Source: Candidatus Micropelagos thuwalensis (GTDB lineage Bacteria > Pseudomonadota > Alphaproteobacteria > RS24). From it: a DNA stretch of 64,000 nt. The stretch spans positions 62,001 to 126,000 of the forward strand of contig NZ_AWXE01000001.1 of NCBI RefSeq assembly GCF_000469155.1, given 5' to 3'. The translations under genes were made by a program, and so were the position numbers. Below the pieces are notes generated by a model, which did no database searches, was not told the DNA's origin, and was given only the letters and a program-made list of their open reading frames with translations. Of this stretch, positions 1-64,000 are shown one piece after another. Every line of letters begins with the position of its first letter. Within the stretch, counting starts at the first letter, position 1.

Positions 1-146
1 GTCGATACAGTTTTCTCAAGCATATCTGGGTTATAATCAACCAGCGCGAGATGGCACCCACGTTGAGCAAGGGCCTTTGAAAGCGCACCTCCAATGCCGC
101 CCCCTGCGCCGGTTATGACAGCAACCTTATTATTAAAACTTTTCAT
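1..146 (-). CDS. Short-chain dehydrogenase/reductase, N-terminal fragment (cut by window edge)
   Basis: The gene starts at 146 on the minus strand and runs off the left edge, so only the first 48 residues are visible. They read MKSFNNKVAVITGAGGGIGG and continue with a beta-alpha-beta Rossmann start. TGAGGGIG is the glycine-rich NAD(P) loop of classical SDRs, and an acidic residue after the second strand (LVDYN) suggests NAD preference. An AGGGGG ribosome site precedes the ATG. It is divergent from the sulfatase gene and may share its promoter region. The substrate cannot be judged from this fragment. Confidence 0.85.
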   Translation of the reverse strand, partial: MKSFNNKVAVITGAGGGIGGALSKALAQRGCHLALVDYNPDMLEKTVS

Positions 147-237
147 GACACCCCCTATCCGTAACCCATGATTAATAAGAACAAATCTTGATTTCTTTTT
201 TCAACTGATATTGTTTATAACCTTAGGAAATTTCAAA

Positions 238-270
238 TGAGATTCGTAAATAAAATCAGACAGAATCTCA
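238..270. repeat. Inverted repeat upstream of the first sulfatase gene
   Basis: TGAGATTC at 238-245 is matched by GAATCTCA at 263-270, with a 17-base spacer. It lies in the divergent intergenic region, 25 bases before the sulfatase ATG. There is no T-run after it, so it is not a terminator. It could be an operator or a leader hairpin. Confidence 0.45.
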
Positions 271-294
271 GTGGGGTAAGTGGGGGATATTTCA

Positions 295-1827
295 ATGAGC
301 GAAACAATTAAGAAGATGTGTTATCTGAGCGTTACAGGTTTTTTTTGTGCAATTTTTTGGGTCGCTAATCTCACCGATGCGATAGCCGATGAACGTCCGA
401 ATATTGTCATTATATTAGCAGACGATTTGGGGTGGGCAGATGTTGGTTATCATGGCAGTGATATTGAAACCCCAAATATTGACCGTATCGCCAAAGAGGG
501 GGTAAAGCTGAACCGCTTTTATGCCACGCCGTTTTGCTCGCCTACACGTGCTGCGCTGATGACGGGCCGTGATCCTCTAAAACTCGGCGTTGCTTATTCT
601 GTTCTCATGCCTTGGGAGAATGGTGGCGTCTCTCTTGATGAACATTTCTTGCCACAAAGTTTCCAAAGTGCCGGTTACAACACAGCGATGGTTGGTAAAT
701 GGCATTTGGGTCATACGATTGAACAGCACACCCCTAATGCCCGTGGATTTGACCATTTCTATGGGCATATGCATACGCAGGTTAGCTATTTTGATCATCA
801 GGTCGCTAACGGGCATGACTTTCAGGAGAACGGTAAGCCTGTTGATCACAATGGTGAATATGCGACGGATGTTCATGGTGAACAAGCGGCCCGTTTCATT
901 ACTGATTTAAGAGATAAATCAAAACCGTTCATGCTTTATATCCCGTTTCTCGCGCCTCATTCCCCTATGGAAGCGCCGGAGGAATTAAAAGATAAATATC
1001 CTTTCCGTCTGGATTTACCGGGCAGTACCCGCAAAACTTATGCGGCAATGGTCGACTCGATGGATCAAGCGATTGGTAAAGTACTGACCGCGCTGGATGA
1101 AGAGAGCGTTGCGGATAATACAATTGTGTTTTTCTTCAGCGATAATGGCGGGTTTGAAAACTATGGCTCGGATAATGGGCCTTATCGTGGGGGTAAACTG
1201 GAAGTTTATGAGGGTGGTATTCGCGTGACGGCAGTTATGCGGTGGCCGGAAAAACTTGCAGCCGGTAGTGAAGTTGACGAAATCGTTTCGGTGTTGGATA
1301 TGCTGCCAACACTCACCCATGCAGCAGGTGTGGACAATGGAACTAAGAAAAAAATCGATGGTGTTAATCGTTGGTCAACGATAACGGGGGAAAATGTTTC
1401 AAAGCGGGAAGGCGCGCTTTACTTTGCCTCTAACATACCGGTTTACAACAAGTTCCAGCTTGGTGTGATTGATGGCAAATGGAAATTGGTTCAAAATATC
1501 GACCATAAAATGACCTCGATCGAGTTTAACAATCAGCTGTTTGATTTGGAGGCAGATCCTTATGAGAAAAATGACCTCACAGAAGATCACCCGGCTGTGG
1601 TTAAAAAGCTAAACAAGAAAATTAATGAGTGGCGGAGTTTGCACCCGATTGGCGGTAGCTATGTCAAAATCAACCCGCATCCCGGCTGGCGTGCGCCAAA
1701 AGATTACGCAGACGTTATTATTCCTGCAGAAAAAATTGAAGAAGCCCCGCATGAAGGTTTCGGGCAGCTTGAGTCAATCGTGCTTCAACGCCGCTATGGA
1801 GATAAAGGGCGTATCAAATATGAGTAA
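295..1827 (+). CDS. Secreted arylsulfatase, type I (formylglycine family)
   Basis: This 510-residue protein begins with a signal peptide (hydrophobic residues about 9-24, likely cut near A31). The alkaline-phosphatase-fold core starts at RPNIVIILADDLGW, whose two Asp residues (43, 44) are calcium ligands. CSPTR at 81-85 is the CxPxR signature in which the Cys becomes formylglycine. GKWHLGH and FFSDNGG are further sulfatase motifs. The ATG at 295, with GGGGGAT before it, is preferred to an upstream GTG at 280. It needs a formylglycine-generating enzyme, and none is visible here. It converges on a DUF3604 operon. Family knowledge gives sulfate-ester hydrolysis in the periplasm. A sulfated steroid as substrate is inferred from context only. 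Confidence 0.93.
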   Translation: MSETIKKMCYLSVTGFFCAIFWVANLTDAIADERPNIVIILADDLGWADVGYHGSDIETPNIDRIAKEGVKLNRFYATPFCSPTRAALMTGRDPLKLGVAYSVLMPWENGGVSLDEHFLPQSFQSAGYNTAMVGKWHLGHTIEQHTPNARGFDHFYGHMHTQVSYFDHQVANGHDFQENGKPVDHNGEYATDVHGEQAARFITDLRDKSKPFMLYIPFLAPHSPMEAPEELKDKYPFRLDLPGSTRKTYAAMVDSMDQAIGKVLTALDEESVADNTIVFFFSDNGGFENYGSDNGPYRGGKLEVYEGGIRVTAVMRWPEKLAAGSEVDEIVSVLDMLPTLTHAAGVDNGTKKKIDGVNRWSTITGENVSKREGALYFASNIPVYNKFQLGVIDGKWKLVQNIDHKMTSIEFNNQLFDLEADPYEKNDLTEDHPAVVKKLNKKINEWRSLHPIGGSYVKINPHPGWRAPKDYADVIIPAEKIEEAPHEGFGQLESIVLQRRYGDKGRIKYE

Positions 1828-1847
1828 GGTGTAGAGCTTACCGCGCT

Positions 1848-4254
<2,407 letters not shown>

Positions 4255-4258
<4 letters not shown>

Positions 4259-5319
4259 AGATCTATTACCTCACAGATGGGAACAGGGTGATCTTCTGCG
4301 CCCGTCCAGCGCAACAACATTGTGCCTCTTGTATGGCCTGCCGTGTCGAGCCAGTTGCCGAAACCGGGATCGCGCTCACTGACAATAATTGTTACCCCGC
4401 CATCGTCGTCAAGTTTTGCTGAGGCATTATTGATGTGGATGTCGTGATATCGATAATCAAGCGACTCCATCCAGATATTGTTCAGTTGAAAATTCCAGCC
4501 CTCGCAATCTGGGATTGATGTTCTGATTTTTAACCCTTTGCCGGATGGAATATCCCAGTAGCCGTGAAGATAGTAAATCATCGCATCGCCGCCGGCTCTG
4601 AAGAACATTGTCTGATCAACCGTGTCGAGCGTATTGAGATTATTGCGCCTAAATATCTCAGCCCAATCAATAAAAAGTTTTGCAGTTCCCTGCACAAAGG
4701 CCGTGCTTCGGGTGAGTGCAGCAGCGATGTTTTGTGTTTCGGCTAAGGGTGGGGTTGCCGGGCCATCAAGAGTTTCAATTTGAACCTTGGCGGGTTCTTC
4801 AGAAGTACGGTCGAGAAAAGTCTGTCGCACAAGTAACATTGAGCTATCTTCAGCGAGAGGCAACCAGTTGCCCTCTTGTTTGTCTTTACTGACAATCACC
4901 TCGAAGCTGCCATCGGCTTCAACATGCATATCGCGCACATCAAGTTCTCCGGTGGATGCCATGGTTCCGTCAACGGCATAGCGATTGGCTTTACTACCAA
5001 AGCTGAAAACCGGTGCGCTACCCCTATTGCCATAAACACGATAGCTGTGTTGTCCGCTTATGGTTGCATTCAAATAAATATTATCAGGATTATCGGCACC
5101 GATTTTAGCTGTCTCATGAGAGGCTTGATAAAAATAGGGAAATGCCGGATCGGCATTTTCAAGATTCATTTCAAGGCTGATGCGTAATAGGCGTGAGAGG
5201 TATCTCAATCCCTCTGCCTGTTCCATAGGTGACGCTTCCCAATTCAGTACATCTGAACCGGCTTGTTCCAGTTGATGGCAAAAGTCCTTCCAGACATCCG
5301 CAGGTGATTGAGCCGTCAT
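4255..5319 (-). CDS. DUF1214 domain protein, cytoplasmic form
   Basis: This 354-residue protein has no signal peptide. Its C-terminal third carries the DUF1214 pattern: NIWMESLDYRYHDIHINN, then SERDPGFGNWLDTAGHTRG and a terminal strand MLLRW. The N-terminal part contains a repeated beta-rich module (YRVYGNRGS, FEVIVSKD, GNWLPLAEDS). A paralogue with a membrane anchor is at 16846-18165 and shares the order of these motifs. It lies three bases after the SDR gene and overlaps the NTF2-like gene, so it is in an operon. Biochemical function is unknown. Its recurrence beside NTF2-like and SDR genes suggests a role in handling a common substrate or product. Confidence 0.82.
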
Positions 5320-5322
5320 TGA

Positions 5323-6102
5323 TTATGGCGCCATATATTGCCCGCCATTGACATCCAGAGTGCCTCCGGAAACAACGCGTGCATAATCAGAGATAAAATA
5401 GAGAACGGCTAAAGCGCAATCTTCTTCCGGCGGGATAATGCCAAGGGGAATACGCTGGGTGATTTCACCGACAACAGCATCTCTGTCAAAGCCAGCTTCG
5501 ACCTGACGGTCAATATAATCATAGACCGGCTTGCCGCCAATCCAGCCCATGCGGGTGGCATTTACGCGAATACCGTACTGACCAAAATCTTTTGCCATGT
5601 GGCGTGTCATCGCGAGCATAGCTCCCTTGCTTGCTGCGTAAGCGGCTTCACCGGGGAAAGGATTGACCGTTGCCATTGTTGAAACATTCACAATCGCCCC
5701 ACCACCTTGTTTTTTCATTGAGGGGAGGCAGGCTTGCGCCATACGCAATGCGCCAAGACAGTTCACTTCATATAGGTCTGACCAACTCGAAGTGTCTGCA
5801 ACATCAGTTGTTGCCCATTCACCATGAAGATAAGCGGAGTTCACAAGTCCGTCGACTCTCCCAAAAGCTTCGACAACTTTATTGACAAGGTTTTGGCATT
5901 GGATTTCCTGTGAGATATCCGTTGATATGGCGACAACCTCTCCGCCACTATCTTTGATTTCTGCGGCAACTGAGTCCAAAAATTCTTGATTGCGTGCGCC
6001 CATACCGACTTTGGCGCCTTCGCGTGCCGCCAGCTTCGCCATTGACTGACCCATGCCCGGGCCGACCCCACTAATGATTACAACCTTATCTTTTAAAAGC
6101 AT
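5323..6102 (-). CDS. Short-chain dehydrogenase/reductase
   Basis: This 259-residue classical SDR has a modified glycine loop (SGVGPGMG), NSAYLHGEW in place of the usual NNAG, a catalytic Ser in NVSTMA and YAASK as the YxxxK pair. It ends with VSGGTLDVNGGQY, a normal SDR tail. The start is preceded by GGAGGAATC. It is the first gene of the operon SDR, DUF1214, NTF2-like, DUF3604 and is divergent from the operon starting at 6259. The likely reaction is NAD(P)-dependent oxidation or reduction of a hydroxyl or ketone. The substrate is unknown; a hydroxysteroid fits the context. Confidence 0.88.
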   Translation of the reverse strand: MLLKDKVVIISGVGPGMGQSMAKLAAREGAKVGMGARNQEFLDSVAAEIKDSGGEVVAISTDISQEIQCQNLVNKVVEAFGRVDGLVNSAYLHGEWATTDVADTSSWSDLYEVNCLGALRMAQACLPSMKKQGGGAIVNVSTMATVNPFPGEAAYAASKGAMLAMTRHMAKDFGQYGIRVNATRMGWIGGKPVYDYIDRQVEAGFDRDAVVGEITQRIPLGIIPPEEDCALAVLYFISDYARVVSGGTLDVNGGQYMAP

Positions 6103-6258
6103 GATTCCTCCACCAAAACATATTTTATCTATTTAAATTTTTTGAAATTCAACTTGCGACAAAATTTTATAAAGTTACTCTTGCACAAGATTTTTGGTTT
6201 ATCAATTTGTTAAAAAAGAACGAAAGCTCAGGCGCTTTCATAAAATTTGGAGGGTGAT

Positions 6259-7029
6259 ATGCAAGATATGTTTTCACATGGCGCGGTACTTATTTTCGGT
6301 GCGACCGGAGGGATCGGTCAACACGTTGTTATGGAATTTGCAAAAGCGGGTGCTGATTTGGCTCTTATCTGGCGGTCAAAAGAAGATGTCGCAAAAGATA
6401 TTGCGGCGCAGGTTGAAGCCTTAGGGCGTAAAGTGTCTCTTCATCATTGTGATGTCACCGAAGATGGCGCTGCGGCACGAGCAGTTGCTGAGGCAGCGCA
6501 GGCGCATGGTCGTGTCCACACACTTGTTTGGGGGGCGGGGCCGCTTGTTGATCAGGTGAAGATTGCTGATGTCACGACAGAGCAATGGAAGCGAGCCATT
6601 AATACCGAAGTCAATGGCTTCTTTGCTGCGGCGCAGGCAAGTATTTTGCATATGCGCGACAATGGTGGTGGGTCATTGGTGCATCTCGGTTCTGCGGGGG
6701 ATAGTAAGTTCCCTGACGAAGATGTCCTTTCCGTTTCACCAAAGGCGGCAAACGAGTCGCTCATCCAGGGCATTGCTCGCGAGGAGGGGCGTAACCAAAT
6801 CCGTGCAAATAGTGTTCTGGTTGGTGTGATTGAGGCAGGCATGTTTCTGGAGTTGACCAAGAAGGGGCATTTTGACGAAACATGGGTGAAAGAGGTACAT
6901 AAAAATCTTGCCCTTAAAAGATGGGGTCAGCCTGAAGAGATTGGTCACGCGGCGGTATTCCTTGCATCCAACCGTGCAGCTTATGTGACGGGTCAGCAAA
7001 TTTCTGTGTCAGGAGGTTATGGCATATGA
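6259..7029 (+). CDS. SDR-family protein lacking the catalytic tyrosine
   Basis: This 256-residue protein has the Rossmann start VLIFGATGGIGQ and a normal SDR tail (YVTGQQISVSGGYGI). In the active-site region the serine is present (HLGSAGD), but the YxxxK motif reads SVSPK, so the lysine is kept and the tyrosine position is Ser. It may be a non-redox or regulatory SDR, or use another acid. The ATG at 6259 follows GGAGGG; an upstream TTG at 6247 overlaps that site and is rejected. The stop overlaps the next start (ATGA), so it is coupled to the sulfotransferase-family gene. Confidence 0.85.
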   Translation: MQDMFSHGAVLIFGATGGIGQHVVMEFAKAGADLALIWRSKEDVAKDIAAQVEALGRKVSLHHCDVTEDGAAARAVAEAAQAHGRVHTLVWGAGPLVDQVKIADVTTEQWKRAINTEVNGFFAAAQASILHMRDNGGGSLVHLGSAGDSKFPDEDVLSVSPKAANESLIQGIAREEGRNQIRANSVLVGVIEAGMFLELTKKGHFDETWVKEVHKNLALKRWGQPEEIGHAAVFLASNRAAYVTGQQISVSGGYGI

Positions 7030-8183
7030 GTATGCCTGAAAGGGGTGTGCTGCTGGATGCCGCCCGTCAAACCGCCGGCCTTGATGATTTCGGTGACACA
7101 TGGTTCTTCGGCCATATGGATAAATTTATTGAATCGATTAACACCGAAGCGCGACTAAATGAGGACGGGCTAGGCGGTGTTCAGGGAATGGTTATTAATG
7201 CCATGGTCAACCGCTTACGCCACATCGAATTGGTCAAGCAAAATCCTGAAATTAAAGACTTGCCCGTTGATGTGAGCGCAATCGTGGTTGGTCTGCCGCG
7301 CACGGGTAGCACCATGATGCATCGCATGTTGTCATCAGCAAAAGGTATGACGGGTGTTAAATGGTATGAGACGCAAAATTATGCCCCTTTTCCTGGGGAG
7401 GCTCAGGGCAACTCGAGCCAACGACGTGAGGCTGCAAAAGGCATATTAGCTTACATGGTGGAGAAAATTCCCGAGATTATGTCTATTCATCCTATGAGCA
7501 TTGATCAGCCGGATGAAGAGGTCATTATTCTCGGACAGCTTTTTTCAAGCAGTATGATGGAGGCGTCTTACTATGTGCCGAGTTATGCCGCTTGGCTTGG
7601 GACACAGGATAGTGAGCAAGCTTATAGGGATTTGAGAGAAATCTATCAATCCTTTATGTGGCAAGACCCTTCACGTGAAGGAAAAAAATGGGTGCTAAAA
7701 ACTCCGGGCCATTTGATGGCACTGGATACGGCAATGGCGATTTTTCCAGATGCCAAAATAGTGATGACTCACCGCGATCCAGTTTCTACCGTACCGTCTT
7801 ATTGCAGCATGGAGTCCACACTTTATCGCATGGGGTCTGAGGAAATTACTCATGCTATGGTTGGGGAATATTGGTTTGAAAGATTAAGCCAATGGACGGA
7901 CTCTTTTATGTCGGTGCGTTCAAAGTCACCAGAGGAAAGATTTGTGGATGTAAAATATCCGGAATTGTTGAAAGACCCTATCGCCCAGGGGCAACGTGTT
8001 TTGCTGGCGGCAGGTATTGATGTTACGCCGGATGTTATTAATGATATGGGGCAGTGGATTGAAGCCAATAAAAGAGAGGATCGTGCGCCGCACAAATATG
8101 ATATCTCAGATTTTGGTCTCACCGAGGACATGATTAAAGAAAAATTTGCGGTATATCGTCAAAATTATCTGGGGGAAGACTAA
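7026..8183 (+). CDS. Sulfotransferase-family protein (Sulfotransfer_3 type)
   Basis: This 385-residue protein shows the two PAPS-binding signatures of sulfotransferases. GLPRTGSTMMHRM (about 89-101) is the 5'-phosphosulfate loop, and MTHRDPVSTVPSY (about 247-259) is the 3'-phosphate region. WVLKTPGHL lies between them. It has no signal peptide, so it is cytoplasmic. It overlaps the preceding SDR gene by four bases and is followed by an NTF2-like gene. Such proteins are often found in catabolic clusters with unknown acceptors. A role in sulfating or binding the substrate is possible, and the nearby sulfatases make the pairing notable. The acceptor cannot be inferred from sequence. Confidence 0.85.
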   Translation: MSMPERGVLLDAARQTAGLDDFGDTWFFGHMDKFIESINTEARLNEDGLGGVQGMVINAMVNRLRHIELVKQNPEIKDLPVDVSAIVVGLPRTGSTMMHRMLSSAKGMTGVKWYETQNYAPFPGEAQGNSSQRREAAKGILAYMVEKIPEIMSIHPMSIDQPDEEVIILGQLFSSSMMEASYYVPSYAAWLGTQDSEQAYRDLREIYQSFMWQDPSREGKKWVLKTPGHLMALDTAMAIFPDAKIVMTHRDPVSTVPSYCSMESTLYRMGSEEITHAMVGEYWFERLSQWTDSFMSVRSKSPEERFVDVKYPELLKDPIAQGQRVLLAAGIDVTPDVINDMGQWIEANKREDRAPHKYDISDFGLTEDMIKEKFAVYRQNYLGED

Positions 8184-8226
8184 TCCAATATAGTCAACGC
8201 CTATAATTATCTGATCGGGGGGTATT

Positions 8227-8673
8227 ATGATCAGTCACCAAGAACTATCAGATCGAATGGAAATTCAGAACATTCTCGCGCTCTATTGTGAAGCGATTGA
8301 TAATAGAGATTGGGAGGCGTTGGATGATTTTTTCACCGAAGACGCCATCATTGATTACACCGCGACGGGTGGTCTGAAATGTACCTTACCGGAAGCCAAG
8401 GAATATCTGGATAGGGCTTTGCAACAATTTAATGGCGGTCAACATATGATTGGTGTGCCGCTTATCAATTTTAATGGTGATGAAGCCAAGACCCGAACAA
8501 TTTTATTTAACCCAATGATTGTCGAGCGTGAGGGCCAGCCACATGTCTTTTTTGTAGGCGCTTGGTATGTCGATGAATTTGTCCGCACTGATAAGGGGTG
8601 GCGTATTCGCCATCGAAATGAAGAGTGCAGTTACTTCCATAATCTTCCCGCTGATTTTCAAGCTCAAGAATAA
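8227..8673 (+). CDS. SnoaL/NTF2-like protein
   Basis: This 148-residue protein begins with ELSDRMEIQNILALYCEAID and continues DDFFTEDAIIDYTATGG, the usual helix-then-acidic-turn start of SnoaL_4 proteins. The C-terminal strand has FVRTDKGWRIRHRNEEC, a typical family ending. The ATG follows GGGGGGT. It sits 43 bases after the sulfotransferase gene and five bases before the membrane-anchored protein gene, in the same operon. Function is not assignable beyond fold; small-molecule isomerase, dehydratase or hydroxylase-accessory roles are all known in the family. Confidence 0.85.
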   Translation: MISHQELSDRMEIQNILALYCEAIDNRDWEALDDFFTEDAIIDYTATGGLKCTLPEAKEYLDRALQQFNGGQHMIGVPLINFNGDEAKTRTILFNPMIVEREGQPHVFFVGAWYVDEFVRTDKGWRIRHRNEECSYFHNLPADFQAQE

Positions 8674-8684
8674 GAGAAATGCTC

Positions 8685-10418
8685 ATGACATTTAAAAAAA
8701 CAATTCTTATTATTTTAGCTGGTCTTTTGGTGCTTATCGCCGGTCTGGCGATAACCATTACACTTCTTATGCCACCAGGCAAAACGCCTGTACCTGGCAA
8801 GCAATGGCCGGCATTATCGTTGGCCCCTGATTTGCCAGAGGCGCTTCGCGGTGCTGATGTTGGGATGCTTCTTGCCCCTAAAAATACTGAGCTTGCCGAC
8901 GGGGTAAATGCCCTGCCGCATGGTGATCCTTCTCAGCAGGATGCCACGGCGATTAATGGCCCGATGGATGTGACGCGAAGATTAAAACCGAATGAAATCG
9001 TTTACCAGTTTTTAGGGCCAGGTTATTTCGGTGCTTATACATCCAGTCTCTATCCAGACGGAAGACGCGTTATTTGGGCAAATGGGGTCAATGGCATTTA
9101 TAAGCTGGATAGTGAGACCTATGAAATTTTGGCGCATATGCCGAGCGACAAATTTGAAAAATATAATGAGGCCTGGGCCGAGAAAATTACTGCAAGCCTG
9201 GATAGGGATAACAGTGTTTGGAATTTGCCAACGGCAATGCGCGCTGTAAGTCCGTTAATGGATATCTCAGGTGTCTATTGTGTCGTCGGTAAAAACGGCT
9301 GGATATATATCGCCAATAAAGATGGTTCCATTCGAGCCTATGGAGATGCTGTGGAAGGTGATGCAGCCTCCGAAATTGTTGAAAAAGCCATTTTCAGGCT
9401 ACCTGAAAATGCTGCTGGGCCGACAGTGGGTATGAATATGACTTATGATGGTTGGATTGTTTACCCGACTGAAAACGGATATCTGGTCGCTATTTCCTCT
9501 GATTTGACCCAGTATCATATGACACAGCTTACTTATGCTGATGAGGAAAATACCGAGTCGCTGGGCGTGGGTTATGGCTGGGTCAGAAACTCGATTGCCA
9601 TAGACGATGAGGGGGGTATTTATGTAGTGTCTCGCAATCATATGCATAAAGTCATCTGGACAGGTGAGGGGTTCTCTAAGGAGGCGAAAGATGGCGCATG
9701 GGTTGCTGAATATCGTAGCGGCAAAGGTGGAGGTTCCGGTGCGACACCAGCGCTGATGGGCTTTGGTGATGAAGATCGCCTGATTGCGCTGACTGATGGT
9801 GATGAGCTTATGAATGTCACCCTCATGTGGCGGGATGAAGTTCCTGAGGATTGGGAGAAATTGCCTGGAGCACCTTCACGTCGTATTGCCGGTCTAGCGC
9901 CGGTAACGATGGGGCCGCTAAATCTAAAAAAAATTCAGACTGAACAAACTGTGATTGTTGCCGGATATGGCGTACTTGTGGTGAATAACCAGCCGAGAAA
10001 TGTCCCATCATTCATGCCCAAAGATGGAGGTGTGAACGGCCTATTTATTGGGCCACTGGGGGGCAATCCTGATATCCAGCCTTATGGTGTGCAAAAATTT
10101 CAATGGGATCCTGAGACCCGAAAGCTTTATTCAGCTTGGGTAAATGCCGAGGTCAGTTCACCTAATGGCGTGCCATGGGTTAGTCTTGGCACTAGGCAGG
10201 TATATTTTATTGGCGCCCGCAATAAAGAATGGACACTAGAAGCACTAAACTGGGACACAGGCGATGAGACGTTCCATTATATTATCGGCGGACAGAAATT
10301 TAATTCAGAATTCTCAGGCCCTACCATTGATGAAAAAGGCCGTATTTTCTATGGGACAATGTGGGGAAGGGCTCTTTTAAAACCTATTAAAGCGGATAAA
10401 AATTTTAATACTCAATAA
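8685..10418 (+). CDS. Membrane-anchored propeller-like protein of unknown function
   Basis: This protein of about 577 residues has an N-terminal transmembrane anchor (about residues 5-27) and then a large periplasmic region. That region contains beta-propeller-like repeats built around phrases such as LYPDGRRVIWANG, GKNGWIYIANKDGS, YDGWIVYPTENGYLV and AIDDEGGIYVVS. The repeats resemble SMP-30 or PQQ-type propellers, but I see no full signature of either. The ATG at 8685 is preferred over 8679 because AAGAGA is spaced better for it. It closes the operon SDR-like, sulfotransferase-like, NTF2-like. It may be a periplasmic enzyme or binding protein for the same substrate. Real gene: near certain. 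Function: unknown. Confidence 0.8.
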   Translation: MTFKKTILIILAGLLVLIAGLAITITLLMPPGKTPVPGKQWPALSLAPDLPEALRGADVGMLLAPKNTELADGVNALPHGDPSQQDATAINGPMDVTRRLKPNEIVYQFLGPGYFGAYTSSLYPDGRRVIWANGVNGIYKLDSETYEILAHMPSDKFEKYNEAWAEKITASLDRDNSVWNLPTAMRAVSPLMDISGVYCVVGKNGWIYIANKDGSIRAYGDAVEGDAASEIVEKAIFRLPENAAGPTVGMNMTYDGWIVYPTENGYLVAISSDLTQYHMTQLTYADEENTESLGVGYGWVRNSIAIDDEGGIYVVSRNHMHKVIWTGEGFSKEAKDGAWVAEYRSGKGGGSGATPALMGFGDEDRLIALTDGDELMNVTLMWRDEVPEDWEKLPGAPSRRIAGLAPVTMGPLNLKKIQTEQTVIVAGYGVLVVNNQPRNVPSFMPKDGGVNGLFIGPLGGNPDIQPYGVQKFQWDPETRKLYSAWVNAEVSSPNGVPWVSLGTRQVYFIGARNKEWTLEALNWDTGDETFHYIIGGQKFNSEFSGPTIDEKGRIFYGTMWGRALLKPIKADKNFNTQ

Positions 10419-10511
10419 ATTTAAATTTACTTGTATCAACCTTATGTGGTATTTTTACCATAGTAAATAAGTGCTTATTATCTTTTAAAAAAATAGGTTG
10501 TTTTTTTTCGA

Positions 10512-10563
10512 ATGATATTTTTGAATATCATCTAATAAATATCTTTCATGAAACTTAGTTTCA
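10512..10563. promoter_or_regulatory. Cluster of inverted repeats upstream of the TonB-dependent receptor
   Basis: Three overlapping or adjacent symmetric elements occur just before the receptor gene. ATGATATT and AATATCAT (10512-10519 and 10524-10531) are separated by four bases. TTTCATGAAA (10544-10553) is a perfect palindrome. TGAAAC-TTA-GTTTCA spans 10549-10563. The region is AT-rich and free of genes from 10419 to 10604. It probably holds the promoter and operators or a structured leader; which of these cannot be told from sequence. Confidence 0.45.
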
Positions 10564-10604
10564 ATGCATGATTGAATAATACGCTGACAATGGAGGGAGC
10601 CAAT

Positions 10605-13289
10605 ATGTCAAATAAACTTTACATGTCATCGCTTGCAGTGGCATTGATTACCTCTGGAGTATCATTCTCCGGACCCGTTAATGCTCAGGAAAGCAGAGCT
10701 ATTGATAACATAGTTGTTACTGCTCAAAAACGTGAAGAGTCACTTCAAGAAGTACCAGTATCAATCTCTGCGTTTGATGTAGAAGCATTAGACAATAGAG
10801 ATATTGATGGCTTTGCAGATTTGTCACAGTTTACTCCAGGTTTGGTGACTTATCCGGCTGCGGCTAACTCAAATGGTTTTAGAATCTTCATGCGTGGTAT
10901 CGGTACTGGTGACCCTCAGCATGGTCTCGACAGTAAAGTCGCTATGTATGTTGATGGTATGTATATGGGTAAAATCATTGGTATTGCCTTCGACTCTCCT
11001 GATCTTGCTAGAGCCGAGGTGCTTAAAGGCCCACAAGGTTCACTTTATGGTCGTAACGCTGTTGCGGGTGCAATTAACCTGATTTCTGCAAAACCAAATC
11101 CTGATGAATATTTTGGTAAAATCGAGGCTGGCTTTGGTTCATTTGGTCAAAGAGAGCTTCAAGGTTACGTCAATATTCCTTTAGATGACTCATCAGCAAT
11201 CAGACTTTCTGCTTATCACTCAGAGCATGATGGATGGGTAGAAAATAAAGGGCTTGGTGAAAACTTTGCTGCTAGTGATAAGGTTGGCTACAGGTTTTCT
11301 TACCTCAACGAAGTTAATGATAGCCTCACTGTAAACTTCAGTGCTGATTATGGTGAAATGGAAAATACACCGCTTTACTACCAGTCTGTTCCTGATGGGA
11401 CTTATCAGCCTGCTCAAGTTTCACAATTTGGTTTTGAGGGCGTTGTAACCCCACGTTTTGGAAGACAAGATACTGCTAACTCTCTGCAAAATGTTGGTAG
11501 AGGTACAATGGAAAATATGGGTGTGTCGCTGACCGTTGAGTACGATATTGCCGATAATCATAAGGTCAAATTCAATGCTGGGTTTAGATCACAAGATGGT
11601 GAAAGAGCTGTTTCACTTCAGCCTGATGTTGGCCAAATTGATGCTCTCTCTGTTGGGTCTGGTCCTTATCTAGGTGATGTAGTTCCTGGTGTAAGCCTTG
11701 GTCTCAATGCAATAACTGGTGGGTATGTGTTTAATCAGCAATCTGGCGGTGGCTTAATGACACTAGGTCTTAACAACCCACTTTTCTTAAACGGCACAGT
11801 TGCTAATAATGGCTTTGTTCCCTTCAGACCAGACTTTTATGCCGCTTTGTCAGCTCCTATGACAGATTTCTATAACAGTCTCAGTACCGGCCCAGATGAT
11901 CATGAACAAACCCAGTTTGAAATAACATTCACCGGTGACGTTATGGATGGTAAGCTGGAATATACCGCAGGCCTTTACTATCTCAATGAAGATACTGCAA
12001 CTAATAGAGACATTGATGGAGGATATGCAAGCCGAACTGATGCGTCTGCTTTTGCTGATTTAGGAACTCTTTTAGGTGCTTGTACTCCTGCACTTTATGG
12101 AGGTAATCAGGCTGCTTTTGTTCAGGGATGTACCACAGCTGCAGCCCGCACTAGAAGAGGTTCAGGTTTGCCTCTTATTGTTGATACAGATGCAATGGCT
12201 GCTTATTCTCAACTTACCTACCATGTACAAGATAACTTGAGAATTACTGCTGGTATTCGCGTTTCTGATGAGGAAAAAGACGTTATTCAACAACCTCATT
12301 CTCCATTAATGGTGGATAACAGGGACCTCTTAGGAAATATTATTCCTACCAATATTGCTTCAACTTCTTTTGATAGCACAGACCCTACGTTCATGATTGA
12401 GTATGACTTCAATGATGACACGATGTTGTATGTTTCAAGAACTGAGTCATTTCGTGCCGGTGGTTTTAATGAAACCGCAGGTTCTCTTCCAGAAAATACC
12501 ACGGATGCACAGGGTAACTTTATCCTTGCAAGATGTAACCCTGGAGAGACTGGACCAAGAAGATCATATGGTTGCGATTTAGTTTTTGATCCAGAAGAAA
12601 TCACAGCATATGAAATTGGTATCAAAAGCACATTCAATGACGGTCGTACACGTTTAAACATTGCTGCGTTCCAGTATGAACTCGATAATGAACAGTTTAA
12701 CGTTCCGAAAGAGCCTCTAGTTGCTACCAACCGTGCAATTGTAAATACTACTGCTGAAATGGAAGGCTTTGAGTTTGATTTTGTTCATCTCATTGGAGAT
12801 AGCTTTACTATATCCGGTAATGCTGCATACACAGATGTTCAAAACGATCCAGTGGTTAACCCATATCTGTGCCAATTAACACCAACATTTCAACAGCAAA
12901 TTGCTTTATGCCCTCCAGGTACACCACTTGTGGTGGATTTAAGGGAAGACCCACTAGGTGTTCCTGAGTGGCAGTATTCAGTCTCACTTGATTACAATAC
13001 TCAAATCAACGATAGACTGGAAATGTATGCGCACATTAACCTAAACCACAAAGATGACCATCTTTCATCACAAGATGAAGGAAATGATGCGCATGACCTT
13101 ATCAATGCGAATATAAGATTTAACTATGAACTCTCTAACGGTAAATCGGCCTTCCTGAAATTTTGGGGCAAAAACATTACTGATGAAGAGTACCGTATTG
13201 ATGGTATTGGTTTCAGAGCGCTTTCATATGATGTCTTCGTATTTGGCGAGCCAGCTTCTTATGGCGTGTCAATGGGTATGAACTTCTAA
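10605..13289 (+). CDS. TonB-dependent outer-membrane receptor
   Basis: This 894-residue receptor has a signal peptide cut near A27 (PVNA before QES), a TonB-box-like segment NIVVTAQKREE (35-45), and a plug domain with FMRGIGTGD and VLKGPQGSLYGRNAVAGAIN. A long 22-strand barrel region follows and ends in the terminal aromatic residue (GVSMGMNF). This is the catabolic-type receptor common in proteobacteria using polycyclic substrates. GGAGGG precedes the ATG at 10605; an earlier TTG is rejected. Arginine is mostly coded by AGA, unlike neighbouring genes that use CGT and CGC. It is a single-gene unit with its own terminator. The imported compound is unknown; steroid or steroid conjugate is the contextual guess. 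Confidence 0.95.
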   Translation: MSNKLYMSSLAVALITSGVSFSGPVNAQESRAIDNIVVTAQKREESLQEVPVSISAFDVEALDNRDIDGFADLSQFTPGLVTYPAAANSNGFRIFMRGIGTGDPQHGLDSKVAMYVDGMYMGKIIGIAFDSPDLARAEVLKGPQGSLYGRNAVAGAINLISAKPNPDEYFGKIEAGFGSFGQRELQGYVNIPLDDSSAIRLSAYHSEHDGWVENKGLGENFAASDKVGYRFSYLNEVNDSLTVNFSADYGEMENTPLYYQSVPDGTYQPAQVSQFGFEGVVTPRFGRQDTANSLQNVGRGTMENMGVSLTVEYDIADNHKVKFNAGFRSQDGERAVSLQPDVGQIDALSVGSGPYLGDVVPGVSLGLNAITGGYVFNQQSGGGLMTLGLNNPLFLNGTVANNGFVPFRPDFYAALSAPMTDFYNSLSTGPDDHEQTQFEITFTGDVMDGKLEYTAGLYYLNEDTATNRDIDGGYASRTDASAFADLGTLLGACTPALYGGNQAAFVQGCTTAAARTRRGSGLPLIVDTDAMAAYSQLTYHVQDNLRITAGIRVSDEEKDVIQQPHSPLMVDNRDLLGNIIPTNIASTSFDSTDPTFMIEYDFNDDTMLYVSRTESFRAGGFNETAGSLPENTTDAQGNFILARCNPGETGPRRSYGCDLVFDPEEITAYEIGIKSTFNDGRTRLNIAAFQYELDNEQFNVPKEPLVATNRAIVNTTAEMEGFEFDFVHLIGDSFTISGNAAYTDVQNDPVVNPYLCQLTPTFQQQIALCPPGTPLVVDLREDPLGVPEWQYSVSLDYNTQINDRLEMYAHINLNHKDDHLSSQDEGNDAHDLINANIRFNYELSNGKSAFLKFWGKNITDEEYRIDGIGFRALSYDVFVFGEPASYGVSMGMNF

Positions 13290-13311
13290 GCAGACGCTTA
13301 TATCAAGATTG

Positions 13312-13338
13312 AAACGGCGGGTTTTATTCCCGCCGTTT
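13312..13338 (+). terminator. Rho-independent terminator after the TonB-dependent receptor
   Basis: A perfect 10-base-pair stem, AAACGGCGGG with CCCGCCGTTT, encloses a 7-base loop and is followed directly by a T-run. It lies 22 bases after the receptor stop codon. It separates the receptor from the amidohydrolase operon. Confidence 0.93.
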
Positions 13339-13460
13339 TTTTAATTTTTTTCGAATGGCGTTCGATTAAAATTGTAATTCAGAGAAAGTTGACTTATTAT
13401 TTTATAAATGAGTTTGTAAAAACTGCGTTTTTCTAAATTATTACTCTGCAGGAGGGCCCC

Positions 13461-14531
13461 ATGAGTGGCGAAAATCGTAAATTATTTTCAGTAGACTCTC
13501 ATGTCTACATTCCACCAGAAGCTATTCGGAAACATGTCGCCAGCACCAAATTGGACGCTTTTGACGATGCCGTGAAAGCTTATGAAAAATATGACGAAGA
13601 TATGAAGCAGGGTGAAAGTTTGGCTATGGAGGATTTCGTAGATCTGGAGGCTGCCAGCCATCCTGGTTACCGCGAAGGCCCAGCTAGACTTGAAGCCATG
13701 GACATGGACGGAGTTGCTCACGAGGTCATGTATAATGACCCGCTGGATGACATGCGTTTTTATAATAATCTTGATACTGTTCAAGATAATCTTGAGGCGT
13801 TTAACCGTGCGCTTTATGAATTTGCATCTGTCGATCCAAACCGCATTCTAATTACTTATCATTTACCGATTACGGATATTGATTTTGCAATTGAAGAGCT
13901 TCACCGCGTTGTTCAACTGGGTGCGCGTTCAGTGCAATTACCTAACTCTCCGTCAGTTCTTGGACTGCCGGATTACCACGATGAGCGATATGACAGATTG
14001 TTTGCTGCCATCGCTGAGTCAGGTGTTGTGATTGCTCACCATTTAACCGTGACAAAGCATCTTTGGGGGACTTTCCGCCGTGACCCAACTCCGCAAAAAG
14101 GTATCTTCACAGGCCTGCCACCATCACTAATGATGGAGCCAATGATGTGGTACTTCCTGACAGGAATTCTGGAGCGTCATCCAAATCTGAAAATTGTTTG
14201 GGTTGAACCAGGACTATTCTGGATTCCAGGTTTCCTTGAATTCCTTGATCGCCGTATGCACCAGCATTATGACTTCCCGGGTGTTAAGGAATTGCCAAGC
14301 ACATACTGGAAACGCCAAATGGCTGTAACCTTTGTTGATGAGCCAGAAGCTGTAAATAACCGTTATGATTTAGGTGTTGAGAACCTTCTCTGGTCAACTG
14401 ATTTCCCGCATCCGTGCTGTAACTGGCCGAATGCGCAAGCTAAAGTTGCCGAGATGTTTAAGGATATGCCTGAAGAAGAAACCGATAAAATTACTTGGGG
14501 CAATGGCGCTCGCATGTATGGTTTTTCTTGA
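13461..14531 (+). CDS. Amidohydrolase-2 family protein (COG2159, ACMSD-like)
   Basis: This 356-residue protein has a TIM-barrel amidohydrolase-2 pattern. VDSHVYIPPE at the start replaces the usual DxHxH, with Tyr-Ile where the second metal His is expected. VIAHHLTVTKH, VWVEPGLFWIP and LLWSTDFPHPCCNW (the late Asp motif) follow. The loss of the second His of DxHxH suggests altered metal binding. GGAGGG precedes the ATG. It begins a plus-strand operon that runs to 18629. Family members hydrolyse or decarboxylate small acids. Proteins of this class occur often in steroid and aromatic clusters without known reactions. A second, more distant member is at 57640-58506. Confidence 0.87.
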   Translation: MSGENRKLFSVDSHVYIPPEAIRKHVASTKLDAFDDAVKAYEKYDEDMKQGESLAMEDFVDLEAASHPGYREGPARLEAMDMDGVAHEVMYNDPLDDMRFYNNLDTVQDNLEAFNRALYEFASVDPNRILITYHLPITDIDFAIEELHRVVQLGARSVQLPNSPSVLGLPDYHDERYDRLFAAIAESGVVIAHHLTVTKHLWGTFRRDPTPQKGIFTGLPPSLMMEPMMWYFLTGILERHPNLKIVWVEPGLFWIPGFLEFLDRRMHQHYDFPGVKELPSTYWKRQMAVTFVDEPEAVNNRYDLGVENLLWSTDFPHPCCNWPNAQAKVAEMFKDMPEEETDKITWGNGARMYGFS

Positions 14532-14568
14532 TTTAAATCTGATTAATTGACGACGTCATCTATCTGGT

Positions 14569-14604
14569 ACGCTGTCGAAAGGAAAATAAACTTTTCGACA
14601 GCGT
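14569..14604. repeat. 12-bp perfect inverted repeat between amidohydrolase and NTF2-like genes
   Basis: ACGCTGTCGAAA (14569-14580) and TTTCGACAGCGT (14593-14604) form a perfect 12-base-pair stem with a 12-base loop. No T-run follows, so it is unlikely to end transcription. It lies 20 bases before the next ATG and would sit in the message as a strong hairpin, perhaps for processing, stability or translational control. Confidence 0.7.
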
Positions 14605-14624
14605 CTTGATAAGACTGGTAGTTA

Positions 14625-15035
14625 ATGAACACCGAACAAAATAAACAGACAGTTATTGATTTCTTTGATCAGATGTCCAATGGCAATGTTGAAGGTTTTG
14701 TAAACCTTTATCATGAGGGAGGAGCTGTCTGGACATCTGGTGATACGTTAATTTCGGGGACACAAAAGAAAGCTGAAATAGTCGAATTTGCTGGACGAAT
14801 TTATGAAGCGTTTCCCGATGGTATTAAATTTAAGATCATCAGCATGACTGCTGAAGATGACCGAGTTGCTGTAGAAGCGGAAAGTGAAGGTATGCACGTT
14901 TCCGGCGTTATGTATCAGAATTTTTATCATTTTTTATTTATCTTCAAGAACGGGAAAGTCCTTCTCCTCAAAGAATATATGGACACTGAGAAAGTTACCG
15001 ATATTCTATGCGGAGGGCAAAGACCAGTTCTTTAA
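14625..15035 (+). CDS. SnoaL/ketosteroid-isomerase-like protein
   Basis: This 136-residue NTF2-fold protein starts with VIDFFDQMSNGNVEGFVNLYHE and ends with FKNGKVLLLKEYMDTEKV. That ending is the typical tail of COG3631-type ketosteroid-isomerase-related proteins. Of the five NTF2-like proteins here it is the closest in size to bacterial steroid delta-isomerase (about 125-135 residues). I cannot confirm the isomerase catalytic Tyr and Asp pair by eye. The gene follows a strong hairpin and lies before a NAD-binding epimerase-like gene. Delta5-3-ketosteroid isomerisation is a plausible role but unproven. Confidence 0.83.
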   Translation: MNTEQNKQTVIDFFDQMSNGNVEGFVNLYHEGGAVWTSGDTLISGTQKKAEIVEFAGRIYEAFPDGIKFKIISMTAEDDRVAVEAESEGMHVSGVMYQNFYHFLFIFKNGKVLLLKEYMDTEKVTDILCGGQRPVL

Positions 15036-15057
15036 AAGAAGAAATGTGAGGGAAATT

Positions 15058-15951
15058 ATGAAGACTTTGATTGTTGGCGGAACTGGGCTTGTTGGTGCTG
15101 AAACTGCCCGTTTGATGGCCTCTAAAGGACATGAGGTAACACTTATGTCCAGAAATCCGACTTCCAACCCTGCGCTTCTAGAATTCCCGCACATCGCCCA
15201 TGATTATATCCATGATGATATCTCACTTGAGATACTCAACGCATTTGACTGGTTGGTTTTCTCGGCTGGGGCGGATATTCGTATGCTGCCAGAAGGGGAG
15301 AGTGACGAGACTTTTTTTATGCATGCTAATGGTGTGCGGGTGCCCTATTTTTTTGAACAGGCGGCACAATCCAATATTTCCAAAGCGGTTTATATTGGAA
15401 CTTTTTATCCTGTCGTGGCTTCTCAGAATATTGAAACCAGCGCCTATGTGCGCTCCCGTTACGAAGCTGACAAAGCCTTGCGCGCTTTTTCATCACCTGA
15501 TTTTGAAATTGTTTGTCTCGATGCGCCCTATATTATTGGGCAGTTCCCCGGTATAGAAGCACCGCATCTTGAAGGGTTGACTATGTATGCAGCCGGTAAG
15601 CTAGAGGGTGTGCCACTTATTGCACCTGCAGGTGGTGTTAACCACATTAGTAGCCTTTCAGTCGCGGAAGCTGTGCTGGGAGGTTTTACGCATGGCGAGG
15701 CAGGTAAGGCATATCTCATCGGGGATGAGAATTTAAGTTGGAAAGAGTATTTGGAGTTATTCTGTGAAGCTGTTGGCAACCCGCAAAATCTGGATGTCAC
15801 GACTGATGCCCACCCAATGCTTCCAGATATCATTCTGTATGCAGGTCGCAACGCGACTGTGAGCTATGAACCCGAAAATGGTGAGCTCAATTACGGACGT
15901 CAAAGAATTAAAGAAACAATCAAAAATGTTGTTTCATCTTATTTGAACTAA
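15058..15951 (+). CDS. NAD(P)-binding epimerase/dehydratase-like protein (extended/atypical SDR)
   Basis: This 297-residue protein begins MKTLIVGGTGLVGAETARLM, with GGTGLVG as the GxxGxxG loop of extended and atypical SDRs. YEADK near residue 140 gives a YxxxK catalytic pair. The ATG at 15058 follows GAGGGAAA. A longer upstream frame overlaps the previous gene and is rejected. Relatives include NAD-dependent epimerases and 3-beta-hydroxysteroid dehydrogenase/isomerases, so a steroid or sterol substrate is conceivable. Position between an NTF2-like gene and a ferredoxin gene in one operon supports a catabolic role. No specific reaction can be assigned. Confidence 0.87.
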   Translation: MKTLIVGGTGLVGAETARLMASKGHEVTLMSRNPTSNPALLEFPHIAHDYIHDDISLEILNAFDWLVFSAGADIRMLPEGESDETFFMHANGVRVPYFFEQAAQSNISKAVYIGTFYPVVASQNIETSAYVRSRYEADKALRAFSSPDFEIVCLDAPYIIGQFPGIEAPHLEGLTMYAAGKLEGVPLIAPAGGVNHISSLSVAEAVLGGFTHGEAGKAYLIGDENLSWKEYLELFCEAVGNPQNLDVTTDAHPMLPDIILYAGRNATVSYEPENGELNYGRQRIKETIKNVVSSYLN

Positions 15952-15971
15952 CGACTAAAGGAGATTTAATC

Positions 15972-16280
15972 ATGGCCAAAATAAGTTTCATTGGTGCAGA
16001 CGGAAGCGTGTCTGAGTTTGAAGCACAAAAAGGTGACTCAGTCATGGAGGTTGCCACCCGTAATGGTGTTCCTGGTATTGAAGCAGATTGTGGCGGATCA
16101 TGTTCATGCGCCACATGCCATGTTTATGTTGATGAAGCTTTCCGGGAACTTGTTGGGCCACCAAATGTAAATGAAGAGCAAATGCTTGAATTTGCTGATG
16201 ATGTTCGTCCCGAGTCGCGGCTATCTTGTCAGATTAAAGTTACGGATGAGCTGGATGGACTTAAAGTAACACCGGCCTAA
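15972..16280 (+). CDS. 2Fe-2S ferredoxin, adrenodoxin type
   Basis: This 102-residue protein carries the plant/vertebrate-type 2Fe-2S motif ADCGGSCSCATCHVYV, a CxxxxxCxxC arrangement. The fourth Cys is in RLSCQIKV, followed by the typical tail DGLKVTPA. These proteins pass electrons to P450s or Rieske oxygenases. No P450 and no ferredoxin reductase gene is in the window, while two Rieske oxygenases are (18751 and 56498), so these are candidate partners. AAGGAG precedes the ATG. The gene is 20 bases after the epimerase-like gene in the same operon. Confidence 0.95.
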   Translation: MAKISFIGADGSVSEFEAQKGDSVMEVATRNGVPGIEADCGGSCSCATCHVYVDEAFRELVGPPNVNEEQMLEFADDVRPESRLSCQIKVTDELDGLKVTPA

Positions 16281-16315
16281 AGCGTTTATTAGAGTTTTAA
16301 TTATTGGAGTTAGTC

Positions 16316-16840
16316 ATGACTGTGTATCCCGAAGAAGAGGTTAGAGCCGCCGCTGAAAGATTAATAGAGCATCATTCAAAAGCTTCTGAGGTGACGGATT
16401 GGACTTTTTTTGTCGATGAAACATATACCGAGGATGCGGTATATTTATGCGAGTATGCCGGTGTTCGGCCTGTGACGGCTGTTGGTCGTAAGCAAATCAA
16501 GGAAACCCATTATGGTGAAGATATGGGAGGTTTTGAAGATTGGACCTTTCCCTATGATGGCTATGCCGTGAATGGTAACCGTATCATAACCCATTGGTGG
16601 AATCGCGGGCCGGGTAAACGACCTGATGGCAGTTTTTATCAAACGCCCGGCGTGTCTTTCATTACCTATGCTGGCAACGGAATGTTCTCGCACCAGCATG
16701 ACTTTTTCGACCTCGCGCATCAGATGAAACTATGTGATGAACTAGAAGAAGCTGGATTGCTCAACGCCCGTTTGAAAGAGGTCTGGGTTAAGCCGATGAA
16801 GGCCAAACTTGTTGAAATGCTAACAAGTAATATGGCTTAA
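16316..16840 (+). CDS. SnoaL/NTF2-like protein
   Basis: This 174-residue protein has the segment FVDETYTEDAVYLCEYAG and the central strand IITHWWNRGPGKRPDGS, compatible with an NTF2-like fold. The C-terminal helix ends KAKLVEMLTSNM. It is longer than the other family members here and diverges from them. The ATG at 16316 follows TTGGAG; an upstream TTG inside this ribosome site is rejected. The gene lies five bases before the membrane DUF1214 gene, repeating the NTF2/DUF1214 pairing seen at 3788-5319. Confidence 0.75.
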   Translation: MTVYPEEEVRAAAERLIEHHSKASEVTDWTFFVDETYTEDAVYLCEYAGVRPVTAVGRKQIKETHYGEDMGGFEDWTFPYDGYAVNGNRIITHWWNRGPGKRPDGSFYQTPGVSFITYAGNGMFSHQHDFFDLAHQMKLCDELEEAGLLNARLKEVWVKPMKAKLVEMLTSNMA

Positions 16841-16845
16841 GTTGA

Positions 16846-18165
16846 ATGGCCTATATGGATTTAATAATAAAACATAGGCTTAAATTCTTCATTCTTTCAC
16901 TTTTGGTAATCGGTTTTGTGATTATCAAACTCATGCCTTCTTTTATTTTTAAATCGGTTCTCTCTGCTAATGAGGGCATTGGATATTCTGCGGTGGTATC
17001 TGCTCTCAGCAAAGCCGGAAACTATATTGAGTCTGAAACAGAGCCTGGTAGTCTCGACCGTGCCCAAGGCTATCGCTATGCATTGCGACGCATAGAGCAG
17101 TGGAATGGTGTGTTTATGAGCGACCATAATGCGCTCACACCGACAATCAGCCGTTGTCCATCTCGTTTGTGTAAATATGGCTTTGATAATCCGGATGCCG
17201 TTTATCAAACTGTCGGTCCGGTTTCGTCAAAATATCAGTACAGAGTCTTCGGGCAAAAAGGGAATGTGAGTTATATAACCTATCAATTATTTAATATTGG
17301 CCCCGACGGATTTGGCACAAGCGACACAATGGAGTCTGATGCGCTGGTATATGATGATAATGGGGGGTATGAGATATTCCTCGGTGCAGAGAATTTAGAT
17401 AATCATCCGAATTTCTTACAGCTTCCTGAGCAAGGCGGGGCAGGACAGCTTGTCATCCGATCATTGATTAAGGATTGGAATAATGAAATTGAGCCAACCC
17501 TGAATGTTGAAGTTCTGGGGCTTGATAAAGGTGTGCCTGCCACAAGCACACCCTTAAATATGAAAATGTTTGACCCTCGTGCATTGGGTTTGGGTAGAAT
17601 TATTGAAAATAATATTAAGGCTTGGCGTGAAAAAATTATGAATGCTCCAGCCAATTCTATGCCCATGCCGACTGCTGCTAAATCCGGAGGAAGTGGTGGG
17701 TTTATTACAAATCATACTGCTGTTATGCGTTTTGAGGTTGAACCGGATGAAGCTGTTCTGATTGAAGTGCAGAAAGCTGATGTTGTTTACAGCAATATTC
17801 AGCTTTCAAATATGTGGGGGGAATCGCTTGATTATGGCTCGCATCTTGTCTCTTTTAATGATGCGCAGGCATATCTCGATGCGGATAATGTTTTTAGATA
17901 TGTGCTTGCGCATAAAGACCCAGGTGTCCCAAACTGGTTGGATACAGTCGGACATTCTATAGGCGGTGTTTTCGTGCGTTTCCAGTCGCCGAAGGAGGAA
18001 CTTACTCAGCCTGCAGTAAAGCTCGTATCATTTTCAGATTTGAAGCAATATCTGCCACCCGACCATCCGACGGTGACACCGGCCCAACGTGCTGAAACAA
18101 TTAGAGCCAGACTTTCAGGACTTAATCGTAAGAAAAACCCCGTTTATAATCGTGATATTAAATAA
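16846..18165 (+). CDS. DUF1214 domain protein, membrane-anchored form
   Basis: This 439-residue protein has an N-terminal transmembrane segment (about residues 13-31). A region follows that parallels the DUF1214 protein at 4255-5319: YQYRVFGQKGN, EIFLGAEN, NMWGESLDYGSHLVSFND, then HKDPGVPNWLDTVGHSIGGVFVRF. The last block is the DUF1214 signature. A low-complexity linker with SGGSGG occurs near residue 283. The anchor would place the domain in the periplasm, unlike its paralogue. Function is unknown. The initiator could also be the ATG at 16855; neither has a strong ribosome site, which fits coupling to the gene just upstream. Confidence 0.82.
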   Translation: MAYMDLIIKHRLKFFILSLLVIGFVIIKLMPSFIFKSVLSANEGIGYSAVVSALSKAGNYIESETEPGSLDRAQGYRYALRRIEQWNGVFMSDHNALTPTISRCPSRLCKYGFDNPDAVYQTVGPVSSKYQYRVFGQKGNVSYITYQLFNIGPDGFGTSDTMESDALVYDDNGGYEIFLGAENLDNHPNFLQLPEQGGAGQLVIRSLIKDWNNEIEPTLNVEVLGLDKGVPATSTPLNMKMFDPRALGLGRIIENNIKAWREKIMNAPANSMPMPTAAKSGGSGGFITNHTAVMRFEVEPDEAVLIEVQKADVVYSNIQLSNMWGESLDYGSHLVSFNDAQAYLDADNVFRYVLAHKDPGVPNWLDTVGHSIGGVFVRFQSPKEELTQPAVKLVSFSDLKQYLPPDHPTVTPAQRAETIRARLSGLNRKKNPVYNRDIK

Positions 18166-18185
18166 CGCTGTTTTAAGGAGACACC

Positions 18186-18629
18186 ATGCCTGCTATTTCT
18201 GTAATTGATGACATTGTAATACAAGCACCTGCACAGCTTATTTTTGATGTGATTGCTGATTACAATAATTTCACCTCTTGGTGTCCAGACTATCATTGCG
18301 AGATACTGGGTGCGGATAAGATTTCTGAAGGGGTACAGGTTGCCCATTGCCTCGGTAAACCACCTTTTACGACTGAATTTGTGCGTGAAATTAAATCTAT
18401 TGAAGCGCCTCAACGTATTGATGAAGCCTATATCTCTGGCGCACTGGTCGGCACTGGAAGCTGGATATTTACACAGGAAGAAAGTGGGACGCGTGTCGCC
18501 TATGACTGCCAGGTCGATGGGACGGGTATAATAATGAATCTTGCTATGAAATTAATTGGTACATCAGCGCATAGTAAGGTTTATCAGAATATTTTGAACA
18601 GTCTTAAAAACCATTGTGAGGCGCGCTAA
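18186..18629 (+). CDS. SRPBCC/START-like lipid-binding protein (polyketide cyclase/COQ10 type)
   Basis: This 147-residue protein starts with VIDDIVIQAPAQLIFDVIAD and contains YNNFTSWCPDYHCEIL, the standard opening of the SRPBCC fold used by COQ10-like and polyketide cyclase proteins. TGSWIFTQEESGTRVAYDC and a long C-terminal helix complete it. The fold forms a deep hydrophobic pocket, suitable for a sterol-like ligand. AAGGAG precedes the ATG. It is the last gene before a bidirectional terminator. It is likely a cytoplasmic binding protein or cyclase; ligand unknown. Confidence 0.87.
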   Translation: MPAISVIDDIVIQAPAQLIFDVIADYNNFTSWCPDYHCEILGADKISEGVQVAHCLGKPPFTTEFVREIKSIEAPQRIDEAYISGALVGTGSWIFTQEESGTRVAYDCQVDGTGIIMNLAMKLIGTSAHSKVYQNILNSLKNHCEAR

Positions 18630-18684
18630 GTGATGAGGGCATCTGCCAAAATTACCGCTTCCCACATGTAATAAATGCATATTA

Positions 18685-18714
18685 AAAAAGGGCACCGTAT
18701 TGAGTGCCCTTTTT
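18685..18714. terminator. Bidirectional terminator between convergent operons
   Basis: An 11-base-pair stem, AAAAAGGGCAC with GTGCCCTTTTT, has an 8-base loop, an A-run on one side and a T-run on the other. It therefore works in both directions. It lies between the SRPBCC gene (plus strand) and the Rieske oxygenase gene (minus strand). Confidence 0.92.
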
Positions 18715-18750
18715 AATTTTCAAATTCGAATAAACGGTCTGATGACGGCT

Positions 18751-19752
18751 TTATTCAGCACTTTCTACATAGAATTGTTTAAAGTACTCACGGAACTTCA
18801 TGATGGGCCCGTCGCCATCGCATAGAAGCGGATTTGGACGGTATTTCTTGTTATCCCAAACGATGAGATCAACTGACTCGAAACCTGCTGAATCTTCACC
18901 TTCCGCCTCACCAATTGAGTGATTATAAAGATGTTCTGCAGTTTTTGCGTCCTCAGAACCTTCAGGATATTTCTTCCATGTGAAAGCCATACGTGTTCTG
19001 GTCAATTCAGCGTGAACAGGTGTTGACAGAGCAAACATGAGCATAGCGACATCGCCTTTATTATGGCGTGTTTCTGATATGCCAGGGCCATGACCAATAC
19101 CCCAAATATATCCATCCATAATGTTATATTTGGAGATAGGACCATCTGCCTCGAACTCGACTGGTGGGATGATTGGTGCCCCGTGAAGAAATTTCAAGTG
19201 AGGCGTATCAACTGAGTTTTCAGCAATTTCCTGTATACATGTACCAATATCCCATGAATGGTAACGAACATCTACGTGGTTATCGGGGTCTTCAAATTCC
19301 GGTACTATTGGAAGATCCCACATTGGTTCTGCATCCTCTGGATGATACCAAGCGAAGATAACGCCATATTTTTCAACGACAGGAAGTGTTTTTAGAACCG
19401 GTTTCTTTTTACAGATACCAGGCATAACTTTGCCGTAAGGAACCTCTTTACACCATCCCTCAGAGTTAAACTGCCAGTGGTGGAAGGTACATCTAATATT
19501 GTTTCCTTCAACAATGCCGCCGTGACCCAAATGGGCACCCAAATGCGGGCAGTAAGGGTCGGTAATGCCGACAGAGCCGTCTTCGCCTCTAAACAGAACC
19601 CATTCTTTCCCAAAGAATGTGTCCATTTTTACTTGGCCAACTTCTAGTTCATGAGAATACTGAACCCCGAACCATCCATAAGGGATAGGGAACGGGCATC
19701 TTTCCAGTTCATCTCCAGTTTGGATTCTCTCCAAATCAACAGGTGCGTTCAT
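18751..19752 (-). CDS. Rieske non-heme iron oxygenase, KshA-like
   Basis: This 333-residue oxygenase has the Rieske 2Fe-2S motif CPHLGAH near residues 70-76 with CTFHHW about 17 residues later. The mononuclear iron motif ENSVDTPHLKFLHG gives the Asp and two His pattern. The C-terminal REYFKQFYVE resembles the end of 3-ketosteroid 9-alpha-hydroxylase oxygenase subunits (KshA). An alternative is the sterol 7-desaturase branch, which shares these motifs. Electrons would come from a ferredoxin or a KshB-type reductase; only the ferredoxin at 15972 is seen. GGGAG precedes the ATG at 19752. It is transcribed alone, ending at a shared terminator. Ring hydroxylation of a steroid is the best guess. 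Confidence 0.87.
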   Translation of the reverse strand: MNAPVDLERIQTGDELERCPFPIPYGWFGVQYSHELEVGQVKMDTFFGKEWVLFRGEDGSVGITDPYCPHLGAHLGHGGIVEGNNIRCTFHHWQFNSEGWCKEVPYGKVMPGICKKKPVLKTLPVVEKYGVIFAWYHPEDAEPMWDLPIVPEFEDPDNHVDVRYHSWDIGTCIQEIAENSVDTPHLKFLHGAPIIPPVEFEADGPISKYNIMDGYIWGIGHGPGISETRHNKGDVAMLMFALSTPVHAELTRTRMAFTWKKYPEGSEDAKTAEHLYNHSIGEAEGEDSAGFESVDLIVWDNKKYRPNPLLCDGDGPIMKFREYFKQFYVESAE

Positions 19753-19888
19753 AATAACTCCCAATTTTTGCTGTTAAAAAAGTATAAGCTTACTCAACTA
19801 AATAATTCAAATTATAATTATGCAAAGAAATTATTTCATTACTCTAGATGCTTTGCCCCATATACTTTGCTTTATAAGGCGCAAAAAG

Positions 19889-21295
19889 TTACTTAAGTCC
19901 CTTCATGATTAAATCGCTATAGCGCTTTGAATAGGGCGGCAATTGCACAAGAAAGTCGCGGAATTTGTCCAACGGTTGATGCACAACTGAGCGGGCATTC
20001 GACATATGCTTGAAGCCTTCATAGCCCCCGATACGCCCCATTCCGGATGTGCCAACTCCGCCAAATGGCAGATTAGGATTCGTGCCGGACTGAATGCAGT
20101 TATTGTTCACAACCGCAGAGCCTGAGGTCGAATTCTGCAAGAAGTAATCAATGTTATTTTTGTTGGTTGAATAGACATAAAACGCCAGTGGTGTTGGGCG
20201 TTTAGCAATAATATCAAGTACTTCAGATCGGTTTGAATAGCTGACAACGGATAAGACAGGGCCAAACACTTCTTCATTCATGATGTCCATATCTTCAGAC
20301 ATATTCGTCAGAATTGTCGGCTCGATATATCTGTCTGCTTTATCGCCGCCGCCGCCAAAGACCACTTCCGCACCTTTGGCAACCGCATCATCCATAAGAC
20401 CTTTAATACGATCATAATGACGCTCATTAATGATGCGGGGCACATAACTGGAATTTTGCAGACCGGAGCCATCAGAATTGTAGAGCGCTTCTATTTTTTC
20501 TTTAATAAGAGCCAAGAACTTGTCTTTGACGGACTCGTGAATGACAATATATTCAGGCGCGATACAAACCTGCCCGGCATTCATTACCCGACCCCATGCA
20601 AGCTTGGTCGCCGCATTTTCAAGATTGGCTGTTTCATCAATGATGACAGGCGATTTACCGCCCATTTCAAGTGTAATGGAGGCGAAGTGATCTGCAGCCG
20701 CTTTCATGACAATCTTACCGACAGTCATACCACCTGTGTAATAGATGTGATTGAAAGGCAGTTTGAGTAGCTCCTGCGATACCTCAACACCGCCCTGCAT
20801 GACCTGTGCTTCATCAGCAGGCAAAGCTTTATTAATGACTTCCTGCATAATTTGTGCCGATACTGGAGCAAGTTCTGACGGCTTCACAGCAATCGTGTTT
20901 CCTGCAGCGATGGCCGGTATCATCGGCACAATACATTCAGCGGTTGGTGCGTTATAGGCCGAAATGTTAAGTACAACCCCTTTGGACTGATAATTTATTT
21001 CACATCGCTTGCCCATGGTTGCGAGAGAGTTTTTTACCCGTACGGGGCGCATCCATTTTGCGAGATTTTTAATGGTGAAATCTAACTCGCCCTTAATCAT
21101 GACCAATTCGGCTGCAACATCTACATCATTGGTGCGACGCTCTTCTTGACCTGACTTGAAAATATCATCTTTACGTTCCAGAAGTGCGTTCCAGATAGAT
21201 CTAAGACGATCTGCACGTTCTTTGGCTGTCGTTTGACGCATGCGGGGAGCCGCATCCTGAAGTGCTTTAAATTGTGAAGCTATATCACTCATCAT
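19889..21295 (-). CDS. Aldehyde dehydrogenase (coniferyl-aldehyde-dehydrogenase-like)
   Basis: This 468-residue aldehyde dehydrogenase has ITLEMGGKSPVII with the general-base Glu, then GRVMNAGQVCIAPEYIVI with the catalytic Cys. NEEVFGPVLSV and LPFGGVGTSGMG are further family motifs. A C-terminal tail rich in basic residues (SKRYSDLIMKG) recalls class-3 and coniferyl-aldehyde enzymes, which oxidise hydrophobic aldehydes. The start directly abuts the stop of the upstream SDR (TAAATG), so the two form an operon converting alcohol to aldehyde to acid. AGGGG precedes the start. A side-chain aldehyde is a plausible substrate. Confidence 0.92.
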   Translation of the reverse strand: MMSDIASQFKALQDAAPRMRQTTAKERADRLRSIWNALLERKDDIFKSGQEERRTNDVDVAAELVMIKGELDFTIKNLAKWMRPVRVKNSLATMGKRCEINYQSKGVVLNISAYNAPTAECIVPMIPAIAAGNTIAVKPSELAPVSAQIMQEVINKALPADEAQVMQGGVEVSQELLKLPFNHIYYTGGMTVGKIVMKAAADHFASITLEMGGKSPVIIDETANLENAATKLAWGRVMNAGQVCIAPEYIVIHESVKDKFLALIKEKIEALYNSDGSGLQNSSYVPRIINERHYDRIKGLMDDAVAKGAEVVFGGGGDKADRYIEPTILTNMSEDMDIMNEEVFGPVLSVVSYSNRSEVLDIIAKRPTPLAFYVYSTNKNNIDYFLQNSTSGSAVVNNNCIQSGTNPNLPFGGVGTSGMGRIGGYEGFKHMSNARSVVHQPLDKFRDFLVQLPPYSKRYSDLIMKGLK

Positions 21296-22171
21296 TTACC
21301 CCTTAAATTGTGGAATTTTGCTTGCTGTTTGAAGCATTTTTTCAAATAACCTATCTGGTAGAATTTTAAATAACGGCGCCATAATTGCGACATCCTTTCC
21401 AACTAAATAGGAGGATTTCCAATTTTTGACTTCCAATAATCCGAGAACCTGATTAACGACGACTTCTGGTGGATTGCCCTTTTCAATTTGCGTTGGCATG
21501 ACATCTGTAATGGTTTCATAAAGATATGGTGCGTAAATATCGTTCATTTCTTTAGAAACATTTTTCCAGACATCTTTAGTTGTTTCGCGTGAATTGGCGG
21601 TCATATGTGTTTTAACGGCACCAGGTTCGACGGCTGTTACCTGAATACCAAAAGGCGCCAGTTCATTACGAAGCGTCTTTGTGAGTCCGATCACAGCATG
21701 TTTAGACATATTATAGACACCTGAGCCAACCGGATTAGCCTTCACCGCGCCGGAAGCAAAGTTAATAATCCGGGATTTTCCTGGGCCACGGCGAATGAAT
21801 GGTAAGAAAGCTTGGGTTACGCGCATCATACCCCAAGTATTGACTTCAAACATTGTTTTGCCGTTTTTAATCGACGCGCCTTCAATGACGCCAGTACCGA
21901 CGTTTGCGATACCAGCATTATTAATCAACAAATCCAGTGGTTTGCCATCGAGTTCTTTTGCAACGATTTTGGCGCTGTCTTTAACCGATTTGTCGGAAGT
22001 GACATCTTGCTCGACTGTCATAATGTTGGGATTATCTCCTAATTCTGACGTATCTGCCCCCGGAAGTATGCCTGCAAAGACTCTCCAGCCGCGCTCCGCT
22101 AATGTTTTTGCCTTTAAAGCACCCATCCCCATAGCTGCACCGGAAATGAACACAGTCTTTTGTTCGAGCAT
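21296..22171 (-). CDS. Short-chain dehydrogenase/reductase
   Basis: This 291-residue SDR has the loop SGAAMGMG, LLINNAGI as the NNAG motif, Ser in NFASGA and YNMSK as catalytic pair. VEPGAVKTHM follows, as in the retinol-dehydrogenase-like branch. The C-terminal region is longer than in simple SDRs (LPDRLFEKMLQTASK), perhaps membrane-associated. ATG at 22171 follows GGGGTGGG; the longer in-frame extension lies in the promoter region and is rejected. It is the first gene of the SDR-ALDH operon, divergent from the TetR gene, and is likely controlled by it. Confidence 0.88.
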   Translation of the reverse strand: MLEQKTVFISGAAMGMGALKAKTLAERGWRVFAGILPGADTSELGDNPNIMTVEQDVTSDKSVKDSAKIVAKELDGKPLDLLINNAGIANVGTGVIEGASIKNGKTMFEVNTWGMMRVTQAFLPFIRRGPGKSRIINFASGAVKANPVGSGVYNMSKHAVIGLTKTLRNELAPFGIQVTAVEPGAVKTHMTANSRETTKDVWKNVSKEMNDIYAPYLYETITDVMPTQIEKGNPPEVVVNQVLGLLEVKNWKSSYLVGKDVAIMAPLFKILPDRLFEKMLQTASKIPQFKG

Positions 22172-22197
22172 AATCCCACCCCTCATTATTAATTTAC

Positions 22198-22245
22198 GAA
22201 CGTGGTTCATAAAAAATTGTTTTTGAATTTTAGTCAAGCATGCTT
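22198..22245. promoter_or_regulatory. Candidate TetR operators in the divergent promoter region
   Basis: The 152-base region between the SDR and TetR genes contains GAAC-GTG-GTTC (22198-22208) and the perfect 10-base palindrome AAGCATGCTT (22236-22245) flanked by TCA and TTGA. TetR proteins usually bind such symmetric sites next to their own gene. The assignment is inferred from position and symmetry only. Confidence 0.45.
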
Positions 22246-22323
22246 ATTGATTTTTCTTAAATTATACCGTTTTCATAGTGTGTTTTCTTCTTTAGACTGT
22301 TAAAATTCTAGATAGAACAACAT

Positions 22324-23028
22324 TTGAACAGAACTGGAAGAGTTTTGACGTCACAGTCCACCGAATTACCCCAAAATTTTGAGAAAAAAGAAACCAGAGG
22401 TCGTAAACGCCTTCTCAAACGTGATGATATTTTGAATGGCGCTTTGTCAATCGGATTGGATAGCCTGACGATGAAAAACCTTGCAGAGCATCTAAATGTC
22501 GGAACAGCGACTCTCTATCAATATTTTGAAAACAGAGAAACCCTCCTGATGGAAGCAGCTGAGTATTCAATCAGATTGTTGCCATTTCCCGATTATAGGG
22601 GGCAGGGTTGGAAAGAACTTGCTCACGAATATACAAAAAATGTACAAAAAATTCTGAAGCAACACCCATCTTTTATCCACAGCCACCCGGTCACAGACTA
22701 TGGTTATAAAATCCATTTCACTCTGACGGAGAAGATTCTCGCCGATTTGGTTTCGTGTGGCCTCGATGCCAAGCAGGCCATTAAAGTTACACATATAATT
22801 ACGATGGCGTCTTACGCTGGTGCTGTTGAGGCCATCCGTCAAGAACGCCTGCCGGTAGAAGGGGCAGATATTCGCGGTTATATTTCTGAGCAATTCAGTG
22901 AAATGGATCACGAGGAGTTCCCAATTTTATCTGAAAATATTGATGCCTTTATTCTCTCAGCTGAGGATAAGATAGATTTATTGTTGGAAGTTGCGCTGGC
23001 TAATATTCAAGACGAATTTAAAACATAA
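22324..23028 (+). CDS. TetR-family transcriptional regulator
   Basis: This regulator of about 234 residues has an N-terminal basic stretch (KKETRGRKRLLKRDD) and a TetR helix-turn-helix: ILNGALSIGLDSLTMKNLAE, then LNVGTATLYQYFENRETLL. The rest is an all-helical ligand-binding domain. The start is uncertain: the listed one is a TTG, and another TTG at 22345 is possible; there is no good ATG. It is divergent from the SDR-ALDH operon and 25 bases upstream of a sulfatase gene in its own direction. It probably represses both units until a ligand, perhaps a pathway intermediate, releases it. Confidence 0.88.
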   Translation: MNRTGRVLTSQSTELPQNFEKKETRGRKRLLKRDDILNGALSIGLDSLTMKNLAEHLNVGTATLYQYFENRETLLMEAAEYSIRLLPFPDYRGQGWKELAHEYTKNVQKILKQHPSFIHSHPVTDYGYKIHFTLTEKILADLVSCGLDAKQAIKVTHIITMASYAGAVEAIRQERLPVEGADIRGYISEQFSEMDHEEFPILSENIDAFILSAEDKIDLLLEVALANIQDEFKT

Positions 23029-23053
23029 AAAAATTAACGGGGGGGATGGTTTT

Positions 23054-24544
23054 ATGCGTTTAAGTTTTTTAACCTTAATTTTTGTCGCCTTCATTTGTGG
23101 TGCAGAAGCTGAAGAAAAACCGAATATTGTTATTTTTCTAGCTGATGATCTGGGATATGCCGACCTTGGCTTTCGTGGGAGTGATATCCAGACGCCAAAT
23201 CTTGACCGTCTAGCGTCTGAAGGTATGGTTCTTAATCGGTTTTACTCTTTACCGATTTGCACACCAACCCGTTCAGCATTAATGACCGCCCGTGATCCCA
23301 TAAAGCTGGGGACTGCTTATGCCGGTTTGCAACCTTGGGAACATGGCGGCGTGTCTCCTGAAGAACATTTTATGCCGGAAAGTTTCCGGAAGGCCGGTTA
23401 TCAAACTGCAATGATTGGAAAGTGGCATATCGGGCGGCAATATGAGTCGCTTGTGCCACATCATCGCGGCTTTGATCATTTTTTCGGTCATCTGAATACT
23501 CAAGTTGATTATTACACGCATGAGTCTGCCGGCGGTCATGATTTACAGGAGAACGGTAAGTCGCTCAAAAGAGACGCTTATGCCACTGATATTCATGGGG
23601 ACGAGTCGGTACGATTTTTAAAAGAGTTGCGCGACCCAGCTAAACCTTTCTTACTCTACGTGCCATTTCTTGCCCCCCACAGCCCAATGCAAGCACCTGA
23701 AGAATTAGAGGCTAAATATAAGTCCCGCCTTAATTTCCCTATTCCCAAACGTACTTATGCTGCCATGGTCGACTCTATGGATCAGGCAATTGGGCGTATT
23801 CTTGATGAGTTGGAGCGTCAAGGCGTGAGTGACAATACAATCATATTGTTTTTCAGTGATAATGGTGGATTTGCTGGTTTTGGTGGTGTCAATGAACCTT
23901 ACCGTGGAGGCAAGTTGGAAACCTTTGAGGGGGGTATAAGAGTCAACGCTATTATGCGCTGGCCTGGTAAAATACCAGCCGGAAGCGAAACCACGCAAAC
24001 CATTTCGGTTATGGATGTGTTTCCAACACTCGCCGCTGCTGCTAATATCAAGATGCATAATAAGAAAAAAATTGATGGGATAGATGTTTTGTCCTCTATG
24101 ACAAAATCAAAAAACATAAAACGTTCTAAGCCACTTTTCTTTGCATCAAACAGTCCGGAATATAATTCATTCCGTTTAGCGATGATTGAGGGAGATCATA
24201 AGTTGGTGCAAATTATTGACCATCATAACAGATCAACTGAAATAACCAATTATCTGTTCGATTTGGGCGAAGACCCTTATGAGAAGAATAATTTGGCGGA
24301 GGAAAACCCGTTGCGGGTTAAAAAGATGTCTGATGCAATTAATGACTGGCGTTCGCAGCATCCTGTAAGCGGTCTTTATGTGTCTATTTCGCCTAACCCA
24401 GCATGGCGTGCACCGGCTGATTATGCTGAGGATGTGAAACCTGACGACAAGACCTTGCTTCAGCCTTGGGCAGGTTTTGGTCGCGTCGCATCACAAGTGT
24501 TGCAAATGCGCTATGGTGAAAAGGGACGTATTAAATACGAGTAA
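23054..24544 (+). CDS. Secreted arylsulfatase, type I (formylglycine family)
   Basis: This 496-residue protein is a close paralogue of the sulfatase at 295-1827. It has a signal peptide (about residues 1-19), KPNIVIFLADDLGY with metal-binding Asp 31 and 32, and CTPTRSALMTARD with the formylglycine Cys at 69. It shares the same C-terminal pattern ending in GEKGRIKYE. The ATG at 23054 has GGGGGG upstream; the longer frame overlaps the TetR gene and is rejected. Part of a TetR-sulfatase-MBL operon, so regulated desulfation is likely. It differs from its paralogue in Thr for Ser after the Cys. Sulfate ester hydrolysis is known for the family; the exact ester is not known. Confidence 0.93.
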   Translation: MRLSFLTLIFVAFICGAEAEEKPNIVIFLADDLGYADLGFRGSDIQTPNLDRLASEGMVLNRFYSLPICTPTRSALMTARDPIKLGTAYAGLQPWEHGGVSPEEHFMPESFRKAGYQTAMIGKWHIGRQYESLVPHHRGFDHFFGHLNTQVDYYTHESAGGHDLQENGKSLKRDAYATDIHGDESVRFLKELRDPAKPFLLYVPFLAPHSPMQAPEELEAKYKSRLNFPIPKRTYAAMVDSMDQAIGRILDELERQGVSDNTIILFFSDNGGFAGFGGVNEPYRGGKLETFEGGIRVNAIMRWPGKIPAGSETTQTISVMDVFPTLAAAANIKMHNKKKIDGIDVLSSMTKSKNIKRSKPLFFASNSPEYNSFRLAMIEGDHKLVQIIDHHNRSTEITNYLFDLGEDPYEKNNLAEENPLRVKKMSDAINDWRSQHPVSGLYVSISPNPAWRAPADYAEDVKPDDKTLLQPWAGFGRVASQVLQMRYGEKGRIKYE

Positions 24545-24556
24545 TTGGAGGGGGCT

Positions 24557-25981
24557 ATGGGGAATTTTATAAAATATTTAATATTCGGCGTAATTGGCCT
24601 CGTCGTGATAGGCATCTTAACTTATCAATATTCCGATAGTGCTAAAAAACAGGTGCAATTACAGGCACTTGATACCGTTCACGACCTGGCTACCAACCGT
24701 ATGAAAAAACAGGCGGAAAATGGTTCGACAAGCGTAGCGGCGGAATTTATTAATCTCCCCATTGAAGCGACTGAAGTTGCTGATGGTGTTTTCCGGGTCA
24801 CGGGTATTGGTAATATTTACATGGTGACAACCGATGCGGGCAATGTGCTGTTCGATACAGGACTAGTGATGCAGGTTCCAAAACAAATTGCCGCCATGAA
24901 AGAGGTTGTGCAGGACAATAAGCTTTCCCATATTATTCTCAGTCATTCTCATGCTGACCATATTGGCGGTGTGAAATACTGGAGAGAAGAAGGCGTTGAG
25001 ATTATCGCTCATGACCAGTTCACCGAGGAACAGCGCTACCTTAAAGCCCTGGAACCTTATTTGCATAATCGTAACCGTCTTTTGTTTCCTTTCATGCCTG
25101 AAAAGCCACCAACGGCTGAAATGATTGCATATGGTGGGATTACGCCGACGCTTACAGTGAAAGAAGGTGATAGTTATCGTCTGGAACTGGGCGGTAAAGT
25201 CATGGAAATTTACGCCATGGCAGGCGCTGAGGGCGCGGATAATGTTGTGATGTGGTTGCCGGAGCAGAAAGTGCTTCTCTCAGGTGATTTTTTTGGCCCT
25301 ATGTTTCCACAATTTCCAAATGTCTTCACAATGCGTGGTGAGAAAATCCGCAAGCCGATGGAATACATTAAATCGCTCAATCGTTTGATTGAACTGGCAC
25401 CAGAAGTCATTATGCCGGGGCATCTTGATCCTGTGAGAGGAGAAGAAAAGATTGTTGCTGGTCTGACAAAAATGAGAGACGCCGTGCAATATGTTCATGA
25501 TGAAACCATTGCCGGTATGAATAGTGGTAAAACACTTTATCAGTTGATGGAAACAATTAGTTTGCCGCCGGAACTTGAGTTATCACAAGCGCATGGGCGT
25601 GTGTCCTGGGCAGTGAAAAGTATCTGGGAATATTATGCAACATGGTTCCATTTTGACCGCACAACAGAGCTTTACGGTGTCGACAGAGGTGACGTGATGC
25701 CTGATGTCGTTGCGCTAGCTGGGGTCGATGCTTTGCTCGATAAAGCCCGTTCATTTAATAAGGCGGGCCAGCCAGTTCACGCTATGCATATAATTGAAAT
25801 TTTGTTGGCGGATCCTACACAGGCCTCAGATCCAAGCGTTAATAAGGTTCGTTTGGAGGCTCTACAGCTATTGCTTGATGAAGCCATTAATGGGATTGAA
25901 AACAGTTATGAGATTTATTGGCTTAATGCGCAAATTCGTCTAGCAGAGGGTGCGATAGCTGAAGAGGGTGAAGCCCCTTAA
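24557..25981 (+). CDS. Metallo-beta-lactamase-fold alkylsulfatase-like protein, membrane-anchored
   Basis: This 474-residue protein has an N-terminal transmembrane anchor (about residues 5-24). The MBL domain carries ILSHSHADHIGG, the HxHxDH zinc motif. LLSGDFFGPMFP and MPGHLDPVRG are further family motifs. A C-terminal helical part contains GRVSWAVKSIWEYYATWFHFDRTTELYGV-like residues (about 349-375), matching the dimerisation domain of SdsA1-type alkylsulfatases (type III sulfatases). It lacks the extra C-terminal SCP2-like domain of full-length SdsA1 (about 650 residues). GGAGGGGG precedes the ATG. Adjacent to an arylsulfatase, so a second sulfatase activity is likely, in the periplasm. Confidence 0.83.
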   Translation: MGNFIKYLIFGVIGLVVIGILTYQYSDSAKKQVQLQALDTVHDLATNRMKKQAENGSTSVAAEFINLPIEATEVADGVFRVTGIGNIYMVTTDAGNVLFDTGLVMQVPKQIAAMKEVVQDNKLSHIILSHSHADHIGGVKYWREEGVEIIAHDQFTEEQRYLKALEPYLHNRNRLLFPFMPEKPPTAEMIAYGGITPTLTVKEGDSYRLELGGKVMEIYAMAGAEGADNVVMWLPEQKVLLSGDFFGPMFPQFPNVFTMRGEKIRKPMEYIKSLNRLIELAPEVIMPGHLDPVRGEEKIVAGLTKMRDAVQYVHDETIAGMNSGKTLYQLMETISLPPELELSQAHGRVSWAVKSIWEYYATWFHFDRTTELYGVDRGDVMPDVVALAGVDALLDKARSFNKAGQPVHAMHIIEILLADPTQASDPSVNKVRLEALQLLLDEAINGIENSYEIYWLNAQIRLAEGAIAEEGEAP

Positions 25982-25983
25982 AA

Positions 25984-27186
25984 TTAAATTAATATCCTTT
26001 CAGCGAACCAGAACAAACCCAGCCCAAATAGTGCAGGTGCAACAAAATATTCAACCCTATCGCGCCTGAAGCTCGTTCGCTTTTCTAAGCCGAATATCAA
26101 AATATAGACTGTCATGAGGGCAATAAGTTGAGCCAGTTCGACACCAAGATTAAAGCCAATTAACGGCGTCAGGATGTCGCTTTTGTCCAGATTAATATGT
26201 TTTAACCCACCCGCAAAACCTGCGCCGTGAACAAGCCCGAAAGCGACAGTAAGTAAAGGAAAGAGTTTTGTCTTTATGTGACCGGATTGGCTCAAATGAT
26301 GGTAGCTAAACAGTGCCAGCGGCAGGGTAAAGAATAAACCCGTTACAAGTGGTAAGCGCCCAATATATATCGCTAACCCGCAAATGAGCATTATTGCAAT
26401 GCTGAGTAGCATGGCAGAAGGCGTGTGGGTTGCCCCTTTTTTTCCTGCAACATCATAAGCCGTAAGTGCGATAGTTAGGCCAATGAGTGCCTCTACAAGC
26501 TTTTCTCGTGGCGTGATGATATCTACGAAAGCCAATCCAAGAGTCAGGCTATGCCCGAGAGTGAAGCCGGTAATGCATAAAACAGCTAATCGCGGACGCG
26601 TAGCAAAAAGTGCCAGAGCAAGCAGAAAAATCATGTGATCCAGACCTGAGATGACATGAAAAAAACCAAGGTGGATAAAAGCGTTTAAGCTATCAATAAA
26701 GCTTGTGGCTTCAAAAACAAAATACTGCTTTGCATTATTGAGGACAATCTCCTGATTTTCTCCAGCAATTGAAAACCTGGCGAGATGAATGTGGGAGGGC
26801 GAAACTAAAGTGAAGCTTGTTATCTCTATCTGAGGTGGTTCTGTGCTGACGGTCTCCAAACAACTAAAAACCCCTCGGGCGCGAAAATAGCCTAGCTTAT
26901 CGTGCTGACCAACTTCCAAGCTTTCAGGCTTACAGCGGCTCTTATTTTGGGTGACGTTTATGGTCTCCATGAGATGACTTTTCAGCAGTGCCGCATAGTC
27001 TACAGACGGATAAAGCTGTGCAAGTTGGGTGATGCGCCGTTGGTCAACTGAGAAAAGGAATTTCAGGCGATGATTCTCAGTTTGGGAGATGACCTCCCAT
27101 TGAGAAAAAGACTGACTTTTGGTGTGTGCTAAAGCATCCGTCTGAATGCCAACCATGAGAGCTATGAATAGGAATAATGTGCGCAT
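25984..27186 (-). CDS. HupE/UreJ-2 family membrane protein with N-terminal periplasmic domain
   Basis: This 400-residue protein has a signal peptide (about residues 1-20, cut before HTKSQ) and a soluble domain of about 150 residues. The HupE/UreJ_2 domain follows, with HVISGLDHMIFLLALALF, GFTLGHSLTLGLAF and AFGLVHGAGFAGGL across about six or seven membrane segments. Conserved His and Asp in these helices suggest metal ion transport; classical HupE proteins move nickel or cobalt. The ATG at 27186 overlaps the stop of the isomerase gene (TGATG). The trio DUF3604, isomerase and HupE suggests metal supply to the exported DUF3604 enzyme, but that is inference. Confidence 0.86.
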   Translation of the reverse strand: MRTLFLFIALMVGIQTDALAHTKSQSFSQWEVISQTENHRLKFLFSVDQRRITQLAQLYPSVDYAALLKSHLMETINVTQNKSRCKPESLEVGQHDKLGYFRARGVFSCLETVSTEPPQIEITSFTLVSPSHIHLARFSIAGENQEIVLNNAKQYFVFEATSFIDSLNAFIHLGFFHVISGLDHMIFLLALALFATRPRLAVLCITGFTLGHSLTLGLAFVDIITPREKLVEALIGLTIALTAYDVAGKKGATHTPSAMLLSIAIMLICGLAIYIGRLPLVTGLFFTLPLALFSYHHLSQSGHIKTKLFPLLTVAFGLVHGAGFAGGLKHINLDKSDILTPLIGFNLGVELAQLIALMTVYILIFGLEKRTSFRRDRVEYFVAPALFGLGLFWFAERILI

Positions 27187-28112
27187 CAATTCATAGAGTC
27201 TGGTGGTGTGGTGTAATCGCTTCGGTCGACAGTCTCAATCACATCGTCATAAAGCCTGATGTCAGCTGCCCGTCTCAAGTCGGAAAGATAGGTTTCAAAT
27301 GCCTTTTCCTCCTGCCTTCTTTGCCATTCTGCTTTTACGATGTCAGCAACCTCATCAAAGTCAACCTCAGTTCGTGTAGCCTTCATCAACCAGATGAACA
27401 TATAGCTTTGTTTTAAGTCTGACCCTGACTTTATTGGCCCAATAATCTCGTCTTGTTTTAATGTTGCAAGCCTGTCTCGTGCGGTACCCCCAAGATAATC
27501 AGCAGCTTTACCAAGAGGAATGTCATCAGGTAAATCTTTTTCAATTAAACCGAGGCGGCGGCCAGCAGCATCAAAATTTTCACCATTTATCATGGCTTGT
27601 CTAAAGGTGTCTGCAGTCTTAATTTCATCTGTCGTTAAGACCCTGACGCGCACCATGCGCGGCGCAACAAATAAATTTTTATTCTCTTGAAAGAAAGTTT
27701 CGAGTGTCTGCGCGTCTATTTCATAATCCGTAAGGAGAGCTGTGCTTCGCATAAGTGCCTGAACAAGGTTTTTGCGTGCCATAGGATCCGAACGTGCAAG
27801 TCCGATGTTAAGTGCATGCTGAAGGATAACCTCTTCATCAATCAGAACTTGCAGCGCCGATCTTCTATCGGACTCAGTAAGAGTGCGGTCAAGTCCGGCT
27901 TGCATGGCGGTGAGGGCGCGAAGATATTCGACCTTACTGACCGGTTCACCATTTATAGATGCTATTGGAACATCGCCGCGCAATCGTAAGTCTTGATTGC
28001 CAAATTTGGGCGGCAAAATACCCAATGCCGTGAGTAAAGCGAGAGTAAGTCCTGCCAAGCCTGCCAGTGTAAATAGAGGTGTATTTTTCAAAGCGTATTC
28101 AGCCTTGTTCAC
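27186..28112 (-). CDS. Membrane-anchored peptidyl-prolyl isomerase (PpiC/SurA-type)
   Basis: This 308-residue protein has a transmembrane anchor (about residues 12-32). An N-terminal chaperone-like helical region follows (SRRSALQVLIDEEVIL-type, here LQVLIDEEVILQHALNIGLA), then a degenerate parvulin-like domain (APRMVRVRVLTTDE, GENFDAAGRRLGL, DDIPLGKAADYLG). It ends with a helical tail. The layout matches periplasmic foldases of the PpiC/SurA group. It overlaps the HupE gene by one base and starts 18 bases after the DUF3604 gene. It likely folds an exported partner, and the DUF3604 protein is the obvious candidate by position. Confidence 0.83.
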   Translation of the reverse strand: MNKAEYALKNTPLFTLAGLAGLTLALLTALGILPPKFGNQDLRLRGDVPIASINGEPVSKVEYLRALTAMQAGLDRTLTESDRRSALQVLIDEEVILQHALNIGLARSDPMARKNLVQALMRSTALLTDYEIDAQTLETFFQENKNLFVAPRMVRVRVLTTDEIKTADTFRQAMINGENFDAAGRRLGLIEKDLPDDIPLGKAADYLGGTARDRLATLKQDEIIGPIKSGSDLKQSYMFIWLMKATRTEVDFDEVADIVKAEWQRRQEEKAFETYLSDLRRAADIRLYDDVIETVDRSDYTTPPDSMN

Positions 28113-28130
28113 ATGATTACTTGTATCTGA

Positions 28131-30407
28131 CTATTTAGACGATACAGTTGAAGAGCTCGCACCATAATTTAGGTAAATCGGGGAAGACCATGCACGCACA
28201 TCTTTCATGGTCAGACATTCATCATCGCCAGATCTATAATCACCTGTGCAGACTTTTGCTTTTACACAATTACCTTCTTCGTCATATTCGCATTTTATAG
28301 GTTCGGCATTAATCGTTGGCCAAGGCTCCTGAATGGCGCGTGCATAGTAAAGCGTATCTCTCTCTCCTGCTTTAAAGTCAGGGTCGGTGAAAGTGAAGCT
28401 ACAACCATTCTGGTCAGCAGGGCAGTTATGAACGATAAATGGATCTTCAATCAAATCCCCAAGTTTTTCATCTGGTGAGGTTTGTGGACGGATACGCACA
28501 ATCTCAATGCGTTCTATCAGATTGCGCTCATCTGAGGGGTTGTAGCACTCGCCACCACAAATATCATTTAGACGTTCCGCCCCAAGAGCAGCTATGGCGT
28601 GATCAGGGCATCCCGGCTTTTGTTTAAACGAGCCAACTGCTTTGACTTTGAATGTGCCGCTGGATGTAGTGGATACAGATGACCCCATTGGGGTTTCTGT
28701 GCCGTCCTCAGCTACACGGTCAAACCACATCAACATGCGCGGGCCTGATGTCCCATAGGTTTCGCGTCGTTGCATAGCGTCCCATACTTCTTCACGGGAA
28801 CGGCCTTCAGTATGTACAGCCGCAAGACCACCGGTGAGCCAGAAGCTTGACTGCCGCTCAACTTCTGCAAGACCAAGATTCGCATTTTTCGCGAGTTCAT
28901 TAGGGTCAAGCGGATGCACATAAGCATCTACGGGTGTCATTTCAGGTTGTAATCTTTCAAGCCATTCTGCAGATTTCGGGCCAGCCGCTTCAGTATTCAG
29001 GCGTCTACCAAATTCTTTATATCCCGTGCCGGGGCGGGCGCGGTGATTGTCTGAGGAAGAAATAAAACCCCAGTTAAATCGTGTCGGGTTATCTGCATCC
29101 TCGTCAAAACGTGAGAGCGCGAGACCTGCTTGAACACTTGTTAATGGACGGTGATGAAATGCCGGTAAATAACAATCTGTGCATTGACCGGAAAGTAGCC
29201 AGTCGGCGGCACTATCACCACCAATTGCGAGATGGTAGGAAGGTCCCATAAAGGCTGCAATCTCTCTGGCCTCGGAAGCACGTAACGTACATTCTTCAGA
29301 TGATGTTCCCTCGGCGAGACAACGTTCCTCAACGATTTCACCCATACGAACGCAGGAGGGGGTGTAATCCTCAGTGGCGGGTGGACAGATAGCCTTGCCA
29401 TCATCGTCAATTATAAGTGTTTCAAAATCCCTATATTCTTCAGAGTTTCCGTGGCCTGAGAATATTTCAATCAGAGAATATTCCTCTGGTCGGTTCTCAG
29501 GTTTGAGTTGTTTGTCCCACGTCGTATTATGGGGAGTGTAGAGACCCCAACTTGTACCATGCGGAATAATAAGTGGATCAAGATTTTGTTCATCCCTAAG
29601 CTTGCGGATTAAATCGCCGGGTGTCACGGCAGTTTCATAGCAGTTTGCAGGAAGTTCGTTAGAGGGTGTGTTCGTATCGCATTCTGGCACGTCCTGAATA
29701 TTGTTAAAGAAAGTATTGAAATCCCAGTAAATTTGGCGATCTTGAAATTCCATAAGTGACACAATAGCCGGCATGCCCTTGGCATTGTTTCTGAGAGCCA
29801 GCGAAGTGATGCCAGCTGCGGCAATTGTTCTGACAGGAACGTCTTTATCATCTAGCCCCTTAAAAATTACATTTTTATGACCATAGTGAGTTTCAGGCGT
29901 GATGCCCACTTGCGTCCATTCAAAACCAATCATAGACACCATATCGGGGTTAGACTGATCATTGGACTTGGCCTGACATTCGCGAATACTTTGTTTTGCA
30001 TTTTCCCAGCGCTCAGGGATAGAGGCTTCGGCGTGGTCGGTAATGGCCCAAAAATCCAAAGCAGAGCAATAGCGCGCATAATCGCAAGCATCAGCAAGTG
30101 GGTGAAGCCCCTTGCCTTGATAGAGCGGGAGAGACCATAAAAACGCATCTGTTGAATAAGTCGTATGCACATGCAAATCACCAAACATGATTTGCTTTCT
30201 GTAGGGGGTAGGGGCAACTGAGGATTCCGCAGTCTGGCGCGCCAGCACTATATTATCCGGAATGGCTGCGCCTTGAATAATCCCGCGATCGCGTTCGCTA
30301 CCTAAATGTCCGTTTTCTGCTAAAAAGCTGAAGGTAAACCAGCCACCTATCAGAGCTATGATGACCACTGACAGACTTAAGATGACTTTTCTTAAACCAC
30401 TAGACAT
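28131..30407 (-). CDS. DUF3604 protein, large membrane-anchored form
   Basis: This 758-residue protein has a membrane anchor (about residues 8-30), then FGDLHVHTTYSTDA (about 75-88), the metal-binding start of DUF3604. LDFWAITDHAEASIPERW, GHKNVIF, LIIPHGTSWG and ISSSDNHRARPG are later motifs shared with the family. It is rich in Cys pairs in the external domain (for example CTDCYLPAF and CGGECYN), consistent with disulfides in the periplasm. AGGAGGGG precedes the ATG. It is larger than the paralogue at 1848-3749 by about 125 residues. It heads a trio with the isomerase and HupE genes. The reaction is unknown to me. Confidence 0.87.
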   Translation of the reverse strand: MSSGLRKVILSLSVVIIALIGGWFTFSFLAENGHLGSERDRGIIQGAAIPDNIVLARQTAESSVAPTPYRKQIMFGDLHVHTTYSTDAFLWSLPLYQGKGLHPLADACDYARYCSALDFWAITDHAEASIPERWENAKQSIRECQAKSNDQSNPDMVSMIGFEWTQVGITPETHYGHKNVIFKGLDDKDVPVRTIAAAGITSLALRNNAKGMPAIVSLMEFQDRQIYWDFNTFFNNIQDVPECDTNTPSNELPANCYETAVTPGDLIRKLRDEQNLDPLIIPHGTSWGLYTPHNTTWDKQLKPENRPEEYSLIEIFSGHGNSEEYRDFETLIIDDDGKAICPPATEDYTPSCVRMGEIVEERCLAEGTSSEECTLRASEAREIAAFMGPSYHLAIGGDSAADWLLSGQCTDCYLPAFHHRPLTSVQAGLALSRFDEDADNPTRFNWGFISSSDNHRARPGTGYKEFGRRLNTEAAGPKSAEWLERLQPEMTPVDAYVHPLDPNELAKNANLGLAEVERQSSFWLTGGLAAVHTEGRSREEVWDAMQRRETYGTSGPRMLMWFDRVAEDGTETPMGSSVSTTSSGTFKVKAVGSFKQKPGCPDHAIAALGAERLNDICGGECYNPSDERNLIERIEIVRIRPQTSPDEKLGDLIEDPFIVHNCPADQNGCSFTFTDPDFKAGERDTLYYARAIQEPWPTINAEPIKCEYDEEGNCVKAKVCTGDYRSGDDECLTMKDVRAWSSPIYLNYGASSSTVSSK

Positions 30408-30439
30408 AAACCCCTCCTACGTCCCCTGATTAAATTTTA

Positions 30440-30895
30440 TTATGGATAGTATCTGCTAATTGTATCCACGACACAAGCAGGGCGTTCCTCGCCATCAATC
30501 TCGATTGTGATGCGTAAGGTAGATTGAATACCACCCTTCATTTCTTCAACAGAGATAAACTCCCCCGTTGCACGAATACGTGCGCCGACTTTAACAGCAT
30601 TCGGAAACCGCGCCATACCGACACCATAGTTCACCCCCATCGACATCTGCTTAACTTCTATCAGTTGAGGTAAAAATTTATTGGCGAGTGATAGTGTTAG
30701 ATAACCGTGAGCAATAGTGCCACCAAACGGGCCGTCCTTCGCTTTCGCCTCATCTACATGTATCCATTGATGGTCGTCGGTGGCGTCCGCAAACATGTTT
30801 ACGCGATCTTGTTTCATTTCCACCCAGTCGGTAGGTCCGAGCTTAACGCCCTCCTGACCAAGAAGAGCTGCAGGTGTTTCATATTGTTTAACCAT
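30440..30895 (-). CDS. MaoC/NodN-like (R)-enoyl-CoA hydratase
   Basis: This 151-residue hot-dog-fold protein has FADATDDHQWIHVDEAKAKDGPFGGTIAHGYLTL split across residues about 33-67. It contains the Asp and His of the hydratase-2 motif (D..D.HQWIH) and the GTIAHGYL segment. The family hydrates trans-2-enoyl-CoA to (R)-3-hydroxyacyl-CoA. It lies 10 bases after an SDR gene and is the last pathway enzyme before the DUF3604 trio. A role in beta-oxidation-type steps on a ring-derived acyl-CoA is likely; the exact substrate is open. Confidence 0.88.
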   Translation of the reverse strand: MVKQYETPAALLGQEGVKLGPTDWVEMKQDRVNMFADATDDHQWIHVDEAKAKDGPFGGTIAHGYLTLSLANKFLPQLIEVKQMSMGVNYGVGMARFPNAVKVGARIRATGEFISVEEMKGGIQSTLRITIEIDGEERPACVVDTISRYYP

Positions 30896-30905
30896 TTTTT
30901 ATCCT

Positions 30906-31694
30906 TTATGCGTGCTGGCTGGAAGATGAGATAACTTCACCCGTGAGATATGATGAATAGTCACTGGCTAAGAAAACCATAATATTAGCCTGTTCCCATA
31001 CTTCACTACCACGCCCGAAAGCTTCTTTTGCTTCAAGCTCAGCAAGTAATTCTTTGGTTGTTACTTTGTGGAGAAATTCATGAATCGCAAGGCTGGGTGC
31101 GACAGCATTGACCCGTACACCGAATTCAGTGCCTTCAATTGCGGCACAGCGCGTCAGGGCCATCACACCAGCTTTCGCGGCGGCATAATGCGCCTGTCCC
31201 TTTTGTGCGCGCCACCCAAGCACTGAGGCATTATTCACAATTACGCCCTGCTGCTGTTCTTTCATAATCTGCATTGCTGCGCGGTTAATTCTAAAGCAAC
31301 CATTTAATGTCACATCAAGAACAATGGACCACTGGTCGTCTGTCATATCAATGATATCTGCAGTGCCACCAAGACCTGCATTGTTGATGACAATATCAAT
31401 ATGGCCGAGTGATTTCTTTGCAGCAGCAAAAAGAGCATCAACATCATCTTGAACTGTGACATTACATAAAGCTGTATCGGGCTTTTGCCCGGTGACTGCT
31501 TCTAGCCTTTCTGCGGCATCAGAAAGCCGTCCTTCATGTATGTCGGAAATGAAAACAGTTGCGCCTTCCTCAATACATTTGCGTGCTGCAGCAAAGCCAA
31601 TGCCAGTTCCTGCCGCGGCGGTAATAACGACTGTTTTTCCGGCAAGAAGATTATGCCCTTCGACGTAAGTAGGCGGGAGTTTCAAATCAACCAT
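30906..31694 (-). CDS. Short-chain dehydrogenase/reductase of the steroid-ring/acyl-CoA type
   Basis: This 262-residue SDR has an N-terminal extension (LPPTYVEGHNLLAGK), then VVITAAAGTGIGFAAARKC, an unusual AAAGTGIG loop. NNAGLGG, Ser in NNASVLG and YAAAK are the catalytic elements. That loop and extension resemble SDRs encoded with steroid C/D-ring genes in actinobacteria as I remember them. The start overlaps the end of the acyl-CoA dehydrogenase gene by eight bases. It probably oxidises a hydroxyacyl-CoA or ring hydroxyl in the HIP part of the pathway. Confidence 0.87.
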   Translation of the reverse strand: MVDLKLPPTYVEGHNLLAGKTVVITAAAGTGIGFAAARKCIEEGATVFISDIHEGRLSDAAERLEAVTGQKPDTALCNVTVQDDVDALFAAAKKSLGHIDIVINNAGLGGTADIIDMTDDQWSIVLDVTLNGCFRINRAAMQIMKEQQQGVIVNNASVLGWRAQKGQAHYAAAKAGVMALTRCAAIEGTEFGVRVNAVAPSLAIHEFLHKVTTKELLAELEAKEAFGRGSEVWEQANIMVFLASDYSSYLTGEVISSSSQHA

Positions 31695-32844
31695 TTGTAT
31701 TGCCTCTTGGTTCTTTTGGCATGCCTAGTGCGCGTTCTGAAATTATATTGCGCTGAATTTGGTTGGTGCCTGCATAAATCGTGTCTGCACGGGAGAACAG
31801 GAATAGCTTTTGCATAGGCGAAAGTTCATCTTCAATAATTTCGGCATCTGCACCGATAACGTCCATAGCCAGTTCACCTAAATCGCGGTGCCAGGTCGCC
31901 CAAAAGATTTTTGAGATATAACCTTCTTTGCTGGTACTGCCATCTTGTGTGCCATTTAACATGCGGAGTGCGTTAAAGCGCATTACCTTCAGACCGGCAT
32001 GTGCTTCGGCAATACGTCGGCGAAGAGAGGGATCATTTGCGCGCCCGTTTTCGTTGGCAGTTTTGATGATGAGGTTCAGCTCATTTTGGAACATCATTTG
32101 TTGACCGAGGGTTGATGCGCCGCGCTCAAAGCCCAGTAGTGCCATGGCAATCTTCCAGCCTTCACCGACCTCTCCAATTATATTATCAGCCTCTGTTTTG
32201 GCTTCTGTGAAATAAACTTCGTTAAATTCCGCTGTGCCGCTAATCTGGTGAATGGGACGAATATCTATACCCGGCTGGTCAAGTTCAACCAATAAGAAGA
32301 CCAGACCGTCGCGACCTTTCGTACCTTCTTCAGCGCGCGCAAGAACAAAAATCCAGTCAGACTCATGCGCCAGCGAGGTCCAAATTTTCTGCCCGTCAAT
32401 CACCCAGTGACCATCAACGAGACGTGCTTTTGTCTTGATGTTGGAAAGGTCAGACCCCGCATTTGGTTCAGAATAACCCTGACACCACAATTCGGTGCCG
32501 TTTTTAATGCCGGGGAGAAAGCGTTCTTTTTGTGCTTGCGTTCCATAAGCCAAAATAGTTGGTGCCATTAATGTTTCACCAATATGGCCTGCACGTCCCG
32601 GCCCACCATGACGCGCATATTCCTCGTTAAACTCGACAAAATCCATTAGGCTTAAATCGCGTCCGCCATATTCTTTGGGCCATTGCAGGCCAATCCATCC
32701 GGCCTCCCCAAATTTTTGTTCCCATGCGCGTCTTAATTCGGGTGAGGAGTCCTCATCACCGGGGCCACCACGCCATCTGATTTGTTCAAATTCGCCGGTT
32801 AAATTCTCCAACATCCATTGGTTGAGTTCTTCGCGAATGCTCAT
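31687..32844 (-). CDS. Acyl-CoA dehydrogenase, large subunit of a pair (FadE30/IpdE1-like)
   Basis: This 385-residue flavoprotein has the ACAD fold. WCQGYSEPNAGSDLSNIKT is the flavin-contact motif, DGQKIWTSLAHESDW is a family strand, and TIYAGTNQIQRNIISERALG ends the protein. At the place of the MCAD catalytic Glu (YEGT) it reads YAGT, as in several steroid ACADs. The same length and ending occur in the enzyme at 37013-38170. It lies one base from the next ACAD gene, supporting a two-gene alpha/beta enzyme as known for IpdE1-IpdE2 and ChsE pairs. The likely step is dehydrogenation of a ring-derived acyl-CoA. Confidence 0.88.
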   Translation of the reverse strand: MSIREELNQWMLENLTGEFEQIRWRGGPGDEDSSPELRRAWEQKFGEAGWIGLQWPKEYGGRDLSLMDFVEFNEEYARHGGPGRAGHIGETLMAPTILAYGTQAQKERFLPGIKNGTELWCQGYSEPNAGSDLSNIKTKARLVDGHWVIDGQKIWTSLAHESDWIFVLARAEEGTKGRDGLVFLLVELDQPGIDIRPIHQISGTAEFNEVYFTEAKTEADNIIGEVGEGWKIAMALLGFERGASTLGQQMMFQNELNLIIKTANENGRANDPSLRRRIAEAHAGLKVMRFNALRMLNGTQDGSTSKEGYISKIFWATWHRDLGELAMDVIGADAEIIEDELSPMQKLFLFSRADTIYAGTNQIQRNIISERALGMPKEPRGNTNG

Positions 32845-32845
32845 G

Positions 32846-33967
32846 TCATTTTCCCATTATTGCTGATGTATTTGATTTAAGACCGATTTGGTCTGCTAGC
32901 ATTTGAAAGCCGTCTTCTGATGACGTGAAGAGGGCGCGGTTGCTGCGGGCGCGTTTGAAAAAGTAGTGTAGGGGGTATTCCCATGTGAACCCTATGCCGC
33001 CATGCATCTGGATGGCATCGCCTGCTATTTTAAAAAAAGCTTCAGAGGCATAGTTTTTAGCAATTAAGGCAGCTTCAAATTTTGCTGTGCGATCACCATC
33101 CAAGTCGGGAGATGCAGCGAAATATGATGCTGATCGAGCGCTTTCCAGAGCAATGAACATATCCGCACATTTATGTTTTACAGATTGAAAGCTACCGATT
33201 TGTCTACCGAATTGAACGCGCTGATTGGCGTAATCCAGTGTCATATCTAAACACCTTTGTCCGCCACCGACACATTCAGCTGCGAGCGCGCCATGGGCGA
33301 TCTGGAGTGTTTGTGAAAAAGCAGTCTCGTCTGTTTTTCCAATCGCCTGTCCGTCAGAGAGTGAAACATTATCAAATGATACTTTTGCCTGACTTCGGGT
33401 TGGATCTATTGAGGCATAAGGCGTGACGCTTAATCCTGCAGTATTCGGACTATAGCCCGTCAGCACGATGTCATTGTCTTTGTTCTGTATTGCGACCAAA
33501 ATGAGGTCGGCATGAACGGCATCTGTTGCCGGAGAGATGGTGCCGTTTAATTTATTGTCTTCAAGGGATAATTTACCTCGCCCATCGAGTGCGGAAATAA
33601 TAATATCACCACTGGCGATTTTACTAAGCAAATCTGCTTTATCGTCTTCACTCGCAAAGGCTTCAATTATATCTGCCGCCAAAACGCAGGTTGAAAAGAA
33701 AGGAGCGCTGAAAAGTGTGTATCCAGTTTCTTCCATAATCACGGTTCGCCCCAAAAGCCCCATATCTGCACCACCATATTGTTCGGCGATACTTATGCCC
33801 GCCATACCTTGATCTCGGGCAAAGCCTTCCCATGCGGCACGGTCAAAACCGTGACCGTCTTTTGCGACACGATGCAATGTCTTGCCGCCATCTTCCCAAT
33901 CAGACAACCAGCCTTTAACGGCTTCCCGGATCATCTCGTGATCTTCTTGGAATGGAAATGGCGGCAT
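32846..33967 (-). CDS. Acyl-CoA dehydrogenase, small-subunit-type partner
   Basis: This 373-residue ACAD homologue has a weaker N-terminal half and a clear C-terminal half: ANQRVQFGRQIGSFQSVKH, then DAIQMHGGIGFTWEYPLHYFFKRA. The first is the helical flavin and subunit-contact motif. It lacks a YEGT-like catalytic loop. Such divergent partners occur in the alpha2beta2 steroid ACADs. GGGAGC precedes the ATG. It is encoded directly before the large-subunit gene at 31687, and the pair probably forms one enzyme. Confidence 0.87.
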   Translation of the reverse strand: MPPFPFQEDHEMIREAVKGWLSDWEDGGKTLHRVAKDGHGFDRAAWEGFARDQGMAGISIAEQYGGADMGLLGRTVIMEETGYTLFSAPFFSTCVLAADIIEAFASEDDKADLLSKIASGDIIISALDGRGKLSLEDNKLNGTISPATDAVHADLILVAIQNKDNDIVLTGYSPNTAGLSVTPYASIDPTRSQAKVSFDNVSLSDGQAIGKTDETAFSQTLQIAHGALAAECVGGGQRCLDMTLDYANQRVQFGRQIGSFQSVKHKCADMFIALESARSASYFAASPDLDGDRTAKFEAALIAKNYASEAFFKIAGDAIQMHGGIGFTWEYPLHYFFKRARSNRALFTSSEDGFQMLADQIGLKSNTSAIMGK

Positions 33968-33972
33968 AGATT

Positions 33973-34851
33973 TTAGCTCCCATAAACCTTTTGAGCTGGT
34001 GGTGTAATATCGATTAACTCGCGGATAACCGCCTCGATTTCTTCCGGCTCATAACGTGCTTCTTTGTCTTTAATCGGGCCAGTTTTGTAGCCATCGGCAA
34101 TGGATAGCTTGCCACCAAAAGCCTCGAAGCAATAACCGTTAATATCAGCTGAGGCCGGGCTGCACAGATAGACAATTAGCGGCGCAACATTTGCAGGGTC
34201 GAATTTGTCGAAGCTACCGTCTTCCGGCGCTCTCATCATATCGGCAAAGACTTCCTCCGTCATGCCGGTGCGGCCTTGCGGCGCAACAGAGTTTGCGGTG
34301 ATGCCATAACGTGCCAGTTCAGCAGATTGGTTGAGGGTGAGTGTTAAAATCCCCCCCTTTGCGGCTGCATAGTTGGTCTGCCCAACAGAGCCTTGAAGCC
34401 CAGCGCCGGAACTTGTGTTGATGATCCGTGCATCTGGGTTTTCTCCATTTTTGGATTTTTCACGCCAATATTTCGCGGCATGTGATGACAGGCAAAAATG
34501 CCCTTTCAGATGCACGCGGATTACATTGTCCCAGTCGTCTTCACTGAGCGATGTAAACATGCGGTCTCGGTTGTTACCTGCATTATTGACAACGGCATGC
34601 ACATCGCCAAAGTGTTCAATCGTGGTGGTCAAAATTTTGCCTGCAGAGGCGTAATCAGTGATGTCGTCAAGGTTAACAATTGCCTGACCACCTGCGTCAT
34701 TGATAATTTTGACAGTTTCAGCAGCGGTATCGGGGTTGATGTCATTGACAACAACATTCCCCCCCGCTGCCCCAAGCGCGATTGCATAGGCGCGGCCAAG
34801 ACCGCCGCCAGCACCGGTTATTATTATTGTTCGGTTATCACACAAGCCCAT
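33973..34851 (-). CDS. SDR, MFE-2-like 3-hydroxyacyl-CoA dehydrogenase type
   Basis: This 292-residue SDR has TGAGGGLGRAYAIALGAAGG, VVNNAGNNRDRMF, Ser in NTSSGAG and YAAAK. The NNAGNNRDR pattern and the C-terminal extension (KDKEARYEPEEIEAVIREL) are typical of the SDR part of multifunctional enzyme 2 and of 17-beta-HSD4-like proteins. These oxidise (R)-3-hydroxyacyl-CoA. It fits with the nearby MaoC (R)-hydratase. It lies two bases after the thiolase gene. An IpdF-like role is an alternative. Confidence 0.87.
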   Translation of the reverse strand: MGLCDNRTIIITGAGGGLGRAYAIALGAAGGNVVVNDINPDTAAETVKIINDAGGQAIVNLDDITDYASAGKILTTTIEHFGDVHAVVNNAGNNRDRMFTSLSEDDWDNVIRVHLKGHFCLSSHAAKYWREKSKNGENPDARIINTSSGAGLQGSVGQTNYAAAKGGILTLTLNQSAELARYGITANSVAPQGRTGMTEEVFADMMRAPEDGSFDKFDPANVAPLIVYLCSPASADINGYCFEAFGGKLSIADGYKTGPIKDKEARYEPEEIEAVIRELIDITPPAQKVYGS

Positions 34852-34853
34852 AG

Positions 34854-36005
34854 TTAAAGCCTTTCTATGATTGTTACATTAGCTAAACCGCCACCTTCAC
34901 ACATGGTTTGCAAACCATAACGTCCGCCAGAATGCTCCAGCTCGTTCAGCAAAGTCGACATAAGTTTTGTGCCTGTTGCACCAAGCGGATGACCCAGTGC
35001 GATTGCCCCGCCATTCACATTGGTTTTTTCATGCGGATAGCCGGTTTCTTTCAACCATGCCATTGGCACGGGAGCAAAGGCTTCGTTAATTTCCACACAA
35101 TCAATATCATCAAGTGACATGCCGGTTTTCTTGAGCGCATATTCCGTAGCGGGAATAGGGGCTGTGAGCATGAAAATCGGATCATCGCCGCGAACACTCA
35201 TGTGATGAACTCTTGCGCGGGGTTTCAGGTTATATTTCTTGACCGCATCTTCAGAGGCTAAGAGCATAGCTGATGATGCATCTGATGTCTGGCTGGAAAT
35301 GCCGGCATGAATTCGTCCGCCTTCTTGAAGCGGTTCAAGGGTCGCCATTTTTTCCATTGTCGTATCGCGTCTGACTGTTTCGTCCATTTCGAGACCGTTA
35401 AACGGAACGACTTCATTATCAAATTTGCCTGCATCAATCGCTGCTGCAGCTCTCTGGTGACTGGCGAGGGCATATTCTTCCATCTCTTCTCTGGAAATAT
35501 CCCATTTTTCGGCAATCAATTCTGCGCCGTGGAATTGTGAGACAGGTTCGTTGCCATATCTTTTGACCCAGCCTTCTGAGCCTGAGAACGGATCGTTAAA
35601 GCCAAGCGGCTGGGCGAGAATCATGGCCGAGCTAATCGGAATTTTTGTCATGGTTTGAACGCCACCTGCAATAACAAGATCTTGAACACCCGCCATGATA
35701 CCTTGAGCGGCAAAATGAACGGCTTGTTGTGACGATCCGCATTGACGGTCAACGCTCACACCTGGAATGGCTTCGGGGAAACCGGCGGTCAGCCAGCATG
35801 TCCGAGCGATATTTCCTGCCAGAGGCCCAACTGCGTCAACACAACCAAAGATAACATCATCATAATCTTCCGCAGGAATATCATGTCTATCAACCAGTGT
35901 GCGCAGAATGAAAGCGCCCAAGTCAGCAGCATGCACTTCTGCCAGCGTACCTTTACGTCTGCCGGTCGGTGTTCGGATTGCATCAATAATGTAAGCTTCG
36001 CCCAT
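34854..36005 (-). CDS. fadA6: Thiolase (acetyl-CoA acyltransferase), FadA6-like
   Basis: This 383-residue thiolase has VDRQCGSSQQAVHFAAQGIM with the nucleophilic Cys near residue 89. EINEAFAPVPMAW, NVNGGAIALGHPLGATGTK and CEGGGLANVTIIERL hold the other catalytic residues (His and the late Cys). The start at 36005 follows AAGGAG; a longer frame overlaps the preceding gene and is rejected. In the KstR2-type steroid operon FadA6 performs a late thiolysis in HIP degradation. Position among FadE and EchA20-like genes supports this, but general beta-oxidation cannot be excluded. Confidence 0.9.
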   Translation of the reverse strand: MGEAYIIDAIRTPTGRRKGTLAEVHAADLGAFILRTLVDRHDIPAEDYDDVIFGCVDAVGPLAGNIARTCWLTAGFPEAIPGVSVDRQCGSSQQAVHFAAQGIMAGVQDLVIAGGVQTMTKIPISSAMILAQPLGFNDPFSGSEGWVKRYGNEPVSQFHGAELIAEKWDISREEMEEYALASHQRAAAAIDAGKFDNEVVPFNGLEMDETVRRDTTMEKMATLEPLQEGGRIHAGISSQTSDASSAMLLASEDAVKKYNLKPRARVHHMSVRGDDPIFMLTAPIPATEYALKKTGMSLDDIDCVEINEAFAPVPMAWLKETGYPHEKTNVNGGAIALGHPLGATGTKLMSTLLNELEHSGGRYGLQTMCEGGGLANVTIIERL

Positions 36006-36015
36006 AATCTTCTCC

Positions 36016-37002
36016 TTAGTAATTGAAAGTTGTACCCGGCCCCAGTTCAGCATCATCGGCTAAAATCATGGCTTCGAGAATATTAATATGATGACTGCGG
36101 TCTCCCCATTCACCGCAAAGAGCCCATACGCGTTTCATGAACATGTGTAGACTAACTTCAAATGTATAACCCATACCGCCATGAACTTGAATGGCTGTTT
36201 CTGCAGCAAGCATGGCCGTGTCAATTGATGAGACTTTCGCCTGATGGACACAGCGTCCCATTTGTGTGGCAGCGAGTTGGACAATCGGACGTGTGAATTC
36301 GATTTGTGTGTGTACATTTGCCAATTGATGTTTAATTGCCTGAAAGGATCCTATTTGCTTGCCGAATTGTTCGCGGTCTTTAGCGTAGTCAACCGATAGG
36401 GCGACCATCCTCTTGGATAGACCGCAAAGGAAGGATGCGTTGAGTATCGTGCCGCGCTGGTCAATCGTGTCCAGACCGTCGCCGGGTATTGAAATTTTAT
36501 AAAGCTTACGCAACGGGTCGATAGATTTTAACGGGGTGAGGGTGACATCGTTTTTATCAATCAGACGCGCCTTGCCGCCTTCACCGATGAGAAACATATC
36601 CGCCAGATCCGCATGGCTAACCATGCCGGATAGTCCGCATACAGGTAGGACTTTTAAATCCCCGGCAATCACGGCATTTAATTCGACAGTTGCCCCCATC
36701 TCGTCGAGAACCGGCACGCTGATGCCTGCTATTTCGATCAGGGGTTCGGTCAGGGCAACATTGCCAGCCATTTCGGCAATACCTGCCATGACAGAAAAAT
36801 CCTGCGCCAGTCCATTTTTTTCTTCTGGTGCCAGAAGCCCAAGCAGGCCAAGCTCAGCAAAATTGTCCCATAATGAAGGGGGGGTATCAGCAGAATCTGA
36901 CTCCAAAAGGTGACGCATATATTCAACTGTATGCTCGCCTGCGAAAAAACCATCCGCCGCGTCGATAAGTTCCTTTTGGTCTGATGTGTAGATCAAATTC
37001 AT
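36016..37002 (-). CDS. Acyl-CoA dehydrogenase, small subunit (FadE33/IpdE2-like)
   Basis: This 328-residue ACAD homologue is shorter than usual (about 380). Its C-terminal half is clear: AKDREQFGKQIGSFQAIKHQ, then AIQVHGGMGYTFEVSLHMF. The N-terminal half is divergent. It lies 10 bases after the 385-residue ACAD gene, making a second alpha/beta pair. IpdE2 (FadE33) in actinobacteria is also short. AAGAGAA precedes the ATG at 37002; a longer frame overlaps the neighbour and is rejected. The pair likely dehydrogenates a ring C/D-derived CoA thioester. Confidence 0.86.
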   Translation of the reverse strand: MNLIYTSDQKELIDAADGFFAGEHTVEYMRHLLESDSADTPPSLWDNFAELGLLGLLAPEEKNGLAQDFSVMAGIAEMAGNVALTEPLIEIAGISVPVLDEMGATVELNAVIAGDLKVLPVCGLSGMVSHADLADMFLIGEGGKARLIDKNDVTLTPLKSIDPLRKLYKISIPGDGLDTIDQRGTILNASFLCGLSKRMVALSVDYAKDREQFGKQIGSFQAIKHQLANVHTQIEFTRPIVQLAATQMGRCVHQAKVSSIDTAMLAAETAIQVHGGMGYTFEVSLHMFMKRVWALCGEWGDRSHHINILEAMILADDAELGPGTTFNY

Positions 37003-37012
37003 GCCGGTTCTC

Positions 37013-38170
37013 TTATTGTCGTGGGAGACCGAGAACACGCTCGGCAAGAATATTACGTTGAATTTCATTTGTTCCGGCGTAGATAGGTCCGGCTAAGCTA
37101 AACATATAGCCATCCAGCCATCTGCCATTCTCAATCGCTCCTTCGCCTTCTTCCAGTTCGGCGTGCATGCCCATTATGGTCATGGCAGTGCGATGCATCG
37201 CGCGATCCATTTCAGACCAAAAGATTTTGTTCGCACTCGCCTCGGAGGATATGGAGGCGCCGCTATCAACTTGTGCGACGAGCGCATAAGTGGCTGCGGT
37301 AAATCTTTCTGTATCGCCCCACGCCTGTAGCACTTGTTCTTTAATACCTGAGGAGAGGCGATTGGCATTTTGCTTATACAGCTTTACCAACCTGGCAGCG
37401 GCGGCCTGAAAGCGTGCGGGGGAACGAAGCAACAGACCTCTTTCAAAACCCGCTGTCGCCATTGCGACACCCCAACCACCATGTTCGGGGCCAAGAAGAT
37501 TATCGACAGGGACACGGACTTCGTCAAAAAACAGTTCGGCGAAACCGGGATCTCCGTCCAGCTGCGCAATCGGGCGGACGGTTAAACCGGGACTATCGAG
37601 GGGCACAAGTATCTTAGATAGGCCGTGATGTCGGCTGCTTTCCGGGTCGGTTCTAAATAAACCAAAACACCAGTCGGCAAAAACGGCACGAGATGACCAA
37701 ATTTTCTGCCCTGTAATTACATACGCGTCACCATCACGCACAGCTTTACTCCGAATAGCTGCCATATCGCTACCTGCACCGGGTTCGGACCAAGCCTGTG
37801 CCCAGATTTCATCACCAGCCGCCATAGGCTTAAGGAAGCGTTCTTTTTGTTCGTCAGTGCCATATTCCATAATGGTCGGGCCAAGAAGGAAGATACCATT
37901 CTGACTCACACGCAAAGGGGCATCGGCGCGATAATATTCTTCTTCAAAAATCAGCCAATCCGTTAGACTACATCCACGCCCACCAAATTCCTCAGGCCAT
38001 GTGACCATGCCCCAATTTCCCGCATGAAGCTTTCTCTCCCATTCGCGGTGAAGGTCAAAACCTTCCTGGGTATCAAGAGAGGGTAGGCGTTCACTTGGGA
38101 CATTGGCGTTTAGCCAGTCCCGCACTTCCTGCCGAAATTGATTTTGCTCATTTGAAAATACGGCTTCCAT
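37013..38170 (-). CDS. Acyl-CoA dehydrogenase, large subunit (FadE30/IpdE1-like)
   Basis: This 385-residue ACAD has AQAWSEPGAGSDMAAIRSK, TGQKIWSSRAVFADW and the C-terminal PIYAGTNEIQRNILAERVLG. The MCAD Glu position is Ala (YAGT), as in the enzyme at 31687. The size equals that of mycobacterial FadE30 (IpdE1) as I remember it. The ATG at 38170 overlaps the stop of the EchA20-like gene (TGATG), so these are coupled. The likely role is first dehydrogenation of the C/D-ring acyl-CoA, together with the 36016-37002 subunit. Confidence 0.88.
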   Translation of the reverse strand: MEAVFSNEQNQFRQEVRDWLNANVPSERLPSLDTQEGFDLHREWERKLHAGNWGMVTWPEEFGGRGCSLTDWLIFEEEYYRADAPLRVSQNGIFLLGPTIMEYGTDEQKERFLKPMAAGDEIWAQAWSEPGAGSDMAAIRSKAVRDGDAYVITGQKIWSSRAVFADWCFGLFRTDPESSRHHGLSKILVPLDSPGLTVRPIAQLDGDPGFAELFFDEVRVPVDNLLGPEHGGWGVAMATAGFERGLLLRSPARFQAAAARLVKLYKQNANRLSSGIKEQVLQAWGDTERFTAATYALVAQVDSGASISSEASANKIFWSEMDRAMHRTAMTIMGMHAELEEGEGAIENGRWLDGYMFSLAGPIYAGTNEIQRNILAERVLGLPRQ

Positions 38171-38928
38171 CAAGCATCCCCAAAATCGGCAGCTTTACCG
38201 GTTTCTACAAAAGCATCGCGTGATTTCTGGCTGTCCTCATGCATATACATTTCAAAGGTAAAGCCCTGTTCCCAGCGATAGGACGCATCTACGTCAAAAG
38301 GTTCGATGCCGTTTAATGCCTGTTTAGCAATTCTCAGCGCATCACGACTTTTGCCCGCGATAACAGTAGCGAGTTTGCGGGCTTCATTTTCGAGTTCCGC
38401 GCGTGGCACAACATTTTCAATTCCGCCAAGGCGATGCATTTCTTGAGCTGTGATCTGCCCACCTGTTAAGAATGCCGCGCGCACTTTCGTTAGCGGAATC
38501 ATTCTTTGTAAATGTGCTGCACCGCCCATCGCGCCACGATCAATTTCTGGCAATGAGAAAAAACAATCCTCTGATGCAATGACAATATCCGATGCGCCGC
38601 ACATACCGATGCCGCCGCCAATCACAAATCCATGAGGCGCAGAAATGACGGGAATCTCACAGTGATGAATGGCTTTGAAGGTTTCATAATTCCCTTTATT
38701 GACCTCAACAATCGCCGCGCTGTTTGCCGCTAATTCTTTAATATCAACCCCAGCGCAAAAGCCTTTGCCCTCAGCTCGGATAAGAAGAACCCGAACATCC
38801 TGCCGCTTCCCTAAATCGGTGATAATGGTCGGTAATTCGTTCCATGTTTGGCTGTTAAACGCGTTAACAGGCGGATGATCAAGAACCAACTCGGCAATAT
38901 TATCGGCAACATTTATATTAATCGGCAT
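38170..38928 (-). CDS. echA20: Crotonase-fold ring-opening hydrolase, EchA20-like
   Basis: This 252-residue crotonase has AEGKGFCAGVDIKEL, the first oxyanion-hole segment, and VIGGGIGMCGASDIVIASED, the second. The C-terminal ASYRWEQGFTFEMYMHED closely matches what I remember of mycobacterial EchA20. EchA20 opens ring D of the C/D-ring CoA intermediate before IpdAB opens ring C. It is encoded between IpdC-like and FadE30-like genes, an order that keeps HIP genes together. IpdAB genes are not in the window. A generic enoyl-CoA hydratase is the alternative, less favoured given the length and C-terminus. Confidence 0.88.
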   Translation of the reverse strand: MPININVADNIAELVLDHPPVNAFNSQTWNELPTIITDLGKRQDVRVLLIRAEGKGFCAGVDIKELAANSAAIVEVNKGNYETFKAIHHCEIPVISAPHGFVIGGGIGMCGASDIVIASEDCFFSLPEIDRGAMGGAAHLQRMIPLTKVRAAFLTGGQITAQEMHRLGGIENVVPRAELENEARKLATVIAGKSRDALRIAKQALNGIEPFDVDASYRWEQGFTFEMYMHEDSQKSRDAFVETGKAADFGDA

Positions 38929-38931
38929 GAT

Positions 38932-39990
38932 TTAATTTCCACTCTTTGTGTTTTGGAGGCGTTCTTGAGCATCAGTGATGATGGTATCAATAATGTCGCC
39001 TGCGCCGGGAAGGTCGTTAATCAATCCGGCAACTTGGCCGCTGGGGAGCACGCCCTTATCGGGGTTGCCGTCAACCATGGCCTTTTGAATAATTATCGGC
39101 GCATTAGCCGCCATGAGAGTCTGTCCGAGAGTTAAGTCCGTTCCAGATGCCATTTTCCAGGCTGTTTTGACGGTCTCAAGCATGCTCATTTCTGATTGAG
39201 CTTTGAATCTAAAACCGTTGACTATAGCGCGGAACAGCATGCCCAGCGACGATGCATTTTCAAGGTCTTGTAAGGTCGGGTTCATGACCATGCGTTGGGG
39301 GAGGCCATCAAGTTTTGTTGAGACGGGTATTTTTGTGACCTCAGCATCAAGATAAGCCTGCTTTGTGGCTTGGGGTACGGGACTTTCCGCACTCATCATA
39401 AAGCGCGTACCCATTGCAATCCCATCGGCGCCAAAAGCCAATGCCGCTGCAAGACCGCGTCCATCTCTGAAACCACCGCAGGCAACAACAGGAACATCAA
39501 GTTTGTAATCCAACACTTGCGCCAACAAAAGCCATGTGGGTGTGTAACCGGTATGTCCACCGCCCTCTTGCCCTTGGCAAACCAGAACATCAGCCCCCAT
39601 CTCAACAGCCTTTGGGGCATGTTTCCCAGCACCAATTGTCGGCACGCATTTAATGCCAGCGGCTTTGACACGGTCAATGACTTTAGCAGAAGGGGCGCGC
39701 CCATAGGAAATTGCGGCGACTTTATAATCGATACACATATCGACGATTTTATCGACATCCTTTTGAAAGGAATGAAAGTTCACACCAAACGGGTAATCAC
39801 CCGATTGCTTGATTGATTTAATTTCGGCCTCACACTCTTCGGCACTCATCACGGCAGCAGCGAGAAAACCGAATCCGCCGCCGTGAATAGAAGCTTTTAC
39901 CAGCTGAGAGGTTGCAACCCATCCCATCGCCGTTTGGATGACGGGCGCTTGGCAACCCAGAGTTTTTGTGAGACGCGTTTCGAGGGACAT
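38932..39990 (-). CDS. ipdC: Nitronate-monooxygenase-fold flavoprotein, IpdC-like
   Basis: This 352-residue TIM-barrel flavoprotein has VIQTAMGWVATSQLV, CQGQEGGGHTGYTPTW and ACGGFRDGRGLAAALAFGA with MGTRFM (phosphate and FMN contacts). LGQTLMAANAPIIIQKAMVD and GVLPSGQVAGLINDLP at the C-terminus agree with actinobacterial IpdC (Rv3553-type), a KstR2-regulon protein needed for C/D-ring degradation. The start at 39990 avoids overlap with the neighbour. Nitronate monooxygenase activity itself is unlikely to be the role here. Confidence 0.88.
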   Translation of the reverse strand: MSLETRLTKTLGCQAPVIQTAMGWVATSQLVKASIHGGGFGFLAAAVMSAEECEAEIKSIKQSGDYPFGVNFHSFQKDVDKIVDMCIDYKVAAISYGRAPSAKVIDRVKAAGIKCVPTIGAGKHAPKAVEMGADVLVCQGQEGGGHTGYTPTWLLLAQVLDYKLDVPVVACGGFRDGRGLAAALAFGADGIAMGTRFMMSAESPVPQATKQAYLDAEVTKIPVSTKLDGLPQRMVMNPTLQDLENASSLGMLFRAIVNGFRFKAQSEMSMLETVKTAWKMASGTDLTLGQTLMAANAPIIIQKAMVDGNPDKGVLPSGQVAGLINDLPGAGDIIDTIITDAQERLQNTKSGN

Positions 39991-39994
39991 GAAA

Positions 39995-40906
39995 TTAATC
40001 TTGCTCTTTTTTCTTATTTGACTTGGCCATTTTTTTGCCATCAAAACCGGCGATATAATCTCCAGTTACAATGCTGTTTTGAGCATGGGCAAAGTGATGC
40101 ATTGCGTAAATGCCATCCATAGCATTTTTCTTGTTCTGAAGATTTTCAACATGGTTACAAGCTTGCTTTACCAGCAGGGCGGCAAGGCGTGGCTGGCTAG
40201 CAATCTTCAAAGCTGTCTTAGTGACATTCGACGCCAGTTCATCAACCGGCACGACGCGGTTAATCATACCCGCAGACAAAGCGCGGTCAGCAGACCAGCG
40301 TTCACCGAGAAGCAAAAATTCTTTCGCCATACGAACATTTAACTCATAGGGATGTGCGAAATACTCAACCCCGGGAAAACCCATTTGGACAACCGGGTCT
40401 TGGAAGAAAGCTGTATCGGAGGCGATGATTAAGTCACATACCCAAGCCAGCATCAGACCGCCAGCTATACATCCGCCATGCACCTGAGCAATCGTAGGTT
40501 TTGGAATGTCACGCCAACGGTTGCAGAACCCAAGATAAACTTCATATTCACGAATAAATGCTTTTTCAGCACCCGGCTTGTTGTCGTGATTATAAATCAT
40601 GGTACGGCGGTCTTCACGACCAATGGTAAAATCTCTGCCTGGGGTTCCGATATCGTGACCGGCGGAAAAATGCTTACCATTGCCTTTCAACACAATCACC
40701 TTCACACCATCATCGCCAACTGCTTTATAAAAAGCGTCATCTAGCGCATAAAGCATCTGGCTGTTCTGACTGTTATGATAGGTCGGTCGGTTCAGTGTTA
40801 TATAAGCGACTTTATCCACGACCTCGTAAAGTATCGGGTTTTCTTCTTCGTAAACGACTTCTTTTTCTTCGCGTGGAACGGTTTCATTTTCGTCAATATT
40901 GATCAT
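39995..40906 (-). CDS. Enoyl-CoA hydratase/isomerase family protein
   Basis: This 303-residue crotonase has LKGNGKHFSAGHDIGTPGRD and QVHGGCIAGGLMLAWVCDLI, the two oxyanion-hole segments. A Lys- and Glu-rich N-terminal extension of about 25 residues and a Lys-rich tail (MAKSNKKKEQD) are unusual. It lies four bases before the IpdC-like gene start. It may hydrate an unsaturated CoA from the steroid side chain or C/D rings. Which step is not determinable by sequence alone. Confidence 0.87.
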   Translation of the reverse strand: MINIDENETVPREEKEVVYEEENPILYEVVDKVAYITLNRPTYHNSQNSQMLYALDDAFYKAVGDDGVKVIVLKGNGKHFSAGHDIGTPGRDFTIGREDRRTMIYNHDNKPGAEKAFIREYEVYLGFCNRWRDIPKPTIAQVHGGCIAGGLMLAWVCDLIIASDTAFFQDPVVQMGFPGVEYFAHPYELNVRMAKEFLLLGERWSADRALSAGMINRVVPVDELASNVTKTALKIASQPRLAALLVKQACNHVENLQNKKNAMDGIYAMHHFAHAQNSIVTGDYIAGFDGKKMAKSNKKKEQD

Positions 40907-40979
40907 ATTTTGACCCTTTCCGATATTCTAAATACCTTCAATTTTTGAGGTTCTCAGGAAACTGAATTTAATTGGTTGA

Positions 40980-41882
40980 TTACTCACCAATCTGTGGGAA
41001 ATCATATTCATGTCCCCAATAATCTCCAGAGGTTGTTTTTGTAGGCGTGTATTGTGACCAGTCGGCAATTTGCTTGCCGTCATAGCCATATTCTAGCCCC
41101 ATACCGCCGGGTGCAAAGAAATAGAATGATACCATTTCATCGTTAGAGTGACGACCAAGGTCAGAAAAAATATGTAATCCAGCCTTTTTGACCCGATCCA
41201 TGCAATAGCCGACTTCGTCAATCGACCCGACTTCAATCATGAGGTGGATAAGACCAGTCGGGCTTGGGAAGTTATAGAGTCCAAGTGTGTGATGACGCGG
41301 ATTATCGGCGTGTAAAAATAAAACACGCTGGTTTGGTGCGCCTTCTACAGGTGGGGGCAGAGTGAGGTCGTCACTAATGCCAAAACCAAACAAGGAGGTA
41401 TAAAATTCTTCAGTTGCCTCGTTTTCAGGCGCGGGAATAACCAGATGTCCTAGCCCCATCTCACCCGTGATAAAGGCCTTGATGTTATGATTGGGCGTGA
41501 AGGGGCTGCCATCATGCCGCCCATAATAAAACTCGACGAGATTTCCGGATGGATCATAGCAGGATGAAAAAGCTGTAACGGCGCGTCTAGTGGCTTCTTC
41601 CTCTGAGCCTGTCTCGACTTGAATGCCCGCGCCCTGAAGTTTCTCGACCAATGCGGCATATGCCTCGGCAGAGGAAAGTTGCAAGCCACCTGCCAAAAAT
41701 TTATCTTCGCTGCCTTGTTCGACAATATAACGGAAAGGCGCGTCATCCATTCGCAAATATTTCGAGCCATTTCCGTCATCATGTTCAGCAATGCCAAAGC
41801 CCAAAACATCAACTGCAAAATCTGCCCATGCTTTTGGGTCAGTCACTTGCAATCTGACGTAACCTAGATTTTCAATTCCCAT
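40980..41882 (-). CDS. hsaC: Extradiol ring-cleavage dioxygenase, HsaC/TesB-like
   Basis: This 300-residue two-domain type I extradiol dioxygenase has iron ligands predicted at His146 (GLGHLVIP), His213 (LIHLMIEV) and Glu264 (GLEYGY), plus a conserved His at 198 (RHHTLGLY). Length and ligand spacing match BphC/HsaC. The role is meta-cleavage of a catecholic A ring (3,4-DHSA) to DSHA. It lies 35 bases after the hydrolase gene HsaD and in the order A-D-C, as in steroid operons. BphC activity on biphenyl-type catechols is the alternative, less likely beside HIP genes. Confidence 0.93.
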   Translation of the reverse strand: MGIENLGYVRLQVTDPKAWADFAVDVLGFGIAEHDDGNGSKYLRMDDAPFRYIVEQGSEDKFLAGGLQLSSAEAYAALVEKLQGAGIQVETGSEEEATRRAVTAFSSCYDPSGNLVEFYYGRHDGSPFTPNHNIKAFITGEMGLGHLVIPAPENEATEEFYTSLFGFGISDDLTLPPPVEGAPNQRVLFLHADNPRHHTLGLYNFPSPTGLIHLMIEVGSIDEVGYCMDRVKKAGLHIFSDLGRHSNDEMVSFYFFAPGGMGLEYGYDGKQIADWSQYTPTKTTSGDYWGHEYDFPQIGE

Positions 41883-41917
41883 CTCGTACCCTCTGTTGAT
41901 TATTTGATTTTTATTTT

Positions 41918-42751
41918 CTAGCCATGTTTCAAAAAGTCAATGCCGGTGGCGTTAAACATACGCGGGTGTTCAATCATCACCCAGTGACCACAAGCATTTA
42001 CCTCAATGAGACGCGACTGATTATTTGCCCTAAGGCAGGTCTGTTTCCCTTGGGGTGGCATGAATAAATCATCAGCTCCCCAGAAAGTAAGGATTGGACA
42101 GGTCAACTCCTGAAGTCTAGGCCCAAGATTAGGCGTCTTCATCGTTGTGATGACTTCCTTTGGTTGATCTTTCACAATATACCAACGCATTGCAATCAGG
42201 TCAGGTGTGATTAGCGTCTCATCAAAAACAAAGTTTCTCAAAACTTTTTGAAGTGTTTCCTCAGTAAGTCCGTCTTTCAGCGCATCAACCATTTTCGAGA
42301 TGCCGGGCATTGTGAAATAATCCTGCTGTTCTTCAATACAGCCGGGACCCATCATAATAAGTTTGTCCACAAAATTTGGGTCATTCAGGGCGATCTGGAC
42401 AGCAATCCCACCCCCCAGAGAATTACCAACAAAACTACAGGAAGAAATGCCAAGGGAGATTAATCCTGCCTTCAGTGTGTCACAGAATAAATCAAGCGTG
42501 TAATCACCAAGGTCAATCGGCTTATCGGTATAACCGAAACCGATAAGGTCAGGAAGGACGACATAAAAACCTGCATCAGCAAATTCCTGCGCGTTTTTGC
42601 TGAAGTTTGCGTAGCCACAATTCCCAGGCCCTGATCCGTGGAGAAAAACCACGGCGGGGTCATCAGGATTCCCGTATTCAAGAACATGCATCTTGATGGG
42701 GCCGGCTTCGACAAAACGGCCCTCTGGCGGTTTAGCGAGATATTCAGCCAT
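41918..42751 (-). CDS. hsaD: Meta-cleavage product C-C hydrolase, HsaD/TesD-like
   Basis: This 277-residue alpha/beta hydrolase has HGSGPGN (oxyanion loop, about 39-45) and the nucleophile elbow GNSLGGG with Ser111. GADDLFMPP gives Asp227 or Asp228, and NACGHWVMIEHP gives His256. This is the MCP-hydrolase pattern of HsaD, BphD and TesD. It would cleave the ring-A-opened product to HIP (DOHNAA) and a hexadienoate. Its start overlaps the stop of the HsaA-like gene by one base (TAATG). Strong context with HsaC and HsaA. Confidence 0.93.
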   Translation of the reverse strand: MAEYLAKPPEGRFVEAGPIKMHVLEYGNPDDPAVVFLHGSGPGNCGYANFSKNAQEFADAGFYVVLPDLIGFGYTDKPIDLGDYTLDLFCDTLKAGLISLGISSCSFVGNSLGGGIAVQIALNDPNFVDKLIMMGPGCIEEQQDYFTMPGISKMVDALKDGLTEETLQKVLRNFVFDETLITPDLIAMRWYIVKDQPKEVITTMKTPNLGPRLQELTCPILTFWGADDLFMPPQGKQTCLRANNQSRLIEVNACGHWVMIEHPRMFNATGIDFLKHG

Positions 42752-43920
42752 TAGACAAACAAGTCCGTGCTCTCGCCAGATAGTTGAATACCACCATAAT
42801 TGCGGGCAAAACCGACTGGATTATTTGCAACATGCGCGCGGGCGATATGGATGTCATGCCATATGGACTGAATAGGCGACCCGTCATAAACACTTCGTCC
42901 ACCAGCAACATCAAAAATCAGGTCAACCGCTTCCATCATACGTTCAATAACGAGACTGGCTTGATAACGATATTTCACGCGGTCAATCATGGGAATTTCT
43001 TCGCCCTTATTCACCTTGTCGAGCATCTCGTCAAAGTTTCTGAAAATTATAGCTTCGGTTTCGTCAATCAGTGTTGCGGCTTTAGCCACCCGAACCGTCA
43101 CATCCGGGTCTCCGGCAAGGCGCGTCGGGTCAGTGGAGCTAGATGTGGCATTCTCAATGAATAAGCGAAGCGCATGTTTTGCAGCCCCGATAGAAGGGGA
43201 GGATACGACACGGATAAAAAGTTGCGCCCAAGGTATTGAATACATTGGGTTTTCTTGATGGTGAACGCAGTTAAAGCCATCCATTTGAATGTGGGTTCTG
43301 TGTTCGGGTACAAAGACAGGCTCGTCAATCACAATGTCATTAGAACCCGTAGCGTGGAGTCCCATCGGAAACCAAGTTTCTTCAATTTCGTAATCACTGC
43401 GTGGGAGCAGGAATGTTCGATAGTGAATACCGTCCGGATGATCAGTGATGACACCACCCAGTAAGGTCCATGAGCAATGGCCTGAACCGCTACTCCACCC
43501 CCAGCGTCCGGAGAGTTCAAAGCCACCATCGACAGTTTTCACTTTGGCGCCTGCTGGATTGTAGGAGGATGAAATGAGAGTGTCAGGGGTATCAGCATAA
43601 ACCTCTTCAGCTGCTTGCGGCGGCATAATGGCGAGTTGATAAGCATGAACGGCGATGATGCCCCCCGCCCAAGCTGTGCTCATATCACGCTCGGCAATAT
43701 CGATTGCGGAGCGAAAGAACTCCTGAGGTGTGCATTCATAGCCACCATATTTTTTGGGCAGGAGCATTCTGAAAAAGCCCTGCTCACGAAGTGCTTCAAT
43801 GCTGCTGTTGGGTATTTGTCTGTTCTCTTTTCCTTCAGGTGCATTCTTCTCAATTAGTTTCAAAACAGGAGCCACATTTATGCTGGACATATTGCCGGTT
43901 TCCAAGGCTGCTTGACTCAT
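42751..43920 (-). CDS. hsaA: Flavin-dependent phenol hydroxylase, HsaA-like (ACAD fold)
   Basis: This 389-residue group D flavin monooxygenase has the ACAD fold without an acyl-CoA-dehydrogenase active loop. It shows LLPKKYGGYECTPQEFFRSA, DMSTAWAGGIIAVHAYQL, SGRWGWSSGSGHCSW and FVPEHRTH. The C-terminal DVAGGRSVYDGSPIQSIWHDIHIARAH is typical of HsaA and HpaC-partner hydroxylases. It hydroxylates 3-HSA to 3,4-DHSA using reduced flavin from HsaB. Candidate reductase: 48344-49297. GGAGGA precedes the ATG. It is the first gene of the unidirectional run ending at 25984. Confidence 0.92.
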   Translation of the reverse strand: MSQAALETGNMSSINVAPVLKLIEKNAPEGKENRQIPNSSIEALREQGFFRMLLPKKYGGYECTPQEFFRSAIDIAERDMSTAWAGGIIAVHAYQLAIMPPQAAEEVYADTPDTLISSSYNPAGAKVKTVDGGFELSGRWGWSSGSGHCSWTLLGGVITDHPDGIHYRTFLLPRSDYEIEETWFPMGLHATGSNDIVIDEPVFVPEHRTHIQMDGFNCVHHQENPMYSIPWAQLFIRVVSSPSIGAAKHALRLFIENATSSSTDPTRLAGDPDVTVRVAKAATLIDETEAIIFRNFDEMLDKVNKGEEIPMIDRVKYRYQASLVIERMMEAVDLIFDVAGGRSVYDGSPIQSIWHDIHIARAHVANNPVGFARNYGGIQLSGESTDLFV

Positions 43921-43973
43921 TTTAAAGATCCTCCGGTAAAATTTGTAACGTTAGGATGAGAATATCAAATATG

Positions 43974-44037
43974 CGTAAAAATAAAACAGTTTTTTACGAA
44001 TTTTTACTTAAAATATGCAAAAAATATCATTTTTGCA
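43974..44037. promoter_or_regulatory. Two inverted repeats upstream of hsaA
   Basis: CGTAAAAA (43974-43981) pairs with TTTTTACG (43991-43998). TGCAAAAA (44016-44023) pairs with TTTTTGCA (44030-44037). Both lie in the 136-base gap between the fadD3-like stop and the hsaA start. The second could end fadD3... no: fadD3 ends at 44057 after both repeats in map order, and transcription of hsaA starts here. Both are best read as operators or promoter elements for the long minus-strand operon. Confidence 0.45.
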
Positions 44038-44056
44038 GAATTTATTTTCCAAATAC

Positions 44057-45586
44057 CTACATTTCCTCAAATAAAAACTTCTGAACTTTACCAGAGGCGT
44101 TTCGCGGCAAATCTTCAAGTACGGTTATTTTGCGCGGCACTTTGAAATTAGAAATTCTTTCCTTAATCCACGTCATCAGGGCTTCTGTGTCAATGTCTGG
44201 GGTGCGGGCTATAATAAAGGCTTGCGGTACTTCGCCAAGACGGTCATCCGCCATCCCGATAACAGCAGCATCAATCACGTCAGGGTGCTGCATCAGCCAT
44301 TTTTCAATTTCTGCGGGGTAGGCGTTGAAGCCCCCGACAATAATCATGTCTTTTTTTCTGTCAGTTATCCGAAGATAGCCTTTGTCATCCATTGTGCCGA
44401 CATCACCGGTTTTCAGCCAGCCGTCTGATGTTATGGTATGCGCTGTATCTTCGGGCGCATCAAGATAGCCCTGCATGGCATTGAAACCACGTACCCAGAT
44501 TTCTCCTTCTTCGCCGGTGTCCACCTGATTTCCATCTTCGTCCACCAAGATAACTTCTGTTTCAGGAAGAGGACGCCCTACCGTTGTTGCGATGGTTTCA
44601 AAATCGTCGCCCTTCCGGCATAAAGAAACAACGCCGCAAGTTTCTGTGAGGCCATAGGCAGAATAAACGTGATCAATGCCAATGACTTCGTGCATTTTCC
44701 GGATCAAATCGACAGGAATTACCGTAGCGCCTGTCGTTGCAAGGCGCAGGGATGACAAGTCTCTTTTATCAAAATCGGGATGATCCATGATGGTCTGGAA
44801 AATCGTTGGCGCACCCGGCATGACTGTAATTCTATCTTCTTCAATACGTCTTAAAACATCACCGGGGTCAAAGACGCCAAGCGGATAGATTGTGGCGGCG
44901 CGGATAAGGCAACTCAGCCAGCCAGCCTTATAACCAAAACTATGGAAGAAAGGGTTTACCACCAGATATCGATCACCTTGCTGCATATCAATCGCATTGG
45001 TAAAAACATCGAAGACGCTGATATTTTGCCCGTGATGTGTGACAGCGCCTTTGGGGAGGCCCGTCGTTCCGGAAGTAAAAATGATGTCTGAAGGGTCGTC
45101 TGGCCCTATGTAATCTAGCGCTTCCTCAGCGAGCGGCGCATCAGCAAAATCCAGAAGGTTTTGAAAGCCGTCATTTCCGTCTTTATCTCTAAGTATGAGA
45201 GTTTCCTGCAAATCGGGAAGATCTTCGCCCTCAATCATAGATGGATAATCAAGGCCGAGAAACCCATCAACTGTGAGCAGCAGTTTACACCCGGATCGGC
45301 GGATGATATCTGCGGCCTCCGACCCTTTATAGCGGGTATTGAGAGTTACAAGCACGCTCCCCAATGTCTGACCGGCAAGCGCGGTGACAATCCACTCAGC
45401 ACAATTTGGTGCCCAGATAGCAAATTTATCTCCTTTGCTTAATCCTTTGGTTTGGAAGGCCGCCGCGACTTTTAAAACCTGATGTTGTAAATCGCGATAA
45501 CTGGTGGTCGTGCCATTATCGACAATGGCTGCAAGGTCAGGATTTTTATGAACTGTTTGTTTTAAAACACCAGGAATTGTTTGCAT
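44057..45586 (-). CDS. fadD3: Acid-CoA ligase, FadD3-like (HIP-CoA ligase)
   Basis: This 509-residue adenylate-forming ligase has DIIFTSGTTGLPKGAV (P-loop, about 165-180), VNPFFHSFGYKAGWL, YGLTETCG and DGWLKTGDVG. ITDRKKDMIIVGGFNAYPAEIE and RNASGKVQKF hold the hinge and catalytic Lys. The FFHSFGYKAG segment and total length agree with actinobacterial FadD3, which activates HIP. The ATG at 45586 follows AGAAGG; a longer frame is rejected. It is divergent from the SDR at 45683. The same region contains a TTACGCAA motif. Confidence 0.9.
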   Translation of the reverse strand: MQTIPGVLKQTVHKNPDLAAIVDNGTTTSYRDLQHQVLKVAAAFQTKGLSKGDKFAIWAPNCAEWIVTALAGQTLGSVLVTLNTRYKGSEAADIIRRSGCKLLLTVDGFLGLDYPSMIEGEDLPDLQETLILRDKDGNDGFQNLLDFADAPLAEEALDYIGPDDPSDIIFTSGTTGLPKGAVTHHGQNISVFDVFTNAIDMQQGDRYLVVNPFFHSFGYKAGWLSCLIRAATIYPLGVFDPGDVLRRIEEDRITVMPGAPTIFQTIMDHPDFDKRDLSSLRLATTGATVIPVDLIRKMHEVIGIDHVYSAYGLTETCGVVSLCRKGDDFETIATTVGRPLPETEVILVDEDGNQVDTGEEGEIWVRGFNAMQGYLDAPEDTAHTITSDGWLKTGDVGTMDDKGYLRITDRKKDMIIVGGFNAYPAEIEKWLMQHPDVIDAAVIGMADDRLGEVPQAFIIARTPDIDTEALMTWIKERISNFKVPRKITVLEDLPRNASGKVQKFLFEEM

Positions 45587-45650
45587 GATTTTACCTTCTA
45601 TTTGGCCACTGCTTTTATCAAAACAACTAAACTTAGACATGAGGGTAAAA

Positions 45651-45659
45651 TTACGCAAT
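45651..45659. promoter_or_regulatory. TTACGCAA motif in fadD3/SDR divergent region
   Basis: TTACGCAAT occurs at 45651-45659. Related motifs lie in the divergent regions at 60252 and 60292 and at 63374 and 63398. Function is inferred from recurrence in promoters of catabolic genes. Confidence 0.4.
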
Positions 45660-45682
45660 ACTTACCAACACTGGAGGCTTTC

Positions 45683-46459
45683 ATGAAGGATTTAAACGGT
45701 CAAACAATCATCGTTACAGGTGGCGGTAAGGGGATTGGCAGGGGTATCACAACAGCTTTTGCCAAAGCTGGCGCCCATGTTGCGATCTGCGGACGTTCCG
45801 CACCAGAGGCCTTTGATCATGAGATTGCCGAACGCATTCATTTCATAGAACTCGATATAAGAGAGGCAGAAAATGCCGAAAAGCTTATTGATTTTGCTGC
45901 GAGTTTTGGACATCCGGTTACGACCTTGATTAATAATGCGGGGGGAGGGCCACCTGTCGCCTCAGCTGAAGCCAGCCCGTCCTTAACCGAAAAAGTTATT
46001 AAGTTGAATTTGCTGGCGCCAATTTATTTGTCACAAGCCGTTTATAATTATATGCGCGCAAATCATGTAAATGGCTCCATCATCAATATTTCAAGTGTCT
46101 CGGCAACACGGTCGTCACCGGGAACTGTCGCCTATGGCGCGGCAAAAGCTGGGCTGATAAATGTCACAACCTCATTAGCGATGGAATGGGCTCCTGACGT
46201 GCGGGTTAATGCGATTATAGTCGGGCTGGTGAAAACTGAAGCTTCCGAAGCACATTATGGGGGTGAGAAAGGCATGGCCTATCTTGCCGATAATCTGCCC
46301 ATGAAACGAATGGGTCAGCCTCAAGATATTGCCCATGCCTGTTTATTTTTGGCAGATACCGACTCGGCCTATGTCTCTGGCGCATGTTTAGAAGTATTTG
46401 GTGGTGGCGAGCCTCCAAGTTTCCTTAAAATCACGCAGGATGCTGCTGCACAAAAATAA
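45683..46459 (+). CDS. Short-chain dehydrogenase/reductase
   Basis: This 258-residue classical SDR has VTGGGKGIGRGITTAFAKAG, LINNAGGGPPVAS, Ser in NISSVSAT and YGAAK. The terminal VSGACLEVFGGGEPP is a usual SDR ending. The ATG at 45683 has GGAGG upstream, and a 34-residue longer frame that overlaps the divergent promoter is rejected. It is a single gene, divergent from fadD3, converging on an OYE gene. Hydroxyl oxidation or enone reduction of a pathway intermediate is likely; no closer assignment. Confidence 0.88.
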   Translation: MKDLNGQTIIVTGGGKGIGRGITTAFAKAGAHVAICGRSAPEAFDHEIAERIHFIELDIREAENAEKLIDFAASFGHPVTTLINNAGGGPPVASAEASPSLTEKVIKLNLLAPIYLSQAVYNYMRANHVNGSIINISSVSATRSSPGTVAYGAAKAGLINVTTSLAMEWAPDVRVNAIIVGLVKTEASEAHYGGEKGMAYLADNLPMKRMGQPQDIAHACLFLADTDSAYVSGACLEVFGGGEPPSFLKITQDAAAQK

Positions 46460-46466
46460 GATTTTG

Positions 46467-46481
46467 TATTCACCCTGAATA
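46467..46481. repeat. Short inverted repeat between convergent genes
   Basis: TATTCA-CCC-TGAATA lies between the SDR and OYE stop codons. The stem is only six base pairs and AT-rich, with no T-run, so terminator function is doubtful. Confidence 0.3.
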
Positions 46482-46482
46482 A

Positions 46483-47547
46483 TCAGAGAAACGGGTAATC
46501 CGTATATCCCTTTTCGCCGGGTGTGTAGAGCGTGCTGAGATTCATTTCAGCAAGGGGAGCGTTGGTCTCAAACCGCCGCACAAGGTCGGGGTTGGATATA
46601 AATAACCTGCCAAATGAGACTGCACTTGCTTGACCACTTTCTATGATTTTTTGTGCAGACTCTTTAGTGAAGCTTTCATTCAAAATAAGCTGTCCATTGA
46701 AATGTTTTTGCGCCAGCGCAATGTTATCAATACCGCCATTCATCTCTGGTTTCATGCGGATAACATGCAGATAGGCCAGACTTTTTGGCGAGACGGCATC
46801 CAGCAATGCCGCGAAAGTTTGCTCTGGATCATCATCATGCAAATCATTGAATGCGTTACCGGGGCAAATACGCATGCCTATTCGTCCTGCACCCACCTGA
46901 TTAATCATGGCGTCCAGAACATCCAAAGTAAATTTTAAGCGGTTTTCAAGAGACCCACCATAATCGTCCTCACGCTGATTGGTGCCGGTGGATAAAAACT
47001 GTGCTGGCAAGTAGCCACTGGTGGCGTGTAACTCAACCCCGTCAAACCCTATATTAATGGCGTTTTGGGCTGCGGTAGCATAGTCGTTAATTGTCTGCTC
47101 AATATCTTCTAATGTCATTTCTAACGGCACATCATGCTCAACCATACCGTCAGTGTCGGTATACATTTTACCGGCTGCGTGTATTGGGGACGGGGCAAGT
47201 GTGCGCGCAAAATCTGGTTTATTTGCTGCCGCCGCAATGCGTCCGCAATGCATGATTTGCATAACGATTTTGCCATCATTTTCGTGCACTTTATGACAAA
47301 CCTTTTCCCAGGCAGCGATTTGTTCCGCAGACACAATGCCCGGCGTGCGAACATAACCTTTCCCGTCATAGCTCGGATAAACCCCTTCGGTAATAATCAA
47401 ACCTGCTGACGCTCTTTGGGCATAATAATCAACTGTTAACTGTGTTGGTTCATCATTCTGTCCGGCGCGACTGCGGGTCATTGGCGCCATCACAATACGG
47501 TTGTTCAGGTCTATATCGCCAAGACGAAGTGGTTCAAAAAGTGTCAT
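46483..47547 (-). CDS. Old Yellow Enzyme-family alkene reductase
   Basis: This 354-residue FMN TIM-barrel protein has RIVMAPMTRSRAG, QIMHCGRIAAAA, GFDGVELHATSGYLPAQFLS and NQREDDYGGSLENR, the NemA/PETN-reductase pattern. The substrate-binding pair, normally HxxN or HxxH, reads HATS, so the second residue is Ser. This may alter substrate orientation. The family reduces activated C=C bonds, including steroid dienones. It lies 28 bases after an NTF2-like gene. It could reduce delta1 or delta4 double bonds, but this is inference. Confidence 0.9.
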   Translation of the reverse strand: MTLFEPLRLGDIDLNNRIVMAPMTRSRAGQNDEPTQLTVDYYAQRASAGLIITEGVYPSYDGKGYVRTPGIVSAEQIAAWEKVCHKVHENDGKIVMQIMHCGRIAAAANKPDFARTLAPSPIHAAGKMYTDTDGMVEHDVPLEMTLEDIEQTINDYATAAQNAINIGFDGVELHATSGYLPAQFLSTGTNQREDDYGGSLENRLKFTLDVLDAMINQVGAGRIGMRICPGNAFNDLHDDDPEQTFAALLDAVSPKSLAYLHVIRMKPEMNGGIDNIALAQKHFNGQLILNESFTKESAQKIIESGQASAVSFGRLFISNPDLVRRFETNAPLAEMNLSTLYTPGEKGYTDYPFL

Positions 47548-47575
47548 TGGTATTACCTTTATTAACTATTAATTA

Positions 47576-48208
47576 TTAGCGCACTTTGATTTTTGGGTCT
47601 GGTTGTCCGGCCCGCATCGTTTTTAGAAACTCTCCCCATGGGGCGGGGGTGGCGACTTCAGGCGTGACGCCATCCTTAGGGGGATTTTTCCAAAACTTTT
47701 CCCATGAAGGAAATAAATCATGAAACGCACCATCATAGGTGTCTCTGTCAGGCCATCGCATTTTTTGTTCCCCAATAGGTGGTTTATTTAAATCAGTAGC
47801 ATACCAATAGCAGGGCAGACGTCGTCGGAAATACCAGCGCCCGTCAATGCGTTCATAATTATCCCAGTATAGCATCTGCATAATGACCCATTCATCACCG
47901 CTTTCACTGGGTGTTTCATGTTCATTTTTGGAATACAGCACACCATGAGCGTGGTCAGGGTCGTCAAACTCAATAATGTGATTACCCACATGATGAGATG
48001 TGCCGGTAAATTGAAGCCTCAATGTATCATCTAGCCACTGTTTGAGATGGGCGCGCCCAGTGGCGTCCCGACTGACACGAATATCTTCAGCAAATAAATT
48101 CACATGGGCGTCTAGGTCTCGCATATCTAGGGAGAGAGAATATTTGCTGACCAGCTGACGTATTTCTTCTATGGACTCTAGACGGTCAATTCTGTCTTCA
48201 AGGGTCAT
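47576..48208 (-). CDS. SnoaL/NTF2-like protein, long form
   Basis: This 210-residue protein has an N-terminal helix LEDRIDRLESIEEIRQLVSK and MRDLDAHVNLFAEDIRVSRD, the SnoaL_4 opening. A central MQMLYWDNYERIDGRWYFRRR is the last fold strand. About 60 additional C-terminal residues (HDLFPSWEKFWKNPP and on) extend beyond the normal fold. It is divergent from the flavin reductase gene and 28 bases upstream of the OYE gene in its operon. A dehydratase or isomerase function is possible; no catalytic residue can be assigned reliably. Confidence 0.83.
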   Translation of the reverse strand: MTLEDRIDRLESIEEIRQLVSKYSLSLDMRDLDAHVNLFAEDIRVSRDATGRAHLKQWLDDTLRLQFTGTSHHVGNHIIEFDDPDHAHGVLYSKNEHETPSESGDEWVIMQMLYWDNYERIDGRWYFRRRLPCYWYATDLNKPPIGEQKMRWPDRDTYDGAFHDLFPSWEKFWKNPPKDGVTPEVATPAPWGEFLKTMRAGQPDPKIKVR

Positions 48209-48291
48209 TTATTGTTCACCTTCTGCTTGAGGTAATTAAAAAAGCATATTTCGGTTGCGATGACAAAGTAATTGATGCAGTTTCGAGCTTC

Positions 48292-48315
48292 ATTTAGGCG
48301 AAGAATGACCTAAAT
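48292..48315. promoter_or_regulatory. Inverted repeat upstream of the flavin reductase-MarR gene
   Basis: ATTTAGG (48292-48298) and CCTAAAT (48309-48315) form 7-base arms with a 10-base spacer, 28 bases before the GTG start at 48344. The spacing of half-sites on one DNA face suits a dimeric regulator. The adjacent gene itself encodes a MarR-like domain, so self-regulation is conceivable but not shown. Confidence 0.45.
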
Positions 48316-48343
48316 ATTATTAAAATTGTTGAAAGGTATTGTC

Positions 48344-49297
48344 GTGACCACAGATCAAAAAGAACTAAGAAATGCTCTCGGGCAGTTTGCAACAGGTGTA
48401 ACAGTTGTCACGACCTCGGATGAAGATAAAGTGCCTGTTGGTGTGACTGCCAGCAGTTTTAACTCAGTGTCCCTTGATCCACCTCTTGTATTGTGGTCGT
48501 TGTCAAAAACCGCAAAATCAATGCCGGCCTTTGAAAATTCCGGTGGCTTTAATGTTCATATTCTCGCGGCGCATCAAACTGATATTTCCAACCGCTTCGC
48601 CAGCTCGCAAGGTGACAAATTTGACGGTATTGATTTCAGCACCTGTGATATGGGTTTCCCACTTCTAAATGAATATGCGGCTTTGTTTCGCTGTAAAACT
48701 CATTACCAATATGAGGGCGGAGACCATATTATTTTTGTCGGTGAGGTTGTCGAATATCAGACCAACCCTCTGCCCGTTCTGATATTTCACGGCGGTAAAT
48801 ATGCCGATGCGCGTCCGAAATTGAAAAAAGAAGATGCCGATGAGGTCGTGGATTTACACAGTGGTAAGTTTACTGAAAACTATTTGCTCTATCTTATTTC
48901 CAGAGCGCATTTCCAGACGTCGCTTCCCGTTCGCCAAACTTATATAGAGCAAGGTCTCAGTGATCAGGAATTTTTCTGCCTTTCACTTTTATCCATGAAT
49001 GGTGGTTTGTCTCCTGAGGTCATTTCTGATCGGCTGGCGCATACAGGGCATGCTCCTGACAATGAAATTTTTGAGCGGCTCGCCAGAAAAGAACTTATCA
49101 GTCAAGAAGGTAATGACACCGGCGACATTTCGCTGACGGAGACAGGGCAGGGCGTGTTTATCGAACTCCTTGCGCAGTCCAAAGCGCTGGAGGAACAACT
49201 TACAAAACATTTTTCTGAAGACGAAATCGACACAGTCGTTCGTTTTATGAAAAAGATTGTTGATATTACCGGCTCAGAAATTCCTGAACTCTGGTAA
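48344..49297 (+). CDS. hsaB: Flavin reductase fused to a MarR-like winged-helix domain (HsaB/C1-like)
   Basis: This 317-residue protein has an N-terminal flavin reductase domain (about 1-160): ALGQFATGVTVVTT, VGVTASSFNSVSLDPPLVLW and GGDHIIFVGEVVEY. A C-terminal helical region (about 175-317) follows with MarR-like phrases: FCLSLLSMNGGLSPEVISDR, EIFERLARKELISQEG and ISLTETGQGVFIELLAQ. HsaB normally has only the first domain. The same layout is known for the C1 reductase of p-hydroxyphenylacetate hydroxylase, whose MarR-like domain senses substrate. The GTG start at 48344 follows GAAAGG; an upstream TTG is rejected. It likely feeds reduced FMN to HsaA at 42751. Confidence 0.88.
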   Translation: MTTDQKELRNALGQFATGVTVVTTSDEDKVPVGVTASSFNSVSLDPPLVLWSLSKTAKSMPAFENSGGFNVHILAAHQTDISNRFASSQGDKFDGIDFSTCDMGFPLLNEYAALFRCKTHYQYEGGDHIIFVGEVVEYQTNPLPVLIFHGGKYADARPKLKKEDADEVVDLHSGKFTENYLLYLISRAHFQTSLPVRQTYIEQGLSDQEFFCLSLLSMNGGLSPEVISDRLAHTGHAPDNEIFERLARKELISQEGNDTGDISLTETGQGVFIELLAQSKALEEQLTKHFSEDEIDTVVRFMKKIVDITGSEIPELW

Positions 49298-49302
49298 TTA
49301 AT

Positions 49303-50061
49303 TTAACCAACAAAAGCTTGCCCTCCATCGAGCGCAATAGTTTGACCAGATAAATAACGCGACTCTTCTCGGCACATCAGCATCACGAATGCACCGATAT
49401 CCTCTTCACATTCGCCAACGCGTCTCAAGGGTATAGAGGCCTGAAAAGCTTCAGCTTCTTCAGGGTTGGTGTTAATCCAGTTTGCAAGTGCTGGGGATTT
49501 GGCATGGGGCATAATGCCATTGACCCGAATGCCATCCGGCCCCCATTCGCACGCGGCAGCTCTTGTGAGTTGCTGAATGGCAGATTTAACAGCCGCATAG
49601 CCACCATAACCCGACATATCCCAGCGTTTCATGACAGACGACAAGAGGTTTACAATATTCCCACCCTCTGCTTTTAAGTGTGGATAGCAATATTTCATCA
49701 TCCGTAACACAGCGAGTGGACCTGACTTAAATCCGTCTTCAAACGCTTCATCGGTAAGCGCATTAATAGGGGCAAGTGGAACAAGCTGTGCATTGTTAAC
49801 GAGAATATCAAGTCGCCCGAATTCTTCTATTGTTGCATCAACGCCCGTGCGTAAATCTGCATCAACCGTCACGTCGCAGGCAACAGCCAGAGCACGGCTA
49901 CCTCTTTCGCTCACAGCGGCACAGCTCGATTCAAGCTTCTCCATGGTACGTCCAAGTAAAGCAACATTCACACCTTCATTCGCTAACGCCAATGCAATGC
50001 CGAGGCCAACACCTTGACCGCCACCGGTAATGAGTGCGGTTTTTCCTTTCAATGAAGACAT
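49303..50061 (-). CDS. Short-chain dehydrogenase/reductase
   Basis: This 252-residue SDR has ITGGGQGVGLGIALALAN, LVNNAQLVPLA (Gln in place of Gly in NNAG), Ser in NLLSSVMK and YAAVK. Its end YLSGQTIALDGGQAF is standard. It lies five bases from the convergent reductase gene and 20 bases downstream of a lipoprotein amidohydrolase gene. Hydroxyl or keto conversion of a pathway compound is expected; the specific step is not known. Confidence 0.87.
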   Translation of the reverse strand: MSSLKGKTALITGGGQGVGLGIALALANEGVNVALLGRTMEKLESSCAAVSERGSRALAVACDVTVDADLRTGVDATIEEFGRLDILVNNAQLVPLAPINALTDEAFEDGFKSGPLAVLRMMKYCYPHLKAEGGNIVNLLSSVMKRWDMSGYGGYAAVKSAIQQLTRAAACEWGPDGIRVNGIMPHAKSPALANWINTNPEEAEAFQASIPLRRVGECEEDIGAFVMLMCREESRYLSGQTIALDGGQAFVG

Positions 50062-50081
50062 TTTAAACTCCTGCTTATTTA

Positions 50082-51839
50082 CTAACGTTCCAATGTGTAA
50101 ACAGTTTCACCGTCTTTCACTGTTTCCAAGACTTTTATATGTCGCAAATCGGCCTCGGGAACGGTGAGAGGGTTTTTATCGAGAATAATCATATCAGCTC
50201 GTTTGCCGACCTCAATAGAGCCTTTCTCTGTTTCAATGTAATGTTGATAGGCGCTATTCAATGTGAGGGCTTTCAAAGCCTGTTGGCGCGTTATGGCCTC
50301 CTCGGCACCGAGTTTTTCTCCCGAACTGGTGAGGCGTGCAACAGCAACCCAAAGAGTTCTAAACGGATCAGCTGAAACGACGGGCGCATCATCATGGATT
50401 GTGTAAATCAGCTGGCGGTTTTCAGCGGATCCAGCAGGGCTGATTTGTGCCGCTCGGTCAGGACCAAGAAAAATTTCTCTATGTCTATCACCCCAGAAAT
50501 AAACATGATCGACAAAAAAAGACGGGATCAAAGATACGCCCTGCGCACGGTCCAGTTGGTCTTGCCGCATGGTCTGAGCGTGAATACTGACTGGGCGGAG
50601 GGTGTTGTTAGGGTGAGCTTTATTTGCTTTTTCAAGTCCATCCAGAAGGACATCTATCGCCGCGTCGCCATTTGTGTGCACCAGCAGCGGAATATCAGCG
50701 GCATAAGCTTGCATGAGCATATCGTTAAATTTTTCAGCCGGTAGATGCGGGTAGCCGCGATAGCTTGTGTCTTTGCCAGAGGGGGGCACATGATAGGGCT
50801 GGCTTAAATGTCCGGTATAGCCTTGAATAGAACCGTCCAGCAGAATTTTGATTCCACCAAGTTTAAAGCCGTTAACATCTTCACGTGTCATGTTGGCCAT
50901 TTGCGCGGCGATGGGTTCGGTATCGGGTACAACGCGGCGGTAAGCGATCATATCAACCGGGACATCACGGGATGCAAAATAGGCTTGAAAGCCTTTTTCC
51001 ATTGCGATGTCACTGGCATGTTCAACAATAGTTGTGTATCCCAATGCCAATAAATCCTTTACGACGATATCATAAGTTTTGAATGCCTGTTGTGGAGAAG
51101 GTTGGGGAAGCATTTTACCAATCACATTCATGGCGGTTTCTTCCAGCACACCATTAGGACGATTGCTGTTAGCCTCTCGTTGGATATGTCCGCCCTCCGG
51201 GTCAGGTGTGTCCTCATTAATGCCTGCCATTTCAAGGGCCTTGGAATTCATCACAGCAAGATGAAAGGAAATGTGCATAATTATTATTGGATGCTCGGTA
51301 GAGACAGCATCTAAGTCAGCTCGCGTTGGATGCCTTTTTTCTTCCATCACAGTGTCGTCATAGCCAATGCCCATAATGGGGTAGCCTGCTGGTATTTTCT
51401 GTGCCGCGGCACTTAATGCGTCTTTGAGGTTGGTGAGATTGGCCACGCCGCCATCTGGCGGTGGAGCAAGGTTAACCGTCATTTTTTTCAGTACAATTAA
51501 ATTAAAATGAGCATGGCTTTGCACAAAACCCGGCATCAATGTGCGCCCATCAAGGTTGGTGATGTGCGTGTTTTGTCCGACCCAATTATCTGGGTAATTA
51601 GGGGTATCGTTAGTGACAGCGATAATGCGCCCATCTTTAATGGCGACAGCATTTGCAATCGTCATCTCATCATGCTCATTTTCGAAAGACATGGTGAGGA
51701 TGTGCGCATTATGGAAAATGCGGTCAGCATTTAACGGCTCAGCATTTATAGCCACCGGTTGGTCGCATGCGACGAGTGCGAGTGATCCCAGCAGACAAAA
51801 TACAAAACTAATTGCAGGGTACTTCCCGGTACGCATCAT
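50082..51839 (-). CDS. Lipoprotein amidohydrolase (YtcJ-like, amidohydrolase-3)
   Basis: This 585-residue protein has a lipobox-type signal (SLALVAC, Cys25) followed by Asp at +2. In enteric bacteria an Asp there keeps lipoproteins in the inner membrane. Its TIM-barrel amidohydrolase domain has LMPGFVQSHAHFN (HxH metal motif), ILLDGSIQGYTGH, LLVHTNGDAAID, VSIHAQTMRQDQ and the late segment RADMIILDKNPL. The family hydrolyses N-acyl or cyclic amide bonds. Periplasmic hydrolysis of an amide-linked steroid or bile-acid-like conjugate would fit the cluster but is a guess. Two adjacent ATGs are possible starts. Confidence 0.87.
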   Translation of the reverse strand: MMRTGKYPAISFVFCLLGSLALVACDQPVAINAEPLNADRIFHNAHILTMSFENEHDEMTIANAVAIKDGRIIAVTNDTPNYPDNWVGQNTHITNLDGRTLMPGFVQSHAHFNLIVLKKMTVNLAPPPDGGVANLTNLKDALSAAAQKIPAGYPIMGIGYDDTVMEEKRHPTRADLDAVSTEHPIIIMHISFHLAVMNSKALEMAGINEDTPDPEGGHIQREANSNRPNGVLEETAMNVIGKMLPQPSPQQAFKTYDIVVKDLLALGYTTIVEHASDIAMEKGFQAYFASRDVPVDMIAYRRVVPDTEPIAAQMANMTREDVNGFKLGGIKILLDGSIQGYTGHLSQPYHVPPSGKDTSYRGYPHLPAEKFNDMLMQAYAADIPLLVHTNGDAAIDVLLDGLEKANKAHPNNTLRPVSIHAQTMRQDQLDRAQGVSLIPSFFVDHVYFWGDRHREIFLGPDRAAQISPAGSAENRQLIYTIHDDAPVVSADPFRTLWVAVARLTSSGEKLGAEEAITRQQALKALTLNSAYQHYIETEKGSIEVGKRADMIILDKNPLTVPEADLRHIKVLETVKDGETVYTLER

Positions 51840-51845
51840 GTCGGA

Positions 51846-52724
51846 CTAGTAGACTTTTGCAGGATTTGGTGGATTCGGCGATCCTAACATCTCACGATAG
51901 GAAGGTGGGAATTTACCTTCACGATCAGAAATATTATATCGATCTTTTGCGATTTCAGCAGAAATGACCGTGTGCCCAGAAATTTCTGAAGCTTTATCGT
52001 CATTGGCAACTGCGTAGACAATACGTCCGATAAATTCAGGTGTTTCAGCTGTCGCCATAAATTCCGTATATTGTTCAGGGTGGACTTCAGCAGCTATTAT
52101 TGCTCTTTCCGTTACCAGTGGCCCCATCCAGATTGAGAGTGTCTGTACATTCACATCTTCAAGATCGACAGCCATGTCATGGGCAAATTTATCCAGTCCG
52201 GCTTTTTGTGCGCCGTAAGCAGCGCCGTGCATGTAACAACTCGCACCAAACGAAGAGGTGAAAACAATCAGACCACTTTTCTGCTCAGCCATAATTTTGG
52301 CTGCATGCCATGAGGCAACATAGGCTGAGCGCAGGCCGACATCCAAAATGAATTGAGCGTCAAGGCCTTTTTCATAAAACGGTTTGGGTTCAATTAGTTG
52401 AGGGTGAATATAAGCTGCATTGTTGACAAGGATATCCAGACGTCCTTGCTCTTCTTTTATTTGCTCAAATAGTGCAGCGACTTGTGCGTCATCAGCGTGA
52501 TCACAAACAACAGCAATCCCTTTACCGCCTGCTTTTGTAATTTCTTCAGCTGTTTCTAAAACGGTGCCGGGAAGTGTTGCCCCGTCCCAACCTTTAGCAG
52601 ATCCGACTTCTGTGCTGCGTCCGGTTACATAAACAGTCATCCCTTTTTCAGCGAGACCAAGGGCGATACCTTTGCCTGCGCCTCTGCTTGCGCCAGTAAC
52701 TAATGCGATTTGTGGTTTGCTCAC
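51846..52724 (-). CDS. Short-chain dehydrogenase/reductase (DHRS1-like)
   Basis: This 292-residue SDR has VTGASRGAGKGIALGLAEKG, VYVTGRSTEVGSAKG, LVNNAAYIHP (Ala in NNAG) and YGAQK. The long insert after the second strand and the segment VQTLSIWMGPLVTERA resemble DHRS1-like SDRs. The catalytic Ser is in FTSSFGA. It is divergent from the KstD-like gene. A role on steroid hydroxyls or ketones is possible; not assignable further. Confidence 0.87.
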   Translation of the reverse strand: MSKPQIALVTGASRGAGKGIALGLAEKGMTVYVTGRSTEVGSAKGWDGATLPGTVLETAEEITKAGGKGIAVVCDHADDAQVAALFEQIKEEQGRLDILVNNAAYIHPQLIEPKPFYEKGLDAQFILDVGLRSAYVASWHAAKIMAEQKSGLIVFTSSFGASCYMHGAAYGAQKAGLDKFAHDMAVDLEDVNVQTLSIWMGPLVTERAIIAAEVHPEQYTEFMATAETPEFIGRIVYAVANDDKASEISGHTVISAEIAKDRYNISDREGKFPPSYREMLGSPNPPNPAKVY

Positions 52725-52894
52725 AACAACCTCCTTTTATTTATTAAGCATAAAACTATCAGAGAGAAAAACTTCTGCAACCATTTCGATGCATTTCCTT
52801 GAATATGGTATTTTAAGCTCTTTCTATCTGGATAATCTATGTGTAGGGTTGCAAGGCTTGATGAATAATAAACATAATTTTTCGGGGAGAGGGT

Positions 52895-54592
52895 ATGGAT
52901 CAGTCAAATCAAAACTGGTTTTCGTCTGTAGAAGCGCCGATCAAAGTTTCCAGTCGAGATGCGGTGTCCTGGGATGAGTCGAAGGACTTAGTAGTTGTCG
53001 GGTTCGGTGGTGCCGGTGCGGCAACAGCATTGCAAAGTCTTGATAACGGGCTTTCAGTTATCGCACTTGATAAATTTGCAGGAGGCGGCGCAACAACAAT
53101 TAATGGCGCTGTGGTATATGCAGGTGCGGGGACGTCAATTCAAAAAGAAGCCAATATTGCTGACACGGCTGATAATATGTTCAACTATCTCAAGCAGGAG
53201 TCAGAGGACATTGTCTCAGATGAAACGTTAAGAGATTTTTGTGATACCAGCCCTGAAATGATCAACTGGTTGCAGGAAAAGGGTGTCGAGTTTGGGTCAA
53301 CAGTCTGGCACAAAAAGACCTCTTATCCTGGGCCGGAATATTTTGTCTATCATAGCGATAACTCGCTCGCCAAAAGCTACTGTAAACACGCAACCCCAGC
53401 CGCACGGGGTCATCGCGCTTATGTGCCAATAGAAGAAGGCCGTAAGGCAACCAATCTCGGCTATGCCATTTTTAATCCGTTGAAACAATCCGCGCTCGAC
53501 AAAGGGCTGTTGCTGGAAACCTACCATGAGGTCAGACAGCTTATTGTGGACGACAATCAAGAAGTTCTTGGTGTTGTGGCGCTATATTTTGACGATGAAA
53601 AACTTTTGAAAAAATATCAAAAACTCAAAAAACGTGCTGAGCGTCTATTGATGGTTTTGCCGCCAATTCTGCCCGGTTATAATTTTTTCGCCAAACGTGC
53701 CATGGCTGTTTTGGAAAAAGCTAAAATTTTGGAATCAAAAAGAAGCCAGAAAATGATAGAGGCTAAAATGGGCGTTATGCTTTCAGCAGGCGGCTTTATT
53801 TATAATGCCGATATGTTGAACCATTATGCGCCGAAATATAATGCCAGCTTACCGCTTGGTACCGAAGGGGATGATGGATCGGGCATTCGCCTCGGCCAGT
53901 CTGTCGGTGGTAAGGCAGAAAATATGGATTGTATTTCTGCTTGGCGTTTTATAAACCCGCCTCTCTCATTCGGGCGCGGCTTTATTGTTAATAAGCATGG
54001 ACAGAGATTCATCGACGAATTGGTTTACGGCGCAACACTGGGTGTTGAGATGGTTGAAAATCAGGAGGGCAAAGCTTGGCTTATTTTGGATAAGAAGCTC
54101 ATTAAAGCTGCCCTTGAGGAAGTCAGTGGCGGCAAAGCCCTCAACTTTCAACGTGATTTGGCGCGGCTGAATGTATGGTTTGCTGCTGTAAAGGCGTCAA
54201 CTATTGAAGGGCTGGCAGAAAAGTTATCATTGCCTGCAGATGCTCTCAAAGATCAGCTTGAAACTTATAATCAGGCGGCACGTGCGCAAAATGGCAGTGA
54301 TATTTTTGAAAAATCCGATGATGATTTGGTCGAAATAACTGGCCCATTTTACGGTATTGATATTAGCCTAGATGCCAAGCTTTTCCCTTGTCCGGCGTTA
54401 ACACTTGGCGGCCTCAAAATTAATGAGGCGACTGGTCAGGTATTGGATGATAACAGCAATGTGGTCAAAGGGCTTTATGCTTCTGGTCGTAATGCGATTG
54501 GGGTGTCATCCAAGAATTATGTCAGCGGGTTGTCAGTCGCTGATTGTATTTTTTCTGGGCGCAGGGCGGCGCAACATATATCCGGTCACTAG
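52895..54592 (+). CDS. FAD-dependent 3-ketosteroid dehydrogenase-like flavoprotein
   Basis: This 565-residue FAD_binding_2 protein has DLVVVGFGGAGAATALQSLD (about 29-48), the GxGxxG FAD site, and GGGATTINGAVVYAGAG. GVMLSAGGFIYNADML, RFIDELVYGATLGVEM and the C-terminal GLYASGRNAIGVSSKNYVSG with SVADCIFSGRRA follow. The layout fits 3-ketosteroid delta1- or delta4-dehydrogenases and fumarate-reductase-like relatives. Which ring double bond it makes cannot be told here. GGGGAGAGGG precedes the ATG. It is followed by an SDR gene 24 bases on. The KstD role would start 9,10-seco ring opening with a Ksh hydroxylase. Confidence 0.88.
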   Translation: MDQSNQNWFSSVEAPIKVSSRDAVSWDESKDLVVVGFGGAGAATALQSLDNGLSVIALDKFAGGGATTINGAVVYAGAGTSIQKEANIADTADNMFNYLKQESEDIVSDETLRDFCDTSPEMINWLQEKGVEFGSTVWHKKTSYPGPEYFVYHSDNSLAKSYCKHATPAARGHRAYVPIEEGRKATNLGYAIFNPLKQSALDKGLLLETYHEVRQLIVDDNQEVLGVVALYFDDEKLLKKYQKLKKRAERLLMVLPPILPGYNFFAKRAMAVLEKAKILESKRSQKMIEAKMGVMLSAGGFIYNADMLNHYAPKYNASLPLGTEGDDGSGIRLGQSVGGKAENMDCISAWRFINPPLSFGRGFIVNKHGQRFIDELVYGATLGVEMVENQEGKAWLILDKKLIKAALEEVSGGKALNFQRDLARLNVWFAAVKASTIEGLAEKLSLPADALKDQLETYNQAARAQNGSDIFEKSDDDLVEITGPFYGIDISLDAKLFPCPALTLGGLKINEATGQVLDDNSNVVKGLYASGRNAIGVSSKNYVSGLSVADCIFSGRRAAQHISGH

Positions 54593-54616
54593 ACCAAATT
54601 ATAAAGGGAGAGATTT

Positions 54617-55402
54617 ATGAAGCTAAAAGATAAAACTGCAATTATTTCAGGTGGTTCCAGAGGAATTGGTGGTGCTTGTGTGGAGCTTTTCGCACAAGAA
54701 GGTGCGAATGTTGTCATCGGCGATGTGTTGGAAGCAGATGGCCAAGCACTGGCGGATAAACTTGGCGACAAAGTTGTGTTTAAAAAGCTGGATGTGACGC
54801 AAGAAGAAAGCTGGGCAGATGCTGTGGCCACTGCCGAGGCACAATTTGGCGGTGTAGATATTTTGGTCAACTGTGCTGGCATTCTCACTTTTAATCACGT
54901 TGCTGATTTGACAGCAGAAGAAGTCCGGAAGACTTTGGATGTTAATTTGTACGGTACGATTATTGGAACACAGGCTGTAATCCCGCCCATGCGTAAACGT
55001 GGTGCTGGATCAATTGTAAACATTTCCTCAACAGATGGTCTTATCGGATCAAATGCTCATGCTGCTTATATTGCTTCCAAGTGGGGTGTGCGCGGTTTTA
55101 CTAAAGCTGCGGCGCTGGAATTGGGACTTGAAAATATTCGCGTTAACTCCATTCACCCGGGCGGGGTGGACACACCGCTTGCCAATCCGATGAATGAGGA
55201 GCGTGAGGAATATAATAAGCGCTTTGTAACCTTTGCGGCTCAGCGTGCGTGCGACCCAACAGAAATTGCTCAGGGTGTGTTGTTCTTCGCTAGTGATGAT
55301 GGCAGCTATTGCATGGGATCAGAGCTTGCAATAGATGGCGGTCTCACAGCAGGTCTTTATTATTATGGACACCCAGGTGCACCGGATATCAAATTCGGCT
55401 AA
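54617..55402 (+). CDS. SDR, hydroxysteroid-dehydrogenase-like
   Basis: This 261-residue SDR has ISGGSRGIGGACVELFAQEG, VIGDVLEADG (Asp favours NAD), LVNCAGILTFNHV, Ser in NISSTDGL and YIASK. Its HPGGVDTPLANPM loop and end MGSELAIDGGLTAG resemble 3-alpha/20-beta-hydroxysteroid dehydrogenases. Immediate position after the KstD-like gene supports steroid alcohol oxidation. AAGGGAG precedes the ATG. It ends six bases before the convergent Lrp gene. Substrate remains inferred. Confidence 0.88.
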   Translation: MKLKDKTAIISGGSRGIGGACVELFAQEGANVVIGDVLEADGQALADKLGDKVVFKKLDVTQEESWADAVATAEAQFGGVDILVNCAGILTFNHVADLTAEEVRKTLDVNLYGTIIGTQAVIPPMRKRGAGSIVNISSTDGLIGSNAHAAYIASKWGVRGFTKAAALELGLENIRVNSIHPGGVDTPLANPMNEEREEYNKRFVTFAAQRACDPTEIAQGVLFFASDDGSYCMGSELAIDGGLTAGLYYYGHPGAPDIKFG

Positions 55403-55408
55403 TCGGAT

Positions 55409-55900
55409 TTAGCGATATTCGAGTGTAAAGTCTTCAAGCGGGGTGATGATTTTCGCCACCTTATTGTCGTATTTGATAATTTCAGAGGCGGCGCTGGTCT
55501 CGATGCGTCTGACGCCGTCTATTGAAAGTATGGACTGATTGACAACTTTCTGAAAATTTTCCAGCCCGTCAAAAAGGCCAATCGCCATAATATCAAAACG
55601 CCCGAGCAAAATAATGACGGCGCCAATATCAGGTATATTAGCGATTTCTGATGCTACAGCTTGAATCTTTTTTTGTTCAGCATAAACACCGATATAGGCG
55701 AGTTGGGTGCGGGGTTGATGCTCCATGCTGGTGACGGCTGTGAAACGGATAAAATTATCTTTTTCCAGACGTTTGACGCGCTCACGGATTGTTCCCTCCG
55801 TAAAGCCAAGTTGTGCTGCGATTTTCCGGTTGCTTAGACGGGCATTTCCGGAAAGTAATTTGATGATGTTGCGATCAAGATTGTCGATTTTCTGACCCAT
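55409..55900 (-). CDS. Lrp/AsnC-family transcriptional regulator
   Basis: This 163-residue regulator has an N-terminal winged-helix: LDRNIIKLLSGNARLSNRKI, then GFTEGTIRERVKRLEKD. The RAM effector domain follows (LAYIGVYAEQKKIQAVASEI, GAVIILLGRFDIMAIGLFDG). It is 19 bases downstream of a second Lrp gene on the same strand. The two may form homodimers or a mixed set. Lrp-type control by a small effector such as an amino acid or a carboxylic acid intermediate is typical. The target genes are unknown. Confidence 0.9.
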   Translation of the reverse strand: MGQKIDNLDRNIIKLLSGNARLSNRKIAAQLGFTEGTIRERVKRLEKDNFIRFTAVTSMEHQPRTQLAYIGVYAEQKKIQAVASEIANIPDIGAVIILLGRFDIMAIGLFDGLENFQKVVNQSILSIDGVRRIETSAASEIIKYDNKVAKIITPLEDFTLEYR

Positions 55901-55919
55901 GGCTTATCTTCCCAAGTTT

Positions 55920-56384
55920 CTATATCGGAGCAACATCAAATTCATATTTTATGATGTCGACTGCAAAAGCTGGATCGAGGCTCAACACACCGTCAATATT
56001 AGACAGTTTGTTCAGCATGAAGTCGCCCATGGCAGCTAGGTTTGGCAGCGTCACCAGAATTTCAATGTCATGCTTGCCGGTAACAAGTTGAACCGAAGCG
56101 ACTTCATCAAGAGCAGCAATGTCATCGGCAACCTCATTTGCAGGTCTGCCTTTCACGTCAACGCCAACGGGTAGCAAAACATTGTAATCAAAAGCGCTAA
56201 AGTCAGCGACGGTGACGAGCCGCATAAGGCCATTTTGTTCCATACGGCGAATACGCGAGGCGACCAATGAGGTGGATATATCGAGTTTGCTCGCAATGCG
56301 TTGATTGGTTGCACGCCCGTCTTTTTTCAATATCTCAACAATACGTTCGTCCAGCTCGCTGAACTTGATTTTTTTATCCGTCAT
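55920..56384 (-). CDS. Lrp/AsnC-family transcriptional regulator
   Basis: This 154-residue regulator has the helix-turn-helix LDERIVEILKKDGRATNQRI, then LDISTSLVASRIRRMEQNGL. An RAM domain follows (LLPVGVDVKGRPANEVADDI, VQLVTGKHDIEILVTLPNL). The upstream 113-base gap contains a perfect palindrome at 56412-56423, a possible self-control site. The pair of Lrp genes is placed between two steroid-gene blocks and could control either. Both are full-length members of the family. Confidence 0.9.
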   Translation of the reverse strand: MTDKKIKFSELDERIVEILKKDGRATNQRIASKLDISTSLVASRIRRMEQNGLMRLVTVADFSAFDYNVLLPVGVDVKGRPANEVADDIAALDEVASVQLVTGKHDIEILVTLPNLAAMGDFMLNKLSNIDGVLSLDPAFAVDIIKYEFDVAPI

Positions 56385-56411
56385 GATGACGTTTTTCTAT
56401 AAAGATGTAGA

Positions 56412-56423
56412 TCATCGCGATGA
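56412..56423. promoter_or_regulatory. Perfect 12-base palindrome upstream of the Lrp pair
   Basis: TCATCGCGATGA lies 28 bases before the Lrp start at 56384 and reads the same on both strands. The position fits an operator for self-regulation. The assignment is inferred. Confidence 0.5.
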
Positions 56424-56497
56424 ACTGACCCGTAATGCTCAGAAAATGTCAGCTTGATGGACATAGGTTCACTCTATTGGATGCACTCAATAATTTA

Positions 56498-57628
56498 CTA
56501 ATCTGATTTCTTGTCCACGTCGAGTGAGGTGATAGTTTTTTTGCCCTCCTTCTCCCATTCTGCGTAAAACTGCGAGAAATAACTCCGGAATGCCGGAATA
56601 GGGCCGTCACCGTCACATATAATCGGACGATTAAGATATTTTTGTCTGTCCCAGACAACCTTATCCTGATCAAGCTGTTTGCAAATATCTTTTTTCAAAG
56701 CTTTTGCTAGACCTTGCATCGGGCCGTTTGCCTCTTCTTTTGGCTGGGTAAAGGCAAAGCGGATATGGATGCGGTCTGGGGCAATGGGTGTCACACCGGA
56801 AATCAAAAGGGTTTCTGAAATCCCGGAAAATTTAGTCCAGCTTTGGCCTGGGCCAACTGTGCCATAGGCAATTTTGCCGTCAATTTCGCCTTTAGGCGTC
56901 CCCATTTTTGCTTCAACTGTGGCAGTGCGTTTATGTCCGTCAAAATTCATTTTGTAATCGGGAAATGTTGCTGTGCCGTGGACATATTTAAAATGTGCGG
57001 CGTCTACCCCATTCTCGGCTAAATTTTGAATAGGGCCTCGGACAATCCACTCATGTTTGTCAAATTCGGTCCAATCCGGATTAAAAATCTCTTCAAAGCG
57101 GTCAACTTCCCATTTCGGAGCTTCATCATAAGGGTGATACCAAAACCAAACAGCCTTGTTTTCTTCGCATGTCTGATATTGTGTCGCCGGTGGCTTGGCT
57201 GCTGATGGTGGAAGTCTTTTCGCATACGGCACATTGGTCACGCAACCTTGTTCATTATAGGCCCAGGCATGGAAGGGGCAGACGAGGTCGTTTCCTTCAA
57301 CTTTACCGCCATAGCCCATATGTGCGCCAAGGTGGCGGCAATAGGCGTCAATGAGTCTTGGCTGCCCGTCCTCACCGCGCCACAAAACCAAATCGCGTCC
57401 GAAATATTGAAGAGGTTTCACTTCTCCTATGGCCAATTCGTCGGAATAGCAGGCCATAAACCAGCCATATGGGTAAGGCAGAACATCGAGATTTCTCATT
57501 TCAACGGTGGAGACATTATCCAGTTCAGCCATTCGCCATTTGGTGAGTTCTTCCCCTCTGAGCGATTCCAGTACTTGCCAGACACCTACTGGGGCTGTTC
57601 TTGCATCTTCTTGCTTAATGTCACTCAT
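56498..57628 (-). CDS. Rieske non-heme iron oxygenase, KshA-like
   Basis: This 376-residue oxygenase has YCRHLGAHMGYGG with CPFHAWAYNEQG as Rieske ligands (CxH and CxxH) and NLAENGVDAAHFKYVHG as the mononuclear iron motif. The C-terminal FRSYFSQFYAEWEKEG is like that of KshA. It is longer than the Rieske enzyme at 18751, mainly at the N-terminus. It follows an amidohydrolase gene at 11 bases and a CoA ligase gene, all minus strand. Ring or side-chain hydroxylation of a steroid is likely. No reductase is adjacent. Confidence 0.88.
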   Translation of the reverse strand: MSDIKQEDARTAPVGVWQVLESLRGEELTKWRMAELDNVSTVEMRNLDVLPYPYGWFMACYSDELAIGEVKPLQYFGRDLVLWRGEDGQPRLIDAYCRHLGAHMGYGGKVEGNDLVCPFHAWAYNEQGCVTNVPYAKRLPPSAAKPPATQYQTCEENKAVWFWYHPYDEAPKWEVDRFEEIFNPDWTEFDKHEWIVRGPIQNLAENGVDAAHFKYVHGTATFPDYKMNFDGHKRTATVEAKMGTPKGEIDGKIAYGTVGPGQSWTKFSGISETLLISGVTPIAPDRIHIRFAFTQPKEEANGPMQGLAKALKKDICKQLDQDKVVWDRQKYLNRPIICDGDGPIPAFRSYFSQFYAEWEKEGKKTITSLDVDKKSD

Positions 57629-57639
57629 ATCGGTTCCTT

Positions 57640-58506
57640 TCAGATTTTAAATACGCGTTTTGCGTTTTCACGTAAAAACTTTGGCCAGACATTTTCATTG
57701 AATGGCACATTTTCCATATCGGAAAAAATACGGTCCAGGGACAATCCCATCGGGAAATAGCCGCCATAGATTATTTTTTCGCTGCCTCGTTTATTGGCGT
57801 AGTCGATAATTGCTTGCGGGTAATATTTCGGCGCGAAGGCGCTGGTTGAATAATAAAGATTTGGATATTTTAACATCAGTTTAACAGCCAAATCTTCCCA
57901 AGGCTCTGCGCCGTGGCGCATGACGACCTTCAGTTCGGGGAAGAACCAGCAAACATCATCTAAATGCTCGACTTTTTGCGTCTGTAACGGGATACGCGGG
58001 CCCGGCACACCGACATTGAGAATTATCGGCACATCCATTTCAACACAGGCGGCATAAATCGGATACATTTCGCGGTCATTTATTGCAATCTGTGGGCATG
58101 TCCCCGCAGGAAATACTGATACAGCTTTAATGTCATGCTCTTCTTTTAATGCCTTAAGGCGTCGGACTTCTGCCATGCCGCCATTCGGGTCTGCTGGCGC
58201 TTCAAAAGCAAATCTTCCAGGAAAATTTTTTGCTGCCGCTTCGCTCGTACCGTCAGGGTTAAAACCTACCAATGCCGTTTCAATGTTATGACGATCCAAA
58301 TGGTCAACCGTCCATTTTACGAAGTCATCGACATTATTGGTTTCAGGAATATCCTTAAACATATATTGCGCCGGCATGCTGAATAACTGGCGGCTCTCTT
58401 CATCTTTTAGAAGCGGTTTAAAGCTCTCATACCAATCCTGCCGATCTTCCCGGCTGGGAATACCGAGCATGGTATCTATTATTCCGATATCTTTAGGGTA
58501 AGACAT
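57640..58506 (-). CDS. Amidohydrolase-2 family protein (COG2159)
   Basis: This 288-residue protein starts IGIIDTMLGIPSR, where the first DxHxH of the family is lost. It keeps VVMRHGAEPWEDLAVKLML and LYYSTSAFAPKYYPQAIIDY, the later barrel strands, with GSEKIIYGGYFPMGLS in place of the usual SDFPH motif. The metal site is therefore probably altered or absent. Gene order is CoA ligase, this gene, Rieske oxygenase, with gaps of 3 and 11 bases. It may act as a lyase or hydrolase of a CoA-linked intermediate, but no reaction is known. Confidence 0.83.
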   Translation of the reverse strand: MSYPKDIGIIDTMLGIPSREDRQDWYESFKPLLKDEESRQLFSMPAQYMFKDIPETNNVDDFVKWTVDHLDRHNIETALVGFNPDGTSEAAAKNFPGRFAFEAPADPNGGMAEVRRLKALKEEHDIKAVSVFPAGTCPQIAINDREMYPIYAACVEMDVPIILNVGVPGPRIPLQTQKVEHLDDVCWFFPELKVVMRHGAEPWEDLAVKLMLKYPNLYYSTSAFAPKYYPQAIIDYANKRGSEKIIYGGYFPMGLSLDRIFSDMENVPFNENVWPKFLRENAKRVFKI

Positions 58507-58509
58507 GCA

Positions 58510-60210
58510 CTAATTCTTTTCCGCGTCCAGAAAAGCCTTTCTTAATTTGTGTTTTTCTATTTTACCGGTGGCGGTGTAGTTAAATTCATCTGTAATAATA
58601 TAGGCATGCGGCACTTTATAATCTGCGAGTTTCTCGCGCGCATAAGTATCAAGTTGCTCAGTTTCAGTCGGCATGTTGAGTGATAAAGCAACAATCAACT
58701 TCTCTCCGAGCCTGTCATCATGAACACCAAAAGCGGCAATCTCTTTAATCGCTTCATGTTGACCCAGTGTCTGTTCGATTTCGGCACAGTAGATATTCTC
58801 GCCGCCTGAAATAATCATATCGGTCTTGCGGTCGACGATATAGAGATAACTTTCCTCATCCAGATAACCGACATCGCCGGTATGCATCCAGCCATCTTTC
58901 ATGACTTTTGCTGTATCTTCGGGGCGGTTATAATAACCCTGCATCACGGTGGCGCCGCGAATACAAATTTCACCGGCTTCGCCCAGAGGCGTTTCATTGC
59001 CGTCATCACCAATAATTTTCATATCGACCATCGGTAAAACGAGACCTGCGCTCTGTGGTGCGCGCATGAAAGCTTCACCATTGGCCTGTGATACCGCACC
59101 GGTGGTTTCGGTCATGCCATAACCTGCCCCTAGCTGCGCATTCGGGTAGGTTTCGGAAATATTTTTTAAAAGATTTTGTGTGGCTGCCTGTCCGCCATTG
59201 GATACAGAATTTAATGATGACAAATCATATTCGGTTTCTTTGACCGCATTTAACATATCCCAATGGGTAGCAGGCACGCCGCTTAAGGCGGTGATTTTTT
59301 CCTTTTCCACAAGTGCGAGCGCCTGTTTTGCATCCCACCTGTCCATCACTACAATTTTGCCACCAATGGTCATGTTTGTCAGAAAAACACTCGTGAGACC
59401 ACTCACATGGAAAAGCGGATATATCAGAAGGCCGCATGGCGGCGGCATGTGTTCTTTAATGACTTCAACAGCCGTATCATACTGGTCGGCAAGTCTGTGA
59501 ATAATGGTTTCCATCGCCATTTCGGTATTCATCACACTTGAAATCACATTGAGATGACTCAAAATCGCCGCCTTTGCTCTTCCCGTAGTGCCGGAGGTGA
59601 ACAGCATGGATGCATTATCGGTTTGCGTTAGATTGACGGGTGTAGTCATCGGGGCATGAGTCAGCACACTGTCAAATAGGGTGCTATTCTTGTCCGACGC
59701 AAACTGGCTATCGGGGGCTGAAACCAAAGCGGGAAGGTCGCATCCAGAATCTCTTAGTTTCGTGAGTCTTTTTTCGTCTGCGATAACAAAAACGCTGTCG
59801 CTATCTTTAAGGGCTGCCATCATGCTTTCGGTGTCATTGCGGCTATTAATAAGGACAGCGACGCCGCCGGCTTGAACAATGCCGACATAAGCAATCATCC
59901 ATTCGGGGCAATTTTTCATATTTATGGCAACGGATTGACCTTTCAATAGCTCTTTTTCAGTAACCAGCCAGGCTGAAAGTGCATCAGCTCTTCTGAAAAA
60001 TTCTGTATAGGTGATACGCGCATCATTATGAATTATGAATTCTTTATCACCATGCGTGCGTGCGGCATTGAAAATCGCACAGACACTTTCCGGCGACTGG
60101 CTAAACACACGCAATGACCGTCCCGAATGGGTTTTTTCCACCACTTCAAATGGCGCCCCTGGAGACATAAGCTTGGTGAGAACAGGATCGATTTCTTTTG
60201 TTTTACTCAT
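58510..60210 (-). CDS. Acyl-CoA synthetase (AMP-forming), FadD-like
   Basis: This 566-residue adenylate-forming ligase has MLFTSGTTGRAKAAIL (P-loop), YGMTETTG and DGWMHTGDVGYLD. IVDRKTDMIISGGENIYCAEIE and TGKIEKHKLR hold the hinge and catalytic Lys. It is longer than the FadD3-like enzyme by about 57 residues, with an N-terminal extension (EVVEKTHSGRSLRVF). It is divergent from an SDR gene across a region containing ATTACGCA/TGCGTAAT. The likely role is activation of a side-chain or ring acid to its CoA ester. Confidence 0.92.
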   Translation of the reverse strand: MSKTKEIDPVLTKLMSPGAPFEVVEKTHSGRSLRVFSQSPESVCAIFNAARTHGDKEFIIHNDARITYTEFFRRADALSAWLVTEKELLKGQSVAINMKNCPEWMIAYVGIVQAGGVAVLINSRNDTESMMAALKDSDSVFVIADEKRLTKLRDSGCDLPALVSAPDSQFASDKNSTLFDSVLTHAPMTTPVNLTQTDNASMLFTSGTTGRAKAAILSHLNVISSVMNTEMAMETIIHRLADQYDTAVEVIKEHMPPPCGLLIYPLFHVSGLTSVFLTNMTIGGKIVVMDRWDAKQALALVEKEKITALSGVPATHWDMLNAVKETEYDLSSLNSVSNGGQAATQNLLKNISETYPNAQLGAGYGMTETTGAVSQANGEAFMRAPQSAGLVLPMVDMKIIGDDGNETPLGEAGEICIRGATVMQGYYNRPEDTAKVMKDGWMHTGDVGYLDEESYLYIVDRKTDMIISGGENIYCAEIEQTLGQHEAIKEIAAFGVHDDRLGEKLIVALSLNMPTETEQLDTYAREKLADYKVPHAYIITDEFNYTATGKIEKHKLRKAFLDAEKN

Positions 60211-60251
60211 TTAAAAAAATATGCTTATCTGTTTAATCTAGGGGAGTATAA

Positions 60252-60300
60252 ATTACGCATTAGCATATTTCAATACATCAAAAAATATTGTTTGCGTAAT
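60252..60300. promoter_or_regulatory. Paired ATTACGCA / TGCGTAAT sites in divergent promoter
   Basis: ATTACGCA at 60252-60259 and TGCGTAAT at 60293-60300 form an inverted pair with a 33-base spacer between the CoA ligase and SDR starts. Looping or cooperative binding of one regulator to both genes is a possible meaning. Confidence 0.5.
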
Positions 60301-60356
60301 ATAAGGGTATCTATTCTACGAATTTCAGGTAATACCAAGAAAAATAGGAGGGTGTT

Positions 60357-61121
60357 GTGAGTTTAACTGGAAAAACAAGTATCATTACAGGCGGTAGTGA
60401 TGGAATTGGGCGAGCCATTGCAGCAAAACTGGCGAGCGAGGGCGCGCATGTTGTTATTTGCGCCAGAAATGCAGAAAAACTGGAGTCTGTTGCCGAGGAT
60501 ATTAGAGCCGCTGGTGGATCAGTTGAAACGCGGGTTCAAGATGTTGCCGATACGGATAGCTTCGCTGCCATGATTGGAGATGTGGCTTCCTCCAATGGAT
60601 TAGATATTTTGGTAAATAATGCCGCCCATGTGGGGTTTGGTTCTGTTGCTGACGCCAGCCTTGAGGATTTTCGTGAAAATTTCAGAGTGAATGTCGATGC
60701 AACCTATGCCGGCATGCAGGCTGCAATTAAGGCCATGTCAGATAATGGCGGGTCAATCATCAATATTTCTTCCATTAATGGTGACCGCGCTATGCCGGGC
60801 ATGGCGGGTTATTCTTCTTCAAAAGCCGCGCTCTTGCATCTCACCCGTCTCGCCTCCATGGAAACTGCCGGGCAGAATATTCGGGTCAATGCTGTCACGC
60901 CCGGGCCGATTATGACACCCGGCACTGAGGCATTTATTCAGTCCGACCCAAAGGCAGGTGAAGCTATTGCCGCAGGTATTCCGATGCAGCGCATGGGCAT
61001 GCCTGAAGAGGTTGCCAATGTGGTTCTGTTTTTAGCCTCAGATATGTCCTCCTATGTGACGGGCGCGAATATTCCTGTGGATGGCGGCAAAGCAAATGAG
61101 CTTGCTGTAAACCAAGGTTAA
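60357..61121 (+). CDS. Short-chain dehydrogenase/reductase
   Basis: This 254-residue classical SDR has ITGGSDGIGRAIAAKLASEG, LVNNAAHVGFGS, Ser in NISSINGD and YSSSK. The end YVTGANIPVDGGKANE is typical. It starts with GTG after GGAGGGTG. It is divergent from the CoA ligase gene and 31 bases before another SDR, whose spacing contains a direct repeat AATTGTTTA at 61120 and 61134. Oxidation or reduction of a pathway intermediate is expected. Confidence 0.88.
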   Translation: MSLTGKTSIITGGSDGIGRAIAAKLASEGAHVVICARNAEKLESVAEDIRAAGGSVETRVQDVADTDSFAAMIGDVASSNGLDILVNNAAHVGFGSVADASLEDFRENFRVNVDATYAGMQAAIKAMSDNGGSIINISSINGDRAMPGMAGYSSSKAALLHLTRLASMETAGQNIRVNAVTPGPIMTPGTEAFIQSDPKAGEAIAAGIPMQRMGMPEEVANVVLFLASDMSSYVTGANIPVDGGKANELAVNQG

Positions 61122-61152
61122 TTGTTTAAAATCAATTGTTTAGGAGATTAAA

Positions 61153-61980
61153 ATGAAGCTAGAAGGTCAAGCTGCTATTGTAACTGGGGGCGGGCAAGGA
61201 ATTGGTCGTGCAGTTGTAGAAAGACTTGCCGCAGAAGGTGCGCGGGTTGCCGTTTTGGATATGAATCCAGATAATGCGAAAGAAGTTGTTGAGGGGCTTG
61301 ATACGCCTGCAAATCATCTCGCATTGCAAACCAATGTTGCCGATAGTGCTTCGGTCATTGCTTCTATCAGACAGGCACGTGAAACATTCGGGCGGCTTGA
61401 TATGGCGGTCAATAATGCCGGTATCGGTCAGGCGCCGGGAGATGGATCTGACAAATTTTATGAAGCTATGGGCAAGCGCACAGAAGAAATCACATCTGGA
61501 CACGAGCCGACAACGCATGTTGATCATCTCATTCATATGGGTGATGACGGCTGGGCCGGTGTGTTGGGTGTTAACCTTAATGGCACATTCTATGTTTGCC
61601 GCGAAGTTGTGCGCATAATGGCTGAAGATGATTGTGGTGGTTCAATTGTGAATGTGTCGTCGACCTCAGCGCAATCCGGTGAAGGGTCACCGCATTATGT
61701 GACTTCAAAAACAGCTGTTATCGGTTTAACCCGGCAGCTTGCGCGAGAACTTGCAGGTCGAAATATTCGGGTTAATGCCGTGGCACCCGGGCCAACAAAT
61801 ACGCCAATTATGCAAGGCATTCCTGAGCAATGGATTGCAGATATGGAAAGTGCGATTCCGCTTGGGCGTATGGCGCGGCCAGATGAAGTTGCTTCAGCTG
61901 TAGCGTATTTGATGAGCGAAGATGCATCATTTGTAACTGGTAGTGTTCTGGTAGCCAATGGTGGTTCTTACTACTTCTAA
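61153..61980 (+). CDS. Short-chain dehydrogenase/reductase, with insertion
   Basis: This 275-residue SDR has VTGGGQGIGRAVVERLAAEG, AVNNAGIGQAPG, Ser in NVSSTSAQ and YVTSK. An insert of about 30 residues (GDGSDKFYEAMGKRTEEITS) follows the NNAG motif, longer than in most SDRs and close to the substrate site. The usual end FVTGSVLVANGGSYYF is present. AGGAG precedes the ATG. It converges on the MFS gene seven bases later. A hydroxysteroid substrate is possible. Confidence 0.88.
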   Translation: MKLEGQAAIVTGGGQGIGRAVVERLAAEGARVAVLDMNPDNAKEVVEGLDTPANHLALQTNVADSASVIASIRQARETFGRLDMAVNNAGIGQAPGDGSDKFYEAMGKRTEEITSGHEPTTHVDHLIHMGDDGWAGVLGVNLNGTFYVCREVVRIMAEDDCGGSIVNVSSTSAQSGEGSPHYVTSKTAVIGLTRQLARELAGRNIRVNAVAPGPTNTPIMQGIPEQWIADMESAIPLGRMARPDEVASAVAYLMSEDASFVTGSVLVANGGSYYF

Positions 61981-61987
61981 GTAGCCC

Positions 61988-63325
61988 CTAGTTTGTTTCG
62001 GAAGCGAGGGTCTGCTTGAGCTTTTCCCTATCCGAGACAATCGTGTATCCCGCGCTTGCAATCAGGAAAGAGGCCGGAATACATGGTAATAAGGTGATGG
62101 TCAACGCGTAGCGGATTGCATAATCCGGCGGGTAGGCGGCGAAGATGTCTATCATGAAGCCGGCAAACTGAACGCCGCCTACAAGACCTGCAAATGTCAG
62201 TGCAAAAGCCCATATGGACGACGATGTCGCGCGGATATTTCCAGGGAGTAAATCTTGCAACGCGGCTTGAAGCGCAACCACCCAACCACCGCCAAGTAAT
62301 CCTGCGGGGAAGGCCAGCAATGTCGCGATTTGCACATTCTCAGTCAGGCACACCGCCATCATAAAGGCCATACTCCCTACGACACCGCCTGCTGACAACC
62401 AGAAAGGCCAGCGGTGATTTTTTTGTGCAAGGCGGTCACACATGAAGCCCATGAGAAGCGCGCCAAATAAACCGCTAATTCCAAAAGAAATAGCAAATCT
62501 GCCACCCGCTTCAGTCAGTGAGAGATTAAAGCCCCGACTGAAAAGTGTTGGCCCCCAATAACCAAAACCATATCCAGCAAATCCCCCAAGTGCTGTGCCT
62601 GCCGTCATCATTAGGTAGCTTCTGGTTTTGATAAGCAATGCGGCTAAAGTTTTTATTGGAATAGCAATTTCTTCTTTTTGTGTATTTTGAGGACGCGCAT
62701 CATCAAGTTGCCCACGAATCGGCTCGCGGATAGTGATGATGGCTAAACCTGCCAAAATAATCCCAGGAAGCCCCAATGCGATAAAAGCGGCTTGCCAGCC
62801 TGCAACAGACTCAATAGCAGGCCCCCCAATCAACCCACCCATTTGTCCGAAGTAAACCCCAAGGTTGAGAATTGCGAAAGCCATCGTGCGCCGGCGTGGC
62901 GGGTAATAATCTGCCAATAGGGAAAAGGCGGGGGCCAGAAAAGCGGCTTCACCAATGCCGACCCCGATACGCGCTACAAGAAATGCTTCCGGGGTTTCTG
63001 CAAAACCACTGAGAACTGTAAACAGACTCCAAACCAGTGTCCCTGTGATAATAATTTTAACACGGCTATATCTATCTGCCATACGTGCTATCGGAATCGC
63101 CAAGGTGGTATAAAAAAGGGCAAAGGCTGGGCCGACAAGAAATCCCATATAGGTGTTGGAAACGTCTAACGAGACCTTGATGGGGTCGAGTAATCCAGAG
63201 ACAAGAAAACGATCAACATAATTCACCGTATAGAGTGCGGAGAGCATCAAAAGCACATAGGCGGCATACCCTTTAGTAGGTTTTGTATCTGCTGTATTTT
63301 TTTTATTTGTTGTGTCCTCGACCAT
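61988..63325 (-). CDS. MFS transporter, Spinster-like
   Basis: This 445-residue protein has 12 predicted membrane segments, starting with YAAYVLLMLSALYTVNYVDR. The MFS motif A-like segment IARMADRYSRVK lies between helices 2 and 3. RIGVGIGEAAFLAPAFSLLA and YYPPRRRTMAFAI recall the Spinster and phthalate/ACS branches. A Lys-rich N-terminus (EDTTNKKNTADTKP) is cytoplasmic. It is divergent from the second OYE gene, with a motif pair between them. Uptake of an acid or efflux of a product is possible; direction is not visible. Confidence 0.9.
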   Translation of the reverse strand: MVEDTTNKKNTADTKPTKGYAAYVLLMLSALYTVNYVDRFLVSGLLDPIKVSLDVSNTYMGFLVGPAFALFYTTLAIPIARMADRYSRVKIIITGTLVWSLFTVLSGFAETPEAFLVARIGVGIGEAAFLAPAFSLLADYYPPRRRTMAFAILNLGVYFGQMGGLIGGPAIESVAGWQAAFIALGLPGIILAGLAIITIREPIRGQLDDARPQNTQKEEIAIPIKTLAALLIKTRSYLMMTAGTALGGFAGYGFGYWGPTLFSRGFNLSLTEAGGRFAISFGISGLFGALLMGFMCDRLAQKNHRWPFWLSAGGVVGSMAFMMAVCLTENVQIATLLAFPAGLLGGGWVVALQAALQDLLPGNIRATSSSIWAFALTFAGLVGGVQFAGFMIDIFAAYPPDYAIRYALTITLLPCIPASFLIASAGYTIVSDREKLKQTLASETN

Positions 63326-63373
63326 GAATTCCCCACCCTAAACAAAAAAATGACTGTGGCCATTAAGCGCATA

Positions 63374-63405
63374 TTGCGTAGAAAACGCAAAATAATATTA
63401 CGCAA
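63374..63405. promoter_or_regulatory. TTGCGTA / TACGCAA inverted pair in divergent promoter
   Basis: TTGCGTA (63374-63380) and TACGCAA (63399-63405) form an inverted pair with 18 bases between. ACGCAAAA also occurs twice here (63385 and 63400). The elements lie between the MFS and OYE start codons and resemble those at 45651 and 60252. Confidence 0.5.
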
Positions 63406-63518
63406 AACATGATTTTTTATAAAATAAATGTCAGATTGCTTATTTTACCGTGCTTTTCATGTGCTTATAATTTGTAAATTATTGCTTGATTAGCTATTAT
63501 GATTGTCGGAGGATTTGC

Positions 63519-64000
63519 ATGTCAAAAGTAAAAACGAATAAGTCTGTTTTCGAGCCGTGGAAGCTTGGAAACCTGACACTCAAAAACAGAATAATTAAAG
63601 CTGCAACTTTTGAAGGCCTCGCGCAAGGTGGCGTGCCTGATGAGAGACTTGTTCAATTTCATGAAAAATTTGCTGCCGGTGGTGCTGGTGTCGTGACCGT
63701 TGCATATGGTGCGGTAAATGATGATGCGCGTACTTTTGATCATCAAATGTGTATGCAGGATGACCGAATTATGGATGTGCTCAAAAAAGTTACATCAACC
63801 ATTCACAAGCACGGCGCAGTTGCTTCTCTTCAACTGGCGCATTGTGGCATGCAAACACGCTACTCAAAATTGTCCTCTAAACCTTTTTCTTACAGTGCGT
63901 CTTGGGGGCTGAACCCTTATGGTTTGCTATCAGGTATTCCGTTTATGCGCCCTATGCCCGAAAAGGTGATTGAGCAAACCTGCGATGATTATGCCATTTC
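63519..64000 (+). CDS. NADH:flavin oxidoreductase (OYE-like), N-terminal part, cut by window edge
   Basis: The gene starts at 63519 after CGGAGGA and runs off the right edge; 160 residues are visible. VFEPWKLGNLTLKNRIIKAA is the first barrel strand of the OYE/2,4-dienoyl-CoA reductase family. GVVTVAYGAVND and ASLQLAHCGMQTRYS follow, where AHCG is the FMN-site segment. The full length (about 370 or 660 residues) cannot be known, so a single- or multi-domain form is open. C=C reduction on a steroid or acyl-CoA is plausible. Confidence 0.88.
   Translation, partial: MSKVKTNKSVFEPWKLGNLTLKNRIIKAATFEGLAQGGVPDERLVQFHEKFAAGGAGVVTVAYGAVNDDARTFDHQMCMQDDRIMDVLKKVTSTIHKHGAVASLQLAHCGMQTRYSKLSSKPFSYSASWGLNPYGLLSGIPFMRPMPEKVIEQTCDDYAI

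Follow-up and report, generated by a model that had tools for sequence, protein, structure and literature searches.

The three-gene locus

The 64,000-nucleotide stretch of DNA analysed here, referred to as the window, carries on its reverse strand three adjacent genes preceded by a series of co-directional catabolic genes. Profile searches placed each of the three products above the cut-off of a protein family. The features are the following:

25984-27186, reverse strand: HupE_UreJ_2 gene, ATG start at 27186, 400 amino acids (PF13795, 118.3 bits, cut-off 24.5)
27186-28112, reverse strand: parvulin-like gene, GTG start, 308 amino acids (PF13145 Rotamase_2, 37.5 bits, cut-off 27)
28113-28130, reverse strand: intergenic gap of 18 bases between the DUF3604 stop and the parvulin-like GTG start
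28131-30407, reverse strand: DUF3604-like gene, ATG start, 758 amino acids (PF12228, 97.8 bits, cut-off 20.4)
30440-43920, reverse strand: co-directional catabolic genes upstream of DUF3604 (HsaA-like, BphC-type dioxygenase, thiolase, SDRs, acyl-CoA dehydrogenases, MaoC)

The trio, the gap and the 1-base overlap described in the first-pass annotation were all found, the stop codon of the parvulin-like gene and the HupE start sharing one base in TGATG. The span 25984-28131 given there encompasses the HupE and parvulin-like genes but leaves outside the DUF3604 enzyme, which reaches 30407. For the HupE_UreJ_2 gene, an alternative TTG start is possible one codon upstream of the ATG. The MaoC and DUF3604 genes are spaced by 32 bases; the upstream catabolic genes are context and lie outside the conserved cassette. 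A scan for promoters and terminators gave a signal no better than in shuffled sequence.

The encoded proteins

The DUF3604 protein is composed of a transmembrane anchor (residues 8-26), a domain of PHP metallohydrolase fold with Cys-rich insertions and a C-terminal beta-sandwich (residues ~556-750), and it contains 20 cysteines. Its AlphaFold model (pLDDT 87) matches 3e38 (Z 17.0 over 239 residues), EndoQ (11.4) and Pol III (9.2). The segments DLHVH and TDH, together with E163, H177, H283 and D453/H455, are taken here to be PHP-type metal-ligand motifs. The ten ligands (H79, H81, D87, D124, H125, E163, H177, H283, D453 and H455) are kept in 46-47 of the 47 long-type rows, and the same ten are present in 19 of 19 classical DUF3604 rows. 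The modelled fold and the conserved ligands support a putative hydrolase, i.e. an exported, membrane-anchored metallohydrolase-like protein of PHP fold, in agreement with the large exported PHP-like protein proposed initially. PF12228 matches the window protein in two partial stretches only. Membership in the CehA/McbA family was rejected, the match to NF038032 being weak (30.5 bits for a cut-off of 80) and located over the first PHP motifs. A PDB sequence search returned no meaningful relative, and the literature found for DUF3604 confined its mention to an annotation table in the available part of the source.

The parvulin-like protein (SurA_N/Rotamase_2) is membrane-anchored through a transmembrane segment at residues 15-33. 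Parvulins are characterized by a pair of active-site histidines. In the window copy both are replaced, by V and M; only one of 33 long-type rows contains the two, and the second is found in 16 of 16 classical rows. The protein had been called an isomerase and a foldase. A plain active PPIase was dropped as a reading of the window copy and, because it is devoid of both histidines, 'foldase' has to be reworded: parvulin-like chaperone fits better. A role of the chaperone restricted to disulfides was set aside, as classical parvulins keep the second histidine even though the DUF3604 proteins of classical cassettes have 0-7 cysteines. The only protein recovered by a PDB sequence search was Cell-binding factor 2 (3rfw).

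The third protein is an anglerase-type HupE_UreJ_2. Its predicted signal peptide ends with ALA before His21 and is followed by an Ang-1/ZrgA-like periplasmic domain (residues ~21-160) bearing C85, C109 and H132xH134, then by the HupE membrane domain, in which residues 177-184 form HX5DH, the HupE motif. Residues H21, C85, C109, H132, H134, H177, D183 and H184 are invariant in 29 of 29 rows, and A or S precedes the invariant histidine in all 29, the cleavage site being predicted from sequence. The predicted mature N-terminus is Asp instead of His in six of the 16 cassettes of classical type. In the AlphaFold model (pLDDT 78.6), the best fold match of the periplasmic domain is ZrgA 8f1b (Z 12.6); Ang-1 9gce is matched with Z 10.2 and an rmsd of 3.1 Å over 123 residues, model residue 21 falling on chain residue 1. 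Matches below rank 8 were disregarded as common arrangements. The model thus supports a periplasmic domain of metal-binding Ang-1/ZrgA fold with a candidate metal site, and the metal-transport-like membrane protein proposed earlier can be specified as a HupE_UreJ_2 carrying such a domain. According to the available part of the 2025 report on anglerases, the solved Ang-1 domain has a Kd of 74 nM for Cu, which it prefers, and of 220 nM for Ni, while the shifts obtained with Fe, Zn, Mn and Co were small and negative; Ang-HupE proteins are proposed to be metal importers and no client enzyme is named (PMC12537917). The terms 'DUF3604' and 'isomerase' are absent from its main text. A PDB sequence search with HupE gave no meaningful relative. 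Literature searches gave no match for HupE_UreJ_2, nothing on a UreJ family protein together with peptidylprolyl isomerase, nothing relevant by title on HupE, isomerase, PHP domain and metalloenzyme, and a single paper on anglerase.

Conservation and linkage of the cassette

The complete trio was found in 30 of 47 related loci drawn from 84,980 genomes. Among 199 Pseudomonadota genomes, every member of the parvulin subfamily (18/18, each scoring at least 216 bits, the next parvulin match scoring 83.9) adjoins a HupE_UreJ_2 gene; the DUF3604 gene beside them is intact in 17 and broken in one. None of these 199 genomes has the parvulin-HupE pair without any DUF3604, and one has a broken DUF3604 only. 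The three genes diverge in parallel: protein distances of the partners correlate with r 0.85-0.96 over 45 cassettes, a level attained by 0 of 2000 permutations. Chance adjacency is ruled out by these loci, linkage and correlation. The cassette being conserved, the objection of non-conservation that the first-pass annotation had raised against its own proposal fails.

The linkage is kept across four gene orders. Some loci are collinear and the arrangement is divergent in Pelagibacterales; elsewhere DUF3604 is downstream of HupE (locus L092), convergent with it (L096) or preceded by the parvulin-HupE pair (Sinorhizobium K101). The cassette also resides on rhizobial and Ruegeria plasmids, some of them conjugative. 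In the source genome, three copies are present and the order DUF3604, parvulin-like gene, HupE is found at 3/3 HupE_UreJ_2 genes; three of the six DUF3604 genes have no adjoining parvulin-HupE pair. Eleven long-type DUF3604 genes, which form a clade, are likewise separate from the pair, and 10 of the 11 genomes with such a stand-alone gene keep a long-type pair at another place, which neither refutes nor proves dependence on the pair. Two genomes with a long-type DUF3604 are devoid genome-wide of the cassette parvulin (L053/G230 and L046/G232), and G230 also of HupE; a parvulin match in L046 was excluded before counting as an artefact overlapping DUF3604 in another frame. For this sorting, both L109 copies of DUF3604 were classed as cassette, and L036, with HupE present and the parvulin missing on a short contig, as stand-alone.

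Proposed module, alternatives and known systems

Cassette linkage, the fold and ligands of the PHP domain and, for the HupE domain, its fold and the residues of its metal site make the view of a metalloenzyme plus dedicated helpers well supported. In many bacteria DUF3604 co-occurs with chaperone-like and metal-binding permease genes, a pattern suggesting that its activity is brought about or maintained by these two helpers. The fuller model, to which we give an even chance, adds by inference a chaperoning role, the way in which metal flows, the identity of the metal, the reaction and its substrate: the trio would be a self-contained module of PHP hydrolase, dedicated chaperone and metal-setting HupE acting at an entry step of catabolism. 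DUF3604 would be exported and membrane-anchored with a multinuclear transition-metal site, and the membrane-anchored parvulin-like protein would aid its folding in the periplasm. On the periplasmic side, HupE would bind a transition metal via its mature N-terminal His and HxH, and would set the metal received by DUF3604 through handover or through passage in the HupE channel. The mature enzyme may then hydrolyse exogenous organic compounds at a bond of ester type, at the entry of a catabolic pathway; the neighbouring genes in the window are steroid-type. The lost parvulin-site His, the Asp N-termini of classical cassettes and the unpaired DUF3604 genes count against the module, as does the uptake direction described in the available part of PMC12537917, opposite to delivery to a periplasmic enzyme. 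Because HupE relatives are described as importers, outward supply of metal to DUF3604 would be only one of three readings. In a bolder and doubtful version, the parvulin-like protein and HupE could together be a machine dedicated to PHP hydrolases that inserts their metal outside the cytoplasm, the anglerase domain acting as tethered metallochaperone and receiving metal from the cytoplasm through the HupE channel. Its organisation would recall the maturation of hydrogenase or urease, transposed to the periplasmic side of the inner membrane, and DUF3604 would become the first named anglerase client.

The enzyme could conversely serve the permease, DUF3604 hydrolysing organic metal ligands or metal-bound esters in the periplasm, the Ang domain capturing the freed metal and HupE importing it. 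Such salvage would agree with the import role proposed or shown for Ang-HupE and ZrgA relatives in the parts of the sources available (PMC12537917; PMC9820375), with the cassette lying directly after ExbB-ExbD-ExbD-TonB genes on two Ruegeria plasmids and with a TonB-dependent receptor adjoining two DUF3604 loci of the source genome. It is nevertheless unlikely: it leaves the chaperone unexplained, three DUF3604 genes have no adjoining HupE, and carbon catabolism genes are neighbours in the window as well as at two of the genome's other DUF3604 loci, where names were read from sequence. HupE could also clear the periplasm of a rival metal, for instance Cu or Ni, preventing mismetallation of the PHP site while the parvulin-like protein holds the apoenzyme. 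PHP enzymes usually use Zn, Mn or Fe, which is a point for this clearance. The Cu preference of the solved Ang-1 domain (PMC12537917, available part) and the occurrence of other HupE_UreJ_2 genes in RND efflux operons go in the same direction, but no efflux-type neighbours were recognised in the cassettes examined and mismetallation is hypothetical; we consider clearance quite improbable. Lastly, three envelope genes could be co-transcribed or co-transferred without joint function, and some co-transfer is expected from conjugative plasmids. The exclusive linkage across many families and several gene orders, and the co-retention of the pair and DUF3604 after separation in 10 genomes, make this very hard to believe.

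An exclusive three-gene link joins anglerase-HupE permeases to DUF3604, a family without assigned function, and indicates which proteins belong in co-expression. The client of anglerase-HupE and the metal of DUF3604 are now directly addressable in culturable Maricaulis maris, rhizobia and Ruegeria. Should the catabolic neighbours prove indicative, such PHP hydrolases would stand at the start of catabolic routes in marine bacteria of the PS1 clade and the Pelagibacterales.

Several known systems resemble parts of the trio. Classical DUF3604 proteins (PF12228) have the PHP ligands in common with the long type and are likewise paired with parvulin-HupE in many genomes, but a classical copy scores 789 bits on PF12228 and the long type is ~100 residues longer, with 20 conserved cysteines missing in classical copies. 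The CehA/McbA carbamate hydrolases (NF038032) and the PHP protein 3E38 belong to the same fold class as the window DUF3604, and export is likewise assumed for CehA-type hydrolases, according to the available part of PMC8292978. The anglerase Ang-1-HupE/UreJ-2 (9GCE) and the window HupE share signal peptide, mature N-terminal His, beta-sandwich domain and HupE_UreJ_2 membrane domain; with ~11% identity, the window type differs in its invariant HxH and Cys pair and in its tie to DUF3604 and a parvulin-like gene. Among the zinc-binding proteins ZrgA and PA4063 (8F1B, 7AMX), a conserved disulfide is reported for ZrgA as well in the available source text, but ZrgA is a separate solute-binding protein that serves an ABC importer whereas the window domain is fused to HupE. 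Hydrogenase HupE and urease UreJ nickel permeases have, as in the trio, HX5DH, a membrane domain and the position of an accessory gene beside a metalloenzyme; in contrast, the client in the trio would be extracytoplasmic and its permease bears a periplasmic domain of metal-binding type.

Cassette layout and distribution

Three genes make up the cassette, on one strand:

28131-30407, minus strand, DUF3604-like gene
27186-28112, minus strand, parvulin-like gene
25984-27186, minus strand, HupE gene

The DUF3604-like and parvulin-like genes are separated by 18 bases, and the parvulin-like and HupE genes overlap in TGATG in the window sequence. The first-pass annotation of three adjoining genes with this gap and an overlap is confirmed, its extent being corrected as the DUF3604-like gene reaches 30407. 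The genome is PS1-clade/IMCC14465-like and its closest named relatives show 91-94% identity.

The 758-aa window protein was used as query against 84,980 species genomes and 47 loci of its DUF3604 subfamily (long type) were found. The cassette is conserved across genomes, the complete trio standing together in 30 of these related loci. The remaining 17 comprise 11 in one clade, L036, where HupE adjoins DUF3604 on a 4-kb contig, L045, L051 and L055, where the DUF3604 gene reaches the contig end or stops close to it, and L046 and L053, where the partners were not found near DUF3604. In five Pelagibacterales loci the parvulin-HupE pair adjoins DUF3604 but in divergent orientation.

A PF13795 search identified three HupE_UreJ_2 genes in the window's own genome, all in the order DUF3604, parvulin-like, HupE: the window copy and L061 are of the long type, L062 is of the classical type (ordinary PF12228 copies; 651 aa). 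As it accompanies both types, the pair serves DUF3604 proteins of two distantly related subfamilies. Three more DUF3604 genes of this genome (L062 at 11393, L063, L064) have no pair directly adjoining. TonB-dependent receptors occur at two of its DUF3604 loci (L062:2411-4699, L064:6608-8908).

Among 199 sampled Pseudomonadota genomes, PF13795 was present in 44 and PF12228 in 15. Fifty-nine stretches around HupE genes outside the window's genome were examined. The parvulin-like gene occurs in 15, with an intact DUF3604 in 14 and a DUF3604 fragment in one (L103), while intact DUF3604 was found in 0 of the 44 stretches devoid of the parvulin-like gene. The fragment (L103:7740-8100, genome G171) carries an internal stop and adjoins an intact pair. 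In one of these 44, at L123:5899-6897, a single reading frame starts as DUF3604 and ends as HupE, apparently a deletion relic of a cassette most of which was lost in frame. With a 13-row parvulin profile (nine rows from sample genomes outside the window's own), the best 18 matches, at least 216 bits, are the 15 sample cassettes and the three of the window's genome, and the next match scores 83.9 bits. This step, together with the location of all 18 in cassettes, defines a discrete parvulin subfamily limited to the cassette setting within the 199-genome sample. HupE genes lacking the pair stand in some cases in RND efflux operons and in others in ECF sigma factor and DUF4331 clusters. At L118:257-6582, an ECF sigma factor, an RskA-like anti-sigma, DUF4331 and a TPR-like protein precede HupE, an arrangement recurring in several loci without parvulin; at L075:5513-7543, HupE_UreJ_2 lies between a PII-like DUF3240 protein and DUF6488, upstream of an RND-efflux-associated gene cluster.

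Plasmids also carry the cassette. Ten of 79 matching records were examined, three without gene annotation being left out of the counts. The trio is annotated on plasmids of Sinorhizobium meliloti USDA1021, Rhizobium johnstonii and R. leguminosarum; the pair precedes DUF3604 on the Sinorhizobium K101 plasmid, and Salipiger CCB-MM3 has DUF3604 without the pair.

Parallel divergence and separated cassettes

Protein tree distances across 45 cassettes correlate at 0.91 for DUF3604-parvulin, 0.85 for DUF3604-HupE and 0.96 for parvulin-HupE, common descent accounting for part of the correlation; 0 of 2000 permutations were as high. Outside the 91-94% group, the closest kin of all three window proteins is the Aquisalinus cassette (L012, L013) and not the second cassette of the same genome, showing that cassettes diverge as units.

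The 11 long-type DUF3604 genes without adjoining pair form a single clade (support 99). In 10 of these genomes a long-type pair lies on a contig without DUF3604 found nearby; the eleventh (G222) has a classical pair only. No DUF3604 lay near the separated pair in the seven of these 10 genomes whose surroundings were read. The flanks in these seven match those of L061 (MutL, RraA-like, isocitrate-lyase-like), with identities of about 61% for MutL in six and 70% in the seventh, where the contig end cuts the gene short, and about 82% for the isocitrate-lyase-like protein. The position of L061's DUF3604 is held in L134 by a phosphoglucose isomerase gene, between MutL and the pair, and at the others of these seven loci by a gene of similar length. 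DUF3604 and the pair became separated, with the order of events either way, and both halves were retained.

Properties of the three proteins

The DUF3604 AlphaFold model (pLDDT 87, 40 rows) resembles PHP proteins (3e38, Z 17.0; EndoQ, 11.4; Pol III alpha, 9.2) and ends in a C-terminal beta-sandwich. PHP ligands are present in 46-47 of 47 long-type and 19 of 19 classical rows, and residues 8-26 form one hydrophobic anchor. Long-type proteins contain about 20 cysteines (15-23, 47 rows), 16 being invariant in 40 rows, versus 0-7 in classical rows except for one unpaired copy with 16.

The parvulin-like protein has one TM segment (15-33), a Rotamase_2 region and a SurA_N-like region under its cut-off. 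It carries V and M where classical copies such as L062 hold two His, which we take to mark parvulin activity. Both His occur in only one of 33 long-type rows; all 16 classical rows have His at the second position, and either His or Gln at the first. Since both are replaced, the window copy is termed a chaperone-like protein here.

HupE (400 aa) combines a signal peptide, a soluble domain and a membrane domain. Its model (pLDDT 78.6, 29 rows) is similar to the zinc-binding proteins ZrgA (Z 12.6) and PA4063 (Z 11.2) and to the Cu-bound Ang-1 domain, a solved anglerase domain (PDB 9GCE; Z 10.2). Model residue 21 pairs with chain residue 1 of the latter, placing His21 at the position of the Ang-1 metal-binding His1. 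All 29 rows share H21, C85, C109, H132, H134, H177, D183, H184, H212, H320 and E350. Model confidence is lowest at residues 17-22, so the fold match covers the domain but not the candidate metal site itself. Among 16 classical-type cassettes (L062 and the 15 sample ones), 10 are predicted to give a mature HupE that begins with His and six (L089, L091, L097, L103, L109, L115) one that begins with Asp; His1 is therefore not universal across the wider module.

Function and substrate

By sequence, the cassette encodes a metalloenzyme-type protein that is exported, a permease of metal-binding type and a chaperone-like protein, and the three evolve together. The simplest use of the cassette would be maturation of the DUF3604 enzyme by the pair, a reading to which we give an even chance. 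Alternatively, metal could be salvaged from a hydrolysed ligand: relatives of HupE have importer character, and ExbB-ExbD-ExbD-TonB genes stand directly ahead of DUF3604-parvulin-HupE on the Ruegeria THAF33 and AD91A plasmids (L126:2266-8912; L131:3112-9762), yet we regard salvage as unlikely. Clearance of a competing metal, which the Cu preference of Ang-1 would fit, seems quite improbable.

The substrate was approached through neighbouring genes. The cassette is the downstream end of a same-strand run, 32 bases from DUF3604:

30440-43920, minus strand, HsaA-like, BphC-type dioxygenase, thiolase, NMO-family, ECH, SDRs and acyl-CoA dehydrogenases

These genes look like the steroid ring catabolism type, the HsaA-like match reaching 327 bits, under its cut-off of 450. 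On the other side, convergent, 22991-25981 encodes a sulfatase and an alkylsulfatase-like metallo-beta-lactamase. Kin of the two also occur near DUF3604 cassettes of other lineages: of the sulfatase at L082 and L097, and of the lactamase at Pelagibacterales L040-L044. The neighbourhood suggests an organic ester as substrate of the window copy; neighbours differ at other cassettes, so this reading cannot be general.

A dedicated system folding and metallating an extracytoplasmic metalloenzyme, as first proposed, is partly supported: it retains the exported metalloenzyme-type protein, the metal-binding-type permease and their co-evolution, but its window 'isomerase' lacks both parvulin-site His. 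Ang-1 binds Cu and Ni and was proposed to act in uptake, in a paper whose main text mentions neither DUF3604 nor an isomerase (PMC12537917). We view the trio as a metalloenzyme with dedicated accessory genes, a known kind of arrangement in a new form.

Follow-up and report, generated by a model that had tools for sequence, protein, structure and literature searches.

Does the MarR-like domain carried by a flavin reductase in a steroid-type gene cluster make the supply of reduced flavin for ring-A hydroxylation depend on the substrate, as in C1, the reductase of p-hydroxyphenylacetate 3-hydroxylase? The gene that raises this question lies in the 64-kb stretch of DNA analysed here (the window), from a genome of 1.96 Mb that is 99.4% complete and whose nearest relatives are PS1-clade alphaproteobacteria. 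The original prediction described the product as a HsaB-type flavin reductase fused to a MarR-like domain, and this fusion was confirmed: it is real and well beyond chance, with PF01613 at the N-terminus and a MarR fold at the C-terminus by profile and model. The gene is built as follows:

48344..49297, plus strand: MarR-fused flavin reductase, an open frame of 317 aa with a GTG start
48380..48808, plus strand: N-terminal flavin reductase domain, residues 13-155 (PF01613, E 1.3e-38)
48815..48871, plus strand: low-confidence linker, residues ~158-176 (pLDDT <50 across residues 148-192 of the whole-protein model)
48872..49294, plus strand: C-terminal MarR-fold domain (C-domain), residues ~177-310, plus tail to 317, by profile and model
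48890..48916, plus strand: YLISRAHFQ, residues 183-191, a signature of HsaA-linked fused reductases
49283..49294, plus strand: C-terminal tail PELW, residues 314-317 (PxLW in the HsaA-linked clade)

The GTG start is common to all five PS1 orthologues, which are 91-94% identical to the window reductase over the full length, and the upstream DNA of the five can be aligned up to the same GTGACCAC. Both observations support the GTG start, and its retention in these orthologues makes a longer, TTG-started frame at 48326 unlikely. The HpaC/HsaB-type flavin reductase domain covers about residues 4-157 and matches the HsaB model NF045630 at positions 5-165 of 186 (E 3.5e-40; 138 bits, below the curated equivalog cut-off of 230). 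Over nearly its whole length the protein resembles C1: residues 3-307 align with positions 5-308 of 309 of NF045919, the model of C1-type HPAH reductases (E 2.1e-60; 204 bits, below the curated equivalog cut-off of 340), phmmer matched residues 4-294 to PDB 5zc2 (E 6.9e-38), and Foldseek with the whole-protein model ranked C1 first (top matches 5zyr, 5zc2). The C1-like layout that had been proposed is thus borne out by HMM, phmmer and Foldseek.

When the single sequence was searched against Pfam, the C-terminal region gave only a weak MarR_2 match (E 0.02-0.08; 15.3 bits, below the cut-off of 27). A profile of 13 related C-domains matched the solved MarR chain 3cdh with E 7.9e-19, together with many other MarR chains, and the same profile also recovered C1 at residues 190-313; when profiles were compared with those built from the C-domains of C1-type reductases, the probability was 96.6% over 123 columns. 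The AlphaFold models are modest and built on shallow alignments (pLDDT 64 for the whole protein, too weak to place the two domains relative to each other, and 69 for the C-domain alone), and their comparison with C1 and MarR agreed with the prediction, C1 coming top for the whole protein and the matches listed by VIA-align 2 for the C-domain being MarR-type proteins (best Z 9.7). Taken together, the profile matches and the Foldseek and VIA-align 2 results confirm the MarR fusion. Indeed, the C-domain shares both fold and sequence profile with MarR-family regulators (3cdh, 7kfo, NadR, HpaR); unlike them, it is covalently joined to an enzyme and has an acidic recognition helix and wing.

DNA binding by the C-domain is unlikely, because the recognition helix and wing (residues 235-268) carry a net charge of -5. 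One could propose that the C-domain is a working DNA-binding regulator, so that the protein would be an enzyme and at the same time a repressor of the steroid cluster, and the MarR fold itself and a strongly conserved non-coding block just upstream speak for this; with an acidic helix and wing, a net charge of -9 over residues 193-290, no basic wing motif found when sought in the C-domain of the window reductase, and a clear contrast to two other fused reductases, we regard it as very improbable. Those two (L052:4967-5926, plus strand, and L123:9683-10681, minus strand) have a basic DRR wing and a MarR domain above the Pfam MarR cut-off, and judged by these sequence features they might still bind DNA.

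The original prediction further assigned the reductase to steroid ring-A hydroxylation, and the following genes of the window bear on this point:

42751..43920, minus strand: HsaA-type oxygenase, the proposed partner (NF045629 327 bits vs 201 for NF045920, the C2 model; best PDB match 2rfq, the oxygenase of 3-HSA hydroxylase)
41918..42751, minus strand: HsaD-like hydrolase (NF045632 E 1.9e-45, below cut-off)
40980..41882, minus strand: HsaC/BphC-like extradiol dioxygenase (TIGR03213 268 bits, NF045631 249 bits, both below cut-off; best PDB matches 2zi8/2zyq)
44057..45583, minus strand: FadD3-family acyl-CoA ligase (NF005801 639 bits vs cut-off 657)
56498..57628, minus strand: KshA-like Rieske oxygenase (PF19298 KshA_C E 1.3e-28; best PDB match 4qdc)
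32846..33967, minus strand: IpdE2-family acyl-CoA dehydrogenase of the steroid C/D-ring pathway (NF050027 E 1.5e-49, below cut-off)

In addition, a KstD-like flavoprotein is encoded in the window; no IpdAB genes were seen in these 64 kb, and one PF01144 gene is located elsewhere in the genome. Since the HsaA, HsaC and HsaD matches all fall below the NCBIfam cut-offs, a related substrate is conceivable, and the cluster might handle another phenolic or biphenyl-like compound, with the HsaA-like protein acting as an alkylphenol hydroxylase that is not steroid-specific. The HsaC-like protein does score better with the biphenyl-2,3-diol dioxygenase model than with HsaC, and HsaA relatives with other substrates exist, for example IppA1 (PMC12442392). 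Against this, steroid enzymes are the best solved relatives in the PDB of the HsaA, HsaC and KshA (Rieske oxygenase) homologues, and the KshA_C, FadD3-family, KstD-like and IpdE2-family genes occupy the same window, which leaves this explanation only a slight chance.

The reductase is a single plus-strand gene 4.4 kb from the HsaA/HsaD/HsaC-like genes and outside the hsaA operon, and a profile search found it to be the only PF01613 flavin reductase in the genome. The gene order around it is preserved in five PS1 relatives, and the order HsaC-D-A-FadD3-SDR...OYE-SnoaL-reductase also occurs, with an insertion and at 60-81% identity, in a Hellea MAG. A survey of the GTDB family showed, for each of the six genomes in the genus, an HsaA orthologue (at 94-100%) and an open frame of 321-327 aa that contains a PF01613 reductase; other genera of the family had only distant HsaA homologues (E of at least 4e-38) and PF01613 open frames mostly of 165-208 aa, the exceptions being the fused reductase of G744 and a 342-aa frame in G753. 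The pairing of the window reductase with the HsaA-type oxygenase, which the original prediction had presumed, is therefore supported at the genomic level by the sole PF01613 gene, the conserved synteny and the clade-level association. The sole PF01613 gene can also be read in another way, namely that the reductase mainly serves a different flavin consumer or supplies reduced flavin generally. The genome encodes an NtaA/DmoA-family FMN monooxygenase on contig 5 (TIGR03860 460 bits, above the cut-off; the only Bac_luciferase gene), which may be a further user of the reduced flavin, and a related fused reductase of Cupriavidus adjoins an LLM gene. We consider such a role improbable, as the monooxygenase lies on a different contig, the reductase stays near the hsa genes in both PS1 and Hellea, and the tree described below places it among the HsaA-linked reductases.

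A maximum-likelihood tree was built from 31 fused proteins. A branch with support 100/99 has the HsaA-linked members together on the same side, the C2-linked members form a separate group with the same support (100/99), and the HsaA-link and C2-link labels each require one change on the tree. A fused reductase and an HsaA-type oxygenase share a neighbourhood in G488, G453, G294 and a Diaphorobacter plasmid, G488 and G453 being from the phylum of the window genome and from other classes, and the two genes lie apart within the same genome or plasmid in G634 and in a Vibrio alfacsensis plasmid. Five fused reductases inside the HsaA-linked clade have no known HsaA-type partner, namely those of G523, Cupriavidus, Massilia, Croceicoccus and Azospirillum: a search that covered the first four obtained no strong HsaA-type match in the G523 genome, the Cupriavidus plasmid or the Massilia plasmid, and a weak one in the Croceicoccus plasmid. 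NF045629 alone was rejected as a count of HsaA carriers, because it also takes C2-type (267-306 bits) and other group D oxygenases; owing to this low specificity it was used, at E 1e-85, only to pick the loci for neighbourhood reading.

Some further architectures were noted in this survey. Besides the fused reductase, the Vibrio alfacsensis plasmid pVa1 (L132; NZ_CP032095.1:68891-70030) carries an HsaA homologue and genes resembling tesE, tesF and tesG, a gene content that suggests a plasmid-borne steroid pathway. In two alphaproteobacterial genomes of one family (L118:9925-11205, plus strand; L119:8669-9997, minus strand), a flavin reductase domain is joined in frame with an enoyl-CoA hydratase domain, an uncommon fusion of 427 and 443 aa whose reductase domain is 58-61% identical to that of the window. 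Moreover, the flavin reductases of L055, L056 and L057 have a different C-terminal extension of ~140 residues with no MarR features by eye, and a length like that of 3rh7.

Compared with C1 (HpaC) of Acinetobacter baumannii (5zc2/5zyr), the window reductase has the same reductase plus MarR layout at ~31-35% identity over the full length; unlike C1, it lies near an HsaA-type and not a C2-type oxygenase, belongs to a clade apart from the C2-linked reductases, has Ser in place of the arginine of GFRT, and carries YLxxRAHFQ and a PxLW tail. With HsaB of actinobacterial steroid degraders (NF045630) it shares the N-terminal domain and, presumably, the partner and the reaction, whereas HsaB is a single domain and the window reductase has 317 residues with an extra folded domain of 150. 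That HsaB normally consists of one domain agrees with the HsaB model (186 positions) and with several proteobacterial clusters, but does not hold for this lineage. Likewise, the novelty attributed to the fusion stands in part: it is not peculiar to this genome and is found in other steroid-type clusters, and no MarR domain described on a steroid hydroxylase reductase was found in the literature, which is weak evidence of absence given a partial coverage with few subscription papers.

TesA1 of Comamonas testosteroni would have the same role as the window reductase. At locus L113, a fused gene has a divergent tesA2-like gene on one side and tesD-, tesE-, tesF- and tesG-like genes on the other, an arrangement that is the tesA2/tesA1-tesD-tesE-tesF-tesG order reported for Comamonas and differs from the order in the window; in Comamonas CNB-1 the locus tags of TesD, TesA1 and TesA2 are consecutive (PMC8399759). 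Because a fused homologue takes the tesA1 position of a cluster with this order, Comamonas TesA1 is probably MarR-fused as well. The fusion architecture is thus already known from C1, and in Comamonas TesA1 it is probably present but undescribed.

The C-domain itself bears marks of the HsaA-linked group. YLxxR[AS][HY]FQ is present in all members of the HsaA-linked set except Diaphorobacter, a PxLW-type tail is common to the set, and both are absent from C1; being derived from the same sequences, these motifs describe the group and do not test it. The residues of C1 that contact HPA are, we presume, R21, F216, R217, I246 and R247 (positions counted along the 5zc2 sequence), and at these positions the window reductase has N10, L205, S206, G235 and A237, the equivalence of G235 and A237 resting on a gapped alignment. 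S206 aligns with the conserved Arg of the GLRT/GFRT segment of the C1 group, and no HsaA-linked member has this Arg. The ligand pocket has diverged from that of C1, which is consistent with a different ligand.

Another reading is that control by a ligand was lost, or that the MarR domain is only structural or serves dimerisation, with HsaA still the partner and flavin supply constitutive. Outside PS1 and Hellea the C-domain is only 16-31% identical to other fused groups, and the tesA2-like genes of several other proteobacterial clusters (G169, G042, G266, G652 and G436) have a single-domain reductase of 159-173 aa within ~2 kb, so that gating is not needed for the chemistry. On the other side, the C-domain is under purifying selection, with a dN/dS of 0.050 against 0.035 for the N-domain (synonymous sites being near saturation, with no finite dS in 4 of 15 C-domain comparisons), and this, together with the clade-specific motif and tail, suggests that it retained a specific role. 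Constitutive supply is an unlikely reading, though one to be taken seriously.

We rather favour, as a probable explanation, that the window protein is a C1-like effector-gated reductase of a two-component 3-HSA 4-hydroxylase, retuned to a phenolic secosteroid. The N-terminal domain would oxidise NADH and reduce flavin, the C-terminal MarR-fold domain would restrain it as in C1, and a phenolic secosteroid (3-HSA, or a CoA or side-chain analogue) would bind the MarR-fold domain and lift the restraint, after which the oxygenase encoded at 42751-43920, the HsaA-like one, would receive the reduced flavin. The domains, the lineage and the genomic pairing come directly from this analysis; the proposed autoinhibition, with its relief by the steroid, is carried over from C1 by analogy. 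In C1, the MarR domain autoinhibits flavin reduction until HPA binds, and effector-stimulated flavin reduction is uncommon outside A. baumannii C1 (both from the review PMC10816480). On the simplest reading, the window reductase would follow the C1 mechanism with a different ligand, in all likelihood the phenolic secosteroid hydroxylated by HsaA. Whether a widespread proteobacterial branch of ring-A hydroxylases reads the secosteroid with an intramolecular MarR sensor, and releases reduced flavin only with substrate, we judge to be evenly balanced.

If gating holds, this branch would give C1-type gating a second natural occurrence, here with a steroid ligand and retained even in a 2-Mb genome with one PF01613 flavin reductase; reduced flavin, and the peroxide from its uncoupling, would be released only in the presence of substrate. 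Further, if the clade behaves like C1, the coupling of NADH use to substrate would be recurrent and would extend to a central step in how bacteria, marine ones included, degrade steroids. The clade-specific motif offers named residues for mutation. The lack of a tesA1 homologue in some steroid degraders is a noted puzzle (PMC6895838), on which the finding of two architectures bears: at least two kinds of reductase lie near tesA2 genes, and therefore a search aimed at one of them can overlook the other.

Several non-coding and distal features of the window were also recorded. A block of ~60 bp at 48237-48298, between the reductase and a divergent SnoaL gene, is nearly invariant in six PS1 genomes, with variable intergenic bases on its flanks, and the window contains a single copy of its core; an Rfam search around the reductase gene, this block included, gave no match. 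Upstream of hsaA, two inverted repeats of similar sequence with 15-nt arms lie at 43967-44044, the gene-proximal one well conserved across PS1 relatives and the other less so, and they are a possible operator. At the left end of the window, a sulfatase (280-1827), a DUF3604 protein (1848-3764) and a sulfotransferase (7026-8183) are encoded, genes that are possibly tied to sulfated sterols.
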